From Rhodospirillaceae bacterium (GTDB lineage: Bacteria > Pseudomonadota > Alphaproteobacteria > CACIAM-22H2): a DNA stretch of 57,203 nt. The notes under the pieces are model-generated. The model did not search any database. It was given only the letters and a program-made list of their open reading frames with translations, and had not been told where the DNA came from. The DNA lies in assembly GCA_022843945.1 (NCBI GenBank), contig JALHMR010000032.1, positions 1 through 57,203 of the forward strand, read 5' to 3'. Each line of letters starts with the position of its first letter. Positions within the stretch are counted from its first letter, which is position 1. Shown piece after piece: positions 1 through 57,203 of the stretch. A program made the translations under genes and the position numbers.

Positions 1-563
1 TGGACGAGTGGTCTAAACTGCCAAAGGAGTACCGCGAGCTGGCCACGTTCGAAATTGTCAGTCTGCCTGACGGAATTCCGCAGAGCCGCGTTGCCGAACT
101 CGTGAGCGCGCTCAAGGTAAATGCAAAGTGGGTATTGGCGCGTCTCCCGATCGGAACGCAAGGGTTCCGCAATTTTTCTGACACCGGTATCGCGGCGGTC
201 GGCGCGGAGCTCGCGGAACAGGCCAAAAGCGACGACCGTGTGATGCAGGAGCTCCGGAGCTTCGCTTTGGGCGCCGAGAAGTCGCGTCTACCGTGCTACG
301 TGTACGGAGTGCGCAGCCTCAGCCAGATGCTGGGGGCCGTTGCGAGCGGTTTTTCGTTCGTCGCAGGCGACGTGGTTTCCCCTCTGATTGACAAACCGGA
401 ATTCGCCTATCGGCTGAATTTGGACGACCTGTACAGCCGCATCTTGCCGCCTCAATCAAGCGCTCCGGATCGGAGTAAAGAGGTCCTGGCACCAGCCGGC
501 GCAGCGCGTCGGGCCGCGAGGCTGCCAACGGGCCAAGGCCAGGATGAATGTCACGCAACGTGA
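1..563 (+). CDS. C-terminal part of a degenerate EAL-like protein (paralogue A, 5'-truncated by window edge)
   Basis: The reading frame is open from base 3 to the TGA at 561-563; the start lies upstream of the window. About 186 residues are visible. They align by eye with the C-terminal thirds of the two complete proteins at 1642-3051 and 28501-29886. Shared blocks are 'FEIVSLPDGIPQSR', 'TGIAAVG', 'YVYGVRSLS' and 'GFSFVAGDVVSP'. These blocks fall where an EAL phosphodiesterase has its EITE, DDFG, AEGVET and QGY segments, but none of the catalytic acids is present. Compared with the paralogues it has about 30 extra residues rich in Ala/Arg at the C-terminus. Base composition looks lower in GC than the following genes. 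Function unknown; a non-enzymatic signalling partner is inferred from the paralogues' context. Confidence 0.75.
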   Translation, partial: DEWSKLPKEYRELATFEIVSLPDGIPQSRVAELVSALKVNAKWVLARLPIGTQGFRNFSDTGIAAVGAELAEQAKSDDRVMQELRSFALGAEKSRLPCYVYGVRSLSQMLGAVASGFSFVAGDVVSPLIDKPEFAYRLNLDDLYSRILPPQSSAPDRSKEVLAPAGAARRAARLPTGQGQDECHAT

Positions 564-687
564 GATGACAACAATGAGTTTCCCGGCTGTCGCCCCCGCT
601 GTTATTCGCCGGGAGGCCAGAAACCTGGCCCCGGCGAAGGGTCCGGCACGTGCCGCGCCTTCAGTCGTCCAGCTCAGTTACCAACGC

Positions 688-1626
688 ATGAACCTCCGCA
701 CCATCGATCTCAACCTGTTCGTCATCTTCGAGGCGCTGATGGCGGAGCGCAGCGTCAAGCGTGCCGCCCAGAAGGTCGGACTCAGCCCGTCGGCGCTGAG
801 CCACGGCCTGGGGCGACTGCGCGCCGTGTTCAACGACGACCTGTTCCTGCGCGGCGCCGACGGCCTGGTGCCGACACGCCGCGCCCTCGACCTGATCGAT
901 CCGGTTCGCGGCGGCCTCAAACAGATTCAGCACGCCCTGGCCGATCATGTCCGCTTCGATCCGCAGACCTCGCAGCGGGCCTTCAAGATCCAGTTTCACG
1001 GCTATCTCACAGGGGCACTCGTGCCCGGGTTGTGTGCCCGCGCCCGCGAGCAGGCGCCCGGCGTCAAGCTGATCGTCGAGGATCCGTCGACGGCTGCCGA
1101 CATGGAGCTGGACGACCCCGGCAATATCCAGATCCGTATCGGCTCCGCGCCGGCGCTCGGCGAAGACTACAAGCGCGATCCTCTGTTCGAGGATCGACTC
1201 GTTCTGGCGCTGCGCCGCGACCACCCGGTGGCTGGCCGGCCGCTTACTCTCGATACGCTTTGCGACCTGAGCTATATCGAGGTGCTGACGCCGTCGCGGC
1301 ATCCGACGAAAATCGACGACCTGGTGAGGCAATCGGGTCTCGACCGCCGGATCGCCCTCGAGACCCCACACCCCTCGCTGGTCGTGCCGATCATCAGCCA
1401 GACCGATCTCGGGGCTTTTCTGCCGGAACAGTGGGTGCGCCTGCATTGCAACCCTGAGAGAATTGTCATCCTGCCGTTACCGCTGCCCGAAAGCAGCTTC
1501 ACGGTCGAACAGGTCTGGCATGTGCGCAACGACCGCGATCCGGGCCATCGCTGGCTCCGGAACCTGATTGCCGAGGCCGGCAAGGCGGTACTGGCCGCGA
1601 CGGCGCGGCGCAACCCCGCCGGATAG
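688..1626 (+). CDS. LysR-family transcriptional regulator
   Basis: This is a 312-aa LysR regulator of the NodD-like subgroup that starts 'MNLRTIDLNLFVIFEALM'. The winged HTH covers roughly residues 5-65 (VKRAAQKVGLSPSALSHGL). The effector-binding domain runs from about residue 95 and ends with the 'WHVRNDRDPGHRWLR' segment common in this subgroup. The ATG at 688 gives the family's usual length. An upstream ATG at 574 would add 38 unrelated residues, and neither start has a clear Shine-Dalgarno sequence. It lies 125 bases after paralogue A and converges with the gene ending at 1642. No obvious structural target gene is adjacent, so its regulon cannot be read from the sequence. Confidence 0.9.
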   Translation: MNLRTIDLNLFVIFEALMAERSVKRAAQKVGLSPSALSHGLGRLRAVFNDDLFLRGADGLVPTRRALDLIDPVRGGLKQIQHALADHVRFDPQTSQRAFKIQFHGYLTGALVPGLCARAREQAPGVKLIVEDPSTAADMELDDPGNIQIRIGSAPALGEDYKRDPLFEDRLVLALRRDHPVAGRPLTLDTLCDLSYIEVLTPSRHPTKIDDLVRQSGLDRRIALETPHPSLVVPIISQTDLGAFLPEQWVRLHCNPERIVILPLPLPESSFTVEQVWHVRNDRDPGHRWLRNLIAEAGKAVLAATARRNPAG

Positions 1627-1641
1627 GCGCGGCAACCGAGT

Positions 1642-3051
1642 CTAGGACGGGGCGGCTCCCAACCGGCCGCGAAGGCAGGTGCGGAAAAGCTGCGTCATCT
1701 CGAAGCCGTAGACGTGCTGCGGCCGCTCGACCACCGACGTCAAGACATCGCCGTCGACGAAGTCGAACCCTGCCGCGATCGCAGCAGTCGTCAGGCTGAT
1801 CGTCGGCAGCCCGTGGACATAGGTGGTCAGCCCGGTCCGGCCGGCGGCGGCGGCAAAGCGTTCCATGTCCTGGATCTGGCGCGCCTCCGGCACGCTGTCG
1901 CCGGGTGCTTCGATCCCCACCGCGGCGATCCCGGTCTCCGCCGCCGGGCGGAACATCGTCCGCGTCACGGGCGAGCGCAACAGCACCGAGCGGCCGAAAC
2001 GCCGGAGCATGGCGGACAGATCCAGGAGGCGGCTCTGGGGCAGGCCGTCCGGAACGCCTACCAGCTCGAACACGAGCAGCCGGCCACCTTCGGGAGGAAT
2101 GCCGCGCCGGCACAGCTCGATGTACTCGTTACGGCTGGCGACCGCCGCCAACGTCTCGAAATGCACCGGCAGGGTGAGCATCATTCGCTTGTTGGCCTTC
2201 ACCGCCTTGCGCAGATCCGTGATGACCCGGCGCTGAACGAGCGCATCCAGCCGGCGAAGGACGGACGGGTCGGAGACATGGAGCTGAGACTCGCCCGGGT
2301 TGGGAACGGGAGTGCAGGCATAAGTGGTGATGGCCTTGTGGCGCACGTCCCACATCGGCCGGTAGACGAAGGTGACGCCGCTCAGTGCGTCGGCGCTCGC
2401 CGGCGACTCCGCCTCCCACCACGTGTCATCCTCGTCCGGCGGCTGGGCCGTCCGAGGCCCGGGCTCGGCGGTCACGGCTGTGTCGCCCTCGGCCAGGCGC
2501 GCCGCCAGCGACTCGATCCGCGGCACGTCCTCGAGTTCCAGCGCATCGCCGAGCGGCGATATCATCGTCTTGACCTCGAGCAGATCGGGCGCGATGTCCT
2601 CGCCCAGAAGCCGTTTGGTGATCTCCTCCGCAATCAGCGCGCATTTGAGCTGTGCCTGCTCCCGCGGCAGATGGGCGAAGATGATCAGGTAGTGCAACTC
2701 CTTGTAGCGCGTGTATACGTCGGCCGCCGTCAGCCGGCGCTCGATGGCTCGCCGCGTAATGTCATCGGCGCGCTCCGCGACGCGTTCCCAGCGGTCGCCC
2801 AGCTTCTCGCGGATTTTCGACAATCCGATGAAGTTGACCCGGCCGGCCAGGGGCGCCGCCTGCGGGTCGGAGCGCACGATGCCCTTCAGATGGTGCTCGA
2901 ACGCCTCGCGCGAGAGCACCAATCCACCGTCGGCGCGCGCCACCGGACCCGAGGCCGCCGGGGCCGCCGCGGCCTCCGGACGACCCGCGTCGCTAACAAG
3001 GTCCACGAGCCTGGTCCCGACCTTTCGCAGCACGTCGCCCCGGTTTGCCAC
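1642..3051 (-). CDS. Degenerate GGDEF-EAL-like protein (paralogue B)
   Basis: 469 aa. A GTG at 3051 is preceded by GAAGGAG with ideal spacing, and the N-terminus then matches paralogue C; the open frame upstream to 3708 is antisense to the receiver gene and is rejected. Residues ~70-165 have the layout of a GGDEF domain (VNFIGLSKIREKLGDRW, then 'TRYKELHYLIIF' where 'R.GGDEF' would be, then a helix and 'LEVKTM'), but the signature is replaced by YKELHY. An acidic linker with 'DEDDTWWE' follows. Residues ~220-450 look like an EAL fold with 'VFELVGVPDG', 'YVHGLPT' and 'GFDFVDGD' in place of the catalytic and metal-binding segments. No membrane segment or signal peptide. It is divergent from a receiver and PAS kinase at 3328-5645. 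The domain assignment is by eye and the function is inferred. Confidence 0.85.
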   Translation of the reverse strand: MANRGDVLRKVGTRLVDLVSDAGRPEAAAAPAASGPVARADGGLVLSREAFEHHLKGIVRSDPQAAPLAGRVNFIGLSKIREKLGDRWERVAERADDITRRAIERRLTAADVYTRYKELHYLIIFAHLPREQAQLKCALIAEEITKRLLGEDIAPDLLEVKTMISPLGDALELEDVPRIESLAARLAEGDTAVTAEPGPRTAQPPDEDDTWWEAESPASADALSGVTFVYRPMWDVRHKAITTYACTPVPNPGESQLHVSDPSVLRRLDALVQRRVITDLRKAVKANKRMMLTLPVHFETLAAVASRNEYIELCRRGIPPEGGRLLVFELVGVPDGLPQSRLLDLSAMLRRFGRSVLLRSPVTRTMFRPAAETGIAAVGIEAPGDSVPEARQIQDMERFAAAAGRTGLTTYVHGLPTISLTTAAIAAGFDFVDGDVLTSVVERPQHVYGFEMTQLFRTCLRGRLGAAPS

Positions 3052-3327
3052 TTGCAGCTCCTTCGATGATTGACGGCGACAACGTACGGATGCGGCAGTT
3101 AACGAACTGCTACGGCAACGCAGCATCACGATGCAGAGATTGCACGCCCACCTGCACGCTATGACATGGACCGGACCGTATGCAGAACCTAGGTTTGGCT
3201 GCAACCGTGGATGTGTCCACTCAATCGCATTTTCGCTGTCGCTTCGGACGCATGCCGGGTCACTCTGCCGCGTTTCTACTCGGGAGCAGGTTCGGTACTG
3301 GGTTAGGCGCAACTCCTGGAGGCTCCC

Positions 3328-3729
3328 TTGGCACGTATCCTCGTCGTCGACGACAATTCCCTGATTCGTCAGACCATCAAGCATGTCCTCGCGGCACAGG
3401 GCCACGAGGTTTACGAGGCGGAGAATGGCCGCCACGGAGAGGCTCTGGCTCTGCGCGACTCGCCGGACGTCGTGGTGATCGATATCCTGATGCCGGAACA
3501 GGAGGGTGTGGAGACGATCATCTCCCTGCGCCGTCAGCGCCCCGGCATGAGAATCCTGGCCATCTCGGGCGGCGGGCAGAAGCGTTACCCGGATTTCCTC
3601 ACGATGGCGAAACAGTTCGGGGCGCATGCAACCCTGGCAAAGCCCTTTGACCGCGACGCCCTGGTGGGTGCGCTCGCGCCGTTGCTGTCTGCCAGCGGCA
3701 ACGCCCATGGCGGCAGACCGATCATCTAG
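3328..3729 (+). CDS. Stand-alone response-regulator receiver (module 1)
   Basis: 133-aa CheY-like receiver without an output domain. Visible features are the acidic pair D8-D9, phospho-acceptor D52 in 'VVIDILMPEQEG', the switch Ser in 'LAISGGG' and K105 in 'LAKPFD'. The start is TTG at 3328, with GGAGG at 3318-3322; the same TTG use recurs in the receiver at 34222. It is followed after 35 bases by a PAS histidine kinase on the same strand and is divergent from paralogue B across a 276-base spacer, which presumably holds both promoters. All four receivers in the window share the 'SGGG' after beta-4 and a 'KPF(D/E)' ending, suggesting one subfamily. The likely phosphodonor is the adjacent kinase (inference). 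Confidence 0.92.
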   Translation: MARILVVDDNSLIRQTIKHVLAAQGHEVYEAENGRHGEALALRDSPDVVVIDILMPEQEGVETIISLRRQRPGMRILAISGGGQKRYPDFLTMAKQFGAHATLAKPFDRDALVGALAPLLSASGNAHGGRPII

Positions 3730-3764
3730 CCGTACGCCGCACGCCGGCCTCGTCTGACAGACTC

Positions 3765-5645
3765 ATGGCGCTCGCCTTGCCCGCGGTGGACAGAAATCCG
3801 CTGAATACCGGTCTGCTGGATGTCGCCAGCCGTCTGGCGCTCATGGGCGGCTGGGAGGTCGACCTCGCGACCAGACGCGTCAGGTGGTCGGATGCCGTCT
3901 GCGCGATTCACGACCTTCCGCCAGGCTCCTCGCCGACCGTCGAGGAAGCCATTGCCTTCTATCCTCAGGGATGGCGCGCGAAGATCCGTAGCGCGTTCGA
4001 CGCTTGCGCCCGCGATGGCATCCCATACGACGAGGAGACGCAGATCGTCACCGCGAAGGGGCGGCGCGTTTGGGTCCGCGCCATCGGCCAGGCGGTGCGT
4101 GACGGGCAGGGCAGGATCACGCATGTGCGCGGCGCCCTCCAGGACATCAGCCGCCAGAAGGAAGCCGAAGGCGAGGCGGTGCGGGCCCATCAGAGGCTGG
4201 TTCACACGCTGGAGACCATGACCGATGCGTTCATCACGCTCGATCGGGAGTGGCGCCTGACGTATATCAATCGGGAAGGGCAGCGGCTTCTGCGGCGACG
4301 GCGCTACGATGTGCTGGGAAAAGTCCTGTGGGACGAGTTTCCCGAGGCGATCGGGACGGTGTTCGAGCGGGAATACCGGCGCGCTTGCGCGGGGAACGAC
4401 CCGGTCACGTTCGAGGCGCACTACCCGCCGCTGGAGCGCTGGTTTGAGGTGCGCGCCTTCCCCTCCGAGGAAGGCCTGGCCATATACTTCCATGATGTGA
4501 CCGACCGGCGGCACATCCGGGAGGCGCTTCGCCGCAGCGAGGAGCGTTTCCGGCTGGTCGCTCGCGTCACCGGCGACACGATCTGGGACTGGGACGTCGG
4601 CACCGACACCATGTGGTGGAGTGAGAATCTTCGCCTGACGTTCGAGCTCGACCCGGCCACGATGCCTTCGGCCGCGGCGTGGAGCGAGCGCATCCATCCC
4701 GCAGATCGCCCTCGCGTCCGTGACGGCCTCACCGAGTTTTTGAATGGGAAGTCGAACGCCTGGTCCACGGAATATCGGTTCGCTCGCGCCGACGGCAGCT
4801 TCGCGCACGTCATGGATCACGGGTTAGCGATCCGCGACGAGCACGGCAAGGCGGTGCGCCTGCTGGGTGCGATGAGCGACATCAGCCAGAGGCGAAAGCT
4901 GGAGGACGATCTGCGCCAGGCGCAGCGGCTCGAGGCGGTCGGGCAACTAACCGGGGGCGTTGCCCATGACTTCAACAATCTGCTTACGGTAATACTCGGC
5001 AATGCGGGGGCGATCATGGACGGCCTCGCCCACGATCCATCTCTGCGCGAGCTTGCCGAGCTGACGCGGACGGCAGCGCAGCAAGGTGCGGCGCTGACCA
5101 GCCGCCTCCTGGCATTCGCCCGCCGCCAGGAGCTGAAGCCCGCGCCGATTGATGTCCGCGAGCTGGTGCGCGGAAGCGAAAGTCTGCTGCGCAAGGCCGC
5201 CGGCGAGCGGGTCGTGCTCGATATCCAGAGCAGGCCGAGTCTGTGGTGCGCGTTGATCGATCCGGTTCAGCTCGAAGCCGCTCTACTCAATCTGTGCATC
5301 AACGCGCGCGACGCGATGCCCCGCGGTGGGCGCATCACGATAGAGCTGGCCAACCATTCAGTCACGGAGAGGGGGCCCGATGGTGAGACCGACGTTACGG
5401 TGGGTGACTACGTCGCGATCGTAGTAAGAGATAACGGTGTCGGCATGTCACCTGAAGTTGCGGCCCGGGCGTTCGAACCCTTCTTCACGACGAAGGAGAT
5501 CGGCAAGGGTAGCGGCCTCGGCCTGAGCATGATCTATGGCTTTGCGAAGCAGTCGGGAGGGCATGTCAGGATCGAGTCTCGGATAGGTCAAGGCACCACG
5601 GTTACGCTGCTCTTGCCGCGCGCGCCGAGCGGCCGCAGCGAGTAG
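3765..5645 (+). CDS. Soluble three-PAS sensor histidine kinase
   Basis: 626 aa with no membrane segments. Three PAS domains are visible at roughly 20-130, 145-248 and 258-378 (the first and third of PAS_3 type, with 'GRRVWVRAIG' and 'DGSFAHVMDHG'). A HisKA-type dimerisation helix follows with 'AVGQLTGGVAHDFNN' and phospho-acceptor H401. The HATPase domain has an N box 'LNLCINARDAM', G1 'DNGVGM', the F box 'EPFFTTK' and G2 'GSGLGLSM'. It lacks a fused receiver, so the stand-alone receiver 35 bases upstream is the natural partner. The two probably form an operon reading away from paralogue B. The ligand or cue is unknown; none of the three PAS domains shows the LOV cysteine motif found in the other kinase of this window. 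Confidence 0.93.
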   Translation: MALALPAVDRNPLNTGLLDVASRLALMGGWEVDLATRRVRWSDAVCAIHDLPPGSSPTVEEAIAFYPQGWRAKIRSAFDACARDGIPYDEETQIVTAKGRRVWVRAIGQAVRDGQGRITHVRGALQDISRQKEAEGEAVRAHQRLVHTLETMTDAFITLDREWRLTYINREGQRLLRRRRYDVLGKVLWDEFPEAIGTVFEREYRRACAGNDPVTFEAHYPPLERWFEVRAFPSEEGLAIYFHDVTDRRHIREALRRSEERFRLVARVTGDTIWDWDVGTDTMWWSENLRLTFELDPATMPSAAAWSERIHPADRPRVRDGLTEFLNGKSNAWSTEYRFARADGSFAHVMDHGLAIRDEHGKAVRLLGAMSDISQRRKLEDDLRQAQRLEAVGQLTGGVAHDFNNLLTVILGNAGAIMDGLAHDPSLRELAELTRTAAQQGAALTSRLLAFARRQELKPAPIDVRELVRGSESLLRKAAGERVVLDIQSRPSLWCALIDPVQLEAALLNLCINARDAMPRGGRITIELANHSVTERGPDGETDVTVGDYVAIVVRDNGVGMSPEVAARAFEPFFTTKEIGKGSGLGLSMIYGFAKQSGGHVRIESRIGQGTTVTLLLPRAPSGRSE

Positions 5646-5746
5646 TTAGGTTGATTCCGATGAGATGCAGGGCACGATGACCAAGGCGGGCCTGCGCCAG
5701 GACATCAATGTCGGCATCGGCTAGACGCGATCCCGGCGTGTGCGAA

Positions 5747-5772
5747 GGTCCGCTCTGGGTCAGTTTCCGACC
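5747..5772. repeat. Interspersed palindrome, GGGTCA type
   Basis: The core GGTCCGCTCTGGGTCA is followed by an imperfect right arm, GTTTCCGACC. Its right end abuts the TAG stop of the minus-strand recombinase gene, so it would form the first structure in that gene's 3' untranslated region. Confidence 0.75.
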
Positions 5773-6426
5773 CTAGACATCGACCTGCTCCGCGATTGCC
5801 AGGGCGTCGTCTACCTCTATGCCCAGATACCGGACCGTACTCTCAAGTTTTGAGTGGCCCAGAAGGATCTGAACGGCTCGGACATTTCCGGTCCGCCGGT
5901 AGATCAGCGCGGGCTTCGTCCTTCTCAGAGAATGTGTGCCATACGCAGAAGCATCCAGGCCAATCGAGCTGATCCAGCGGGAAACCAACCGAGCATATTG
6001 CCGGGTGGTGATGGGCTGGTCCGGACGACCGCGGCTGGGAAACAGCGGCTCATTTTGCCGGCTGCCCACGTGGCGGATCCAGAACGTCACGGCATCCCTG
6101 GTCTGCTCTGTGATTTCGAACTGAACCGGACGGCCCGTCTCGCGTTGCAGGACGACGGCGCGAGACTGCACCTTGCCACTCAATGAGACGTCACCTACGC
6201 GCAAGGCAACAAGATCGCAACCACGCAACTTGCTGTCGATCGCCAGATTGAAGAGCGCCAAGTCCCTTGCACGCCCAGCAATCTGCAGGCGGACCCGGAT
6301 GGACCAGACCTCACGCAGCTTAAGAGGTGGCTTTTGCCGATGATCTTTCCCCGGTTCCAAGGCGGGTTCTTTGCAGAACGCGAACGCTGGCTGCGCATGG
6401 CGGACCTCCAGGTTAAGAGGTCCCAT
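5773..6426 (-). CDS. Small tyrosine recombinase / phage-integrase family protein
   Basis: 217 aa, essentially only a catalytic domain. The catalytic set is visible: R68 in 'DSKLRGCDL', H165 and R168 in 'GTHSLRRTK', H191 in 'LLGHSKLE' and Y200 in 'STVRYLG'. The usual beta-hairpin lysine position reads 'QRETGRP'. The short N-terminus lacks a full core-binding domain. Closely similar short integrases are common in Bradyrhizobium-like genomes, from memory of the family. The ATG at 6426 is chosen as the only reasonable start; the repeat at 6447-6473 lies just upstream and another abuts the stop codon. It is next to a broken grpE, so this looks like a small remnant of a mobile region, but no att site or direct repeat was found. 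Confidence 0.85.
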   Translation of the reverse strand: MGPLNLEVRHAQPAFAFCKEPALEPGKDHRQKPPLKLREVWSIRVRLQIAGRARDLALFNLAIDSKLRGCDLVALRVGDVSLSGKVQSRAVVLQRETGRPVQFEITEQTRDAVTFWIRHVGSRQNEPLFPSRGRPDQPITTRQYARLVSRWISSIGLDASAYGTHSLRRTKPALIYRRTGNVRAVQILLGHSKLESTVRYLGIEVDDALAIAEQVDV

Positions 6427-6446
6427 GGTCTTCCATGCAGCCGAGC

Positions 6447-6473
6447 GGGTCCGCTTCGTGCCAAAAGCAGACC
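6447..6473. repeat. Interspersed palindrome, CGTGCCA type
   Basis: GTCCGCTTCGTGCCAAAAGC is followed by AGACC; one arm base is changed (GCAGAC instead of GCGGAC). It lies 20 bases upstream of the recombinase start codon. Confidence 0.7.
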
Positions 6474-6568
6474 GAACCAGTCGGGCCCTTTGGTTGCAGG
6501 CGAAAGGGAAAAATCCCGCTTTGGGCTCATGAGTGCCTTGATCCGAATGCCGATACCAGACACCGATT

Positions 6569-6965
6569 GATGGTCGTCAAGGCGGCAATGCCGCCGCGGA
6601 TTTCGCCCGGGATCTGCTCGTGGTCGGCGACAATCTGCGGCGCGCTCTCGGCAGTGTGCCGAAACCGACTCCCGACGACATTCGACAATGGCTGACCGGG
6701 GTCGAAGCCACGGAACACCTGGTCCAAGAAGCCTTCGAACGCCACGGTATCCAGCGACTGGACCCGCTCAGCACCCCGTTCGACCCAGCTTTCACCAAGC
6801 AGTCTTTACTGCTCCGGACGAGACCCGCCCATCGGGTACGATCGTCGAGGTGATGGCCCCGGGTATGTCCAGCACGACCGGCTTCTACGGCCGGAAATGG
6901 TCGGCGTAGCAAAACAGCCCGAGCCTGCTCCGCCGACGAATCCGTCCCGCCCAACATCAGACTAA
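6569..6965 (+). pseudogene. Frameshifted remnant of grpE (nucleotide exchange factor)
   Basis: Three consecutive frame pieces together spell the C-terminal two thirds of a GrpE. The first, from 6569, has 'FARDLLVVGDNLRRAL' and 'FERHGIQRLDPLSTPFD'. A frameshift near 6785-6800 leads to 'PSFHQAVFTAPDETRPSGT' and 'VEVMAPG'. A second frameshift near 6865 leads to 'GYVQHDRLLRPEMVGVAKQ' and a Pro-rich tail ending at TAA 6963-6965. In an intact GrpE these segments are contiguous (DPxxHQAMF...GTVxxVLQPGYxxxDRLLRPAMVGVA). The N-terminal coiled-coil helix is missing. The gene is therefore broken and cannot make a working DnaK cofactor; a functional copy must exist elsewhere. Confidence 0.85.
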
Positions 6966-7171
6966 GCTGTTCGCGGCACGCCATCGCCATCTTGAGCCTG
7001 AGCCTGACCTCAGCTTGTGCTCCTGAACGCCGATGGAAATTGCGGACGGCGGCCTTGCTTCTGCCGAGAGCGCGGAACGATTCGACCAGCCGGAGGTTCC
7101 CCATTGCAGTTCCCGGCACGAATTCCCGGCGAGTTATCCACTTCGCGTTTGCGAACTTCCGGGAGACAGCC
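6966..7171. other. Spacer without a recognisable gene
   Basis: Between the grpE remnant and the small ORF at 7172. A minus-strand frame runs through it but has no recognisable similarity and also overlaps the grpE remnant, so it is not called. Confidence 0.5.
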
Positions 7172-7384
7172 ATGCAGACCAGCAGCCAAATCTACCGGGC
7201 ACCGGGCCAGACCGACCTGCCCCCGGCGCGCATCCACAAACTGTCGCCATCGCCGGCGCAGGGTGGTCGCGGCCGCCAGGGATGGGTTCTGGAGCGCCAC
7301 GGCTGGCGCTACGACTGCGTGCCCTCGCTGTCCCGGCCCCTCATTCTCAAGAGCCACGCGGACAACTTCCAGAGGCGGCTATGA
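7172..7384 (+). CDS. Small hypothetical ORF (70 aa) overlapping the flavoprotein start
   Basis: The ATG at 7172 is preceded by GGGAGA with good spacing, and the TGA overlaps the ATG of the next gene (ATGA), a typical translationally coupled arrangement. The product begins 'MQTSSQIYRAPGQTDLPP' and is basic, rich in Pro/Arg, with 'GWVLERHGWRYD' in the middle; no membrane segment or known domain is recognised. It may be a real small protein in operon with the flavoprotein or the remnant of a longer gene, given the decayed grpE upstream. Support is limited to the ribosome binding site and the overlap. Confidence 0.45.
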   Translation: MQTSSQIYRAPGQTDLPPARIHKLSPSPAQGGRGRQGWVLERHGWRYDCVPSLSRPLILKSHADNFQRRL

Positions 7385-8652
7385 ACGACGCCGTTGATAC
7401 TACTACCGCCCTCAAAGCTAAGCTCTACGGCACGCGTGGTTCGCCCGAGGCCTACGCGATCCGTGATTTTCTGCACCGCTGCGACATTTTCTTCGAGTGG
7501 GTCGAGCTCACCAGTGATGCTCAGGCACGAAGCGAAGCCGGCACCAGCGGTCTCCATGACCCACGGCTTCCGATCTGCCAGTTCTCGGACGGTACACGGC
7601 TGGAACACCCGACGGTTCGTCAGATCGCGGAAAAGCTGGGCTGGCTCCGTACGCCATCACGGACAGAATACGACCTCGCCATCTACGGCGGCGGCCCAGC
7701 CGGACTCAGCGCGGCGGTTTACGGCGCATCCGAAGGCCTCCGGACAGTCCTGGTCGAGCGCTTTGCCCTCGGCGGTCAGGCGAGTACAAGCCCCCGGATC
7801 GAGAATTATCTCGGCTTTCCACGGGGCATCAGTGGCGGGGAACTGGCTGAACGGGCGCGCGAGCAGGCGGATCGCTTCGGCACTGAAATCCTGTTGCTGC
7901 GCACCGGCGTGCGCGGTGAATTTACCCCCGGGCGCGGCGTCGGCCATCTGGATGACGGGACAAGGCTTGTCGCGCGCGCGTCGGTGTGCGCGACAGGTGT
8001 GAGTTACCGGCGGCTTGGCCTGCCGGATGAGGAGCGCTTCCTCGGAGCGGGCGTCTATTACGGCGCCGGAGCCAGCGAGGCTGAGCTCTGCGGGAAAGCG
8101 GGGGTTTTTGTCGTTGGCGGGGGAAACTCGGCTGTTCAGGCAGCGCTCCACCTAGCCAAGTACGCGGCGAGCGTAACGATTGTGATTCGCGGCGCATCGC
8201 TCAAAGAATCATCATCGGAGTATCTGATCGCCCGTGTTTCCCGGACCCCAAACGTCAAGGTCATGCCTTGCAGCGAAGTGGTAGCCCTTGATGGCGGCGA
8301 GTTGCTTCACACCATCACACTGCGCGACAACCAGACAGGCAAAGAGTGGGTTGAAGAAACGAACTGGCTCTTTCTTTGCCTGGGCGGCGTGCCGCACACG
8401 GACTGGGCGAGCGAAGTCGGTATTGTCCGGGACGCGGGTGGCTATCTGGTCACTGGTCCGGATTTGATTGCTGATCGCGATCGACCACCCGGCTGGACGC
8501 TTAACCGGCAACCTTACTATCTCGAGACCAACATCCCCGGCGTTTTTGCCGCCGGCGACGTCCGCCACGGTGCCATCAAGCGCGTCGCCTCGGCTGTTGG
8601 CGAGGGAGCGATGGCCATCGCTCTGGTTCACCGCTACCTGAATGGCGGCTAA
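7381..8652 (+). CDS. Thioredoxin-reductase-like FAD/NAD(P)-binding protein lacking the CxxC
   Basis: 423 aa. Residues 1-95 form a glutaredoxin-like N-terminal extension ('AKLYGTRGSPEAYAIRDFL'), without a CxxC. FAD-binding follows with 'YDLAIYGGGPAGLSAAVY', then 'GGQASTSPRIENYLGFP', NADPH-binding 'VFVVGGGNSAVQAALHLA' and the closing FAD motif 'PGVFAAGDVRHGAIKRV'. Where thioredoxin reductase has its redox pair (CATC), this protein reads 'GVYYGAGASEAELC'. It cannot therefore reduce thioredoxin by the usual disulfide relay. The family includes fusions of a sensory domain to this flavoprotein core. Start at ATG 7381 with AGAGGCGG upstream. The neighbourhood (broken grpE) hints at an old stress-response island. 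The substrate is unknown. Confidence 0.85.
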   Translation: MNDAVDTTTALKAKLYGTRGSPEAYAIRDFLHRCDIFFEWVELTSDAQARSEAGTSGLHDPRLPICQFSDGTRLEHPTVRQIAEKLGWLRTPSRTEYDLAIYGGGPAGLSAAVYGASEGLRTVLVERFALGGQASTSPRIENYLGFPRGISGGELAERAREQADRFGTEILLLRTGVRGEFTPGRGVGHLDDGTRLVARASVCATGVSYRRLGLPDEERFLGAGVYYGAGASEAELCGKAGVFVVGGGNSAVQAALHLAKYAASVTIVIRGASLKESSSEYLIARVSRTPNVKVMPCSEVVALDGGELLHTITLRDNQTGKEWVEETNWLFLCLGGVPHTDWASEVGIVRDAGGYLVTGPDLIADRDRPPGWTLNRQPYYLETNIPGVFAAGDVRHGAIKRVASAVGEGAMAIALVHRYLNGG

Positions 8653-8690
8653 GAGCCCGCTGACGCCTGACATTCTTGGGCTGCGATGAC

Positions 8691-8714
8691 GTCCGCTTTG
8701 GGTCAGAAGCAGAC
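8691..8714. repeat. Interspersed palindrome, GGGTCA type
   Basis: GTCCGCTTTGGGTCAGAAGC then AGAC, located 38 bases after the flavoprotein stop codon and before the convergent 3' end of pgaD. Confidence 0.8.
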
Positions 8715-8837
8715 GATTACACACTCGAGACTGAGGACGACCGGCCCGTACTGTCTATTGGCAGGCGAATAGGAGAGCGTAAGGGGCTACGGTTCTTCTC
8801 AACTCGCTGCGTCGGCGCTGCAGCTCTCGACTGCATG

Positions 8838-9365
8838 CTACATCGCCTGCTCCTTCCAGGCATCGGCGACGGGAGGGCCCTGTTGGCCGGTCGGCTGGAG
8901 CTTCCCCGGGTCTTTCGGTATGACCATGGTCAGAGTCCCGTCCGCGTCGTGCTGCATGATGAGAATACGGGACTCCTGCCAAGTGGCAATGACCTCGGCG
9001 GGGATTCCGTAGAGGTCGCTGAGATCTGCTGCGCTCACCGGTTCGCCGATGCGATGCCGATCATGGCCGCGGAAACGGATCTGGTTGTAGAGCGCCCAGG
9101 CGATCAGGGCGGCGCCATTGGCCACGATAACGATGCCATAATTTTCCATCGTGTCGAGGAAGCGGCTGATTGTCGGCAGTTCCGGTCGTTCCGCTCCGGC
9201 AAACGCCCACTGCAGCGAGTCCTCCGCGAGGTAATACAGATCAATGAGCGCTTCGCGAATGAAATATAGATAGAGGAGCCACATGAGCAGCGACAGCACC
9301 CAGTCGAGGCGGCGCGCCCAGGGCGGCCGCTTGCTCGCCTTGTCGATGATCAGCGACGAACTGAT
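8838..9365 (-). CDS. pgaD: PgaD, poly-GlcNAc synthase accessory subunit
   Basis: About 175 aa. It begins '(I)SSSLIIDKASKRPPWAR', typical of PgaD N-termini, followed by two membrane segments ('LDWVLSLLMWLLYLYF' and 'GIVIVANGAALIAWALYN') and the 'NQIRFRG' motif, then a C-terminal cytoplasmic extension longer than in E. coli (137 aa). In E. coli PgaD forms the inner-membrane synthase with PgaC and contributes to c-di-GMP control. It overlaps the end of pgaC. The frame has no ATG, GTG or TTG near the expected start; ATC at 9365 is 7 bases after GGGGAG and is taken as the start. The open frame to 9731 is antisense-like inside pgaC and rejected. Last gene of the operon. Confidence 0.82.
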   Translation of the reverse strand: MSSSLIIDKASKRPPWARRLDWVLSLLMWLLYLYFIREALIDLYYLAEDSLQWAFAGAERPELPTISRFLDTMENYGIVIVANGAALIAWALYNQIRFRGHDRHRIGEPVSAADLSDLYGIPAEVIATWQESRILIMQHDADGTLTMVIPKDPGKLQPTGQQGPPVADAWKEQAM

Positions 9366-10663
9366 GACGTCACTCCCCGGTCCGGGCTGATCCAGACTGC
9401 GCGCTTGCCGCGCAAGCGCAGCAGCGCTTTCGGAAAGCCGGCCAGCGACGTGGCCAGGGTCAGGATCCAGAAGAAGAACGGGTACCAGATGACCCAAAAG
9501 ATCAATCGGTAAAGCTTCGGCTCGTAGCGCGATTCGATGAACAGCGCGACCGCGAACTGGAGCAGGCAGGTCGTCGCCAGGAGCAGGCCCCAGAAGGCGG
9601 GTGGCTGGATGCTTTGAACGTTCATGCCTGCCGGCATCGTTATGAAATTGCCGACCATCCAGAGGATGAAGGTCATGATGAGCGCACCCGCCCAGGCCAG
9701 GCTCAGGCAGTATTCGAGCAGCACGCCCCACATGCGGCGTCGATTCCAGGCGAACATGTGGGGTATCTGCTTGAGGAAGACCTCAGCCCCCCCTTGCGCC
9801 CAGCGCAGCCGCTGTTTCCAAAGGCCCGCGAAGGTTTCCGGCATCAGAATCCAGCACAACGCGTCAGGCTCGTATTGGATGCTCCAGTGATCAGCCTGCA
9901 GCATCCAACTGATGTCGATGTCCTCGGTAATCATGTCGAGGCTCCAGTACCCGCAGTGATGCAGGGCCGAACGCCGGAAGCCGGCAATCACGCCGGACAC
10001 GGTGTTGATCGTGCCGTAGATACGCTGTGCTCGCTTGATCAGGCCGATGATCGACGAGAACTCGCCAACCTGGACCTTGCCGAGCAGAGTGGAGCGCGTG
10101 CGGATGCGAGGATTGCCGGTTACCGCTCCGACCCGTGGCGTGTTGATAAACAGGCGAACGATATAGGCCGTGGCGTTGGGATCGAGGACCGCGTCACCAT
10201 CAATACAGACGAGATATTCTCCGCGTGCCACCAAGGCTCCCATGCGCAAGGCCATGGCCTTGCCCTGGTTCTTGGCGAAATGGACGACGCGCAGCGCCGG
10301 ATAGGCAAGCGTCAACCGGTCGAGGACCGCACCCGTCGTATCGCTGGAGCCGTCGTCGATCGCAATGACCTCGAAATTGGGATAGTTCTGCCCGATGGCC
10401 GCCGCGATGGTCTCTGCGGCGTTGACCGTCTCGTTGAAGCAGGGGATGAGAATCGAAACCAGAGGCGGGTTGTCGATGACGGGCGGATCGAGCGAGCGCA
10501 CCCCATGCCGCTCCCAATGGAAGTAGTAATAGACCCCGCCGACCATCCACAGGAACGACATGAAAAGTGGATAGAGAAAGACGAACTCGAGAAGAATCCC
10601 GCCGGCGCTGACGATAACGATCAGCGCGAGGATCACCAGCGGTCCGAGGAGAGCGCCTTTCAT
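9350..10663 (-). CDS. pgaC: PgaC, poly-beta-1,6-N-acetylglucosamine synthase (GT2)
   Basis: 437 aa, start ATG 10663 overlapping the pgaB stop (ATGA). It polymerises UDP-GlcNAc at the inner membrane. Two N-terminal membrane segments precede the family-2 glycosyltransferase core. Its motifs are 'IDDGSSDTT', the DxD motif in 'CIDGDAVLDP', 'ITEDIDIS' and the processivity motif 'QRLRWAQGG'. Further membrane segments follow (LAWAGALIMTFILWMVG; FWVIWYPFFFWILTLA). Length matches E. coli PgaC (441). It overlaps pgaD by about 16 bases, so translation of the two is probably coupled. Confidence 0.95.
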   Translation of the reverse strand: MKGALLGPLVILALIVIVSAGGILLEFVFLYPLFMSFLWMVGGVYYYFHWERHGVRSLDPPVIDNPPLVSILIPCFNETVNAAETIAAAIGQNYPNFEVIAIDDGSSDTTGAVLDRLTLAYPALRVVHFAKNQGKAMALRMGALVARGEYLVCIDGDAVLDPNATAYIVRLFINTPRVGAVTGNPRIRTRSTLLGKVQVGEFSSIIGLIKRAQRIYGTINTVSGVIAGFRRSALHHCGYWSLDMITEDIDISWMLQADHWSIQYEPDALCWILMPETFAGLWKQRLRWAQGGAEVFLKQIPHMFAWNRRRMWGVLLEYCLSLAWAGALIMTFILWMVGNFITMPAGMNVQSIQPPAFWGLLLATTCLLQFAVALFIESRYEPKLYRLIFWVIWYPFFFWILTLATSLAGFPKALLRLRGKRAVWISPDRGVTSSVRR

Positions 10664-12675
10664 CGGAGAAACGGATAGGCTTGGAGCGAGAAATCCCGGT
10701 GCAGCCGGCGCTCGTCGGGGTGGCCGGTGACGAAGTCGTCCGGATAATAACCGAAATTCAGCGCGCCAAGTCGGGAGAGAAGCCGCATCTGTCGCGCCAA
10801 TGTTTCGGTAGGGACCTTGATGTGTTTGTCTCTCGGTCCCGTTCCCCAGTCGACCGCCTGCAGCTCGAAGATCGTCCGCTTGAGCCCGTGCGGCCGGGCG
10901 GCGACGATCGCCACCAGGCGGCGCAGCCAGGCCTCGGCCTCCTTCGCCGGGACCTTCTCCATCGAGGGCATCGCCATGATGGCGGTGTAGTCGTACGTCT
11001 CGAGGAAGCGGTCGAAGTCCTGCGCGAACCATTCCTCGCTGCGGGGATCGAGCACCGGAAGGGCGTAGATATTGCGCGCCGTCGCCAGCGGTGTGCGGTA
11101 CTGCCGGGTCCGGGCCGCGAGCTCCGTGGTGAAATCGAGCAGCGTGTCCGTCTTGAGGCGCGTCCAGCGCCGCATCATTTCCGGGTCGGTGCGGATAGCA
11201 CCAATCGAACCCGGCAACCCGGCCCGGGCATAGGCAGCCAGAGCCGCAGGGCTCGCGTCCTCGAAATCGGAGAGCAAAGCGTCATCGTGGAACAGCAACC
11301 CTTCGAAGGGTGTGTAGCGTGCGAGATCCTCGTACAGCATGAGGATTTTCCGGCGGGCCTCGGGATCGAAGGGCGAGAGGCGGCGATAGGTTCTGGCATC
11401 GGGCTCGGCGGAGCCGGTCTGCGCGTTCCAGGCGAGGACCGCGACCGCGGCGTCGCCGAAGTCGAAAGCCAGGACGGGCATCCAGGCGAAGACCTTGACG
11501 CGCGCACGGGTCCGCAACTGCCAGGACACCCGGTCGAACAGATCGGCCCGCATCGGCAGCAGGCGATTGGCAAAATACACCTCGCGCACCAGCCCATCCC
11601 CGGTGGGATCGGCAAACGCCTGCAGGAAGACGGTGCTGATCTGCATGTCATGGATGCGCTGGACCAGGCGGCCCACATTGCGCTCCTGCTGCGCCGGGTC
11701 AGGGTCGTAGACGTAATCGAGATCGACATGCACGACCCGTACCGGCGAAGCCTCGCCGAAGCTGCGCAGCGCGCTCACAAACTTACCGAGACCGGGATCC
11801 GGGCTGACCAGGTGACGGGGCACGGCGCTTAGGCGGTCGACCGTGGCCGCGCCATCGACGAGCGTGAACGTAATCGGCATGCCATTGGCAGCGGCTATGG
11901 AGATCGCCTTCTCACTGTGCTCCCCGTAGGGCCAGACCATGACCCGCGGGCGCTTGCCGGTCTGGCTCTCGATCTTCAAGGCCATTCGCGCGCTGTCGGC
12001 GTGAAGCCGCCGACGCTCTTCAGCGTCGCTTTCGGAACCGCCGGTCAGCGGATCGAAGCGTCGCGTCGTCACGTCAGGCTGGGAATTACCCTGGGGATTC
12101 GCGAGGGAGCCGTGATGAGAATCGTAGGAATGGGAGGCAATCTCCACCAAGCCGGAAGCGGCAATCTCCCGGACTTGGTCCCAGGTGAGGAACACATCGC
12201 GGCTTACGGTTTTGTCGCCGAACTGAACGGCCTCGAGTGGCGCGGGGGCGCCCCTCTTGTCGCTGGAATAGGGGACGGCTGTGTCAGGGCCGCCCTCCAT
12301 CCAGGCGCCGACCAATGCCAGCACGGCGGGAAAGCGGAAGGCCTGGAGTATCGGCAGAACGCGTGTGTAGAAGCTCGCATAGCCGTCATCGAACGTGAGC
12401 AACACCGCCCTGTCGGGCAGGGGCTTGCCGCCGTCGCGCGCGGCGAGCAGATCGTCGATCGTAACCGGTAAATAGCCGTTGCCTTGAAGCCAGCTGAGCT
12501 GAGCCACCAGTTTCTCGGTGGTGAGGCCAACGAACGACTGGTCTGGATTGCTGTCTTCGACATTGTGATAGGAGAGGGCGATAAAGCCGGACAGGGGCGT
12601 GTTTGCCGCCGAGGCGGCCATGGCCGTTATGGCGAGCGTCAGGGCGATAGCGAAGGCGAGGTAAAAACGGGTCAT
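10660..12675 (-). CDS. pgaB: PgaB, poly-GlcNAc N-deacetylase with C-terminal glycoside hydrolase domain
   Basis: 671 aa, the same size as E. coli PgaB. A signal peptide is visible (MTRFYLAFAIALTLAITAMA..ASAAN) without a lipobox, so it is probably soluble or membrane-associated rather than a lipoprotein as in E. coli. The NodB-type deacetylase domain (~30-280) has 'LTFDDGYASF' and the metal-binding 'SHSYDSHHGS'. The C-terminal domain (~310-660) begins 'VVHVDLDYVYDPDPAQQ', the hydrolase region that binds and cleaves deacetylated polymer. It partially de-N-acetylates PNAG in the periplasm before export through PgaA. It starts 2 bases after the pgaA stop codon and overlaps pgaC. Confidence 0.95.
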   Translation of the reverse strand: MTRFYLAFAIALTLAITAMAASAANTPLSGFIALSYHNVEDSNPDQSFVGLTTEKLVAQLSWLQGNGYLPVTIDDLLAARDGGKPLPDRAVLLTFDDGYASFYTRVLPILQAFRFPAVLALVGAWMEGGPDTAVPYSSDKRGAPAPLEAVQFGDKTVSRDVFLTWDQVREIAASGLVEIASHSYDSHHGSLANPQGNSQPDVTTRRFDPLTGGSESDAEERRRLHADSARMALKIESQTGKRPRVMVWPYGEHSEKAISIAAANGMPITFTLVDGAATVDRLSAVPRHLVSPDPGLGKFVSALRSFGEASPVRVVHVDLDYVYDPDPAQQERNVGRLVQRIHDMQISTVFLQAFADPTGDGLVREVYFANRLLPMRADLFDRVSWQLRTRARVKVFAWMPVLAFDFGDAAVAVLAWNAQTGSAEPDARTYRRLSPFDPEARRKILMLYEDLARYTPFEGLLFHDDALLSDFEDASPAALAAYARAGLPGSIGAIRTDPEMMRRWTRLKTDTLLDFTTELAARTRQYRTPLATARNIYALPVLDPRSEEWFAQDFDRFLETYDYTAIMAMPSMEKVPAKEAEAWLRRLVAIVAARPHGLKRTIFELQAVDWGTGPRDKHIKVPTETLARQMRLLSRLGALNFGYYPDDFVTGHPDERRLHRDFSLQAYPFLR

Positions 12676-12677
12676 CG

Positions 12678-15197
12678 CTAGAACCTCAGTCGCGTGTTGA
12701 AAAGCACCGCGACGGTGTTTTCGTAGTCGCCGTCATAGGGGCGGCGGCTGAAACGCACGCCCAGCCCGGCTTCAATCACATCGTTGGCGCGCACTCGGTG
12801 TTCGTAAAAAGCGCTGCCAAGACCGCCCAGGCCGAATCCCTGTTCCCAATAGACGCCAGGGGTGACGACAAGGTGGTGATCGTAGCTCAGTTCATAGCGG
12901 CGATAGAGTGCATGAGTGGTTGAGAAACCGTAGGTGGCGACCGCGTCTTGACGTGGATTGAAGTACGGCCGGTTAGCGTCGGCACTGTTGCGGGATGTGC
13001 CGAGGCCCAGGATGCCGTCGAGTGTCAGGCCCGGCCGCGTCGTCAAGCGCTCGGTGTACTGCCCGGCAGCACCGATGCGCAAATTGCCGTCCGAGAAATC
13101 CATCGCTTCGGCAGCGAGCCGAAACTCCCGCGATTCGCTTTTGCGATAACCGACAACGGTCGAGGCGGAGTTGGCCGTGATGCCATGGCGCAGCGCCCGC
13201 AACGGCGTGTCGCGCGAAAAGAGCTCGGCCGCCCCACCGAATTGCCAGTAATCGTTAACCGACCAGCTCCCCAGGAACCGCGCCCCGCCGCGCCCGCTAT
13301 CGATGTCGCTTCGCAGCGTGTCGCCTGAATCAGAGCCCAATGCGGTGAGTGTCCCTTCGAGGCTCGCGACGAGGTCAGGGCCGCGATACTCGGTGCCGAA
13401 AGCCGACCGCCGCGCCGTGATCGTGCCTTCACCGACCGACAGCTTCTGATGGGCGATATGTTCGGCGCCGAAGACGCGCCAGTTGTAAGCGAACGGCGAC
13501 GAGTAGAGCTGGGCGCCTAGAGCGAGGCCGCCACCGCCCTGGGCATTGGTCGCCGAGGCAAACGCCTGTTCCGCGTTCAGACGGAACTCGGCCATGTTAT
13601 GCACCTGCCAGAGCCGGTCGAGGCGTTGCACTTCCAGATTTTCAGGAAAGCGGCGCTTCAGATCCGCCAGCTGCGCTTCGGCCTCCCGATAATTGCGCAA
13701 CTGAAGGTTATTGCGCGCCTGGCCGACCTCCGTCGCCACGTTCCGGCGCTGAAGGGCACGGCTGATCTCGTATTCTTCGGCGGCAAGGCGCGGCCAGCCG
13801 CGCGCCGCGTAGATGGTGGCAAGTGCTGTCCTATGGCGGGTGTTGTTGGGGGCACTCTCGGCCATCGCCGCCAGGCGCCGGTGCGCCTCGGCAAGTTCAT
13901 CGCCGTAAAAGCGGGCGTTGGCGGCCGCCAGCTCGGCGAGGGCGCGATCCGGGTTTTCAAGCGGGTCGTTCAAGCCAGGGAGAGAGCGCCAGATGGGCTG
14001 GTCCGCCACCGCCGCATCGACTTGGCGGTAGGCCGCCTGCAGATCGTCGAGTTCGACATACGCATAAAATAGGCCGAGCCTTGTCTCTGGATTGTGCGGA
14101 TCGATTGCCAGGGCACGTAGATAAAGATCGCGCGCCGTCTCCGGCTGACGCAGATAGAGATGCGCATCGGCGGCGGCGATCAGGGCATGAGCAGGAAGAG
14201 CCACGCCCTGACGCTGAAGATCCTGGTACTCGGCAACGACATCCGTCATACGCACCCGGTCGCGCAGCGCGACCATGCGGTCGAACCGTGCCCGCATGGC
14301 ATCGCTCCGGGACTCCTCCCCCTCCCGCGACCACCGCGCGATCAGCGTGTCGAGCGCCGCGATTGCACGATCGCTGGCGGCGAAGCGCCGCTCCTCGCTG
14401 GGGGGCTCTAATACGCCCCAGCGCACCAAGGCGGCAGCCCCGTCGCGATCGATTCGACGCAACTCTGCGGCTGTCAGGAGCCCCGGGTGCTCGTCGGCCA
14501 GCCGGCGGGCAACCTGCGGTGCGCCCATGTCGTTGATTGCCAGGATGCGGTCGCGTCGGGCCTCGCGGTGGGCGGGATCGAGCTTCAGGGCCCGGTCGAT
14601 ATAGCGCAGGGCCTCGACCGGCTTCTTTTGCGCCGAGACGGCATAGCCGGCCGCCAGCAGAACCTCCAGCCGTTCGCCGCGCGCCCTTAAATCGGTGTCC
14701 GCCAGCGTAAGAGCAGGCGTGACCTGGCCCAGATCAGCGAGGCTGCGGATCGCGCCGGCGACAAGACGCGCATTCTCGGGAGAGCGGGACAGACCCTCGC
14801 GGTAGAGAGCGAGCGCATCGCCCGCCCTCCTTAGATGGCGATAGGCCAGGCCGGCCGCCTCAGTCACATAGTCGGGATGCGGGCCGGGGGCGAGCGTGAA
14901 GACATCGACCGCGTCGCTGTCGCGTGCTGCCCAGACTAGGACAACGACGAGATCACGCGCGATCTCGATATCGCCTGGATGTTCGCGACGAAGGCGCTCT
15001 AGAATCGCCAGTGCTGCTGTCGTATCGCCCTGGCGCGCCAGCCGCACAGCGCTCTCGTGCTCGGCAGCCCAGGGACGCGCAGCATTGGTTTCATCAGCAA
15101 GGGCGGTCGCGATCCCGTATGGCCAGCCTGTCACCGGCTGTATCGCCAGGACAGGGCTGGTGATCAGAAAAATCATGAGCGCGCGACGCAACACCAT
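12678..15197 (-). CDS. pgaA: PgaA, outer-membrane poly-GlcNAc export porin
   Basis: 839 aa (E. coli 807). An N-terminal signal segment (about 1-34) precedes a long TPR superhelix (about 45-510; repeats such as 'ALAILERLRREHPGDIE' and 'LYLRALAIDPHNPETRLG'). The C-terminal beta-barrel starts near 'AEFRLNAEQAFA' and ends in the terminal Phe of 'FNTRLRF', as expected for BAM substrates. The ATG at 15197 has no strong Shine-Dalgarno sequence and lies 15 bases after a small membrane ORF, suggesting translational coupling; 'MIFLITSPVLA' at residue 8 is an alternative start. It exports partly deacetylated PNAG. Confidence 0.93.
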   Translation of the reverse strand: MVLRRALMIFLITSPVLAIQPVTGWPYGIATALADETNAARPWAAEHESAVRLARQGDTTAALAILERLRREHPGDIEIARDLVVVLVWAARDSDAVDVFTLAPGPHPDYVTEAAGLAYRHLRRAGDALALYREGLSRSPENARLVAGAIRSLADLGQVTPALTLADTDLRARGERLEVLLAAGYAVSAQKKPVEALRYIDRALKLDPAHREARRDRILAINDMGAPQVARRLADEHPGLLTAAELRRIDRDGAAALVRWGVLEPPSEERRFAASDRAIAALDTLIARWSREGEESRSDAMRARFDRMVALRDRVRMTDVVAEYQDLQRQGVALPAHALIAAADAHLYLRQPETARDLYLRALAIDPHNPETRLGLFYAYVELDDLQAAYRQVDAAVADQPIWRSLPGLNDPLENPDRALAELAAANARFYGDELAEAHRRLAAMAESAPNNTRHRTALATIYAARGWPRLAAEEYEISRALQRRNVATEVGQARNNLQLRNYREAEAQLADLKRRFPENLEVQRLDRLWQVHNMAEFRLNAEQAFASATNAQGGGGLALGAQLYSSPFAYNWRVFGAEHIAHQKLSVGEGTITARRSAFGTEYRGPDLVASLEGTLTALGSDSGDTLRSDIDSGRGGARFLGSWSVNDYWQFGGAAELFSRDTPLRALRHGITANSASTVVGYRKSESREFRLAAEAMDFSDGNLRIGAAGQYTERLTTRPGLTLDGILGLGTSRNSADANRPYFNPRQDAVATYGFSTTHALYRRYELSYDHHLVVTPGVYWEQGFGLGGLGSAFYEHRVRANDVIEAGLGVRFSRRPYDGDYENTVAVLFNTRLRF

Positions 15198-15212
15198 CGT
15201 GTCGTTGGCTTG

Positions 15213-15404
15213 CTATCTCAGGCTGACGAGATCGAGGATCGCATTGGACCATTCGACGACGATTGCGTGGTCGACGGCGACGAAGAGCGCGGGCCCTATA
15301 GCCAAAGTGATCAAGCTTGCGGCCAGATACCCCGCCACCTCCCACCGACGACGAGTGCCGGCCCAGAGGCCGGTGATGGCTGGCGGTACTGCTACGATCG
15401 GCAT
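15213..15404 (-). CDS. Small membrane ORF at the head of the pga operon
   Basis: 63 aa from ATG 15404 (TTG at 15461 would add 19 residues). It contains one hydrophobic segment ('GYLAASLITLAIGPALFVAV') preceded by 'GTRRRW', which predicts an inside-positive orientation. It ends 15 bases before pgaA on the same strand, and no promoter-sized gap separates them, so it is probably co-transcribed. No family is recognised. Its position suggests a role in PNAG export or its control, but this is inference only. Upstream support is a moderate ribosome binding site (ACGGAAT). Confidence 0.5.
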   Translation of the reverse strand: MPIVAVPPAITGLWAGTRRRWEVAGYLAASLITLAIGPALFVAVDHAIVVEWSNAILDLVSLR

Positions 15405-15502
15405 GGGTGTATTCCGTTTCGGCTGCGCTGCGCCGTAAGCGCGGCGAAGGTCGTGAGCCAACGCTCCGTCTGGCGAGACTAGGCGTTATTCGTGAGAAGG
15501 TA

Positions 15503-15528
15503 GGGCGCGCTCCCGGCGGAGCGCGCCC
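15503..15528 (-). terminator. Strong GC hairpin between the OmpA-like gene and the pga operon
   Basis: An 11-base-pair perfect stem, GGGCGCGCTCC and GGAGCGCGCCC, with a 4-base loop. It lies 24 bases after the OmpA-like stop. There is no U-tract, so it could be an attenuating or RNA-stabilising structure rather than a full intrinsic terminator. Confidence 0.65.
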
Positions 15529-15551
15529 ACCGCATTGTCGCTTTGTGCGCG

Positions 15552-16469
15552 TTACTTGATGAGGACGGCCACGTTCCGGTTCTGGGGCTCACGCATACCG
15601 TCGGCTGTCACGACCAACGGCTGGGTTTCGCCCTTGGCCACCATGACGATCATGTTCGGGGACACGCCGTTGCGTACCAGGACCGCTTTGACCGCGTCCG
15701 CGCGCCGCTGCGAGAGCCCCATGTTGTAGCCATCGGCTCCGGCGCGATCGGCATTGCCCGTCACCGTGACATTGGCAACACCGCCGCGGCGGACCGCGTC
15801 GCTGACGCCCTTGAGGACGCTCATCCCTTCGGCTGTGACCGTCGCCTGATCGAAATCGAAGAAGGTGATGTAAGCCTGCTGGCGAGCGACCGGCGTGGCT
15901 GCCGGTGCGGCAGCTGGGGCGATGGTGGCGGCCGGCGCGGCCGCGACCGGGCGAGCTTCGAGCTCAGCGACCGCCGTGTAGTAGCCATCCCGGCAGTTCT
16001 GGACCTTGCTCTGTAGCCAGGGCTCGACGGTGGTGGGGTTGGGCGGCGCGCCGACCAACTGCGGGTCGCTGGCCTCGTCGAGCCAGCAATCGAAGGCGGC
16101 CTGGGCGCGGGCGGCGGTGGCCGGCAGGCGGGTGGTGGCACCATCGTTGAAGGCTGTGATCAGGCGGCTACGCGCACTGGTCAGCTCGGGCTCGAGCCGC
16201 ACCGGGACGCTCGCAACCACGATATCGGGCTGAACGATCTCGCCGCGGCCGGCGGCCATCGACTTGCGCGCGAAATGCTCGGAGCCGGTGAAGTCGCGCT
16301 GCCCTTCCCACTGGTTCGCGGCCATGCCGCGATAGTGATTGCTCAGGTTGCGGGTGAACTCACTGCCCGAGGGCTGGGGCGAGGCTTCGGACTTCTGGTA
16401 GTCGGTGGTGCAGGCGCCGAGTAGGAGGGCGCAACTGCTGAGCAACGTGATCGCGAGGGTATTTTTCAT
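15552..16469 (-). CDS. OmpA-family outer-membrane lipoprotein
   Basis: 305 aa. A lipoprotein signal peptide is present with lipobox 'LLGAC' and lipidated Cys at residue 20. The middle region (~30-190) contains an alpha-helical domain with two Cys, and then an Ala/Pro-rich linker. The OmpA peptidoglycan-binding domain covers about 198-305, with 'ITFFDFDQATVT', 'VTGNADRAGADGYN', 'LSQRRADAVKAVL' and the ending 'NRNVAVLIK'. It should tether the outer membrane to peptidoglycan. It is upstream of pga on the same strand, separated by a strong hairpin, so it may supply read-through transcription to pga (inference). Confidence 0.92.
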   Translation of the reverse strand: MKNTLAITLLSSCALLLGACTTDYQKSEASPQPSGSEFTRNLSNHYRGMAANQWEGQRDFTGSEHFARKSMAAGRGEIVQPDIVVASVPVRLEPELTSARSRLITAFNDGATTRLPATAARAQAAFDCWLDEASDPQLVGAPPNPTTVEPWLQSKVQNCRDGYYTAVAELEARPVAAAPAATIAPAAAPAATPVARQQAYITFFDFDQATVTAEGMSVLKGVSDAVRRGGVANVTVTGNADRAGADGYNMGLSQRRADAVKAVLVRNGVSPNMIVMVAKGETQPLVVTADGMREPQNRNVAVLIK

Positions 16470-17257
16470 TTTGGCAGCCTTGTCGTATGAGTTTTCTGGC
16501 GCAGACGCCGCGCAGACACGGTCGTCCGGTGAGGCGCTTCATGAGAAGCGTCCCGTTTCACAATCGAAGAGATTGATTGAAAGCCGCCAGAAGGAAGGTG
16601 GGACACGAGGGCCGGTGAAGGCGGTTCGGGTCGCAAAGACTCTGGCTCTCCCACCGCCGACATTAAGCTTGGCGGTAGCAGAAAGCAAGTTTTTATTTAA
16701 GAAGTTCCGTAGTCATTTGCTCGCACACAATAATTTCATAGATAAACGACTAAAGAGTTTCTTGTCTCTTAATAGTTATACCAATCTGTCGATGGCCTCT
16801 ATTGTAGTGCTGCGTTTGCCGTTTTAGGCAGGGGCGGGCGGGCGACGACCCTCCTAAACACTTCAGATCCGGGTCACCACCACTTCAGACATTCATCGAT
16901 TTGCTTCGCGCCTGGTCCTGCTGACCGGATGCGATGCGGCACACGGCCGCGCCATGCAACACGCCCCGCGCGCTTAAGCGCCGGATTCGAGACCCGATTT
17001 GGGAATCCATAATCACCACCGCCCGGCATTTGCCGTCCGGCGTATCGCCACCACCCGTACGATGGGGATAAATCGGCGAATCATGCACAGCGAACTAGCA
17101 AGCTTCAGCGCCGGATAGCAGAGCTCCTTGACCATCTGCAAACAGGTAATGGAGAGATCGGCGCTCGCCGTGGAATTCAACGAGCTCCGCAGCGAAATGG
17201 ATTTTCCTAGCCGCCTATTCCGCGGCCGGGAGCGGTCAAACTGCTAGTCAAATGAAT
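16470..17257. other. 788-base intergenic region with an AT-rich block
   Basis: No convincing gene. Near the OmpA-like start there is a perfect hairpin CGCTTCATGAGAAGCG at 16535-16550. Bases ~16670-16830 are strikingly AT-rich for this genome, with runs such as AGTTTTTATTTAAG-like tracts and several TA steps. A 67-codon minus frame at 16885-17088 has no recognisable similarity. The region probably carries the promoter of the minus-strand OmpA-like gene. I see nothing else. Confidence 0.6.
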
Positions 17258-17282
17258 TTCCGCTTTGGGTCAAAGGCGGACC
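17258..17282. repeat. Interspersed palindrome, GGGTCA type (first of a pair)
   Basis: TTCCGCTTTGGGTCAAAGGC then GGACC. Together with the copy 31 bases downstream it forms the two-unit arrangement whose translation gives the spurious 'FGSKAD...VRFVPKAD' peptides. Confidence 0.8.
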
Positions 17283-17312
17283 GCGACTGCCTACCGTCGC
17301 GGACCGATTTAC

Positions 17313-17336
17313 GTCCGCTTCGTGCCAAAAGCGGAC
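17313..17336. repeat. Interspersed palindrome, CGTGCCA type (second of a pair)
   Basis: GTCCGCTTCGTGCCAAAAGC then GGAC; the arms GTCCGCTT/GAAGCGGAC-like are nearly perfect. It abuts the TAG stop of the minus-strand MetE-like gene. Confidence 0.85.
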
Positions 17337-18461
17337 CTACGCTGCCGGCCAGATGGCCCGGGCCGCTTCCGCAAGCCGCGCCAACTTGGCGCGCTCATCA
17401 GCTTCGGTCACAGGGTTGCCAGCCACGGTGCTAGCGAAGCCGCATTGCGGGCTGATTGCCAGGCGTTCAAGGTCGATGAATTTCGTCGCCTCGTCGGTGC
17501 GCCTGCGCAAAGTCTCGACGCTCTCGAGCTCCGGCACCTTGCTGCTGACCAGGCCGAGCACGACCCCCTTGCCCTTCGGCACGAAACGCAGCGGCTTGAA
17601 GTCGCCGGCGCGCGGCGTGTCGTATTCCAGCAGGAAGTGGTTCACGTCCGTGTTGGCGAAAAATCGCTCGGCCACTGAGTCGTAGCCGCCCTCGGCCAAG
17701 TAGCGGCCCTTGAAGTTGCCGCGGCACATATGGACGGCCACGACCATTTCGGCCGGCCGGTTGGCCACGGCCTGGTTGATCGCCTCGATATAGAGATCGA
17801 CGAGCTGGTCGGGATCGCTGCCGTCGGCCTTGACCTTCTCACGGGCCGCCGGATCGCAAAGCATGGCGATAGCCACCTCATCGAGCTGCACGTAGCGGCA
17901 ACCCGCCTTGGCGAGGTCTGCAATCTCCGCTTGGAACACCTTGCCGAGATCGACGAAGAACGCCTTGGCATCGGCATAGAGCCCCGGCTCGGCATACTGC
18001 CGGCCGCGCCAGAAATGCATGGTCGAGGGTGCGGGTAGAGTGATCTTGGCCGTCGCCTGGGTGGCGCCGTGCAGGAACTGGTACTCGTCGAGGGCGATCG
18101 GCCCCGCGCGCTTCACCTTGCCCGCCACGTGCGGCGCCGTGAACTCGGCCTCGTGCCCGTGATCGTCGCGAAACTTGAAGGCGGCGTTGCGTACCTCCAG
18201 CCCGTCGGTCTTCTCGACGAAGCGGCTCCAGTACGACCCGCGGCGGAACTCGCCGTCCGTCACCACGCCGTAGCCGGCGTCTTCCTGCAGGCGCAGCACG
18301 TCGCGGATGCTCTCATCCTGGATCCGCGCAAACTCGACGTCGCCGAGCTTCCTGCCGGCGTGCTCCTTGAAGGCTTGGCGAAGTTTGGCCGGGCGCAACA
18401 GGCTGCCGACATGGTCGGCACGGAACGGCGGGCGGCCCGTAGGACGGATCGACGACGGCAT
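17337..18461 (-). CDS. MetE-like cobalamin-independent methyltransferase (C-terminal domain type)
   Basis: 374 aa, corresponding to the catalytic C-terminal half of MetE. It begins with 'RADHVGSLLRP' and 'VVTDGEFRRGSYW'. Candidate zinc ligands of the family are visible: His and Cys in 'VAVHMCRGN', Glu in 'HFLLEYDTP' and Cys in 'SPQCGFAST'. It probably transfers a methyl group to homocysteine or another thiol; short MetE-like proteins often use donors other than methyltetrahydrofolate. The start ATG 18461 has CGGGAGA upstream. It is divergent from the TetR gene, and the shared spacer carries one copy of the TCTAT-N6-ATAGA operator plus a GGCAGG/CCTGCC hairpin (18476-18492) in its leader. A link to the TetR regulon is inferred. 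Confidence 0.88.
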   Translation of the reverse strand: MPSSIRPTGRPPFRADHVGSLLRPAKLRQAFKEHAGRKLGDVEFARIQDESIRDVLRLQEDAGYGVVTDGEFRRGSYWSRFVEKTDGLEVRNAAFKFRDDHGHEAEFTAPHVAGKVKRAGPIALDEYQFLHGATQATAKITLPAPSTMHFWRGRQYAEPGLYADAKAFFVDLGKVFQAEIADLAKAGCRYVQLDEVAIAMLCDPAAREKVKADGSDPDQLVDLYIEAINQAVANRPAEMVVAVHMCRGNFKGRYLAEGGYDSVAERFFANTDVNHFLLEYDTPRAGDFKPLRFVPKGKGVVLGLVSSKVPELESVETLRRRTDEATKFIDLERLAISPQCGFASTVAGNPVTEADERAKLARLAEAARAIWPAA

Positions 18462-18496
18462 CGCGTTTCTCCCGCGGCAGGTTTGGCCTGCCGAAT

Positions 18497-18512
18497 TCTA
18501 TAGATCAATAGA
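18497..18512. promoter_or_regulatory. Candidate TetR operator, copy 1
   Basis: TCTATAGATCAATAGA is a TCTAT-N6-ATAGA palindrome in the metE-like/tetR divergent spacer. It matches copy 2 at 19261-19276, which precedes the acyl-CoA ligase gene. Confidence 0.7.
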
Positions 18513-18571
18513 TGGCATTCTGCGCATGATCGTGCGACAAGGCAACCGGTTCTCCGCATCAGTGGGACGCC

Positions 18572-19225
18572 ATGAAAGCCGTCGCCGAACTTCGCCCCCG
18601 CCGTTCGCGCCAGGGTCCGCGCCGCCGGGCCAGCGAGATCATCGACGCCGCCGCCCAGGTCTTCGCCGAGCGCGGCTTCCACGGCGCGTCGACCCAGGAC
18701 ATCGCCGATGTCCTCGGCATCTGGCAGGCCAGCCTCTACTACTATTTCGCTTCCAAGGAGGCGGCCCTCGAGCAAGTCTGCACCCGCGGCGTCGAGGGCT
18801 TCCTTGAATCGGCGGCCGAGATCGTCGCCTCTCCCGGCACCGCGACCGAGAAGGTGCAACGGCTGATTGAGTCCCATTTGACGCCGGTTCGCGAGCGCAC
18901 CGCCTTCGTGAAGGTCTTCCTCAAGGAACGCCAGCATCTGCCCGATGAGAGCCGCCGGCGCATCGGCCGCCTGTCGCGTGCCTACGAGCGGTTGATCGAG
19001 GGCGTGCTGAAGACCGGCGTCGCCAATGGCGAATTCCGTGCCGATCTCGACTGCCGCCTCGCCACCCTGGGGTTCCTCGGCATGCTGAACGCCGCCAGCA
19101 TGTGGTACGGCAAGGAAGGCGGCGCCACCATCGAGCGCATGAGCGAGGAGTTCGGCCGCCTGCTGCTCGACGGTATGCAGGTGAGCCGCCCCACTCGCGC
19201 GGCCCGCGGTAAGCCGCGGGCCTGA
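18572..19225 (+). CDS. TetR-family transcriptional regulator
   Basis: 217 aa. The N-terminal HTH at about 20-66 reads 'IIDAAAQVFAERGFHGAST' and 'LGIWQASLYYYFASKEAAL', the diagnostic TetR recognition helix. The C-terminal part is an all-helical ligand-binding domain of the kind found in regulators of fatty-acid and CoA-ester metabolism. ATG 18572 is preceded by GTGGGA. It lies between the divergent MetE-like gene and the acyl-CoA ligase. Both flanking spacers carry the same TCTAT-N6-ATAGA palindrome, so it likely represses itself, the MetE-like gene and the ligase/ABC operon. The inducer is probably an acyl-CoA or acid handled by that operon (inference). Confidence 0.92.
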   Translation: MKAVAELRPRRSRQGPRRRASEIIDAAAQVFAERGFHGASTQDIADVLGIWQASLYYYFASKEAALEQVCTRGVEGFLESAAEIVASPGTATEKVQRLIESHLTPVRERTAFVKVFLKERQHLPDESRRRIGRLSRAYERLIEGVLKTGVANGEFRADLDCRLATLGFLGMLNAASMWYGKEGGATIERMSEEFGRLLLDGMQVSRPTRAARGKPRA

Positions 19226-19260
19226 GCCGGCGCGTCCTGCCGGAATCCGGTTGCGTAGTT

Positions 19261-19276
19261 TCTATTAAACTATAGA
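19261..19276. promoter_or_regulatory. Candidate TetR operator, copy 2
   Basis: TCTATTAAACTATAGA has the same half-sites (TCTAT and ATAGA) and 6-base spacer as copy 1. It is 35 bases upstream of the acyl-CoA ligase ATG, in a locally AT-rich promoter-like stretch. Confidence 0.75.
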
Positions 19277-19311
19277 ATTTCGGCAAAACGGGAGGTTTCG
19301 CAATAGCGCCC

Positions 19312-21198
19312 ATGGCTCGCCAGCCGCCCCTGTCGCGCGCGGCGCGGCGCCGCATGACGGCGCCGGGGTTGCTCTGCGAGCGCGCTCGCACGACGCCCGA
19401 GGGCGTCGCCTTCCGCTCCAAGCATCTCGGCATCTATCGCGAACGCAGCTGGCTGGACTACGCCACGCTGGTCGCACGCTGCGCCAAGGCCTTTGCCGGC
19501 CTCGGCCTCAAGCCCGGCGACCGGGTCGCCATCATGGGCGATGCCTGCGAGGAATGGGCGGTCTGCGACCAGGCGGCGCAGGCGCTCGGCGCCATCGTCT
19601 ACGGCATCTATCCCACCGCCTCGACGCCGGAAATCGAGTACCAGATGAAAGACGGCGGCGCCGTCATCTTCGTCGCCGAGAACCAGGAACATGTCGACCG
19701 CATCCTGCCGTTGCTCGATCGCCTGCCGGGTCTCGCCTGGATCGTGGTGATCGATGACGCGGCGATGTTCGCCTACGACCATCCGAAGCTCCGTCCCTAT
19801 CAGGCACTGATTGACGAGCAGACCGGCAATCTAGCCTGGCTCGACCATCAGGCGCGGCTGCTCGATCCCAACGCGCCGGCCTTCATAGTCTACACCTCCG
19901 GCACCACCGGCCATCCCAAGGGCGCCTTGATCAGTCACGGCCGGCACCTGGCCGCGACGCTGTCGCTGGTGGAGTGTTACCCGACGCTCGCCAACCGGCC
20001 GCACCGCACGGTGGTTTATCTGCCGCTCTGCCATGTTCTGGGGCGCGATGTCGCCGTCACCCTTCCGCTGATCTCCGCCGTCGTGCCGCATTACGGCGAG
20101 GACGTCGAAGACTTCACCACCACCCTGTTCGAGATCGCGCCCACGGTGCTGTTCACCGTGCCGCGCTACATGCAGAAGTTCGCCGCCCAGATTCTCGTCG
20201 GGCTGGGCAACAGCTCGCCCCTCAAGCGCGCCGTCTATGGCGCGGCGCTCCGGCTGGCGCGGCGCTACGTGTGCGGGCGCTGGGAGAACAAGGTCTCCTT
20301 CCCAATCATGGCGCTGCAGGGCCTGGCGCATGCCACCGTCTTCCGCCCGATCCTCAACAAGATCGGTTTCGATGCGCTGGAGCTGGTGATCTGCGGCGGC
20401 GCGCCGCTTCCGGCCGAGACCATGGCGCTGTGGCACATGTACGGCGTCAATCTCGTCGAGATCTACGGCCAGACCGAGGCGGCCGGCGGCATCATCACCG
20501 GCCAGCGCGGTCCCTTTCCCCGCCCCGGCGACGTGGGCACGGCACCACCGGGCTGGGACGTGCGCTTGGCCGAGGACGGCGAGGTGCTTGTCCGCGGCGC
20601 CGACCTGTTCGAAGGCTACTGGGCCAACGACGAAGCCACGCGCGGCGTGATGCACGAAGACGGCTGGATGCGCACCGGCGACATCGGCGAATGGCGCGAC
20701 GGCGCGCTACGGCTCGTCGATCGGGCGCGCGACTTTATCGTCACCTCCGGCGGCAAGACCCTGTCGCCTTCGTTCATCGAGAACCAGCTGAGAGCTAGCC
20801 CTTACGTGGCCGAGGCGATGGTCGTCGGCCACGGCCGCAAGTATCTCGCGGCGCTGATCGAGATCGATTTCGATACCGTTTCGGACTGGGCCCGCAGCCG
20901 CAACGTCTCCTACACCGGCTTTACCAGCTTGGCCGACAATGCCCAGGTCACCGCCCTGATCCGCGCCGAGATCGACAGGATCAATGCCCAGCTGGCCCGC
21001 GTCGAGCAGATCAAGGCTTTCCGCATTATTCCCAAGGCGCTCGATCCCGAGGAGGAAGGTGAACCAGTCACACCGACCCGCAAGGTCAAGCGCGCCCAGA
21101 TGCAGGCGCGCTTCAGCTCATTGGTCGACGCCATGTACGACGACGAAGAAGAACGGCTGGTCAGCGACGAGATCGGGGGCGTGCTCAAAGCTTCCTGA
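19312..21198 (+). CDS. AMP-forming acyl-CoA ligase
   Basis: 628 aa of the long-chain fatty-acid-CoA ligase type. It activates a carboxylic acid to its acyl-CoA through an acyl-adenylate. Motifs are the P-loop 'VYTSGTTGHPKGA', 'EIYGQTEAAGG', 'RTGDIGEW', 'VDRARDFIVTSGGKTL' and the C-terminal 'TPTRKVKR' with the catalytic Lys. The start is ATG 19312; GGGAGG lies unusually far upstream (16 bases), and ATG 19354 is an alternative. It is followed 39 bases later by the periplasmic binding protein and ABC genes. The pairing suggests the imported substrate is a fatty, aromatic or branched acid that is trapped as its CoA ester. It lies under the second TetR palindrome. Confidence 0.92.
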   Translation: MARQPPLSRAARRRMTAPGLLCERARTTPEGVAFRSKHLGIYRERSWLDYATLVARCAKAFAGLGLKPGDRVAIMGDACEEWAVCDQAAQALGAIVYGIYPTASTPEIEYQMKDGGAVIFVAENQEHVDRILPLLDRLPGLAWIVVIDDAAMFAYDHPKLRPYQALIDEQTGNLAWLDHQARLLDPNAPAFIVYTSGTTGHPKGALISHGRHLAATLSLVECYPTLANRPHRTVVYLPLCHVLGRDVAVTLPLISAVVPHYGEDVEDFTTTLFEIAPTVLFTVPRYMQKFAAQILVGLGNSSPLKRAVYGAALRLARRYVCGRWENKVSFPIMALQGLAHATVFRPILNKIGFDALELVICGGAPLPAETMALWHMYGVNLVEIYGQTEAAGGIITGQRGPFPRPGDVGTAPPGWDVRLAEDGEVLVRGADLFEGYWANDEATRGVMHEDGWMRTGDIGEWRDGALRLVDRARDFIVTSGGKTLSPSFIENQLRASPYVAEAMVVGHGRKYLAALIEIDFDTVSDWARSRNVSYTGFTSLADNAQVTALIRAEIDRINAQLARVEQIKAFRIIPKALDPEEEGEPVTPTRKVKRAQMQARFSSLVDAMYDDEEERLVSDEIGGVLKAS

Positions 21199-21237
21199 CC
21201 GTCACAATCATCAAAATAAAGAGAGGGAGAAACGAAC

Positions 21238-22401
21238 ATGCGGAAATCAGGTCTGGCCTTTGTGGCCATCGCGGCAATGGCGGCCGTACCCGCCGCCGCG
21301 CAGGATGCCTATCTCGTCGGCGTCACCGGCGCCATCACCGGCCCGGCGGCCGGTTCCTATGCCCCGGTCGTCGAGGCGCTGCGCCTCTACATCGACCGCG
21401 TCAACGCGGCCGGCGGCGCCAACGGCAAGCCGATCCGGCTGATCATCCAGGATGATTCGGCCGAGCCGTCGAAGGCCGCGGCCAACGCAAAAAAGCTGCT
21501 GACCCAGGACAATGTGCAGCTCCTGATCAACGCCAGCCTGTCGTCGACTTACGCCCCGATGGTGGCTGAGATCACGCGCGCCCGCGTGCCGCTGCTCTTC
21601 ACCGGCGGCGTCTGCCCGAAGGACGTCTACCCCAAGGCCAACGACATGCAGTTCTGCACCACGGCCTACGCGGCGAATTACGACAGCCGCGCCACGCTGT
21701 CCTTCGTCAAGGACACGGCGAAGGAGCCGGTACGCCTTGGCCTCGCAGCGATGGCCATTCCGATCTCGCGCGGCGAGATCGATTTCGCCGAGGAGCTGTC
21801 GAAGACCATGGGCATGACGCCGGTGGACAAGGAGATCATCCCGCCACCCACCCCCGACTACACGCCCTTCGCCACCAAGCTCAAGGACGCCAACCCGAAC
21901 TGGGTCTACTCTTGGGCGCCCTGGGTGACGCAGGTGCGCACCCTTGAAGGACTGCGCAAGCTCGACTGGAAGGGCAACTACATCGCCTGGGCGCATATTG
22001 AGTCGGAACTCGAGCTCGCTCGCCTCAAGGACGCCAACCTCTACGTCGTCGGCGCGAACTCGCTGTTCCAGGACAATCTGCCGGTCCACCAGGAGATCCT
22101 CGCCGCGGCCAAGGCGGCCAATGTCAGCTACCCGCCGACCCAGATGACCGAAGGCTGGATCGGCGGCATGGCCGTCGAGGCGGCGATGAAGGCGACCCCG
22201 TGGCCGCCGACCCCGGCCAAGGTCCATGCGGCGATGCAGGGTCTGAAGATCGACACCAAGGGCCTGCGCGGCGGGCCAATCGAATGGACGGCCGACAACC
22301 ACTTCCGCACCAAGCAGTATTACCGCGTTTACAAGTGGGACACGGCCAAGAACGCCACCGTCCTGGTGAAGGATTGGTTTGCTTACGACGTGACGCAGTA
22401 G
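21238..22401 (+). CDS. Branched-chain-type ABC transporter periplasmic binding protein
   Basis: 387 aa. Sec signal peptide 'MRKSGLAFVAIAAMAAVPAAAQ' split here as MRKSGLAFVAIA and cleavage after AAA-Q. The mature protein is a type-I periplasmic binding fold (Peripla_BP_6) with 'GVTGAITGPAAGSYAPVVEA' near its N-terminus and 'GGANGKPIRLIIQDD'. A strong GAGGGAGA ribosome binding site precedes ATG 21238. It is the first ABC component, between the ligase and the permeases. A roughly 100-base inverted repeat follows the stop codon, which may stabilise this message relative to the permease genes. Ligand unknown, probably a carboxylate given the adjacent CoA ligase. Confidence 0.92.
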   Translation: MRKSGLAFVAIAAMAAVPAAAQDAYLVGVTGAITGPAAGSYAPVVEALRLYIDRVNAAGGANGKPIRLIIQDDSAEPSKAAANAKKLLTQDNVQLLINASLSSTYAPMVAEITRARVPLLFTGGVCPKDVYPKANDMQFCTTAYAANYDSRATLSFVKDTAKEPVRLGLAAMAIPISRGEIDFAEELSKTMGMTPVDKEIIPPPTPDYTPFATKLKDANPNWVYSWAPWVTQVRTLEGLRKLDWKGNYIAWAHIESELELARLKDANLYVVGANSLFQDNLPVHQEILAAAKAANVSYPPTQMTEGWIGGMAVEAAMKATPWPPTPAKVHAAMQGLKIDTKGLRGGPIEWTADNHFRTKQYYRVYKWDTAKNATVLVKDWFAYDVTQ

Positions 22402-22428
22402 GCAGGAAGTAGACAGGCTTTTTTGGTT

Positions 22429-22529
22429 GTCACCCCGACCAAGCGACCGGTTTCGGGTCGCGCGAGCCGGGGTCCATAGTGCCGTCGGCAAGATGGACCC
22501 CGGATCTCGCTGCGCTCGTCCGGGGTGAC
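22429..22529. repeat. Large intercistronic inverted repeat
   Basis: The outer arms GTCACCCCG and CGGGGTGAC and the inner arms CCGGGGTCCAT and ATGGACCCCGG are perfect complements, with a further short hairpin in the left half. It resembles the dispersed 'CACCCCGG...GGACCCCGG' repeats of many alphaproteobacterial genomes. It lies inside the operon, between the binding protein and the first permease. Confidence 0.85.
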
Positions 22530-22557
22530 GATTCAAATGCTTCGCGCTCGTTAACCC

Positions 22558-23430
22558 ATGCAACTCTACGTCAACATCGCCGTCCTGGCGTCGATCTACG
22601 CCCTGATCGCCTGCGGCTACGTCCTCATCTATCGCGTAAGCCGGGTGCTTAACCTGGCCCATGGCGAGCTGATGATGCTCGGCTCCTATCTGCTGCTGAC
22701 CACGGCCTCGCTATTCACCGGCCACCCCTACCTTGCCTTCGCTGCGGCCGCCTTGCTGGCACTGGTGGTCGGCGCGCTCGTCTACCTGTTCCTGCTGCGC
22801 CGCATGACCGGCGAGATGGTGCTGGCCGCGGTGCTGACCACGGTGGCCTTGGGCATCCTGCTGCGCGGCGTCATGGTGCTGATTTGGTCGGCCTCGCAGC
22901 AGTACCCGCGTGAGGCGCTCGGCTGGGCCAATCCGGCGATCGCCCTACCGGGTGGGGCTCGCATCTCGACCTTCGCCCTTCTGCTGATCCTCAGCACGGC
23001 GGCTGTCTATCTCAGCCTGTTCGTCTTCCTGCGTTTCAGCCGCTGGGGCATCCGCATGCGTGCCGCCGGCCAGAACCCGCTGCTCGCCGCCCAACGCGGC
23101 ATCAGCCTGCACGGCGTCTACGCGCTGGCCTGGGGCCTCTCCACCTTCACCGGCGGGCTGGCCGGCATGCTGCTGGCAATGGATTCTGGCCTCGACGGCA
23201 CCATGGTGGTGATCGGCCTCAAGGCCTTTCCGGCGGCCCTGGTCGGCGGGCTCGACAGCCTGGTCGGCGCGCTGCTCGGCTCTTTGATCATCGCCGCCGC
23301 GGAGATTTTCCTGATCCATCACGTCGATCCGCTGCTCTCGGACGTCGTGCCGTTCCTGGTACTGATCGCCATGCTGGTGATCCGGCCCTGGGGCCTGTTG
23401 GGCACCAAGGAAGAGCTCGATCGTGTCTAA
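22558..23430 (+). CDS. Branched-chain-type ABC permease (LivH-like)
   Basis: 290-aa integral membrane permease with about eight hydrophobic segments. Family landmarks are 'VSRVLNLAHGELMMLGSYL' near the N-terminus and 'GGLDSLVGALLGSLIIA' followed by 'RPWGLLG' at the end. It forms a heterodimeric channel with the LivM-like protein, whose gene overlaps it by 8 bases. No strong Shine-Dalgarno sequence precedes ATG 22558, in contrast to the binding-protein gene, which fits lower permease output. Confidence 0.93.
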   Translation: MQLYVNIAVLASIYALIACGYVLIYRVSRVLNLAHGELMMLGSYLLLTTASLFTGHPYLAFAAAALLALVVGALVYLFLLRRMTGEMVLAAVLTTVALGILLRGVMVLIWSASQQYPREALGWANPAIALPGGARISTFALLLILSTAAVYLSLFVFLRFSRWGIRMRAAGQNPLLAAQRGISLHGVYALAWGLSTFTGGLAGMLLAMDSGLDGTMVVIGLKAFPAALVGGLDSLVGALLGSLIIAAAEIFLIHHVDPLLSDVVPFLVLIAMLVIRPWGLLGTKEELDRV

Positions 23431-24505
23431 GTCCTTGCCCCGCGCCAGCGGCTATTTCCGCACCTCCTACGCCGACGAGCTGCCGCTGGTGCAAACCACC
23501 TTGCAGCGCCTGTCGCTGAAAGCAGTCCTGCTGGCGCTCCTGGTCTTCCCGTTCTTCGCCACGTCGTTTCAGCTCGACCTCGCCTGTCAGGTCTTCCTCG
23601 CCGCCATCGGCGCCCTGTCGCTGATGCTGCTCACTGGTTATGCGGGCCAGGTCTCCCTCGGCCATGCCGGGCTGATCGCCGCCGGCGCCTTCACCGCCGG
23701 CATCCTGGCCAAGGAGCTCAACGCGCCGTTCTGGGTCACGATCCCGGCCGCGGCCGTGGTCGGCGCGCTGCTCGGCGTGGTCTTCGGCCTGCCCTCCTTG
23801 CGCCTGCGCGGCCTCTACCTCGCGGTGAGCACGCTGGCCCTGCATTTCGTCGTGGTCTATCTCGGCGGCGAATACGAGACCAAGCGCGGTTACTCCACCG
23901 GCATCGTCGTCGATCCGCCGAAGCTCGGCGGCTTCGAGCTGATCGACGGCCGCCTCTGGTACTTCGTCATGCTGGCCTTCGCCGTCGGCACCCTGCTGAT
24001 CTGCCTCAACCTGCTGCGCGGCCGCACGGGCCGGGCTTGGCGAGCCATCCACAGCCACGAGACCGTCGCCGAGGCGCTGGGCATCGGCATCGCCGGCTAC
24101 AAGCTGCTTGCCTTCGTGGTCAGCTCGGCGCTCACCGCGGTGGCCGGCGCCCTCTTTGCCTATTACCGGGGCTTCGTCTCGGTCGAGGCCTTCTCGCTGT
24201 TCCTCTCGATCCAGTATGTCGCCATGGTGATCATCGGCGGCATGGGCTCGCTGCTCGGCGCCATTCTCGGCGCGGTCTTCGTCACCCTGTTCCCCTATGC
24301 GATCGAGAACGGCATGCGCCTGCTGCCCGGCGCGGAGAAACTGGCGGGCGCGGTGTTCGCGGTGAACTACGCCGCCTTCGGCCTGGTCATGGTGCTGTTC
24401 CTGGTCTTCGAGCCGCAGGGACTGGTCGGCATCTGGAAGCGCCTGCAGAGCTATTTCGTGCTCTGGCCGTTCAAGCACCGGCCGCTCGCCTCGGGGCGCC
24501 GATGA
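23423..24505 (+). CDS. Branched-chain-type ABC permease (LivM-like)
   Basis: 360 aa with multiple membrane segments. Landmarks are 'MLLTGYAGQVSLGHAGLIAA', 'FGLPSLRLRGLYLAVSTLAL' and 'GGMGSLLGAILGAVFVTL'. The N-terminus has a ~35-residue cytoplasmic extension and the C-terminus continues past 'FEPQGLVGIWKRL'. It overlaps livH-like upstream by 8 bases and shares ATGA with the ATPase gene downstream. Partner of the LivH-like permease in the same importer. Confidence 0.93.
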   Translation: MSKSLPRASGYFRTSYADELPLVQTTLQRLSLKAVLLALLVFPFFATSFQLDLACQVFLAAIGALSLMLLTGYAGQVSLGHAGLIAAGAFTAGILAKELNAPFWVTIPAAAVVGALLGVVFGLPSLRLRGLYLAVSTLALHFVVVYLGGEYETKRGYSTGIVVDPPKLGGFELIDGRLWYFVMLAFAVGTLLICLNLLRGRTGRAWRAIHSHETVAEALGIGIAGYKLLAFVVSSALTAVAGALFAYYRGFVSVEAFSLFLSIQYVAMVIIGGMGSLLGAILGAVFVTLFPYAIENGMRLLPGAEKLAGAVFAVNYAAFGLVMVLFLVFEPQGLVGIWKRLQSYFVLWPFKHRPLASGRR

Positions 24506-25299
24506 CCGCCCTCCTGCAGGTCGAACAGCTCGAGGTCGTCTACCAGCGGGCGATCACCGCCGTGCAGGGCATCAGCCTGGTGGTTCAGCCAAACCAGATC
24601 GTGGCGCTGCTCGGTACCAACGGCGCGGGGAAGAGCACGACCTTGCGCGCCATTTCCGGCTTCCTCGGCCTCGACGACGCGCGGGTCACCGAAGGCGCGG
24701 TGCGCTTCAAGGGCGAGCGCATCGAGACCCTGTCGCCGCAGGACATCACCCGGCGCGGCATCGTGCTGGTACCGGAGCGCGACAAGGTGTTTCCCAACCT
24801 GACCGTCGCGGAGAACCTGATCGCCAACGCGCCGCGCGGCATGACCCTGGCCGAGCGCCGGCGGCTGCACGAGCTGGTGCACCAATATTTCCCGAAGCTG
24901 GCCGAGCTCAAGGGCCGTGAGGCCGGCTACCTCTCGGGCGGCGAGCGCCAGATGCTGGCCATCGCCGGGGCCATCGTCTGTGGGCCGGCGCTGCTGCTGG
25001 TCGATGAGCTGTCGTTGGGCCTCGCGCCGGTGGCAGTCGAGGAACTGACGCGGCGCCTGGTCGAGATACGGCGCGAGCTTGGCATCGCCATCCTGTTGGT
25101 GGAGCAATCGGCGGCGGTGGCTTTGGAAATAGCCGATCACGGCTACGTGCTGGAGAACGGTCGCGTGGTGCTCGACGGCGACGGCCCGCGGCTCAAGAGC
25201 CATCCCGATATCCAGGAGTTCTATCTCGGCGGCTCGGGCGAGCGCCGCAGCTATCGTACCGTCAAACAATACCGCCGCAGCCGGAGATGGTATGGCTGA
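24502..25299 (+). CDS. Branched-chain-type ABC ATPase (LivF-like)
   Basis: 265 aa from ATG 24502, which overlaps the permease stop (ATGA); the longer frame starting at 24037 is a shadow of the permease gene. Walker A 'GTNGAGKSTT', signature 'YLSGGERQMLAIA' and Walker B 'ALLLVDELSLGLAP' are present, with an H-loop position occupied by Gln in 'LLVEQSA', as usual in LivF. The C-terminus has a basic tail (KQYRRSRRW). It powers the transporter together with the LivG-like protein, which overlaps its 3' end by 8 bases. Confidence 0.93.
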   Translation: MTALLQVEQLEVVYQRAITAVQGISLVVQPNQIVALLGTNGAGKSTTLRAISGFLGLDDARVTEGAVRFKGERIETLSPQDITRRGIVLVPERDKVFPNLTVAENLIANAPRGMTLAERRRLHELVHQYFPKLAELKGREAGYLSGGERQMLAIAGAIVCGPALLLVDELSLGLAPVAVEELTRRLVEIRRELGIAILLVEQSAAVALEIADHGYVLENGRVVLDGDGPRLKSHPDIQEFYLGGSGERRSYRTVKQYRRSRRWYG

Positions 25300-26059
25300 C
25301 CTGGCGGTCGAGAATCTCGCCTTGCGCTTCGGCGGACTGACCGTGCTCGACGGCGTCTCGCTGTCGGTTGAGCCGGGCGAGCTTTACGCCCTGATCGGCC
25401 CCAACGGCGCTGGCAAGACCAGCGTGTTCAACTGCATCAGCGGCCTCTATCGCGGCGAGGGCCGCATCCGCTTCCGCGATCGCGACCTCAACGGCCTGGC
25501 GCCACATGTCATTGCGCGCCTGGGCATCTCCCGCACCTTCCAGCACGGCGAGCTGTTCGGCGGTATGAGCGTACTCGACAACCTGCTGGTCGGCCGGCAC
25601 GCCCGCATGGAGACCCGGCCGTGGGCCGAGGCGCTGTTCACGCGCGGCGTGCGCCGCGCCGAGGTCGAGCACCGCGAGGCGGCCGAACGCGTGCTCGATT
25701 TCGTCGAGCTGCAGCGCTATCGGCACACGCCGGTCAGTGGCTTGCCCTTCGGCATCCAGAAGCTGGTCGGCTTCGCCCGGGCCCTGGCCATGGAGCCGGC
25801 CCTGCTGCTGCTCGACGAGCCCTCGGCGGGCCTGAGTCGCGACGAGCGCGAGGATCTGGCGCGCTTCATCCTGCGCATCAAGCACGAACTCGGCCTGGCC
25901 ATGATCTGGATCGAACACGATATGCAGATGGTGGCCGACCTCGCCGATCGGCTGCATGTGCTGGACTATGGACGCAGTCTGGCTGTCGGCGTACCGGAGA
26001 CAGTTCTTGAGGATCCAAAAGTGATCGCGGCATATCTCGGTGCTCAGCACGCGAGGTGA
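25292..26059 (+). CDS. Branched-chain-type ABC ATPase (LivG-like)
   Basis: 255 aa. Walker A 'GPNGAGKTSVF', Walker B 'PALLLLDEPSAGLS' and switch His in 'IWIEHDMQMV' are seen. The ABC signature is atypical: where LSGGQ is expected the protein reads 'VSGLPFGIQKLVGFA', as in some LivG-like proteins with a 'LPFGxQ(K/R)' signature. It ends with 'VIAAYLG', the LivG hallmark. It is the last gene of the ligase-ABC operon; a palindromic repeat begins 15 bases after its stop codon. Confidence 0.92.
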   Translation: MADLAVENLALRFGGLTVLDGVSLSVEPGELYALIGPNGAGKTSVFNCISGLYRGEGRIRFRDRDLNGLAPHVIARLGISRTFQHGELFGGMSVLDNLLVGRHARMETRPWAEALFTRGVRRAEVEHREAAERVLDFVELQRYRHTPVSGLPFGIQKLVGFARALAMEPALLLLDEPSAGLSRDEREDLARFILRIKHELGLAMIWIEHDMQMVADLADRLHVLDYGRSLAVGVPETVLEDPKVIAAYLGAQHAR

Positions 26060-26074
26060 GGTCGTAGCAGCCAT

Positions 26075-26100
26075 AGTCCGCTTCGTGCCAGGAGCGGACT
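26075..26100. repeat. Interspersed palindrome, CGTGCCA type
   Basis: AGTCCGCTTCGTGCCAGGAG then CGGACT. It lies directly after the ABC operon and could end or protect its transcript. Confidence 0.8.
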
Positions 26101-26181
26101 CGACCGGGCGCTCGCAGCAAGTCTCAGGACCTTACAGCGGGCCCTCTTGCGCGCTCTCGTTTTACTTGGAAACAGCGAGAG

Positions 26182-26209
26182 CGGCGGCGCCTTGTGGGAG
26201 GCGCCGCCG
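26182..26209 (-). terminator. Hairpin downstream of the chemoreceptor gene
   Basis: A perfect 10-base-pair stem CGGCGGCGCC/GGCGCCGCCG with an 8-base loop, starting 10 bases after the chemoreceptor stop on the minus strand. It also lies downstream of the convergent ABC operon, so it may serve both directions. A strong U-tract is absent. Confidence 0.7.
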
Positions 26210-26218
26210 TCCGTTTGC

Positions 26219-27907
26219 TCAGGCGGCCCGGATCGTAGCGATGAAGGTGTCGACCTTCAGGCTCAGTGTCTCGGACTGCTTGGCGAGTTCGCCCGATGAG
26301 GCGAGGACCTGCGATGCCGCCGCGCCGGTCTCGGTTGCCGCTTTCGTGACGCCGCCGATATTCGCATTGACCTCCGACGTGCCGGCCGAGGCCTGCTGCA
26401 CGTTGCGGGCGATCTCCTGTGTCGCCGCACCCTGCTGTTCGACCGCCGCAGCGATGGTCGTGGCGATCTCGTTAATTCGGCTGACGGTCTGGGTGATGGC
26501 GCCGATGGCATCCACCGACTGACCTGTGGCGGCCTGCATTTCGCTGATCTTGGCGCTGATCTCCTCCGTTGCCTTGGCCGTCTGGTTGGCCAGGCTTTTG
26601 ACCTCGGAGGCCACGACCGCGAAGCCCTTGCCGGCCTCACCGGCGCGCGCCGCCTCGATCGTGGCGTTGAGCGCCAGCAGATTGGTCTGGCTGGCGATGT
26701 CATTGATCAGCTTGACCACGTCACCGATGCGCTGGGCCGCCTCCGCCAGACCCTTGATCTGGGTGTTGGTAGTCTGCGCCTGTGTGGCGGCCTGGCCGGC
26801 AATCTGCGCCGACTCCGACACCTGACGGCCGATCTCGGCGATGGACGAGGACAGCTCCTCGGCGGCTGAGGCCACGGTCTGCACGTTAGTCGAAGCCTGC
26901 TCCGAAGCCGCGGCGACCGCCGTCGACTGCCGCGAGGTTTCCTCGGCGGTGGACGTCATCGACTTCGCCGTGGTCTGGAGCTCGGTCGAGGCCGACGACA
27001 CCGTCTGCACGATACCCTTGACGCTCGCCTCGAAGTCGTCGGCCATCTTGTTCATGGCCGCACGCTTCTCGGATTCGGCACGCGCCTCCACTTCCTTCTG
27101 CTCGGCCTGCAGGCGGCGGTTCTCCATGCCCGCTTCCTTGAACTTCTCCAGCGCCCCGGCCAGTTGGCCGACTTCGTCTTTCTGGCCCAGCGCCGGCACG
27201 ACAACGTCGAGGTTGCCACCGGCCACCTGTGTCATCGCCTGCGTCATGGCGCCCAGCGGACGCGAGACGGCGAGGCTCATGAGCAGCGCGCCCAGCGCCG
27301 CCAGGCCCACCATCAGGGCGCCGTTGACGATGATTGCGGTGGTGGTCATGCCCAGCGCCTCGCTCACCTCGGTGGCGCGGGTGGCCAGCAGGCTCCGCTC
27401 GATCCGCTCAATCTCGCCCAGCTTGTCGCGGAAGGAGTCGACGAAGCGCTTCCCCACACCGTCGCGCTCGATCTTTGCCGCGTCGTCGCGCGTCTCGGCC
27501 TTGGCCATCAGCTGGCGTACCTTGGCGCCGACCGCCTCCTCCCACCCCCGCGACAGGGATTCGAGCTCGCCCAGGCGGGCCTGCTGCGCCGGATTGTCGG
27601 AGGTAAGCTGGCGGACATGGGCCATTTTTTCGGCGAATAGTCTGTTGCCGGCCTCATAGGGGCCGAGGCTCGCGGTGTTGCCAGTGATGATGTAGCCGCG
27701 GATGCCGGTCTCGCGGTCGACCATGGCGCTCATCAGGTCGTCGAGGTCAGCCAGCACCTTGTAGGTGTGCTCTGACCAGTGGGTCGCCGACTGGATGTGG
27801 CTCTTCTGCTGGTAGATGATGGCGCCGGCCGCCAAGGACACGACGGCCATTAGGGCAAAGGCTAGCAACAGCTTTGTCGATACACGCAGGTTCATGAAAG
27901 CACGCAC
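26219..27907 (-). CDS. Methyl-accepting chemotaxis protein with CHASE3-type sensor domain
   Basis: 562 aa. TM1 is near residues 10-30 and a periplasmic four-helix CHASE3-like domain contains 'DLMSAMVDRETGIRGY'. TM2 is near 190-215, followed by HAMP ('SRPLGAMTQAMTQVAGGNLD'). The signalling domain has the hairpin tip 'LLALNATIEAARAGEAGKGF' preceded by 'IASQTN'. It should signal to a CheA/CheW array; no che genes are in the window. The start is GTG 27907, 9 bases after GAGGAG; ATG 27895 is an alternative. There is no C-terminal CheR-binding pentapeptide. Confidence 0.93.
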   Translation of the reverse strand: MRAFMNLRVSTKLLLAFALMAVVSLAAGAIIYQQKSHIQSATHWSEHTYKVLADLDDLMSAMVDRETGIRGYIITGNTASLGPYEAGNRLFAEKMAHVRQLTSDNPAQQARLGELESLSRGWEEAVGAKVRQLMAKAETRDDAAKIERDGVGKRFVDSFRDKLGEIERIERSLLATRATEVSEALGMTTTAIIVNGALMVGLAALGALLMSLAVSRPLGAMTQAMTQVAGGNLDVVVPALGQKDEVGQLAGALEKFKEAGMENRRLQAEQKEVEARAESEKRAAMNKMADDFEASVKGIVQTVSSASTELQTTAKSMTSTAEETSRQSTAVAAASEQASTNVQTVASAAEELSSSIAEIGRQVSESAQIAGQAATQAQTTNTQIKGLAEAAQRIGDVVKLINDIASQTNLLALNATIEAARAGEAGKGFAVVASEVKSLANQTAKATEEISAKISEMQAATGQSVDAIGAITQTVSRINEIATTIAAAVEQQGAATQEIARNVQQASAGTSEVNANIGGVTKAATETGAAASQVLASSGELAKQSETLSLKVDTFIATIRAA

Positions 27908-28321
27908 GGCTGATAACTCCTCACTCTCAAATTTTTTCGCCGCTTGGTTGAGGCGGCTGGTGCACTCAAGCTAGCAGCGAAGGATGAACAAATCCCTGAG
28001 ATGCCCGGCGTAGTGCCGCGTAAGCCACTTAAACGGTATCTTATTAATCAATGCTCGGTTGAGACGCTTCAATCCCCCGTGAGGGTCCGCTTAGGGTCAA
28101 ATGCGGACATCTAGTGCGTAACCGCGCCTTTTTGTTCGTAGACAAGAGTACTTTTCTACTGAGCAGCGGTTGCAGCCACTATGGCTATCCCGGCTTTGCC
28201 CGAAACCGGAGCTCCCGCAGCTAATCCGGAGCGTTGCCGTGTAGGTGGCCCCCTCGCATCCCGCCGTTGACGAAGGCACCGCCGAATTTTATTTTCGGTG
28301 GTCTTTGCAGCGGGGAAAAGG
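27908..28321. other. Intergenic region between chemoreceptor and signalling module 2
   Basis: No gene is supported. It contains the chemoreceptor promoter side, one palindromic repeat at 28085-28108 and the leader of the small ORF at 28322. Short minus-strand frames at 28097-28338 show no recognisable similarity. GC content begins to drop here. Confidence 0.55.
28085..28108. repeat. Interspersed palindrome, GGGTCA type
   Basis: GTCCGCTTAGGGTCAAATGC then GGAC. It sits at the left edge of the lower-GC signalling module, with another copy at the right edge (35256-35280). Confidence 0.8.
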
Positions 28322-28525
28322 ATGTATCGGGTTAACATTGTCCGGAAGCAAGCCGCGACTTTTCGCGATCTAGCTCGGGAAGAGCGGGACTCGAAAATTC
28401 GAGATCGGCTTCAACGGCTCGCCGCTGAATGCGAGGCCCTGGCCCAAGAACTCGATCGCGGGCCACAGCAGGTTCTCCCTGACCATGCGCCTGGTAAATC
28501 TCATGCAGTAGGGGAACCTAACTGA
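28322..28525 (+). CDS. Small helical hypothetical protein
   Basis: 67 aa from ATG 28322, preceded by GGGGAAAAGG. The first 48 residues ('NIVRKQAATFRDLAREERD') have heptad-like spacing and predict one or two amphipathic helices rich in Arg/Glu. Short proteins of this sort (an 'AxxFRxLAxxxxDxxxRxRLxxLAxExExLA' pattern) are common in rhizobial-type genomes with no known role. Its last 25 bases overlap the end of the convergent paralogue C gene. The C-terminal tail after 'ELDRG' looks disordered. Confidence 0.6.
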   Translation: MYRVNIVRKQAATFRDLAREERDSKIRDRLQRLAAECEALAQELDRGPQQVLPDHAPGKSHAVGEPN

Positions 28526-29886
28526 GCCGCGAACAGGTCTTGGATCTTGTAGGCATACGCTCCACGCGGGCTATCGACGACAGAGGTAATTGTTTCGCCG
28601 TCCACGAAATCGAAGCCAGCGGCTATAGCGCCGGTGCTGAGACTGATGGTTCGCAGGCCGTGAACATAGGTCGCGAGGCCTACTTTTTTGGCGGCCGCAC
28701 AGAAACGCGCCATTTCAGCAATAATTCTAGCCTCGGACTGACCTGCCGTGGAGTTGTGCTCAATTCCTAACGCAGCGACGCCCGTCTCACTGGCTGGCCT
28801 GAACAAAGAGTGGCCTAAGGTGGTGCGAAGTAGAACGCCCCGGCTAAAGCCTTTAAGCGCCGTCGCCATCTCAAACAACCGATTATGCGGAATGCCCGCC
28901 GGAACACCAGTGAGCTCAAACACAATTCGCTTTGTGGCCCGAGAAGGTATCCCGCGCTGGCAACGCTCAATATAGGCCATGCGACGCTGGCTCACAGCGA
29001 GCGTCTCGAAATGCACCGGCAGGCAGAGTAGCAGGGGCTGACCTGCTGCGTCCAGGCGACGCAAATCACCAATAACGCGCTTCTGGACAAGCTGGTCGAG
29101 GCGAATTGCGACAGAAGGCTCGTTAAGACGAGGAATCCCGCCCTCGCCGACGAGCAGGCGGCCGGCCGGGCAGGTCTGAGCAGGGGCGCAGACGAATGTC
29201 GTGATGGCACTCCGCTTTACGTCCCACATAGGACGGTAGACCAGCTGCACCTGCGCCAGAGGGTCGCTGGTCTCTTCATCATCCCACCAAGACTCGTCAG
29301 TCTGCGCTTGGTCAGCCGGCGCGGCTCCACCACCAGCCTTTGTACCGTCCTCAGAAAATTGCGCCGCGAGCACTTCGACGCTCGGGATATCCTCGAAGGC
29401 AAATTTTCCCTGGATGTGCGAGACCATTGTCTTGACCTCGAGATCTTCCGGAGCGATCTCGTCACCCAACAAGCGCTTCGTGATTTCCTCAGCGATAAGA
29501 GCACATTTAAGCTTTGCCTGATCCTCGGTTAGACTAGCGAAGATAATGAGATAATGGAGTTCCTTGTAACGCGTATAGACGTCAGCAGGCATCAGTCGAC
29601 GCTCGATCGCCTTCCGCGTAATTTCATCAGCTCGCTCGGCGAGCCTGGGCCAGCGGTCTCCGAGCTTTTCTTTGATCTTCGAGAGACCTATAAAATTTAC
29701 TTTTCCCGCTAGCGGCTTCGCGTCCTTGCCAACAAGGCCGCGCAAATGCTCCTCGAACTCCTCTTGGAGCACCAGACGGACCACCGGCTTGGCCTCACTC
29801 GCCGTGCGGCTACCGGGTTTCACCTCGTCCTCCAACAACTGGGAAAGCTTTGCCCCGACCCGAGTGAATAGTGTGTTTTCAGCCAT
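28501..29886 (-). CDS. Degenerate GGDEF-EAL-like protein (paralogue C)
   Basis: 461 aa from ATG 29886, with AAGGGG upstream. Residues ~60-155 have a GGDEF-like layout with 'FIGLSKIKEKLGDRW', then 'TRYKELHYLIIF' (107-112 = YKELHY) in place of the GGDEF signature, and 'KCALIAEEITKRLLG'. An acidic linker follows, with 'DESWWDDEE'. Residues ~214-440 look like an EAL fold: 'VYRPMWDVKRSA' for the YQPIVD start, 'IVFELTGVPAG' for the EITE strand, 'YVHGLRT' for AEGVET and 'GFDFVDGE' for the DxxQG segment. No catalytic acid is retained. It is the third gene of a kinase-receiver-effector operon, 17 bases after the receiver. It is very similar to paralogue B. A pseudo-enzyme output protein is inferred. 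Confidence 0.88.
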   Translation of the reverse strand: MAENTLFTRVGAKLSQLLEDEVKPGSRTASEAKPVVRLVLQEEFEEHLRGLVGKDAKPLAGKVNFIGLSKIKEKLGDRWPRLAERADEITRKAIERRLMPADVYTRYKELHYLIIFASLTEDQAKLKCALIAEEITKRLLGDEIAPEDLEVKTMVSHIQGKFAFEDIPSVEVLAAQFSEDGTKAGGGAAPADQAQTDESWWDDEETSDPLAQVQLVYRPMWDVKRSAITTFVCAPAQTCPAGRLLVGEGGIPRLNEPSVAIRLDQLVQKRVIGDLRRLDAAGQPLLLCLPVHFETLAVSQRRMAYIERCQRGIPSRATKRIVFELTGVPAGIPHNRLFEMATALKGFSRGVLLRTTLGHSLFRPASETGVAALGIEHNSTAGQSEARIIAEMARFCAAAKKVGLATYVHGLRTISLSTGAIAAGFDFVDGETITSVVDSPRGAYAYKIQDLFAAQLGSPTA

Positions 29887-29903
29887 AGCATCCCCTTGCG
29901 AGC

Positions 29904-30287
29904 TCATGGCGTCGCTGCTGCCTTTGCCACAAGATCGTCGATCGCCTGCAGTATTTCCTTAGGCTCAAAGGGCTTCGCGAAAGCTCGATTAGCGCCGAAT
30001 TGTTCAGCCACCTGAAGGAAACTCATATTTCCTACACGGCCGCCGCCTGAAATCGCGATGATGGGCACCTTCGCCGCTAGACGGCGGATGTCCCGAATCG
30101 TCTCAATACCTTCTTTCTCGGGCATCAGTAGGTCGGTAATCACCAAGTCAGGCTTATACTCGGTGAAGGCAGCCAAGCCCTGCCTGCCGTCGTTGGCGAA
30201 ATGAAACTCATGGCGTCCCCGCGTAAGGATCGCCTTGAGCGTTTCCCTGACAATACGGTCGTCATCGATTACCAGAATCCGCGACAT
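29904..30287 (-). CDS. Stand-alone response-regulator receiver (module 2, operonic)
   Basis: 127-aa single receiver domain. D8-D9-D10 form the acidic pocket, D52 in 'VITDLLMPEKEG' is the phospho-acceptor, Ser in 'IAISGGG' is the switch residue and Lys in 'FAKPFEP' completes the site. No output domain. It lies 12 bases after the LOV histidine kinase and 17 bases before paralogue C, so the three form an operon and phosphotransfer from the kinase is the simplest reading. It is nearest in sequence to the module 1 receiver ('MPE(Q/K)EG(V/I)ETI'). Confidence 0.93.
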   Translation of the reverse strand: MSRILVIDDDRIVRETLKAILTRGRHEFHFANDGRQGLAAFTEYKPDLVITDLLMPEKEGIETIRDIRRLAAKVPIIAISGGGRVGNMSFLQVAEQFGANRAFAKPFEPKEILQAIDDLVAKAAATP

Positions 30288-30299
30288 TGCATACTCTCC

Positions 30300-33200
30300 T
30301 TATGCGGCAGCGATTTGCTGATCAGCGGTATGGGCGAAAGGCAGCAAGATGGTGAACGTGGTGCCGCGCCCCACTTCGCTCTCGGCAGTAATCACCCCAC
30401 GATGGCTTCGAATAATCCCGTGGACGACCGAGAGACCGAGCCCGGTCCCCTCACCGACGCCCTTGGTAGTAAAGAACGGCTCAAACACGCGCTGAAGCGT
30501 CCGCGGATCCATGCCACAACCATTGTCAGAGACGCGCACTCGCGCGAACCCTCCAGCAGCGATCCCGCCTGACAATCCGGCCGCAGCCACATGATCCGCT
30601 TGTACCGCGTCCACGGTGATTGCGATCTCTCCATGCTTTCGTCCGATTGCGTGAGCAGCATTGGTGCAGAGATTCATGATGACCTGTACCAGCTGATTGC
30701 CATCCGCCTGCACGGGTTCCATTTCGTCGGCAACATCGAGAGCAATCGCAACATTCGGGCTCAGGGTTGCCGCGAGAAGGCGATGAGCCTTTTTAACAAT
30801 CTCACCCAGCTGCACGGGTTCGGTCCGTGGCATTTCCTTTCGGCTAAATGCGAGAATCTCCGCGACCAAGTCGCGGGCACGATATGCAGCATCAAGAACC
30901 GTGTGCAGACTTTCGCGGTCTGAATGATCCTCCGGCAGCGCGTCTAGAGAAAGCCTGCTCAAGGCGATGATGGGAACGAGCGTATTGTTGATGTCGTGAG
31001 CTATTCCACCCGCCAGCGTTCCTATTGCCTCGATTTTCTGCGCCTGACGAAGCTGAGCCTCTAGTTCCGCCTTCTGTCCGTCCGCCAACTTCTGATGGGT
31101 AACGTCGAACAGCACGCCATCCCACACCAGGTCTCCAGTAGCGAGCTTCCGCGGCTGGATCTTCAACTGAAACCACTTCTTCTCCCCGTCCTTGTTGGTG
31201 CACGGGTATTCGATCTCGACCGGCAAGGCTTCGCAACGCGCCTTGCGCATCGCCGCGCGGAAGCGGGCCAAATGGGTCTCATCGATGTGTCGGCGTGCGA
31301 TGTCCCGATCATTTGCCCACTCTGTGGCGGTGTAACCGGTGATCTCCTCGCATCGCTCGCTAACATAGGTTGAGTACGCGCTTCCGTCCGGGCGAATTAT
31401 CCTTTGGAATATCACGCCAGGCAGATTGGAAGCCAAGCTGCGAAGCTTCTCTTCGCTCTCTCTGAGTTTTTCTTCAGCTTGGACGCTTTCCGTGACGTCA
31501 AAAACGACACCGTCCAACTGAATTTCGCCGTTGGACAGCTGACGCGGGCGAAACAGGGAGCGCCACCATCGGCGCGCACCCGATTTATTGACGACCTGGA
31601 ACTGAACCTCAGCCGGCTCCAGTGTCTTCAACGCGGCGTGCTTGGCCGAATCAAATGCGGCCCTAAACTCGGGAACTACGGAGTTCCTAGTGAGCAGCGG
31701 CTCAGCCAGCCATTCCTCGGCTGTGTAGCCGCTCAGTTCCAGGCAGCGATCGCTGACATAGGTATAGCGAAATGCACCACCCGGCTTTCCAACTCTCTGG
31801 TAGATGACGCCGGGAATGTTCGCAGCAATACCGCGAAGTCGTTCTTCGCTCTCGCGAAGACGTTCCTTGGCCAGAACCGATGCCGTGACATCGGTCTGCA
31901 CGCCAACAAAGTGCGTTACACGGCCGTCACCGTCGAGGACCGGAGATATATTGACGTCGAGATAAAGCGGCTGACCGTCCTTGCGGTAGTTGAGCAGGCT
32001 CGCTCCGAAAGGACGGGCTTCGACGACCGCCTGTCGGATGCCGGAAATATCTTTGCGATCGGTTCCGGGACCTTGCAGGAACCTGCAGTTGCGGCCCAGA
32101 ACCTCTTCAGCGCTATACCCGGTGAGGGCGGTGAACCCAGGGTTCGCGTATATGATCGGATTATCGGGCAACGTTGGGTCCGTAATAATAATTCCGCTGT
32201 GCGTGGTGGAAATAGCGGCGACGAGCAGTGCGTCTTTTCTGGCGAGCTCGCGAAGCTCTGCCTCGCGCCTGACGGCGTCAGATACGTCAATGTGAATACC
32301 TAGATAGCCTCCGTCCGCGAGGCGCGTCTCCTGGATTCGGATCCATCGGCCATCGCTGGCCTGTTCCTGGTGGACGCTACGGGCCGCACGATGGGCGGCC
32401 AACCTTTCCTCCAGCCAGGCGCTCTCGCGGCCCAGAGCTTCGGGAATCGAGCGACGAACGACCGCAGTATGGATAAGGGTCTCGAAACGCTGGCCGGCGG
32501 TTATGAGGTCGGCGGTTGAGGCATGAATTCGGGCATATGCTGAGTTCCACAACATGAGACGGTCATCAGCGTCAAAAAGCACAAAGCCATTATCGCTTTG
32601 CTCTAAGGCGTCGAACAGCAGTCGGCGCGCGCTCCTTGCCTCCTGCTCCGCCAAGACCTCGGCGGTCACCTCCTGGCCGGTGCCCCGATAACCCAGAAAG
32701 GTACCGTCCTCCGCAAAAAATGGCTTGCCGCTGAGACGACAATACGGCCTTTTCCCTTTCGTCAACTGAGGCTGATAGGTAAACCCTCGAAAAGGGCGGC
32801 GGTGTTTCAGGTCGTCGAGGTGCTCTTGCCACCTCTCGGGCGGATTCGAGTCGCCAAGCAGTTCCTCGCGCGTCTTACCGATCACGGCCGCCGGGTCAAC
32901 CCCGAGCAGCTCCCGGTACCGACCACCGAAGCGCGTTAATCGGAGGTCAGGTCCCATTTCCCAGTACCAGTCTGACGTGGCTTCAGCAAAGTGCCTTTGG
33001 CGTTCCTCGCTCTCGAGAAGTTCCTTCGCCATTCGCTCGCCCTTGTATGTCGCTGCCACAAGGAGGCTTGTAAGAAGTGATACGGCAACAACGAAGGCGA
33101 GCAGTCTCAGAACATCGCCGAGAAGCGCGTCCCGCAATTTACGCAGCACCTCATCTTCTGACAGGTGAAGGTTCAGAATAAATGGCACGCCCGCCACGGA

Positions 33201-33938
33201 ACGGCTAACGATGTGCTTTGCTACTGGCAGCGACATCGAAGGATTTGTTTCACTGGATGAGCCACCGGCGCGGGCCACAAAAGCGCCGTCCCGAGTGAGG
33301 ATGTCCAGAACAGCCGATGTATCGCCCAACAGGTTCCCATAAAAGCGCTCGTAGTAATCCGGACTTATTCCGGCTACCGCCACGCCAGCGAACTGACCGT
33401 CTGGGCTGGTTAGACGACGAGCCAAGGGAATGACAGGGAGGCCACTGATGCGGCTGATCCGTAGTGCTCCGATATAGGGCTGAGGTGTTTCAGGGCTGCG
33501 CAACGCGTCGAAGTAGTCGCTCTGCGAAAGGCTGACGTTGTCCAGTGGAAACCGCTGGCTATGAGCAATTGCTTGTCCAGTTGCATCGGTTATCGCAATT
33601 GCGCGCAGCTGTGGCCCGCGGCTCTCCACCCGACGCAGCTCTTCATGCAGTTGCTCCGCCGACAATCCGGCATTGCCGAGATTGCGGTCAACGACGTCTA
33701 TCGCCAGGGCCAATGTGCGATCGGCAGCCTCGACAGACTGGATCAAATGCTCATCTAAACTGTGCAAGAGCACGCGGCCCGCTGCCTCAGCCGCTACGAG
33801 CGCGTCATGGCGGGCTTCTGCACGCCGCAACATGGTATCTGCCATCGCCGTTGCGATGATCACGATTGCAAAACCGAGGATGCCCAGCCGCAGGCGTCGT
33901 AGTGGCTTCGTCGCGAGTCTCGGACTGGATATGCGCAT
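30300..33938 (-). CDS. Membrane histidine kinase with Cache-like domain, five PAS domains and a LOV photosensor
   Basis: 1212 aa. TM1 is at about 17-35, then an extracytoplasmic Cache-like domain (~50-265; 'SDYFDALRSPETPQPYIG') and TM2 at ~275-297. Five PAS-type domains follow: ~315-425, ~437-553, a LOV domain ~566-690, and two near-duplicates ~696-820 and ~828-948. The LOV domain has the complete flavin signature 'GRNCRFLQGPGTD' with adduct-forming C618, plus N617, Q622, N650, N663 and Q681. HisKA has 'GTLAGGIAHDINN' with H981, and the HATPase has 'LCTNAAHAIG', 'DNGCGMD' and 'GEGTGLGLSVV'. No receiver is fused; the receiver gene starts 12 bases downstream. It should be a blue-light sensor that also senses a periplasmic ligand. 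Confidence 0.95.
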   Translation of the reverse strand: MRISSPRLATKPLRRLRLGILGFAIVIIATAMADTMLRRAEARHDALVAAEAAGRVLLHSLDEHLIQSVEAADRTLALAIDVVDRNLGNAGLSAEQLHEELRRVESRGPQLRAIAITDATGQAIAHSQRFPLDNVSLSQSDYFDALRSPETPQPYIGALRISRISGLPVIPLARRLTSPDGQFAGVAVAGISPDYYERFYGNLLGDTSAVLDILTRDGAFVARAGGSSSETNPSMSLPVAKHIVSRSVAGVPFILNLHLSEDEVLRKLRDALLGDVLRLLAFVVAVSLLTSLLVAATYKGERMAKELLESEERQRHFAEATSDWYWEMGPDLRLTRFGGRYRELLGVDPAAVIGKTREELLGDSNPPERWQEHLDDLKHRRPFRGFTYQPQLTKGKRPYCRLSGKPFFAEDGTFLGYRGTGQEVTAEVLAEQEARSARRLLFDALEQSDNGFVLFDADDRLMLWNSAYARIHASTADLITAGQRFETLIHTAVVRRSIPEALGRESAWLEERLAAHRAARSVHQEQASDGRWIRIQETRLADGGYLGIHIDVSDAVRREAELRELARKDALLVAAISTTHSGIIITDPTLPDNPIIYANPGFTALTGYSAEEVLGRNCRFLQGPGTDRKDISGIRQAVVEARPFGASLLNYRKDGQPLYLDVNISPVLDGDGRVTHFVGVQTDVTASVLAKERLRESEERLRGIAANIPGVIYQRVGKPGGAFRYTYVSDRCLELSGYTAEEWLAEPLLTRNSVVPEFRAAFDSAKHAALKTLEPAEVQFQVVNKSGARRWWRSLFRPRQLSNGEIQLDGVVFDVTESVQAEEKLRESEEKLRSLASNLPGVIFQRIIRPDGSAYSTYVSERCEEITGYTATEWANDRDIARRHIDETHLARFRAAMRKARCEALPVEIEYPCTNKDGEKKWFQLKIQPRKLATGDLVWDGVLFDVTHQKLADGQKAELEAQLRQAQKIEAIGTLAGGIAHDINNTLVPIIALSRLSLDALPEDHSDRESLHTVLDAAYRARDLVAEILAFSRKEMPRTEPVQLGEIVKKAHRLLAATLSPNVAIALDVADEMEPVQADGNQLVQVIMNLCTNAAHAIGRKHGEIAITVDAVQADHVAAAGLSGGIAAGGFARVRVSDNGCGMDPRTLQRVFEPFFTTKGVGEGTGLGLSVVHGIIRSHRGVITAESEVGRGTTFTILLPFAHTADQQIAAA

Positions 33939-34221
33939 CTCTAAATCTCCGTCGGTCGCGGAGCAGGACGCGGTGGAAGCCCCGTAACCGGAGCTTAGAT
34001 TTATTCGATCGGGGTTAATATTCCGTCAGTACAGAGGCCAATTCAGCGGCGTTGCGCAATGCTATGCTGCTGTATTCGTCACTATTTTGCTACATGCAGC
34101 GCGTGCATTGCTCCCATGCATTGCATGATTTATTGGCGAGTGACTTAATTAATCGCTTATTAACAGTATTTGCTCTATACCAATGCAGCGGGGAACCTTT
34201 TCTCTCGCCGAGGAGAAAACG
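33939..34221. promoter_or_regulatory. Divergent AT-rich promoter region of module 2
   Basis: A 283-base spacer between the minus-strand LOV-kinase operon and the plus-strand receiver pair. It is AT-rich (for example GACTTAATTAATCGCTTATT near 34140) and contains TGCATTGC/ATGCATTGCATG-like self-complementary stretches at about 34104-34130. No promoter box can be assigned with confidence. Confidence 0.45.
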
Positions 34222-34611
34222 TTGGCCCGCATTCTGATCGCGGATGACGAGAAGATCGTCGTCCACACGATACGACGCATTTTAGAACTGGCCGGACACG
34301 TTGTCGTCGTTGCTCAGGACGGCTTGGATTGCGAGTTCATTCTGAGCAAGAGCACCCCTGATCTCGTTGTGATGGACCTCCTTATGCCCAGGCAGACGGG
34401 ATTCGAAACCGTTGAACGTCTACGAGCGCACGCCTCAAACATAAAGGTATTACTCATATCTGGAGGGGGATACAGCCTCAGTACAGAGCTCGGCGAGCTT
34501 GCCAGGCAATGCGGGGCAGATGCGGCACTCTCCAAGCCATTTGAGCCTCAGCAACTGCTTCATGCCATCAACGATCTGCTGCCCTCTCACCTTGCTCTGA
34601 GCACTGTCTGA
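34222..34611 (+). CDS. Stand-alone response-regulator receiver (extra copy 1)
   Basis: 129 aa from TTG 34222, 6 bases after AGGAG; the same TTG-ARIL start is used by the receiver at 3328. The upstream ATG at 34183 would add 13 residues before the domain. Acidic residues D8-D9, D52 in 'VVMDLLMPRQTG', 'LLISGGG' and 'LSKPFEP' are all present. No output domain. It is divergent from the LOV-kinase operon and followed by a second similar receiver, forming a pair with conserved 'CxADAALSKPFEP' ends. Confidence 0.92.
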   Translation: MARILIADDEKIVVHTIRRILELAGHVVVVAQDGLDCEFILSKSTPDLVVMDLLMPRQTGFETVERLRAHASNIKVLLISGGGYSLSTELGELARQCGADAALSKPFEPQQLLHAINDLLPSHLALSTV

Positions 34612-34719
34612 CACGCTGGACGGGATCGGCGTGTTCATCCGCCCAATCTAGGCCGCTGGTTTTCTTAGATGCGGTGGATCGCACGCAGGCTTAAGCGGAG
34701 CATACGCGGAGAACACGAC

Positions 34720-35109
34720 ATGGCGTGCCTTCTTGTTGTCGATGACGATCCGCTCGTCCTTCAGACCATTCGAAAAGTCCTCGAACTTTCCGGGCACGTG
34801 GTTTTTGGTGCACGGGATGGGGCCGGGTGCGAGGAGGTCCTCAAGATTGCTCGGCCGGATGTTCTCATTATAGATGTCTTCATGCCGGGGCAGAGTGGCC
34901 CCGCCACAGTCGAACGTCTCCGTCGAAAGGGAGTGGAGCTGAAGGTCCTGCTTGTCTCAGGCGGAGGGAACATTCCGAACTGGGACGTAAGCGATGTCGC
35001 GAAGCAATGTCGGGCCGATGCTGCACTGTCGAAGCCATTCGAGCCTCGCGTTCTTTTGGAAGCGGTAAAGGCGCTTTTGCCAGTCCCCATCATGCGCGAT
35101 AACGCCTAG
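34720..35109 (+). CDS. Stand-alone response-regulator receiver (extra copy 2)
   Basis: 129 aa from ATG 34720, preceded by CGGAGA; the upstream ATG at 34669 would add 17 basic residues unlike the family. D8-D10 are present, D52 in 'LIIDVFMPGQSG', 'LLVSGGG' and 'LSKPFEP'. It is clearly a duplicate of the receiver 108 bases upstream, with which it is probably co-transcribed. Together with the operonic receiver, the LOV kinase has three potential phospho-acceptor partners in the immediate neighbourhood. Confidence 0.92.
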   Translation: MACLLVVDDDPLVLQTIRKVLELSGHVVFGARDGAGCEEVLKIARPDVLIIDVFMPGQSGPATVERLRRKGVELKVLLVSGGGNIPNWDVSDVAKQCRADAALSKPFEPRVLLEAVKALLPVPIMRDNA

Positions 35110-35255
35110 CGCGTAATCGCGCCCGAGCTAAGCGGCCTCCTTGGAAGAGGAGAACCGCCTCGACATCTTGCCCCATATCGCTGCGCCACAGCGAGAAGGT
35201 TGGAACCGGCCACCTGGAGCGATGCTGGTGATCTCTAGCCCATAATCCACAAGAA

Positions 35256-35280
35256 GGTCCGCTCTGGGTCAGAACCGGAC
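35256..35280. repeat. Interspersed palindrome, GGGTCA type
   Basis: GGTCCGCTCTGGGTCAGAAC then CGGAC. It lies 12 bases past the stop of the minus-strand aldehyde dehydrogenase gene and marks the right edge of the lower-GC module. Confidence 0.8.
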
Positions 35281-35292
35281 AACACGCGCGCG

Positions 35293-36864
35293 TCAAGAAC
35301 CCATGACAGTGCGGCTCTGCTCGCGCATGAATTGCGGCAGGTAGAACGGGCCCAGCCCGCCCTTGTTGCTGACGCCCGAGCCCTTCCAGCCGCAGAAGGT
35401 CTGGATGCCCGGCCAGGCGCCGGTGGTGGCGCCGGAGCGGCGGTTGGCATAGAGCACGCCGGCCTCGGCGTGAGCGAAGAAATAATCGAGTTCGGCCTTG
35501 TCGCTGGTGTAGACGCCGGCCGTCAGGCCATAGGGCACGGCATTGCCGCGGGCGATGCCGTCGGCCAGGCCGTCGCAGTTGGCAATGGCCACAAAGGGCA
35601 GAAATAGCTCGTCGCGCAGCAGCGCATGATCGGCCGGTAATCCACTGACAATTGTCGGCTCGACATAAGCACCGTGATCGAACAGCCCGCCACCGCGCCG
35701 CTGGCCGCCGGCGACAACGCTACCCTCGCGGCGCGCGGCCGTCACCGCGCGCTCATAACGCGACAGGGCCTCGCCATCGATGACCGGGCCCATGTAGACG
35801 TCGCGCTCCTCGGGATTGCCCATCTTGAGGCGCGCGGTCTTGTCGGCGAGCAGCCTGACGAACGGCTCGTAGACCGCCGCCTCGACATAGGCCACCGAAC
35901 AGGCGCTGCATTTCTGCCCCTGCAGCCCGAAGGCCGAGCGCATTACGCCCTCGGCCGCGACGTCGAGATCGGCCTTGGCGGTGACATAGGCGGGGTTCTT
36001 GCCACCCATCTCGACCACAACGGGCCGGGCGTAACGTCCCGCCGCCATCTTGCGGAAGATCTCCATGCCGACCGCATGGCTGCCGGTGAAGGCAACACCG
36101 TCGAGCCCAGGATGATCGACGAGGCGGCGCCCGGCTTCCTCGCCGCACACCAGGTTGACCACGCCCGGTGGCACGCCGGCCTCGTGCAGCGCCTCGACCA
36201 GCAACCCGCCGGTCAGGCCCGCCTTGGGGCTCGGCTTGTAGACCACGGTGTTGCCGCCGAGCAGCGCGCCCGTGATCATGCTGACCGACAGGGCCAGCGG
36301 GAAATTGAACGGCGCAATCACGCCGAACACACCGACCGGCCGCAAGGTGACCGACGTCGCCTCCTGTGGAAACGCCCGCGCCATGTCGCGGCTGAAGCCC
36401 TGGTTGCGCTCCATCTCGTCGCAGTAATAGGCGATGAGATCGTGGCTCTCCTCCGCCTCGCCCATCGATTCCATGCGCGACTTGCCGACCTCGATCAGGC
36501 AGGCAATGCCCAGCTCGTATTTGCGCCGCGCCAGGATCTCCGCCACGCGGCGCAGGACCGCCACGCGCTCCGTCCACTTCAGGCGGGACCACGCCGGGTA
36601 GGCGGCCTTCGCCGCCGCTACCGCGCGATCGATGGCGGCCGGCGATGCCTCGAAGAACTCCCCAAGAGTGACGCGGTCATCGATCGGGCTGGCCGCGGTG
36701 TAGGCGGCACCCTCACGATCGGCCCGGCCGCCGATCAGATTCGGCCAGGAGCGGCCCAGGCCTTTCTTGAAATCGGGGATGAGACCATCAAGCTTGTCGT
36801 GGACCGGCGCGAAGTCGACGCCGACATTCGAATAGGTGACACGCGGCAGGTTGTCGCCGGACAT
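35293..36864 (-). CDS. Aldehyde dehydrogenase, 1-pyrroline-5-carboxylate-dehydrogenase-like
   Basis: 523 aa from ATG 36864 ('MSGDNLPRVTYSN'); the frame extending to 36909 would overlap the MFS gene. NAD-dependent oxidation of an aldehyde to an acid. Motifs are 'GVIAPFNFPLALS' (NAD fold), 'FTGSHAVG', catalytic Glu in 'VVEMGGKNPAYV' and nucleophile Cys in 'GLQGQKCSACS'. The length and the 'QGQKCSA' motif fit glutamate-semialdehyde/P5C dehydrogenases. No proline dehydrogenase is nearby, so another semialdehyde substrate is possible. It lies 8 bases after the MFS gene stop and ends next to a repeat. Confidence 0.88.
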   Translation of the reverse strand: MSGDNLPRVTYSNVGVDFAPVHDKLDGLIPDFKKGLGRSWPNLIGGRADREGAAYTAASPIDDRVTLGEFFEASPAAIDRAVAAAKAAYPAWSRLKWTERVAVLRRVAEILARRKYELGIACLIEVGKSRMESMGEAEESHDLIAYYCDEMERNQGFSRDMARAFPQEATSVTLRPVGVFGVIAPFNFPLALSVSMITGALLGGNTVVYKPSPKAGLTGGLLVEALHEAGVPPGVVNLVCGEEAGRRLVDHPGLDGVAFTGSHAVGMEIFRKMAAGRYARPVVVEMGGKNPAYVTAKADLDVAAEGVMRSAFGLQGQKCSACSVAYVEAAVYEPFVRLLADKTARLKMGNPEERDVYMGPVIDGEALSRYERAVTAARREGSVVAGGQRRGGGLFDHGAYVEPTIVSGLPADHALLRDELFLPFVAIANCDGLADGIARGNAVPYGLTAGVYTSDKAELDYFFAHAEAGVLYANRRSGATTGAWPGIQTFCGWKGSGVSNKGGLGPFYLPQFMREQSRTVMGS

Positions 36865-36872
36865 GGCTTCGC

Positions 36873-38093
36873 TCAGCGATGGATGTGGGGTGCGGCCCGG
36901 CAGAGCCACCAGGCGAGCGGCAGGGTGGCCAGCACCACGCCGGAGACGATCATCATCATGCCCGGCACGCCGATCGCGTCGCTGAACAGGCCGTAGATGA
37001 TCGGCGCGGCGGCGCCGCCGCCGATCGTGCCGGTGTAGAAGATGCCGAAGGCCTTGGTGCGCTTCTCATCGGACACAAGCTCCGGCACCGTGCCGTAGAG
37101 CACCGAGGACGTGCCGTTGAGCGCCACGCCGACCAGCGGCAGCAGCACGAAGCAGGCTTCGAGCGGCAGCGGCAGCATGGCGAGGATGGCGAGCGCCGTG
37201 CCGCCTTCGGTCAGCCACACGGTCTTGAGCACGCCCAGCCGCTCGCCCAGCCAGGCGCAGACCAGCTTGCCCGCCGCCCCGCCGGCGAAGAGCAGGGTCA
37301 GCGCGATGCCGATGGCCGGCAGCCCCGCGCCCTTCATGGTCAGCAGGAACGGCAGGAAGGTGAGGAAGCCCATGCGCGTGGCGCTGTCGATCACGCCGAT
37401 GCTCAGCAGGATCGGGAAGCCGTTCGACGGCGGCACGACCGAAGGGGCCGTTTTCGCCTTTGCTTCGGCCTCGGCAGACAGCACCGCCTGCGACGGGGCG
37501 CGCAACACGAACAGGATGGCCAGCCCGCCGACGATCCCGAGCAGGCCGAACAGCATCAGGGTCGACGGCCAGGGCAGAACGGTCAGCGTCAGCGCCGTGC
37601 CGGCCGGCAGCAGCATCTTGCCGATATCGCCCGCGAAGTTGTACGTGCCCAGGGCGCGGCGCGAGCTGCCGCCGGTATAGGCGCCGGAAACGAGGCTCGA
37701 AGCGATCGGGTGCTGGGTGCTGGAGCCGAGCCCGCCGATGGCCAGCGCGATCGCCAGGGCGAAGAAAGTCTCGGCCCAGCCGGCGACGATGAACCCGATC
37801 CCGGCCAGCGCGGAGCCCAGGGCGAGCAGCAGCGGGCGACCGTAACGGTCAGCCAGCGCGCTGGCCGGTGTCTGGAAGCCCGCCATCGTCCCCGCATAAA
37901 TCGCGCGCAGGGCGCCGACCTCGGTATAGCCGAGACCGAACTGCTGTTGCCAGACCGGCAGCATGACGTAGAGCAGATCGGTGAAACCGTCGTGCAGCGC
38001 ATGGGCGCCGCTGGCCACCGTCAGGGTGCGCGGACCGTCGCGGGCGGGGGCGACGTCACGCAGAGCGGCGGGCGACGAAACCGTGTCGGACAT
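36873..38093 (-). CDS. MFS transporter, fosmidomycin-resistance-like
   Basis: 406 aa with about 12 membrane segments. The N-terminal half has 'HALHDGFTDLLYVMLP', the loop motif 'ALADRYGRPLLL' and 'GLGSSTQHPIASSLV', a pattern typical of Fsr-like exporters. A cytoplasmic linker with 'SAEAEAKAKTAPS' separates the halves. ATG 38093 immediately follows the TGA of the SRAP gene with no gap. The substrate is unknown; co-transcription with an aldehyde dehydrogenase suggests export or import of a metabolite related to that enzyme's substrate (inference). Confidence 0.9.
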   Translation of the reverse strand: MSDTVSSPAALRDVAPARDGPRTLTVASGAHALHDGFTDLLYVMLPVWQQQFGLGYTEVGALRAIYAGTMAGFQTPASALADRYGRPLLLALGSALAGIGFIVAGWAETFFALAIALAIGGLGSSTQHPIASSLVSGAYTGGSSRRALGTYNFAGDIGKMLLPAGTALTLTVLPWPSTLMLFGLLGIVGGLAILFVLRAPSQAVLSAEAEAKAKTAPSVVPPSNGFPILLSIGVIDSATRMGFLTFLPFLLTMKGAGLPAIGIALTLLFAGGAAGKLVCAWLGERLGVLKTVWLTEGGTALAILAMLPLPLEACFVLLPLVGVALNGTSSVLYGTVPELVSDEKRTKAFGIFYTGTIGGGAAAPIIYGLFSDAIGVPGMMMIVSGVVLATLPLAWWLCRAAPHIHR

Positions 38094-38837
38094 TCAGAAC
38101 AGGCTCTGCTGCCGGTCATCGACCGGTTTGGTTTTCTTCTTCGGCTTGTCCGCTTCGCTCTCCGGCGGCGGCTCATCGCCGGCGGGGGCGAAGCAGCTTG
38201 AATCGTCGTTGGTGACCTTGTTGACGTAGGTCGACACGCGTGTAGCCGTCAGCACGCCTTCGCGCGGCGGCCGGATCAGCGCCTTGGGGTCACGCTCGAT
38301 ATCGAGCCAAGCGTCGTAGTCTTCCGGCACCAGGATCACCGGCGTGCGGTGATGGTAGCGCGACATCAGCGATCCCGGCTGCGCCGCGCAGTTGACGATG
38401 GTGAAGGTCTCCAGCACGCCGCCGCTCTTGGGCACCCACTTCTCCCACAGGCCGGCGAAGGCGAAGGGCGCGCCGTCTTCCTGCCGGAACAGGACCGGCC
38501 ACCTGTCGCCTTCCTCCGGCCATTCGTAGAAGCCATCCGCCGGCACGAGACAGCGCCGCGTCCGGTAGGCCTGCCTGTAGGCCGGTTTCTCGGCCACGGT
38601 CTCGCCGCGGGCATTGATCATCCGGCTGCCGACCGAGGGGTCCTCGGCCCAGTAGGGCACCAGGCCCCAGCTGAGCATGTCGAGCCGCCGCCCGGCTTCG
38701 CCGTCCGACCGGATCACCGGCATCTCCTGGGTCGGCGCAACATTCCAGCGCTGGCGCAGGTTACGCGGCGACCCGCGATAGCCGAAGACCTGGCGCAGGG
38801 TCTCTTCGTCGGTGATCAGGGAGTAGCGGCCGCACAT
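38094..38837 (-). CDS. SRAP-family abasic-site processing protein (YedK/HMCES-like)
   Basis: 247 aa starting 'MCGRYSL'. Cys2 must be exposed after Met removal, which fixes the start at ATG 38837 rather than the longer frame to 38915. The expected site residues are seen: C2, N75 in 'INARGE', E105 in 'ADGFYEW' and the His pair in 'SRYHHRTPVIL' (about 162-163), close to the E. coli YedK numbering. The family forms a thiazolidine crosslink with abasic sites in single-stranded DNA. The C-terminal tail is Lys/Glu rich and disordered. It is first in a three-gene minus operon with MFS and ALDH. Confidence 0.93.
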   Translation of the reverse strand: MCGRYSLITDEETLRQVFGYRGSPRNLRQRWNVAPTQEMPVIRSDGEAGRRLDMLSWGLVPYWAEDPSVGSRMINARGETVAEKPAYRQAYRTRRCLVPADGFYEWPEEGDRWPVLFRQEDGAPFAFAGLWEKWVPKSGGVLETFTIVNCAAQPGSLMSRYHHRTPVILVPEDYDAWLDIERDPKALIRPPREGVLTATRVSTYVNKVTNDDSSCFAPAGDEPPPESEADKPKKKTKPVDDRQQSLF

Positions 38838-38964
38838 GGTCGGGAGTATGACGCGGCCCCCGGTGGCCGCAAACCCGATTCGGTTCCAAAACTGCCGGAA
38901 AATCAATACCTCCAATTCCTTTGACGGCCCTGCACGGCCTGCGATAACAACAGAACCTGCTCAA

Positions 38965-38980
38965 CGGACCCGAGGGTCCG
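38965..38980 (+). promoter_or_regulatory. Hairpin in the mrp operon leader
   Basis: CGGACCCGAGGGTCCG is a perfect 7-base-pair stem with a 2-base centre, followed by GGGAAAAAACC and then the AAGGGGGG ribosome binding site of mrpE. Position suggests a leader structure or protein-binding palindrome; function unknown. Confidence 0.5.
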
Positions 38981-39001
38981 GGAAAAAACCAAGGGGGGCT
39001 G

Positions 39002-39478
39002 GTGCGTCACGTCAGCTTGTTGATCGCGCTATCGGCATTCTGGCTGCTGCTGTCCGGAGTCTTCACGCCGTTCCTCCTCGCCGCAGGTCTCGGCAGTGCC
39101 CTGCTGGTCGTCTGGTTCACCGACCGGCGCATGAAGGTTCTCGATCTCGAGGGCCATCCGGTGCATCTCACGCGCAATGCCCTGACCTACTGGCCCTGGC
39201 TTCTCTGGGAAATCGTCAAATCCGGCTGGGATGTCAGCAAGCGTATCCTGCATCCCCGCCTGCCGATCAGCCCATGCCTGGTGCGCGTGGCGACAAGCCA
39301 GAAGACCGATGTCGGCCGCGTCATCTATGCCAACTCGATCACTCTGACCCCCGGCACGATCTCGCTCGAGCTCAGCGACAGTGAAATCCTCGTTCATGCC
39401 CTGACCCGCGAAGGGGCCGAGGGCCTTGCCACCGGCGACATGGACCGGCGCGCGACGGCCTTCGAGGCCGCGCTGTGA
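39002..39478 (+). CDS. mrpE: MrpE/MnhE-type antiporter subunit
   Basis: 158 aa from GTG 39002 with AAGGGGGG 4 bases upstream. Two N-terminal membrane segments ('LLIALSAFWLLLSGVF') precede a cytoplasmic part with the MrpE hallmark 'YANSITLTPGTISLEL'. First gene of a ten-gene plus-strand operon, overlapping the next gene (TGATG). In Mrp complexes MrpE is needed for assembly or full activity of the Na+/H+ antiporter. Confidence 0.92.
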   Translation: MRHVSLLIALSAFWLLLSGVFTPFLLAAGLGSALLVVWFTDRRMKVLDLEGHPVHLTRNALTYWPWLLWEIVKSGWDVSKRILHPRLPISPCLVRVATSQKTDVGRVIYANSITLTPGTISLELSDSEILVHALTREGAEGLATGDMDRRATAFEAAL

Positions 39479-39777
39479 TGTTCGCGGCCGCGGCGATCGC
39501 GCTGCTCGTGGCCCTCGGCCTGACCGTGGCCCGCGCCTGGCTGGGTCCGACGGTGTTTGATCGCGTGCTCGGCGCCAACACGGTCGGCACGCTGGCCGTC
39601 TGCCTGATGGCGGTCTACGGCTTCCTGACCGAGCGTCCGGAGTTTCTCGATGTCGCGATCGTCTACGCACTGCTCAACGTGCTGAGCACTCTCGCTATCC
39701 TCAAATTCTTCCGCTTCGGCAGCCTCGGCGATCCGGAAGATGAGGAGGACGCGCCCCGTCCCGAGGCTCGTCCATGA
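39478..39777 (+). CDS. mrpF: MrpF/MnhF-type antiporter subunit
   Basis: 99 aa with three membrane segments and the MrpF core 'GPTVFDRVLGANTVGT' then 'FLDVAIVYALLNVLSTLAI'. ATG 39478 overlaps the mrpE stop; GTG 39475 is an in-frame alternative one codon upstream. The C-terminal tail is acidic (DPEDEEDA). Its stop overlaps mrpG (ATGA). Confidence 0.92.
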   Translation: MFAAAAIALLVALGLTVARAWLGPTVFDRVLGANTVGTLAVCLMAVYGFLTERPEFLDVAIVYALLNVLSTLAILKFFRFGSLGDPEDEEDAPRPEARP

Positions 39778-40103
39778 ACCTGGTGGCCGACATCCTGGGC
39801 TGGGCCTTCATCGCCGCCGGCAGCTTTTTCACCGTGGTCGGCGCGTTCGGCCTCGTGCGGATGCCCGATCTCTACACCCGCCTGCATGCCTCGGGCGTCC
39901 TCGACCCGTTCGGAGTGTCGCTGATCCTCATCGGCCTGATGTTCCAGGCCGGGTTGACGCTGGTGACGGTGAAGCTCGCCTTCCTGGTGGTGCTGCTAAT
40001 GTTCACCAGCCCGGTCGCCTGCCACGCCCTGGCGCGCGCCGCCCTGCACCGCGGCGTCAAGCCGCTGCTCGATGACAAGGGGGACGCGTCATCGAAACAC
40101 TGA
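39774..40103 (+). CDS. mrpG: MrpG/MnhG-type antiporter subunit
   Basis: 109 aa, three membrane segments. MrpG landmarks are 'GSFFTVVGAFGLVRMPDLYTR', a segment here quoted as GSFFTVVGAFG and MPDLYTRLHA, and 'LLMFTSPVACHALARAA'. Overlaps mrpF by ATGA and the next subunit by about 13 bases. Confidence 0.92.
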   Translation: MNLVADILGWAFIAAGSFFTVVGAFGLVRMPDLYTRLHASGVLDPFGVSLILIGLMFQAGLTLVTVKLAFLVVLLMFTSPVACHALARAALHRGVKPLLDDKGDASSKH

Positions 40104-40642
40104 CTTACATCGCCCTGCTCGTGCTCCTGGTCGTCACCGCGCTGGCGATCGCGCGCGTGCGAAACCTCTTCGCCGTCGTGGCGCTGGGCGGCATCTACAG
40201 CTTCCTGATGGCGCTGGCGCTGCTCGTCCTCGATGCGGTCGACGTGTCGATGACCGAAGCCTCCGTGGGTGCCGGCATATCGACCGTATTGCTGCTTGGC
40301 GCCCTGTATTTGACCCGGGTCGACGAGGCAATGCCGCTGCGCTTCTCCGTGGCGCCGCTGATCGTCGCGCTGGTGGCCGGGGCGGCGCTGCTTTACGGGT
40401 CGTGGGACCTGCCGCCGTTCGGCGACCCGGCCGGCCCGATCCATCATCACGTCGCTCCGCGCTATCTCAACCAGGTGATGGCCGAAACCGGCGTGCCCAA
40501 CGTCGTCACCGCCGTGCTGGCGAGCTATCGCGGCTTCGACACGCTCGGCGAGACCACGGTGATCTTCACCGGCGGAATCGGGGTGCTGCTGCTGCTCAAG
40601 GGACGCCGCCGCCGGCGCGGCAGTGGAGGCGCAGCACCATGA
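40091..40642 (+). CDS. MbhD/MrpB-N-type antiporter subunit (DUF4040-like)
   Basis: About 183 aa. The first segments match the MbhD/MrpA C-terminal type domain: 'RNLFAVVALGGIYSFLMA', 'DVSMTEASVGAGIST'. A C-terminal part reads 'PNVVTAVLASYRGFDTLGE', which in other Mrp systems lies at the MbhE/MrpB junction, so the protein looks like fused MbhD-MbhE. The first membrane segment begins at 'IETLTYIALLVLLV'. No ATG/GTG/TTG precedes it in frame; ATC 40091, 7-8 bases after AAGGGGG, is taken as the start. GTG 40121 would cut into the first helix. It overlaps mrpG and the next gene. Confidence 0.8.
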   Translation: METLTYIALLVLLVVTALAIARVRNLFAVVALGGIYSFLMALALLVLDAVDVSMTEASVGAGISTVLLLGALYLTRVDEAMPLRFSVAPLIVALVAGAALLYGSWDLPPFGDPAGPIHHHVAPRYLNQVMAETGVPNVVTAVLASYRGFDTLGETTVIFTGGIGVLLLLKGRRRRRGSGGAAP

Positions 40643-41058
40643 TGCATCGCGAAACGATCCCGCGGGTCGTCACCAAGCTCCTGTTCCCGTTCATCCTGCT
40701 GTTCGCGCTCTACGTGCAGTTCCACGGCGAGCTCGGCGCGGGCGGCGGCTTCCAGGCCGGCGTCATCGCGGCCGCGGCCGTGATTCTTTACGGGATCATC
40801 TTCGGTCTCAGCGCCGCGCACCGGATTGCACCGCCGTGGCTGGTCGAGATGCTGGTCCCGCTCGGGGTCTTGATCTACGCCGGCGTCGGCGTGGTTGGCC
40901 TGCTGCTCGGCGGCAACTACCTCGACTATTTCGTGCTGGATCCGGACCCGGTGCACGGCCAGGAACGCGGCATCTTCTGGGTCGAGATCGGCGTCCTGGT
41001 CACGGTCTCGTCGACCATGATCGCCATCTACTACGCGTTTGCCGGGCGGGGGCGCTGA
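40639..41058 (+). CDS. mrpB: MrpB/MnhB-type antiporter subunit
   Basis: 139 aa with four membrane segments. MnhB hallmarks are 'LLFPFILLFALYVQFHGELG', quoted here as LFPFILLFALY and QFHGELGAGGGFQAGV, followed by a C-terminal 'FWVEIGVLVTVSSTMIAIYY'-like helix. The ATG at 40639 overlaps the previous stop; a second ATG follows directly. It corresponds to MbhF in archaeal membrane-bound hydrogenases. Confidence 0.92.
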   Translation: MMHRETIPRVVTKLLFPFILLFALYVQFHGELGAGGGFQAGVIAAAAVILYGIIFGLSAAHRIAPPWLVEMLVPLGVLIYAGVGVVGLLLGGNYLDYFVLDPDPVHGQERGIFWVEIGVLVTVSSTMIAIYYAFAGRGR

Positions 41059-41064
41059 CGCGGC

Positions 41065-41421
41065 ATGGCCGGCGCCGTCGCTCATTTCGGCAACTGGGTG
41101 ACCGTGATCCTGATGGTGATCGGGCTCTATGTGGTGCTCGCGCGCGGCAACCTGATCAAGAAGCTGATCGGCCTGAGCATCTTCCAGACCTCGGTCTACC
41201 TGCTCTATGTCGGGCCGGGAAAGATTCTCGGCGGCACGCCTCCGATCATCGCCGAGGGCTTCACCGTCTATGCGAACCCGCTGCCGCATGTCCTCATCCT
41301 GACGGCCATTGTCGTCGGCGTGGCGACGCTGGCGCTCGGTCTTGCCCTGGTCGTGCGCATCCACGAAGCCTACGGCACGATCGAGGAGGACGAAGTCCTG
41401 GGCCGCGAGGGCGATTCGTGA
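41065..41421 (+). CDS. mrpC: MrpC/MnhC-type antiporter subunit (NuoK-like)
   Basis: 118 aa, three membrane segments. The NuoK/MrpC family pattern is visible as 'GLYVVLARGNLIKKLIGLSI', 'TSVYLLYV' and 'NPLPHVLILTAIVVGVAT' with 'LALVVRIHEAYG'. The insert 'GPGKILGGTPPI' between helices 2 and 3 is typical of MrpC. Its stop overlaps the GTG of the next gene (GTGA). Confidence 0.92.
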   Translation: MAGAVAHFGNWVTVILMVIGLYVVLARGNLIKKLIGLSIFQTSVYLLYVGPGKILGGTPPIIAEGFTVYANPLPHVLILTAIVVGVATLALGLALVVRIHEAYGTIEEDEVLGREGDS

Positions 41422-42896
41422 TCGCCACCCATCTGCCGGCCCTGCAGGTCGTGATCCCGCTCCTCGCCGCCCCGATCTGCGCGATGCTGCGGCGCGGATC
41501 GCATGCCTGGGCCTGGGCGACGGTCGTGAGCTGGACGATGCCGGTCATCGCGGTCGCGATCCTCCTCCAGGTTCTCGAAGGCGGCACGATCTCCTACTGG
41601 ATCGGCAGCTGGGAGCCGCCCTGGGGCATCGAGTACCGGATCGACACCGCCAATGCCTTCGTGCTCGTTCTGGTATCGGCGATCGGCGCGGTGGTGATGC
41701 CCTATGCGCGCGCCAGCCTCGAGCGCGAGATGCCCGCCGACCGGCAGGTCTGGTACTACACGATGTACCTGCTGTGCCTGACCGGCCTGCTCGGCATGGC
41801 GGCCACCGGCGACGCCTTCAACGTCTTCGTCTTCATGGAGATCGCCTCGCTGTCGAGCTACGTGCTGATCGCGCTCGGGCGCGACCGGCGGGCGCTCGTC
41901 GCGGCGTACCAGTACCTGATCGTCGGCACGATCGGCGCCACGTTCTACGTCATCGGCGTCGGCTTCCTCTACGTCATGACCGGCACGCTGAACATCGCCG
42001 ATCTCGCCGAACGCCTGCCCCTGGTCGAAAACCAGCGCCCCGTATTCGTCGGCCTCGCCTTCCTGACCGTCGGCCTGTCGCTGAAGCTGGCGCTGTTTCC
42101 GCTGCATTTCTGGCTGCCCGGCGCCTACGCCCACGCGCCGTCGGTGGCCACCGCCTTCCTCGCCGCGTCGGCGACGAAGGTCGCCATCTACCTGATGCTG
42201 CGTTTCTTCTTCACCGTGTTCGGCGCGTCGTATCCGCTGGCCGACCTCGCCATCCCGGCCCTGTGGATCGCGCTCTCGCTCGCGGCGATCGTTCTCGCCT
42301 CGATCACGGCGATCTATGAGAACGACGTCAAGCGCATGCTGGCTTTCTCGAGCGTCGCCCAGATCGGCTACATCACGCTCGGTATCGGTCTCAACTCCGA
42401 GGCCGGGCTCACCGGTTCGATCGTCCACCTGTTCAATCATGGTCTGATGAAGGGGGCGCTGTTCCTGCTCGTGGGCGGCATCGCCTACTCGACGGGCGCC
42501 GTGACGGTGGACCGCATCGCCGGCCTCGCGCGGCGCATGCCCCTGACCTTCGCCGGCCTGGTGATCGGCGGGATGAGCATGGTCGGCGTCCCGGGTACCG
42601 TCGGTTTCGTCAGCAAATGGTATCTCGTGCTGGCCGCCGTCGAGCGCGGCTGGTGGTGGCTCGCCGTGCTGATCGTTGCCAGCTCCGTGCTCGCTCTCGT
42701 CTACATGGGCCGCCTCGTCGAGGCCGCCTATTTCCGGCCCGCCCCGGCCAGCAGCGCCGGGGACCAGGAGATGCCGCTGTCGATGCTTGTGCCCGCCTGG
42801 GTCCTGGTCGGGGCGTGCGTCTATTTCGGCCTCGACACCGGGCTCACGGCCGAGGTCGCGGCACAGGCCGCGCGCGGACTGCTGGGGACGCCATGA
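41418..42896 (+). CDS. mrpD: MrpD/MnhD-type proton-pumping subunit (antiporter-like 1)
   Basis: 492 aa from GTG 41418, with about 14 membrane segments of the NuoL/M/N family. Key residues are E141 in 'FVFMEIASLSSY' and K223 in 'LSLKLALFPLHFWLP', and the 'NDVKRMLAFSSVAQIG' segment. All ionisable residues expected for a proton channel are present. The first of three antiporter-like subunits in this operon; it overlaps its neighbours by 4 bases on both sides. Confidence 0.92.
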   Translation: MIATHLPALQVVIPLLAAPICAMLRRGSHAWAWATVVSWTMPVIAVAILLQVLEGGTISYWIGSWEPPWGIEYRIDTANAFVLVLVSAIGAVVMPYARASLEREMPADRQVWYYTMYLLCLTGLLGMAATGDAFNVFVFMEIASLSSYVLIALGRDRRALVAAYQYLIVGTIGATFYVIGVGFLYVMTGTLNIADLAERLPLVENQRPVFVGLAFLTVGLSLKLALFPLHFWLPGAYAHAPSVATAFLAASATKVAIYLMLRFFFTVFGASYPLADLAIPALWIALSLAAIVLASITAIYENDVKRMLAFSSVAQIGYITLGIGLNSEAGLTGSIVHLFNHGLMKGALFLLVGGIAYSTGAVTVDRIAGLARRMPLTFAGLVIGGMSMVGVPGTVGFVSKWYLVLAAVERGWWWLAVLIVASSVLALVYMGRLVEAAYFRPAPASSAGDQEMPLSMLVPAWVLVGACVYFGLDTGLTAEVAAQAARGLLGTP

Positions 42897-44353
42897 GCGG
42901 CGCCGCGACGATGCTGCTGGCGATGGCCGTGCCGCTGGCCGGCGCGCTGCTGATCGCGCTGTCGCACGGCCGGCCGAACCAGCGCGAGGCGGTGACCCTG
43001 GTCACCGCGGCGGTCATGTTCGGCCTGGTCGCCTCCCTGGTTCCCGAGGTGATGGCCGGCGGCCGGCCGGCAACCCAGCCGTGGACCGTGCTGCCCGGGC
43101 TCGACCTGCAGTTCGTGCTCGAGCCCCTCGGCATGCTGTTCGCACTCGTCGCCTCGTTCCTGTGGATCGTCAACTCGATCTATTCGATCGGCTATATGCG
43201 CGCCAACCAGGAGCCGCGGCAGACCTCGTTCTACGTGTTCTTCGCCCTCGCGCTATCGGCGACGCTCGGCATCGCCTTTGCCGGCAACCTGTTCACGCTG
43301 TTCCTGTTCTACGAGATGCTGACGCTCTCGACCTATCCACTGGTCACCCACAAGCGAACGGATGAGGCCCTGCGCGCCGGCCGCATGTATCTGCTGCTGC
43401 TCATCGGCAGCTCGATCGTCCTCTTCCTGCCGGCGATCGTCTGGGTCTCGTGGGCGGCAGGCACCACGACATTCGCGCCGGGCGGCATCGTCGCCGGCGT
43501 TCTGACACCCGGCGAAACCGGCTGGCTGCTGGCGCTGTTCGCCTTCGGCATCGGCAAGGCGGCGATCATGCCAATGCATCGCTGGCTGCCGGCGGCGATG
43601 GTGGCGCCCACCCCGGTCAGTGCGCTGCTGCACGCGGTCGCGGTGGTCAAGGCCGGCGTGTTCAGCATCGTCAAGATCACGGTCTACGTCGTCGGTGTCG
43701 ACAACCTGGCGCGGGTGGGCGCCGGCGACTGGCTGGTCTATGCCGCCGGCACGACAGTGATCGTCGCCTCGCTGATCGCGCTGGCCCAGGACAATCTCAA
43801 GCGCCGCCTCGCCTACTCGACCGTCAGCCAACTCTCTTACGTCGTCCTGGCCGCGGCCATCTTCACGCCGGTATCGATCGTCGCCGCTGCGCTTCATATT
43901 GCCGCGCACGCCTTCGGCAAGATCACGCTGTTCTTCGCCGCCGGATCGATCTATACGGCCGCGCACAAGACCGAGGTGAGCGAGCTCGATGGCATCGGCC
44001 GGCGTATGCCGTGGACGATGGGCGCCTTCGCCATCGGTGCGCTCAGCATGATCGGCGTGCCGCCAGCCGCGGGCTTCATCAGCAAATGGTACATGGCCGG
44101 TGCTGCGCTCGCCGCCGGGGAGAATTTCGCCCTGGCGGTCATTGTCTTGAGCACGCTGCTCAATGCCGCCTATTTCGTGCCGATCGTCTACGCCGCGTTC
44201 CTCAAGCCCGAGCCGGCCGGCGGCCCCGACCACGGCGAGGCGCCGTGGCCGATGGTTGTCGCGCTGGTCGCCACCGCTGCCGGTACCGTGCTGCTCTTTC
44301 TGTTACCCAATCTGCCGCTCTCCCTGGCGCGGCAACTGGCGGGACTGCCATGA
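42893..44353 (+). CDS. Second MrpD/NuoM-like antiporter subunit
   Basis: 486 aa, NuoL/M/N family. E141 in 'LFLFYEMLTLSTY', K222 in 'FGIGKAAIMPMHRWLP' and 'QDNLKRRLAYSTVSQL' are kept, so it should be competent for ion movement. It is more like the 'hydrogenase-4/Mbh' antiporter-like subunits (HRWLPAAMVAPTPVSALLHA) than to the preceding MrpD. Starts at ATG 42893 by ATGA overlap. There is no full-length MrpA (NuoL-type, ~800-900 aa) in the operon, so this protein may occupy its place together with the subunit at 40091. Confidence 0.9.
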   Translation: MSGAATMLLAMAVPLAGALLIALSHGRPNQREAVTLVTAAVMFGLVASLVPEVMAGGRPATQPWTVLPGLDLQFVLEPLGMLFALVASFLWIVNSIYSIGYMRANQEPRQTSFYVFFALALSATLGIAFAGNLFTLFLFYEMLTLSTYPLVTHKRTDEALRAGRMYLLLLIGSSIVLFLPAIVWVSWAAGTTTFAPGGIVAGVLTPGETGWLLALFAFGIGKAAIMPMHRWLPAAMVAPTPVSALLHAVAVVKAGVFSIVKITVYVVGVDNLARVGAGDWLVYAAGTTVIVASLIALAQDNLKRRLAYSTVSQLSYVVLAAAIFTPVSIVAAALHIAAHAFGKITLFFAAGSIYTAAHKTEVSELDGIGRRMPWTMGAFAIGALSMIGVPPAAGFISKWYMAGAALAAGENFALAVIVLSTLLNAAYFVPIVYAAFLKPEPAGGPDHGEAPWPMVVALVATAAGTVLLFLLPNLPLSLARQLAGLP

Positions 44354-44589
44354 GCCCCTTGCACCCTTTCACCGCGCGCACCGCGCGGATCCTGTGGATC
44401 GTCTTTGCCGCTATCCTGGCGCTCACCGTGGCGGGCGAGTTGTTCATCCACCGCCACAGCCTGTTCGGCATCGACGGGAGTTTCGGCTTCAACGCCTGGT
44501 ACGGCTTCATCGCCTGCGTCGGCCTGGTGGTTGCGTCGCGCCTGATCGGTTTCGTCCTGAAGCGGCCGGATACCTACTATGACCGCTAG
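44350..44589 (+). CDS. Small membrane protein within the antiporter operon
   Basis: 79 aa from ATG 44350 (ATGA overlap). Two hydrophobic segments ('ILWIVFAAILALTVAGELF' and 'WYGFIACVGLVVASRLIGFV') are joined by 'HRHSLFGIDGSFGFNA'. It ends with 'LKRPDTYYDR'. Its gene overlaps the next one by 11 bases, so it is an integral part of the operon. Proteins with a 'HPxFGIDGxFGFxAWYGF' pattern accompany similar antiporter clusters in proteobacteria, from memory; no function is established. Confidence 0.8.
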   Translation: MSPLHPFTARTARILWIVFAAILALTVAGELFIHRHSLFGIDGSFGFNAWYGFIACVGLVVASRLIGFVLKRPDTYYDR

Positions 44590-46264
44590 CGTCCTCCTCC
44601 CGCCGGCGCTGGCGCTGTTTCTCGGCGCGGCTTTCATGACCGTGGCGCACGGGCGCCTGCGGGCGGCGGTCATGCTGCTGGCGCCGCTCGCGGCGCTGGC
44701 GCTGGTCTGGCAAACGCCCGACGGGAACGCCGGCATTTCCGGTTTCCTCGGCTACGATCTCGTCCTGGTGCGCGGCGACCGGCTCAGCCGCTGGTTCGGC
44801 ACCGTCTTCGCCCTCATGGCTTTCGCCGGCGGGCTGTTCGCGCTCAACCAGGAGAGCCGGCTCGAGGCCGTTGCCGCGCAGGTCTACGCCGGCGGCGCAC
44901 TGGGCGTAGTCTTCGCCGGCGATCTCCTGACCACCTTCGTGTTCTGGGAGATCATGGCGCTCGCCTCGACCGCCGTGGTGTGGAGCGCCGGGGGCGCGTC
45001 GCGGGCCGCCGGCCTGCGCTATCTCCTCATCCACCTGCTCGGTGGCGTGCTGCTGATGGTCGGCCTGGCCGGCGAGGCGCAGGCGACCGGCAACCTGGCC
45101 TTCAACGCGATGACGCCCGACACGCCGGCGCGCTGGCTGATCCTCGCCGGCTTCCTGATCAACGCCGGCGCGCCGCCGCTCTCCGCCTGGCTGCCTGACG
45201 CCTATCCGCAATCGTCGTACAGCGGCATGGTAGTGCTCTCCGCCTTCACCACCAAGACCGCGGTCTACGTGCTGCTGCGCGGCTTCCCCGGCGCTGAGAT
45301 CCTGATCTGGGTCGGGCTTTACATGGTGTTCTACGGCATCGTCTACGCGATCCTCGAGAACGACATGCGCCGCATCCTCGCCTACAGCATCGTCAACCAG
45401 GTCGGTTTCATGGTGGCGGGGATCGGCATCGGCACCGAGCTGGCGCTCAACGGCGCCGCCTCGCACGCCTTCGCCCACATCATCTACAAGGCGCTGCTGC
45501 TGATGTCGGCTGGCTCGGTGCTGTACATGACCGGCAAGTCCAAATGCACCGAGCTCGGCGGCCTGTTTCGCAGCATGCCCCTGACCGCGGTCTGCGGCAT
45601 CGTCGGCGCGCTGGCGATCTCCGCCTTTCCGTTCACCTCCGGTTTCGTCACCAAGTCGATGATCAGCGACGCGGCCGGGCAGGAAAAGCTGATGCTCGTG
45701 TGGATCCTGCTGGCGGCGGGCTCAGCCGGCGTGTTCCTTCACGCCGGCATCAAGTTCCCGTGGTTCGTCTTCTTCCAGCGCGATTCCGGGCTGCGCCCGC
45801 CCGATCCGCCGCTGAACATGCGCGCGGCGATGGTCCTGTTCTCGTTCCTGTGCATCCTGCTGGGTGTCGCGCCGGGCCTGCTCTACCGCTGGCTGCCCTT
45901 CACGTCCACCTACGAGCCCTACACCGCCGATCATGTGGTGACCCAGCTGCAGCTGCTGCTGTTCTCGGGCCTGGCCTTTTTCATGCTGCTCGGGGTCCTG
46001 CGCCGGACACCGACGGTCACGCTCGACATCGACTGGTTCTATCGCCGCCTGGGGCCGGCGGCGGCGGCGGCTCTGGGCAAGATCATCGGGTCTGCCTGGA
46101 AAAACACGGCGGGCGCCACGGGCCAGGCGACGGCGGATATCGGCGGGCTGATCGGCCGCGTGGCGCGCGAGAGCGTTCTCGCCCGCGCCCAGGCCAGCGG
46201 CACGATGGCCCTGTTCGCCGTCCTCATGCTCGCGGTCTATCTGGTGGTCGAATTCGTCCGTTGA
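44579..46264 (+). CDS. Third MrpD/NuoN-like antiporter subunit with altered channel residues
   Basis: 561 aa, NuoL/M/N-type fold. The TM5 glutamate is kept (E124 in 'TTFVFWEIMALAS'). Where the other two subunits have the broken-helix lysine before 'WLP', this one reads 'FLINAGAPPLSAWLP' with N195. The later 'DxKRxLAYS' lysine is Arg ('ENDMRRILAYSIVNQVG'). An extra C-terminal region (~465-561) includes 'DIDWFYRRLG' and a final membrane helix, as in NuoL-like/Mbh-type subunits. Last gene of the operon; it may be structural or move ions by a changed path. Confidence 0.9.
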   Translation: MTASVLLPPALALFLGAAFMTVAHGRLRAAVMLLAPLAALALVWQTPDGNAGISGFLGYDLVLVRGDRLSRWFGTVFALMAFAGGLFALNQESRLEAVAAQVYAGGALGVVFAGDLLTTFVFWEIMALASTAVVWSAGGASRAAGLRYLLIHLLGGVLLMVGLAGEAQATGNLAFNAMTPDTPARWLILAGFLINAGAPPLSAWLPDAYPQSSYSGMVVLSAFTTKTAVYVLLRGFPGAEILIWVGLYMVFYGIVYAILENDMRRILAYSIVNQVGFMVAGIGIGTELALNGAASHAFAHIIYKALLLMSAGSVLYMTGKSKCTELGGLFRSMPLTAVCGIVGALAISAFPFTSGFVTKSMISDAAGQEKLMLVWILLAAGSAGVFLHAGIKFPWFVFFQRDSGLRPPDPPLNMRAAMVLFSFLCILLGVAPGLLYRWLPFTSTYEPYTADHVVTQLQLLLFSGLAFFMLLGVLRRTPTVTLDIDWFYRRLGPAAAAALGKIIGSAWKNTAGATGQATADIGGLIGRVARESVLARAQASGTMALFAVLMLAVYLVVEFVR

Positions 46265-46294
46265 CGCCGAGCCGGGACGGATTGGCTGACCACC

Positions 46295-46319
46295 GCGCCC
46301 TTCGCTAGCCGACGGGCGC
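46295..46319. terminator. Possible bidirectional hairpin between antiporter operon and pdxA-like gene
   Basis: GCGCCC and GGGCGC arms enclose a 13-base loop in the 54-base convergent spacer; the right arm touches the pdxA-like stop codon. No U-tract. Weak evidence. Confidence 0.35.
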
Positions 46320-47335
46320 TAGGCGGCCTTCAGCCGGCGGGCCGCGCCCATGCGGCAGGCGATGCGGAACGCCTGGCGCGTCGCCTCGGGGTTGGCGATA
46401 CCCTGGCCGGCGATCTCGTAGGCCGTGCCGTGGGCCGGCGTGCAGATCGGGATCGGCAGCCCGCCGAGCACCGTGACGCCCTTGTCGAAGCCCATGAGCT
46501 TGATCGCGATCTGCCCCTGGTCGTGAAACATGCTGAGCACCGCGTCGAACTTGCCGTCGCGCGCCCGCAGGTAGACCGTGTCCGACGGGAACGGCCCTTC
46601 GACGGCGAGCTGCATCGCCTTGGCCTTCTCCACCGCCGGGGCGATGATGTCGATCTCCTCGCGCCCGAAATTGCCGCCATCACCGCCATGCGGGTTGAGC
46701 GCCGCCACGGCGATCCGCGGCCGGGCGAACCCCGCCGCCTGCATCGCGCTGTTCGTCAGGCGCAGCGCGTCGAGAATGCGCTCGACGCTGAGCAGCGAGC
46801 TCACCTTGGCGAGCGGCACGTGCGAGGTGACGCGCGCGTTCCAGATCTTCTCCAGCACGTTAAACTCGCCGTAGCTGCCCTTGTGCCCGAGGACGTCAGC
46901 GGCCAGCTGCAGCTCGTCCTCGTAGGGGTTGCCGGCCAGGCGCAGCGCTGTCTTGTTGAACGGCGTGAAGCACAGCGCGTCGACGATGCCGCGCTTCGCC
47001 AGCTCGAGCCCGTGCTTGAAATTGGCCATGGCGAAGGCGCCGCCCGCGGCCGAGGCCTCGCGCAGCGTGATGTTGCGCGGGTCAAGGTGCTCGAGATCCA
47101 GAAAGATCGGCCGCCCGGCCGAGAGCATCGCTTCCTCGGCCTTGCGCACCACAGGCAGGTTCAGCGACATCTTGGCCACCTTCTCGCCGGCGGCGAGCAC
47201 GCGGCGATCGCCGATGACGAGGAGAGCCGCCTGCGCGGTTTCCGGCATGGCCAGCAGCTTCGCCATCAGCTCCGGGCTGATGCCGCACGGATCACCCATG
47301 ACCAGGCCGACGCGGGCAGGCAAGACGTCACTCAT
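46319..47335 (-). CDS. PdxA-family NAD-dependent dehydrogenase (PdxA2-like candidate)
   Basis: 338 aa. PdxA oxidises and decarboxylates 4-phospho-hydroxythreonine; PdxA2 members act on 4-phospho-threonate or -erythronate. Metal ligands are visible as H172 in 'VTSHVPLA', H216 in 'ALNPHGGDGG' and H271 in 'SMFHDQGQIAIK', close to E. coli positions 166, 211 and 266. 'GDPCGISPEL' is the family's N-terminal motif. It is divergent from a TRAP transporter and near a 3-hydroxyisobutyrate-dehydrogenase-like gene, a context that favours sugar-acid catabolism over pyridoxine synthesis. No DUF1537 kinase, the usual partner of PdxA2, is in the window. Confidence 0.88.
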   Translation of the reverse strand: MSDVLPARVGLVMGDPCGISPELMAKLLAMPETAQAALLVIGDRRVLAAGEKVAKMSLNLPVVRKAEEAMLSAGRPIFLDLEHLDPRNITLREASAAGGAFAMANFKHGLELAKRGIVDALCFTPFNKTALRLAGNPYEDELQLAADVLGHKGSYGEFNVLEKIWNARVTSHVPLAKVSSLLSVERILDALRLTNSAMQAAGFARPRIAVAALNPHGGDGGNFGREEIDIIAPAVEKAKAMQLAVEGPFPSDTVYLRARDGKFDAVLSMFHDQGQIAIKLMGFDKGVTVLGGLPIPICTPAHGTAYEIAGQGIANPEATRQAFRIACRMGAARRLKAA

Positions 47336-47387
47336 CGGTATCCTCCCTCGGGCGTCCTTTATGACTCACCCGGGCGCGCCAAGTCAT

Positions 47388-47415
47388 CCTGAATGTTGCA
47401 TTCAGAATTCAGAAG
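47388..47415. promoter_or_regulatory. Candidate GntR/FCD operator between pdxA-like and dctP
   Basis: TGAATGTTGCATTCA (47390-47404) is a perfect 6-3-6 palindrome and overlaps an adjacent near-palindrome TTCAGAATTCAGAA. It lies in the 138-base divergent spacer, 60-85 bases before the dctP start. Assignment to the GntR regulator at 50482 is inference. Confidence 0.55.
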
Positions 47416-47473
47416 GGGCAACATCCCATCAGCGACGCCGGAACGGCGCGCTCACAGACAAGGGAGAAACGCC

Positions 47474-48481
47474 GTGACACCGATCCAATCGCTCACGCCG
47501 ATGCTCGCCGCCTGCGCGGTGGCCCTCGGCACCCTGACCCTCGCGACAACCGCCACGGCGCAGACCGTGCTGCGCTACGCCCATGTCGGCGCCGAGGGTG
47601 AATCGCAGACCCGCTACGCCACCGAGCTCGCCGCCATGGTCAAGCAGAAGACCGAGGGACGCGTCGACATCCGCGTCTTCCCGGGCTCGCAGCTCGGCAA
47701 TCTCAGCGAGATGATCAACGCCGTGCGCATCGGCAGCGTCGCCATGGCGCATCACGACTTCGCCTCGCTCGACCGCATCGTCGAGGACGTCGGCGTGTTC
47801 AACGCGCCGTTCATCTACCGCGACGCCCGGCACGCGATGAAGGCAACCGACGAGCGGACCTCGCCGGTGATGGCCGACATCAACAAGCAGCTCGTCGACA
47901 AGGGCGGCATCCGCATCGTCGGCAATTTCTACCGCGGCGCGCGCCAGCTCTCGGCCAAGTTCCCGGTGAAGAGCCCCGACGATCTCAAGGGCCGCAAGAT
48001 CCGCGGCGTGCCGATCAAGCTGTGGAACACGATGATCGGCGGCATGGGGGCCATCCCGACGCCCGTCGAAATCACCGAGCTGATGACGGCGCTGCGCACC
48101 GGCGTGGTCGACGGCCAGGAGAACCCGCTCAACAACATCATCGCCCAGAAGTTCTACGAGGTGCAGCCCTACATCATGATGACCAGCCACATGGAATCGG
48201 TCCTCGGGCTGTTCGTCAACGAAGCCGCGTGGCGCAAGCTGTCCGATCGTGACCGCGCGCTGTTCGGCGAGGCGACCACCGAGATGGCGGCGCGCTCGCT
48301 CGTCTGGGCCGATGAATCGGTCAAGAAGGACCAGGACTTCCTGCGCTCGCAGAAGGTCACGATCATCGAGGCGAAGGACGGCCTGAACCTCAACGCCTTC
48401 CGCACCGCGGTGAACGCCCAGCTGCAGAAGGACTTCCCGGGCTGGACCCCCCATATCCAGAAGATCCAGGCGATCCAGTAA
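47474..48481 (+). CDS. dctP: TRAP transporter periplasmic substrate-binding protein (DctP)
   Basis: 335 aa from GTG 47474, with AGGGAGA upstream; the longer frame to 47393 runs through the operator region. A Sec signal peptide ends near 'TTATAQ'. The DctP fold shows 'LRYAHVGAEGESQTRYA', 'GSQLGNLSEMINAVRIG' and the carboxylate-binding Arg region 'LKGRKIRGVP', then 'GVVDGQENPLNNI'. It delivers an organic acid to the DctQM permease. Two strong hairpins follow the stop codon before dctQ. The substrate is probably a sugar acid given the neighbours (inference). Confidence 0.93.
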   Translation: MTPIQSLTPMLAACAVALGTLTLATTATAQTVLRYAHVGAEGESQTRYATELAAMVKQKTEGRVDIRVFPGSQLGNLSEMINAVRIGSVAMAHHDFASLDRIVEDVGVFNAPFIYRDARHAMKATDERTSPVMADINKQLVDKGGIRIVGNFYRGARQLSAKFPVKSPDDLKGRKIRGVPIKLWNTMIGGMGAIPTPVEITELMTALRTGVVDGQENPLNNIIAQKFYEVQPYIMMTSHMESVLGLFVNEAAWRKLSDRDRALFGEATTEMAARSLVWADESVKKDQDFLRSQKVTIIEAKDGLNLNAFRTAVNAQLQKDFPGWTPHIQKIQAIQ

Positions 48482-48487
48482 GGGCTT

Positions 48488-48526
48488 GGGGGCGCAGCGC
48501 GCTGATGGGAAGCGCGACGCGCCCCC
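48488..48526 (+). promoter_or_regulatory. Intercistronic hairpin right after dctP
   Basis: Outer arms GGGGGCGC/GCGCCCCC and inner arms CGCGCT/AGCGCG form a bipartite stem 6 bases after the dctP stop. No U-tract, so likely a message stabiliser or partial terminator. Confidence 0.75.
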
Positions 48527-48542
48527 GCTGCTTCGTGTACCA

Positions 48543-48560
48543 CCCCCGCGAAAGCGGGGG
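48543..48560. repeat. CCCCCGCGAAAGCGGGGG palindrome
   Basis: A perfect 7-base-pair stem with GAAA loop, of a dispersed type common in high-GC alphaproteobacteria. It is the second hairpin between dctP and dctQ. Confidence 0.75.
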
Positions 48561-48665
48561 GCCGGAAGCCACGAGTCTCGAACCTGCCCGGGATGCCCCC
48601 GTTGCGCACCGTCGCCGGCCGCTGTGGTCGCTGACGGCGCGAGGACCGGGGCGCGGGCATGACAG

Positions 48666-49163
48666 ATGTCTTTGGTGATGCCCCTCCTCCACACCATCCG
48701 ACTGGGCTGTATCGCGATCGGCTGCTTCGCCCTCGCGGCGATCGTCATCCTGCCGACGACCCAGATCATCCTGCGCGAGTTCGGCGCGCCGCTTGTGGGC
48801 ATGGAGGAGCTTGCCCGTTACTTCATGATCGTCGTGACCTTCGTCGGCATCCCGCTGGTGAACCACGAAGGCGGCCATATCCGCATGGACGAAATCCACC
48901 GCTTCATCCCCGCCTACGCCTCCCTGATCCTGCGCGTCCTCGTCGCCATCGTCTCCGGCGCTGCGTTCGGTATCGTCGTCGTGGCCATCTACTCATCTCT
49001 CGTCATCACGATGGGCAGCAGCACGCCGTCGCTCGGTATTCCGTTCTGGCTCTTCAACCTGCCGGCGATCATCGGCCTTTCGGTCGGCGCCGTGGAGTTC
49101 GTCCTGCAAGCCTGGCGCATCGCGCGCGGTCGCGACGAAGCCGCACCGCCCCGCCTCGCCTGA
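48666..49163 (+). CDS. dctQ: TRAP transporter small permease (DctQ)
   Basis: 165 aa, four membrane segments. Family landmarks are 'EELARYFMIVVTFVGIPLV' read here as EELARYFMIVVTF, then 'EGGHIRMDEI' between helices 2 and 3. ATG 48666 is used; ATG 48678 is a possible alternative. It pairs with DctM 15 bases downstream to form the Na+-driven importer. Confidence 0.92.
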   Translation: MSLVMPLLHTIRLGCIAIGCFALAAIVILPTTQIILREFGAPLVGMEELARYFMIVVTFVGIPLVNHEGGHIRMDEIHRFIPAYASLILRVLVAIVSGAAFGIVVVAIYSSLVITMGSSTPSLGIPFWLFNLPAIIGLSVGAVEFVLQAWRIARGRDEAAPPRLA

Positions 49164-49178
49164 TCGGACGCGCCGCCT

Positions 49179-50459
49179 ATGGAAGCCAGCGCCCTCGTCA
49201 TCGGCACCTTCGCCATCCTGTTCCTGTTCGGGTTCCCGGTCGTCATCGCGGTCCTCATCCCGTCCCTGCTCTACGTCCTGTGGGAGGGCATTCCGCTCGC
49301 GATGGTCGGCCAGCGCACGATCTACGCGCTCGATTCCTTTCCGCTCATGGCGGTGCCGATATTCATCTTCGTCGGCAACCTGATGAACTCCTCGGGCATC
49401 ACCACACGTATTTATCGCTTCGCCGATACCGCGTTCGGCCGCCTGCCCGGCGGGCTCGCCCAGGTCAACATCGCCGGCAGCCTGATCTTCTCCGGCATGT
49501 CGGGCGCGGCGCTCGCCGACGTGGGCGGCCTCGGCCGGGTCGAGCTCAAGGCGATGAAGGAGCACGGCTTCAACCCGGCCTTCGCCTCCGCCCTCACCTG
49601 CTCCTCGGCGATCGTCGGACCGATCTTCCCGCCCAGTATTCCGCTGATCATCTACGCCTCGGTCGCCAGCATATCGAGCGTCCAGCTCCTGCTCGCCGGC
49701 ATCGGCCCGGCGCTGGTCTGTGTCGCCATGCTCTCGATTACCGTGGCGATCCTGGGCATCGTCAACAACTACCCCCGCTCGCCGCGCTGGCCGACGCTGG
49801 GCGAAGTCTGGCGCGATTTCATACCCGCCCTTCCGGCGCTGTTCACGCCGGTGCTGCTGATCAGCGGCATGATGCTCGGCTACTTCACGCCGACCGAAGC
49901 GGCCGCGGTCACCGCCGTCTACATCCTGCTGATCAGCGCCTTCGTCTACCGCGAATTCGATATCGTCCACGTGTTCAACGCGGCCGTGGAGACGATCAAG
50001 GGCACGGCGGCGATCATGGCCATCGTCGCCGTGGCCGCGATGTTCGGCTGGATTCTCGCCGTCGAGCAGATCCCACAGCTGTTCAACGCCTGGGTGACCA
50101 GCATCAGCCGGGACCCCATCGTCCTCCTGCTGATCATCAATCTTATCCTGCTGATCGCCGGCATGTTCGTCGACAGCACCACGGCAACCCTGCTCCTGGT
50201 GCCGATCCTCTGCCCGCCGCTGGTCGCGGCCGGCGTCGATCCGATCCAGCTCGGCCTGGTGGTCATCTTCAACCTGATGATCGGGCTGGTCACGCCGCCG
50301 ATGGGTCTGGCGCTGTTCCTGATGAGCGACATCGCCAAGGTGCCGATGCCCCAGATCCTCAAGGCCATGATCCCGTTCTACCCACCGCTGTTCATCACCC
50401 TGGCGATCATCAGCTTCGTGCCGGAGGTGTCGCTGTGGATTCCCCGGATGTTGCAGTAG
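49179..50459 (+). CDS. dctM: TRAP transporter large permease (DctM)
   Basis: 426 aa, about 12 membrane segments. DctM hallmarks include 'LDSFPLMAVPIFIFVGNLM', split as SFPLMAVPIFIF, 'GSLIFSGMSGAALADVGGLG', 'PIFPPSIPLIIY' and 'MLGYFTPTEAAAVTAVY'. It is the ion-coupled transport subunit. The gene ends 22 bases before the GntR gene, so regulator and transporter are probably in one transcript. Confidence 0.93.
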   Translation: MEASALVIGTFAILFLFGFPVVIAVLIPSLLYVLWEGIPLAMVGQRTIYALDSFPLMAVPIFIFVGNLMNSSGITTRIYRFADTAFGRLPGGLAQVNIAGSLIFSGMSGAALADVGGLGRVELKAMKEHGFNPAFASALTCSSAIVGPIFPPSIPLIIYASVASISSVQLLLAGIGPALVCVAMLSITVAILGIVNNYPRSPRWPTLGEVWRDFIPALPALFTPVLLISGMMLGYFTPTEAAAVTAVYILLISAFVYREFDIVHVFNAAVETIKGTAAIMAIVAVAAMFGWILAVEQIPQLFNAWVTSISRDPIVLLLIINLILLIAGMFVDSTTATLLLVPILCPPLVAAGVDPIQLGLVVIFNLMIGLVTPPMGLALFLMSDIAKVPMPQILKAMIPFYPPLFITLAIISFVPEVSLWIPRMLQ

Positions 50460-50481
50460 CCTAGACGGCAGAATCGACTCC

Positions 50482-51198
50482 ATGACCCGCCTTCCCCAAT
50501 CCACGCCATCGACCTCCGTTTTCGCGACGGCCGCGGACGTCGTACCGATCCGGCGGCCGAGCCTGCATGACGAGGTCGTCAGCCGGGTCCGCGACATGAT
50601 CGTCGAGGGCCAGCTCAGCTTCGGCACCCGCATTCACGAAGGCCGGCTGTGCGAGCAGCTCGGCGTCTCCCGTACCCCGTTGCGCGAGGCGCTCAAGGTC
50701 CTGGCCACCGAAGGCCTCGTCGACCTCTCGCCCAACCGCGGCGCGATCGTGCGCGAGGTGACGCCCAAGGACATGCGCGACATGCTGCGCGTCCTGGGGC
50801 AGCTCGAGGCACTGGCCGGCGAGCTCGCCTGCGCCGCGGCCAGTGACGCCGATATCGCCGCCGTGCACGACATGCACAAGCGGATGCTGGAACATTACGC
50901 GGCGCGCAACCGCATGGAGTATTTCAAGCTCAACCAGGCGATCCACAGCGCCTTCGTGCGCCTGGCCGACAACCCGACGCTGCAGTCGCTGCACGAGAAC
51001 CTGCAGGCGCGCATCAAGCGCGTGCGCTATGTCGGCAACGATCGCGGCGAGCAGTGGGAGGATGCGGTCCACGATCACGAGGCGATGATCGACGCCCTGC
51101 TGAAGCGCGATGGACCGGCGCTCGGCCGCGTGCTGCGCGGCCATCTCGAGCGAACCTGGGACCGGGTGCGCAACGTCCTCGGCCTGACGGAGCCGTGA
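50482..51198 (+). CDS. GntR-family regulator, FCD (FadR-type) subgroup
   Basis: 238 aa. The winged HTH at about 22-85 has 'LHDEVVSRVRDMIVEG' and 'LCEQLGVSRTPLREALKVLA'. The FCD all-helical effector domain follows, with metal-site candidates in 'VHDMHKRML', 'AIHSAFVRL' and 'VHDHEAMIDAL'. Members usually sense organic acids and repress the uptake operon. It lies between dctM and the dehydrogenase gene, and the palindrome at 47390-47404 is its most obvious candidate site. Confidence 0.93.
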   Translation: MTRLPQSTPSTSVFATAADVVPIRRPSLHDEVVSRVRDMIVEGQLSFGTRIHEGRLCEQLGVSRTPLREALKVLATEGLVDLSPNRGAIVREVTPKDMRDMLRVLGQLEALAGELACAAASDADIAAVHDMHKRMLEHYAARNRMEYFKLNQAIHSAFVRLADNPTLQSLHENLQARIKRVRYVGNDRGEQWEDAVHDHEAMIDALLKRDGPALGRVLRGHLERTWDRVRNVLGLTEP

Positions 51199-51226
51199 CG
51201 GGCTTTATACCGACGGGAGAAACGCG

Positions 51227-52111
51227 ATGAGTGCGACGCCGGCGATCGGCTTCATCGGCCTGGGCCTGATGGGCCAGGGCTTCACCAAGCGCCTGGTGGA
51301 ATGCGGCTACCGCGTCACCGGATACGATCTCGTCGGTGACAAGGTAAAGACGGCCGTGAAACACGGCGTTGTTGCGGCGCCGTCGCCGGCCGCCGTCGCC
51401 GCGGCAAGCGAGATCGTGATCGTCTGCGTGACGACGACCGACGCCGTGGAGGACGTCGTCTTCGGCACGGGCGGCATCGCCGAGGCACCGGGCAAGGGCA
51501 AGGTCCTGGTCGACACTTCGACGACCAAGGTCGATTACACCAAGCGGTTCGCCGCCGATCTCGCCGCCAAGACCGGCATGGGCTGGGTCGACGCCCCGGT
51601 GTCCGGCGGCCCGGTCGCTGCCGAAGCGGGCAAGCTCGCCATGATGGCCGGCGGCTCGCCGGCAGATTTCGGCCGGGTTCAGCCAGTTCTCGCCCGGCTC
51701 TCGTCGCGGCTGACCCACATGGGCGCGGTCGGCGCCGGCCAGGTCACCAAGATGATCAACCAGGTGATCGTGCTCAGCAATTACTGCGTCATCGCCGAGG
51801 CGGTCCGGCTGGGCGAAAAATGCGGCATCGACGCGGCCAAGATTCCCGAGGCGCTCGAGACCGGCCACGGCGGCAGCAACCTTCTCAAGGACGTGACGCC
51901 GCGCCTCGTCGGCCGCGATTTCGTCGCCCGCGGCTTCGCGCGCCAGGGCCTCAAGGACCTCGACATGGTCCACGACCTGGCGAAGGAGATGCAGTCGTGG
52001 ACGCCCATGGCCACGCAGGCGGCGAACATCTACCGCCTCCTCGTCTCCCGGGGCCATAGCGAGCTCGACACCTGTGCGGTGATGAAGCTCTATCTCGACG
52101 ACCCGGTGTGA
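51227..52111 (+). CDS. 3-hydroxyisobutyrate-dehydrogenase-family NAD(P) oxidoreductase
   Basis: 294 aa. The Rossmann motif 'IGFIGLGLMGQGF' is followed by 'VDAPVSGGPVAAEAGKLAMM', here seen as VDAPVSGGPVAA, and the catalytic Lys in 'GAGQVTKMINQ'. This beta-hydroxyacid dehydrogenase family includes tartronate semialdehyde reductase and L-threonate dehydrogenase (LtnD). With TRAP transporter, GntR and PdxA-like neighbours, oxidation of a four-carbon sugar acid is a reasonable guess, not shown. GGGAGAAA precedes ATG 51227. Confidence 0.92.
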   Translation: MSATPAIGFIGLGLMGQGFTKRLVECGYRVTGYDLVGDKVKTAVKHGVVAAPSPAAVAAASEIVIVCVTTTDAVEDVVFGTGGIAEAPGKGKVLVDTSTTKVDYTKRFAADLAAKTGMGWVDAPVSGGPVAAEAGKLAMMAGGSPADFGRVQPVLARLSSRLTHMGAVGAGQVTKMINQVIVLSNYCVIAEAVRLGEKCGIDAAKIPEALETGHGGSNLLKDVTPRLVGRDFVARGFARQGLKDLDMVHDLAKEMQSWTPMATQAANIYRLLVSRGHSELDTCAVMKLYLDDPV

Positions 52112-52124
52112 TCCGCATGGTCGG

Positions 52125-53042
52125 ATGTCCCGCATGATCGACATCGAGATCGTCGACGCCCACCATCATCTCTGGGACCTCGAGGGACCGTTGCGTCGCC
52201 CGTGGCTCGAGGACGAGCCGCCAATCCCGTTCCGCTACGGCGACTATTCGGCCATCCGCCGGAGCTACCTGCCGTCGGACTACCGCCGCGATACGGCCCG
52301 GCAGAGGGTCGTGGCGACGGTGCACGTCGAAACCGAGGTGCGGCGCGACCAGGAGGTCGCGGAAACGCGCTGGATCCACGAGATCGCCGAACGTCACGCC
52401 TTTCCCCATGCCTGCGTCGGTCATGCGCATTTCGAGGCGGACGACGTGGCGGCGGTGCTTCAGGGCCACGCAGCCTACCCGCTGATGCGGGCCATCCGCC
52501 AGAAGCCGGCGGCGGCGCGATCGGCGGCCGAGATCGTCACCGGCGCGCCAGGGTCGATGAGCGATCCGGTCTGGCGGCGCGGCTTTGCCAGGCTGGCCGA
52601 ACACGGTCTGCATTACGAGCTTCAGGCGCCGTACTGGCATCTCCACGAGGCCGCCGGGCTGGCGCGCGACTTCCCCGATATCCGCATCGTCCTCAACCAT
52701 ACCGGCCTGCCGGCGGATCGCAGCGCGGCCGGGCTGGCAGCGTGGCGCCAGGCGATGACCGCCTTCGCGGCGTTGCCCAACACGCGGGTCAAGATCTCCG
52801 GTATCGGGCAGACCGGCCAGCCATGGACGGTGGAGGCGAACCGGCCGGTGGTGCTGGCCGCGATCGAGGTGTTCGGCGTCGACCGCTGCCTGTTCGCCAG
52901 CAATTTCCCGGTCGACAGCGTCAGCGCCGGCTACGACACGATCTTCGACGGGTTCAAGGCGATCGTCGCCCATCTGCCGGCGATGGACCAGCGCAAGCTC
53001 TTCCGCGACAACGCCCTGCGCGAATATCGGATCAAGCTCTAA
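52125..53042 (+). CDS. Amidohydrolase-2 family hydrolase (lactonase-like)
   Basis: 305 aa; ATG 52134 ('MIDIEIVDAHHHLWD') is a likely alternative that would remove three residues. The metal motif HxH in 'DAHHHLWD', the His in 'RIVLNHTGLP' and the late 'LFASNFPVDS' segment fit the L-fuconolactone/L-rhamnonolactone hydrolase-like group, in which the last motif may be SDWP or SNFP. It probably opens a sugar lactone or hydrolyses a related carboxylate. It follows the dehydrogenase by 13 bases, in one operon. Confidence 0.88.
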   Translation: MSRMIDIEIVDAHHHLWDLEGPLRRPWLEDEPPIPFRYGDYSAIRRSYLPSDYRRDTARQRVVATVHVETEVRRDQEVAETRWIHEIAERHAFPHACVGHAHFEADDVAAVLQGHAAYPLMRAIRQKPAAARSAAEIVTGAPGSMSDPVWRRGFARLAEHGLHYELQAPYWHLHEAAGLARDFPDIRIVLNHTGLPADRSAAGLAAWRQAMTAFAALPNTRVKISGIGQTGQPWTVEANRPVVLAAIEVFGVDRCLFASNFPVDSVSAGYDTIFDGFKAIVAHLPAMDQRKLFRDNALREYRIKL

Positions 53043-53117
53043 AGCCACCCCGCTTGCCAAACCGCGGGCCGGCGCCTTTAATCAACGCCGTCGCCCGCTC
53101 TCGGAGTTATCCAGCAC

Positions 53118-55454
53118 ATGGTCAAGTTTGGTATCGGCCAACCCGTTCGCCGCATCGAAGACGCGCGCTTTCTCACCGGCCGCGGCCGCTATACGGACGA
53201 CGTCAGCCTGACGCGCCAGGTGCACGCCTATTTCCTGCGCTCGACCCACGCGCATGCACGCCTGAAGAAGGTCGACACGGCGGCGGCGAAGGACGCGGCC
53301 GGTGTCCTGGGCGTGTTCACCGGCGCCGATCTCAAGGCCGCCGGTATCGGCGACCTGCCCTGCATGGCGCCGGTGCAGAACCGCGACGGTTCGCCGATGC
53401 CGATCCCGCCGCGTTCGGCCATCGCCTCCAGCCACGTGCGCTTCGCCGGCGACACGGTCGCCGTGGTTGTGGCCGAGACGCTGGCCCAGGCGCGCGACGC
53501 CGCCGAACTGATCGAGGTCGGTTACGAGCCGCTGCCGGCCGTCACCGAAGGCGCCGACGCGCTCAAGAAGGGCGCGCCACAGATCTGGGACATCGCCAAG
53601 GGCAACCTCGCTTTCGACTGGTCGCAGGGCGACGAGGCCAAGACCAAGGACGGCTTCGCCAAGGCGCACAAGGTGGTCAAGGTCGACCTGATCAACAACC
53701 GCGTCGTGCCCAACTCGATGGAGCCGCGCAACGCCATCGGCGACTTCGACCCCACCGACGGCAAGTTCACGCTGCACGTCTCCTGCCAGTCGCCGCAGAC
53801 GCTGCGCAAGGTGCTCAGCGAGTACATTTTCAAAGTGCCGGACAGCAAGGTGCGGGTGATCGGCCCGGATGTCGGCGGCGGCTTCGGCATGAAGATCTTT
53901 CTCTATCCCGAATATGTCAGCGTCCTGTTTGCCTCCAAGATGATCGGGCGCCCCGTGAAGTGGGCGAGCGAGCGCGGCGAGGCCTTCCTGACCGACGCGC
54001 ATGGCCGCGATCATTCCACCCATGCCGAGCTGGCGCTCGACAAGGACGGCAAGTTCCTCGCCTTCCGTGTCGAGACGATTGCCAATCTCGGCGCCTACGC
54101 CTCGCATTACGGGCCCTTCATCCCGACCGGCGCCGGCACGGCGATGTTGGCCGGCGTCTACACCTTCCCCGCCGTCTTCGCCCATGTGAAGGGCGCCTAT
54201 ACCAACACGGCGCCGCTCGATGCCTATCGCGGCGCCGGCCGGCCCGAAGCGAACTACGTGGTCGAGCGCGTGGTCGACGCCGCGGCCCGCGCCATGGGCC
54301 TGACACCGGACGAGATCCGCAAGCGCAACCTCATCCCGGCCTCGGCGATGCCCTACAAGACCGCGCTCGACTCCGTCTACGACAGCGGCAATTTCGAGAA
54401 GAACATGCGCGATGCGATGAAGGCGGCGGATTGGACCGGCTTCGCCGCGCGCAAGGCCGAGGCCAAGAAGCGCGGCCGGCTGCGCGGCATCGGTATGGCC
54501 ACCTACATCGAGGCCTGCGGCGGCGGCCCGGACGAGACGGCGCAGGTGCGCATCGCCGCCGACGGCAGCGTCACCGTGCTGATCGGCAACCAGTCGAACG
54601 GCCAGGGCCACGAGACGGTCTATGCCATGCTCGTTGCCGACAAACTGGGCGTGCCGTTCGAGTCCGTTCGCGTGCTGCAGGGCGACACCGACCACATCCT
54701 CTATTTCGGCATGACCGGCGGCAGCCGCGCGACCTCGGTCGGCGGCACGGCGGTGGTCCAGGCCTCCGAGCGCATCATCGCCAAGGGCAAATCGATCGCC
54801 GCGCATCTGCTCGAGGCGGCCGAGGCCGATGTCGAGTTCACCGCGGGCGAGTTCCGCATCGGCGGCACCGACAAGAAGCTGCCCTTCATCAAGGTGGTGA
54901 AGGCGGCGCACACGGCCGGCAAGCTGCCGAAGCATCTTTCGCCGGGCCTCGACGAGAGCGCCAACTTCCTTTCGCCGGCCAACACCTATCCCAACGGCTG
55001 CCACATCTGCGAGCTCGAGATCGATCCCAACACCGGCGATGTCGAGATCGTGCGCTATACGATCGTCGACGACTTCGGGCGGGTGATCAATCCGCTAACG
55101 CTGGAAGGCCAGGTGCATGGCGGCACCGTGCAGGGCATCGGCCAGGCGCTCTTCGAGAACTGCGTCTACGACAAGGCGTCCGGCCAGCTCCTGACCGGCT
55201 CGTTCATGGACTACGCCGTGCCGCATGCGGCGCAGGTGCCGGCATTCTCCTTCGCCTACAACGAGGTGCCGTGCACGGCCAACCCGCTCGGCGTCAAGGG
55301 CTCCGGCGAGGCCGGCGCCATCGGCGCCCCCCCGGCCACCATCAACGCCATCGTCAACGCGCTGGCCGAGAACGGCGTCACCCACATCGACATGCCGGCG
55401 ACGCCCGAGAAGATCTGGCGCGCCCTCCACGGCGCGCGGACGCGCGCCGCATGA
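53118..55454 (+). CDS. Molybdenum hydroxylase large subunit (xanthine dehydrogenase / aldehyde oxidase family)
   Basis: 778 aa. '[19 protein letters not shown]' at the start, seen here as [15 protein letters not shown], defines the CoxL-like family. The moco-binding core has '[13 protein letters not shown]', the active-site loop '[10 protein letters not shown]' and the catalytic Glu in '[14 protein letters not shown]'. AYRGAGR is the form II/aldehyde-oxidase type, not the AYxCSFR of true CO dehydrogenase, so CO oxidation is unlikely. The FAD (medium) and 2Fe-2S (small) subunit genes are not adjacent in this window. It overlaps the amidase gene (ATGA) and is likely to act on a catabolic intermediate of the same pathway. 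Confidence 0.92.
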
Positions 55455-56725
55455 CGCCGAACCAGCTCTCGGCCCGCCAGGCGGCGCGGGCCATCGCGGA
55501 CCGGAAACTCACCGCCGTCGAACTCATCGAGGCTTCGCTGGCACGCATCGACAAGCGCGAGCCCGAGATCCAGGCGTGGGAGCATCTCGACCGCGAGCTT
55601 GTCCTCAAGGAAGCCCGCGCCCGCGACAAGGAAACGCCGCGCGGCCCCCTTCACGGGGTGCCAGTCGGGGTGAAGGACATCATCGATACCGCCGACATGC
55701 CGACCCAGCACGGCTCGCCGATCTACAAGGGCCACCGCCCGGCGACGGATGCGGCCTGCGTCGCGCTGGTCCGGCGCGCGGGCGGCATCATCCTGGGCAA
55801 GACGGTGACCACCGAGTTCGCCTCCTCGCCCCCGGCCCGGACGCGCAACCCGCTCAACCCGGCGCACACGCCCGGCGGCTCGTCGAGCGGCTCAGCCGCC
55901 GCCGTGGCCGATTTCCAGGTGCCCATCGGCTTCGGCACCCAGACCGCCGGCTCGGTCATCCGGCCGGCCGCCTTCTGCGGCTGCGTCGGCTTCAAGCCAA
56001 CCTATGGCTCGTACGCCGTCTCTGGCATGAAACTGCTGGCCCACAGTCTCGATACACTGGGCACCATCACGCGCAGCGTCGACGATGCGCTGCTGATGTG
56101 GGAGGTGCTGCAGGCCGGGCCGGCCGTGCTGCCCGAGATGCCGGCACGCCCGCGCATCGGCTTGTGCTACACGCCGTTCTGGGGCCAGGCCGAGCAGGCC
56201 GCCGCCGACGCCTTCCAGACCGCCGGGCGCAAGCTGGCGGCGGCGGGCTTCGATCTCGACATCGTCGAGCTGCCGTCGTGGTTCGAGACGCTCAAGGAGC
56301 ATCACCGGGTGATCGCCGAGTACGAGAGTGCCCGCAACACGGCCTTCGAATGCGCGCCCGAGCGTTTTTCCCTGCACAGCCCGACCATGCAGCAGGCCCG
56401 CGAGCGCGGCTGGCGCCTGACGCCGGCGCAATACCTGGCGGCGCGCGAGGCGCAAGCCCGCGGCCAGCAGGAACTCGGCGAGATCATGACCTCGTTCGCA
56501 GCGCTGATGATGCCCTCGGCACCGGGTGAAGCGCCCAAGGGACTGCAGAGCACCGGCGATCCGGTGTTCAACCGGCTGAGCTCGCTGCTGCACGTGCCGG
56601 CGATCGGGCTGCCGGTCTCGGCGGGGCCGGCCGGGCTGCCGGTCGGCGTGCAGTTCGTCGGCGCGCGGGGTGCGGACCTGGCGCTCCTCGGGCTGGCGGC
56701 GCGGCTCGAGGACAGCCTGGCATGA
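55451..56725 (+). CDS. Amidase signature-family hydrolase
   Basis: 424 aa from ATG 55451 (ATGA overlap); the huge frame extending upstream to 52202 is a shadow of the two preceding genes. The Ser-cisSer-Lys triad is complete: K75 in '[13 protein letters not shown]', serines 144-146 in '[11 protein letters not shown]' and S168 in '[11 protein letters not shown]'. It hydrolyses an amide or a related bond; the substrate is unknown. Its stop overlaps the start of cysQ. Amidases of this family next to Mo-hydroxylases occur in aromatic and N-heterocycle degradation, which is one possible reading of the locus. Confidence 0.92.
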
Positions 56726-57203
56726 AGGAGCTTCAGGGGCTTATCCCCGACCTCGTGGCATTGGCCCGCCAGGCGAGCGCCCGGATCCTGCAGATCTACA
56801 CCGCCGAGTTCGGCGTACGCGACAAGGCCGACAAGACACCCGTGACCGAGGCCGACGAGCTCTCCGAAGAGATCATCCTAGAGGGACTGGCCAAGCTGAC
56901 CCCCGAGATTCCCGCCTACGGCGAGGAAGCGGTGTCGCGCGGCGAGGCCCGGAGCGAGGCACTGCCGCCGCGCTTCTGGCTGGTCGACCCGCTCGACGGG
57001 ACGCGCGAGTTCATAGCCCGCAACGGCGAGTTCTCGATCAATATCGGCCTGGTCGTCGACCGTCAGCCGGCGCTTGGCGTCCTGCACGCACCCGTCCTCG
57101 ACATCACCTGGACGGCGGCCGGACGGGGCAGCGCCATGGTCCGGCGGCGCGGCGCCGGGCCGGAAGCGATCCACGTCCGCCGCCCACCCGCCGGCGGCGG
57201 TGT
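56722..57203 (+). CDS. cysQ: CysQ-like 3'(2'),5'-bisphosphate nucleotidase (3'-truncated by window edge)
   Basis: 160 residues are visible from ATG 56722, overlapping the amidase stop; the gene runs off the window. The inositol-monophosphatase fold is seen with 'TPVTEADELSEEII', metal-binding Glu in 'AYGEEAV' and the motif 'FWLVDPLDGTREFI' followed by 'GEFSINIGLV', which is diagnostic for CysQ. It hydrolyses 3'-phosphoadenosine 5'-phosphate to AMP in sulfur metabolism. Missing C-terminus includes the last metal-binding motif (WDxAA). Confidence 0.9.
   Translation, partial: MKELQGLIPDLVALARQASARILQIYTAEFGVRDKADKTPVTEADELSEEIILEGLAKLTPEIPAYGEEAVSRGEARSEALPPRFWLVDPLDGTREFIARNGEFSINIGLVVDRQPALGVLHAPVLDITWTAAGRGSAMVRRRGAGPEAIHVRRPPAGGG

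Follow-up and report, generated by a model that had tools for sequence, protein, structure and literature searches.

A predicted membrane-anchored histidine kinase that joins an extracytoplasmic dCache domain to a LOV domain with leucine at a flavin-ring asparagine position

Introduction

A review of photoreceptor histidine kinases presents LOV kinases as soluble, cytosolic proteins (PMC6798134), and one collection of single PAS/LOV HWE kinases from the Alphaproteobacteria is presented as having no predicted transmembrane segment (PMC10359499). The nearest published precedent for a combination of Cache and LOV domains, in the accounts consulted, is RprR of Ralstonia, in which a periplasmic Cache domain is combined with three domains of the PAS type, one bearing a LOV motif, and with a GGDEF-EAL output (PMC12802281). 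The effect of blue light on in vitro transcription is reported there as minor and for the most part independent of RprR, phenotypes are reported in the dark, and multi-input sensing is proposed (PMC12802281). The role of the LOV domain in RprR was left open; therefore, a kinase counterpart whose output is easily read would be of use. In the parts of the literature consulted on LOV domains with Cache/dCache, CHASE, or transmembrane histidine kinases, no characterised Cache-LOV histidine kinase appears, which is no proof of its absence in print.

Here, we describe a candidate for such a kinase in a stretch of 57,203 nucleotides, hereafter the window, which is positions 1 to 57,203 of contig JALHMR010000032.1 (assembly GCA_022843945.1, Rhodospirillaceae bacterium). 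An earlier note on this DNA had predicted that a complete LOV photosensor inside a five-PAS kinase would let one protein integrate light and a ligand. The architecture supports such integration, which makes a good hypothesis with a cautionary precedent.

Structural Annotation of the Kinase

The features of the kinase and of its nearest neighbours are collected in Table 1. From its N-terminus, the protein reads as a transmembrane helix, a dCache domain, a second transmembrane helix, PAS1, PAS2, LOV, PAS4, PAS5, HisKA, and HATPase_c. The earlier note had located the LOV domain correctly; the coding strand is the minus strand, and a separate open frame on the plus strand covers the LOV-coding stretch (31869-32243). 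Its count of five PAS-type modules is borne out by Pfam PAS-family matches and by the positions of D-x-T motifs. The kinase core shares its ORF with the LOV domain, HisKA matching at E 3e-7 (30.8 bits, cut-off 26.9) and HATPase_c at E 1.5e-24.

Table 1. Positions of the kinase, its modules, and adjacent genes in the window
Feature	Coordinates	Strand	Residues	Basis or remark
Histidine kinase, 1212 aa	30300..33938	minus		ORF list, Pfam, translation, hydropathy, motif positions
TM helix 1 (predicted)	33831..33896	minus	about 15-36	Kyte-Doolittle scan (about 15-37 by the raw hydropathy span)
Extracytoplasmic dCache-type domain	33129..33830	minus	about 37-270	Pfam, AlphaFold2, Foldseek
TM helix 2 (predicted)	33045..33113	minus	about 276-298	Kyte-Doolittle scan (about 271-299 by the raw hydropathy span)
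PAS1	32649..33011	minus	about 310-430	57% identical to PAS1 of paralogue C17
PAS2 (PAS_7)	32262..32606	minus	445-559	Pfam
LOV domain	31869..32243	minus	566-690	PDB matches, alignment
Adduct cysteine codon (TGC)	32085..32087	minus	C618	
Second flavin-ring Asn position, Leu codon (CTC)	31959..31961	minus	Leu660	Alignments
PAS4	31473..31850	minus	about 697-822	Pfam, motif positions
PAS5	31080..31457	minus	about 828-953	Pfam, motif positions
HisKA, phospho-acceptor His981	30834..31022	minus	973-1035	Pfam, His position
HATPase_c	30333..30704	minus	1079-1202	Pfam
Single-domain response regulator	29904..30287	minus		12 bases downstream of kinase
Degenerate GGDEF-EAL-like protein, 468 aa	28501..29907	minus		Overlaps receiver by 4 bases; weak matches
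Single-domain response regulator	34183..34611	plus		Divergently placed; link to kinase uncertain
Second single-domain response regulator	34669..35109	plus		Divergently placed; link to kinase uncertain

PAS4 and PAS5 had been called near-duplicates. They are related tandem copies, and since their identity is only 43% over 135 residues, the stronger label does not hold.

The spacing of the array is regular. The Asp residues of the module-ending D-x-T/S motifs fall at 423, 551, 683, 814, and 945, which places 131 residues between the module ends of LOV and PAS4 and again between those of PAS4 and PAS5. From the last D-x-T Asp to the phospho-acceptor His there are 36 residues, both in the window kinase and in three sibling kinases (C17, C20, and C19), and this junction is constant despite a differing last module (PAS5 in the window kinase, a LOV-like domain in C20). 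Such constancy would fit the gain or loss of modules without a change of helical register, and the fixed spacing through the array would allow a test of how far a LOV signal reaches through relay PAS domains.

The Extracytoplasmic Domain

An extracytoplasmic Cache-like domain had been proposed, and the analysis supports it: Pfam dCache_1 (PF02743) covers residues 75-224 at E 4.1e-10 (40.0 bits, under the gathering cut-off of 45), and the region lies between the two predicted transmembrane helices. An AlphaFold2 model of this part, built from a two-sequence alignment, has a mean pLDDT of 62, and its Foldseek matches include the dCache sensors 3lif (E 4.6e-9), KinD, and DctB, with TM-scores of about 0.4-0.6. 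We regard the predicted dCache input as well supported.

A dCache fold consists of a long N-terminal helix and two PAS-like domains, one distal and one proximal to the membrane; the modelled parts that match these three sensors are the helix and the membrane-distal half. In the membrane-proximal half, pLDDT falls under 50 at model residues 163-225, and the alignment gives the window kinase 23 residues fewer after residue 236 than its three siblings. A dCache_1_like match is found in the second half of C17 and C19 above the cut-off and of C20 below it; the window kinase has none at E ≤ 0.1. The shortened second half may mean that the membrane-proximal part has changed or lost its role.

The best Foldseek match, 3lif, is the sensor of rpHK1S-Z16 (33% identity over 161 columns). 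According to a review, the dCache domain of rpHK1S-Z16 interacts with the autoinducer AI-2 (PMC8846402). As the second half of the model is unreliable and the protein is shortened there, AI-2 serves as a lead only to what the window kinase might bind.

Identity of the LOV Domain

When the 125-aa domain was compared with the PDB using phmmer, 155 distinct sequences matched at E ≤ 0.001. Among the matches listed, the top one is 9vf7, a "histidine kinase" (E 7.3e-44, 121 residues aligned), and many of the 60 listed are named as blue-light histidine kinase, phototropin, aureochrome, or LOV. Given the strength of these matches to LOV structures, the third PAS-type module is, on sequence comparison, a true LOV domain by descent. 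In the tree described below, it falls within the set of LOV rows and separately from the PAS4 and PAS5 domains of its own protein, which were set as the outgroup.

The LOV signature reported earlier, GRNCRFLQGPGTD, is present, and C618, N617, Q622, N650, N663, and Q681 carry the numbers given to them. C618 matches the adduct-cysteine motif GxNCRFLQ, and the residues kept are D587, N593, N617, C618, R619, Q622, R635, N650, Q681, and D683. The protein missed the cut-offs of two NCBIfam equivalogs, scoring 145.9 against 450 bits for BluLightHisKinLov and 178.9 against 250 bits for YtvA_fam; the domain is a relative that lies outside both named families.

The Flavin Pocket

There is one position at which the domain departs from the expected pocket. 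The earlier note had counted N663 among the flavin-contacting residues and called the LOV domain complete. Both the PDB alignments and a 132-row alignment place the conserved Asn column at residue 660, which is Leu, so the domain is incomplete at its second flavin-ring Asn. The column is seen at 660 in the alignments to 9vf7 and 6rhg, and 9vf7 has Asn there. Column 663 is variable: of 116 other domains that bear the Cys, three have Asn in it, and N663 was rejected as the flavin Asn.

In these 116 domains, column 660 holds Asn in 106, Ala, Gln, and Ser in three each, and Val in one; Leu at this position is therefore a natural substitution unseen in the other Cys-bearing LOV domains sampled, in a survey whose rows were chosen by similarity to the window LOV domain and are thus non-random. 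Matches under 60 bits were dropped, and one of the searches feeding the survey contributed all but its 11 weakest places. Leu does occur in 3 of 15 Cys-less rows, one of them paralogue C20. Complete sets at N617, Q622, N650, N660, and Q681 are found in 79 of the 116, and the window LOV domain is incomplete by the same measure. The conserved Gln is absent from 22 of the 116 and the second Asn from 10. Since other Cys-bearing LOV domains also lack the Asn or the Gln, Leu660 does not bar membership of the LOV family.

From our own reading of the alignment and the AsLOV2 sequence, we take column 660 to be that of AsLOV2 N492 and YtvA N104. Set against the two flavin-ring Asn and the Gln of AsLOV2 (N482, N492, and Q513), which LOV domains usually have but do not strictly require, the window LOV domain keeps N650 and Q681 and has Leu660 at the position of N492. 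AsLOV2 N492 and YtvA N104 are given as equivalent positions (PMC10949197), and N482 and N492 are stated to coordinate the flavin (PMC9098866).

Mutants at this site have been described. AsLOV2 N492A is reported with a λmax of 448 nm and a recovery of 54 s versus 80 s for the wild type, and N492Q with expression too low for characterisation (PMC3903614). In YtvA, N104 changes (N104A/D) are reported as non-destabilising, with a moderate effect on photocycle dynamics, and the same study states that AsLOV2 mutants of the flavin-ring Asn suffered from poor yield and instability (PMC4161478). No Leu variant at the N492/N104 site appears in the parts of the AsLOV2 and YtvA mutant literature consulted.

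As the Asn-to-Ala forms of AsLOV2 and YtvA still photocycle, light sensing by the window LOV domain remains likely, and by analogy Leu660 speaks more for a changed photocycle than for an absent one. FMN binding with formation of a cysteinyl-flavin adduct is the likeliest reading because C618, N617, Q622, N650, and Q681 are all present and AsLOV2 and YtvA tolerate Ala at the changed position. We therefore annotate a LOV domain that is real and probably functional, with an incomplete pocket.

Paralogues and Phylogeny

In its own genome, eight places match the LOV query at E ≤ 0.001 (loci L001-L008), and the cysteine motif is found only in the window LOV domain. Paralogue C17 (L023:7618-11769) has the order Cache-PAS1-PAS2-LOV-like, followed by three PAS modules and the kinase. 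Its LOV-derived domain is Cys-less, occupies the slot equivalent to that of the window LOV domain, and reads S617, T618, R622, A660, and L681. Identities between the two proteins are 57% for PAS1, 53% for PAS2, and 52% for LOV, as expected from duplication of one ancestral LOV-bearing kinase. Sibling C20 (L024:7049-10765) has a Cys-less LOV-like domain directly before the kinase core, which reads S617, A618, Y622, A650, and L660; the PAS1-PAS2 pair of this sibling is present twice.

A tree was built from 96 rows, that is, 94 of the 132 LOV-like rows (window included) and the two window-kinase PAS domains; odd-numbered loci from L190 on were omitted, except for four Cys-less ones. The window LOV domain, C17, C20, and L178 (Cys-less, from another genome of the family) form one group with moderate support (81/90). 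An alternative tree in which the window LOV domain and C17 are sisters exceeds the score of the free search by 2.9 log-units, and the AU test does not reject it (p-AU 0.56). Over the whole tree, the state of the cysteine changes at least eight times and residue 660 seven times. In all four members of the group, column 660 is Leu or Ala, and the cysteine is lost in the three besides the window copy. A simple account with moderate support would be that Asn660 was lost early in the group and that the cysteine was lost later, once or more, in the others.

The same pattern invites the reading that the window LOV domain is itself decaying: the second flavin Asn would have been lost first in the group, and the window copy would have kept its cysteine without retaining flavin or transmitting a light signal, leaving the Cache domain alone to drive the kinase. 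The shared Leu or Ala, the three missing cysteines, and the frequency with which the cysteine state changes all point in this direction. However, C17 lost N617, C618, Q622, and Q681 together and C20 lost N617, C618, Q622, and N650, whereas the window copy retains all of its core contacts besides residue 660; moreover, Ala at the 660 position is reported as tolerated in AsLOV2 and YtvA (PMC3903614, PMC4161478). We judge decay to be rather unlikely and keep to a LOV domain that would bind FMN.

Loss of the cysteine need not mean that a domain is blind, given that a Cys-less LOV-like PAS domain of RmcA is reported as implicated in a light effect (PMC8846402); C17, however, has also lost most of its flavin contacts. 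The Cys-less LOV-derived paralogues are candidate natural controls.

Searches for an orthologue with the LOV cysteine found none in 23 genomes of the order and family, own included. Outside its own genome, no match exceeded 51% identity among those at E ≤ 1e-28 in 385 class genomes. A scan with one PAS1 and one Cache peptide, which finds relatives of those parts, gave 403 loci matching the kinase alignment, and a pattern search of the best 80 of these found no LOV cysteine motif. Among plasmids, 12 records match the LOV domain at E ≤ 1e-30, all under 60% identity. One locus met in these surveys (L164, G146:C55) is a short contig on which three ORFs of the same strand each encode a LOV domain; each of the three domains has the Cys, and each has Gln where the second flavin Asn would be.

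Downstream Genes and Neighbourhood

The receiver encoded immediately downstream of the kinase (29904-30287) is its probable cognate partner. It is 67, 62, and 59% identical to the receivers that lie beside siblings C17, C20, and C19, respectively.

The next gene requires caution in functional annotation. Its product scores under the Pfam cut-off for EAL (16.6 vs 31.3 bits, E 0.0053), and a single-sequence search found no PDB match at E ≤ 1. In a four-member alignment of the family, EAL is detected in three of the four and GGDEF in one of the four, at E ≤ 1 only, and the best PDB match of that alignment is FimX, which is non-significant (E 0.26). An alignment-free AlphaFold2 model had a mean pLDDT of 37 and was discarded. 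We read 28501-29907 as a putative degenerate GGDEF-EAL-like protein and make no claim of catalysis or c-di-GMP binding.

It is possible that this protein is an output partner of the kinase and receiver. The gene order kinase, receiver, GGDEF-EAL-like is repeated at paralogue C19, and the related Cys-less kinase of genome G002 is followed by two ORFs, one receiver-like and one GGDEF-EAL-like. Of 289 genomes of the class, counting that of the window, 25 contain relatives of the GGDEF-EAL-like protein.

Elsewhere in the window, a second degenerate GGDEF-EAL-like gene (1678-3036, minus strand) is 56% identical to the first and lies near a PAS histidine kinase (3765-5645), and a fragment of a third (21-443, plus strand) is found at the window edge. 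A chemoreceptor gene with CHASE3, HAMP, and MCP signalling domains (26219-27907) is on the strand of the kinase, downstream of the kinase module. Three consecutive genes at 9350-15197, about 15 kb from the LOV kinase, encode a PgaA barrel, a protein with GHL13 and polysaccharide deacetylase domains, and a family 2 glycosyltransferase; from the gene order, we take these to be a pgaA-pgaB-pgaC set for poly-N-acetylglucosamine. A phage-type integrase gene (5773-6426) is a possible trace of a mobile element. Rfam and tRNA scans gave no matches, and no short repeats were found in two intergenic stretches. Promoter-like sites numbered 3 (shuffled mean 3.0) and terminator-like sites 11 (shuffled mean 6.5), and neither was used.

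Proposed Mechanism

We lean, at somewhat better than even confidence, toward a membrane-anchored two-input kinase in which a periplasmic dCache signal and blue light, the latter through a LOV domain with an altered pocket, are relayed to a receiver. The periplasmic domain would signal through the second transmembrane helix into the regularly spaced PAS array. The LOV domain, its pocket altered by Leu660, would most likely bind FMN and under blue light form a thioadduct at C618. The resulting shift would then travel through helical linkers, PAS4, and PAS5 to the DHp helix (His981) and change autophosphorylation, in one direction or the other. Phosphate would pass to the adjacent receiver and possibly on to the degenerate GGDEF-EAL-like protein.

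Counted in favour of this reading are the LOV match, the kept core residues, the tree placement, the dCache and transmembrane predictions, the constant spacing, the order of the downstream genes, and the tolerance of Ala in two model LOV domains. Several findings weigh against it, namely, that AsLOV2 N492Q was under-expressed, that the three LOV group relatives are Cys-less, that Leu660 is unseen in the 116 other domains, that model confidence is low in the second dCache half, that no orthologue with the cysteine was found in the 23 genomes of the order, and that the light effect in RprR is minor. The last of these is a reason not to presume that the window kinase has light as its main input. 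The fuller proposition, that this one kinase gates two inputs, a periplasmic chemical and blue light, with a Leu-for-Asn pocket, and that the Cys-less paralogue supplies a matched light-independent version, is tentative, and we hold it to be doubtful as a whole.

Searches of the genome at E ≤ 0.001 gave no match to reaction-centre, phytochrome, or BLUF families (the assembly is about 97% complete), so the LOV domain may be the main photosensor of the genome, judged against those families. The same finding has been counted toward another explanation, in which the LOV domain binds flavin and its main role is not in light: it would sense redox state or oxygen, or act as a relay in the dark, and its cysteine would persist for some other reason. 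Redox sensing by LOV flavins is discussed in the review of photoreceptor histidine kinases (PMC6798134), and RprR, itself a Cache-PAS-LOV protein, is reported to act in the dark (PMC12802281). The adduct cysteine and the full GRNCRFLQ are nevertheless kept here, and redox sensing would have no need of them; we consider this explanation distinctly improbable. That an ordinary PAS domain resembles a LOV domain by chance, in a genome where PAS-type domains are common and eight places match the LOV query, is contradicted by the alignment (the Cys and other core residues), by E 7e-44 to LOV structures, and by a tree placement with LOV domains and apart from PAS4 and PAS5, and was rejected as having next to no probability.

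If the two-input kinase holds, the arrangement of a dCache domain outside, a LOV domain inside, and two PAS domains between the LOV domain and the kinase would offer a system in which to test how light and ligand are combined.

Comparison with Known Systems

Membrane-anchored LOV kinases do exist in sequence data. Among 36 Cys-bearing LOV domains at loci from the class and order searches, eight are in uncharacterised proteins of the same class for which hydropathy predicts transmembrane helices around an extracytoplasmic part (L148, L157, L163, L171, L175, L179, L182, and L185). By Pfam, all eight have HATPase_c, L175 and L179 have CHASE, and dCache_1_like is above the cut-off in L185 and below it in L182. 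As far as the Pfam matches go, the LOV domain directly precedes the kinase in seven of the eight, and in L163 there is space for a further PAS domain; the window kinase differs from all eight in having two PAS domains between LOV and kinase.

At the junction itself, the window kinase resembles the FixL/YF1 type. YF1 has the same 36-residue spacing from the D-x-T Asp to the His, and in the window kinase the module at this junction is PAS5, not LOV. With RprR, the window kinase has the Cache-PAS-LOV series in common, and the difference is one of output, which in RprR is GGDEF plus EAL and not a histidine kinase.

The LOV histidine kinases, that is, Brucella LOV-HK, EL346, Caulobacter LovK, and the engineered YF1, are like the window kinase in that the LOV domain lies upstream of the kinase core and a receiver is the likely target. 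Unlike them, the window kinase has two predicted transmembrane helices, a dCache domain, a HisKA core, and Leu660, and its LOV domain is the third of five PAS modules. The review already cited describes LOV kinases as soluble (PMC6798134), and a membrane-anchored dCache-LOV kinase of the kind predicted here would stand in contrast to them.
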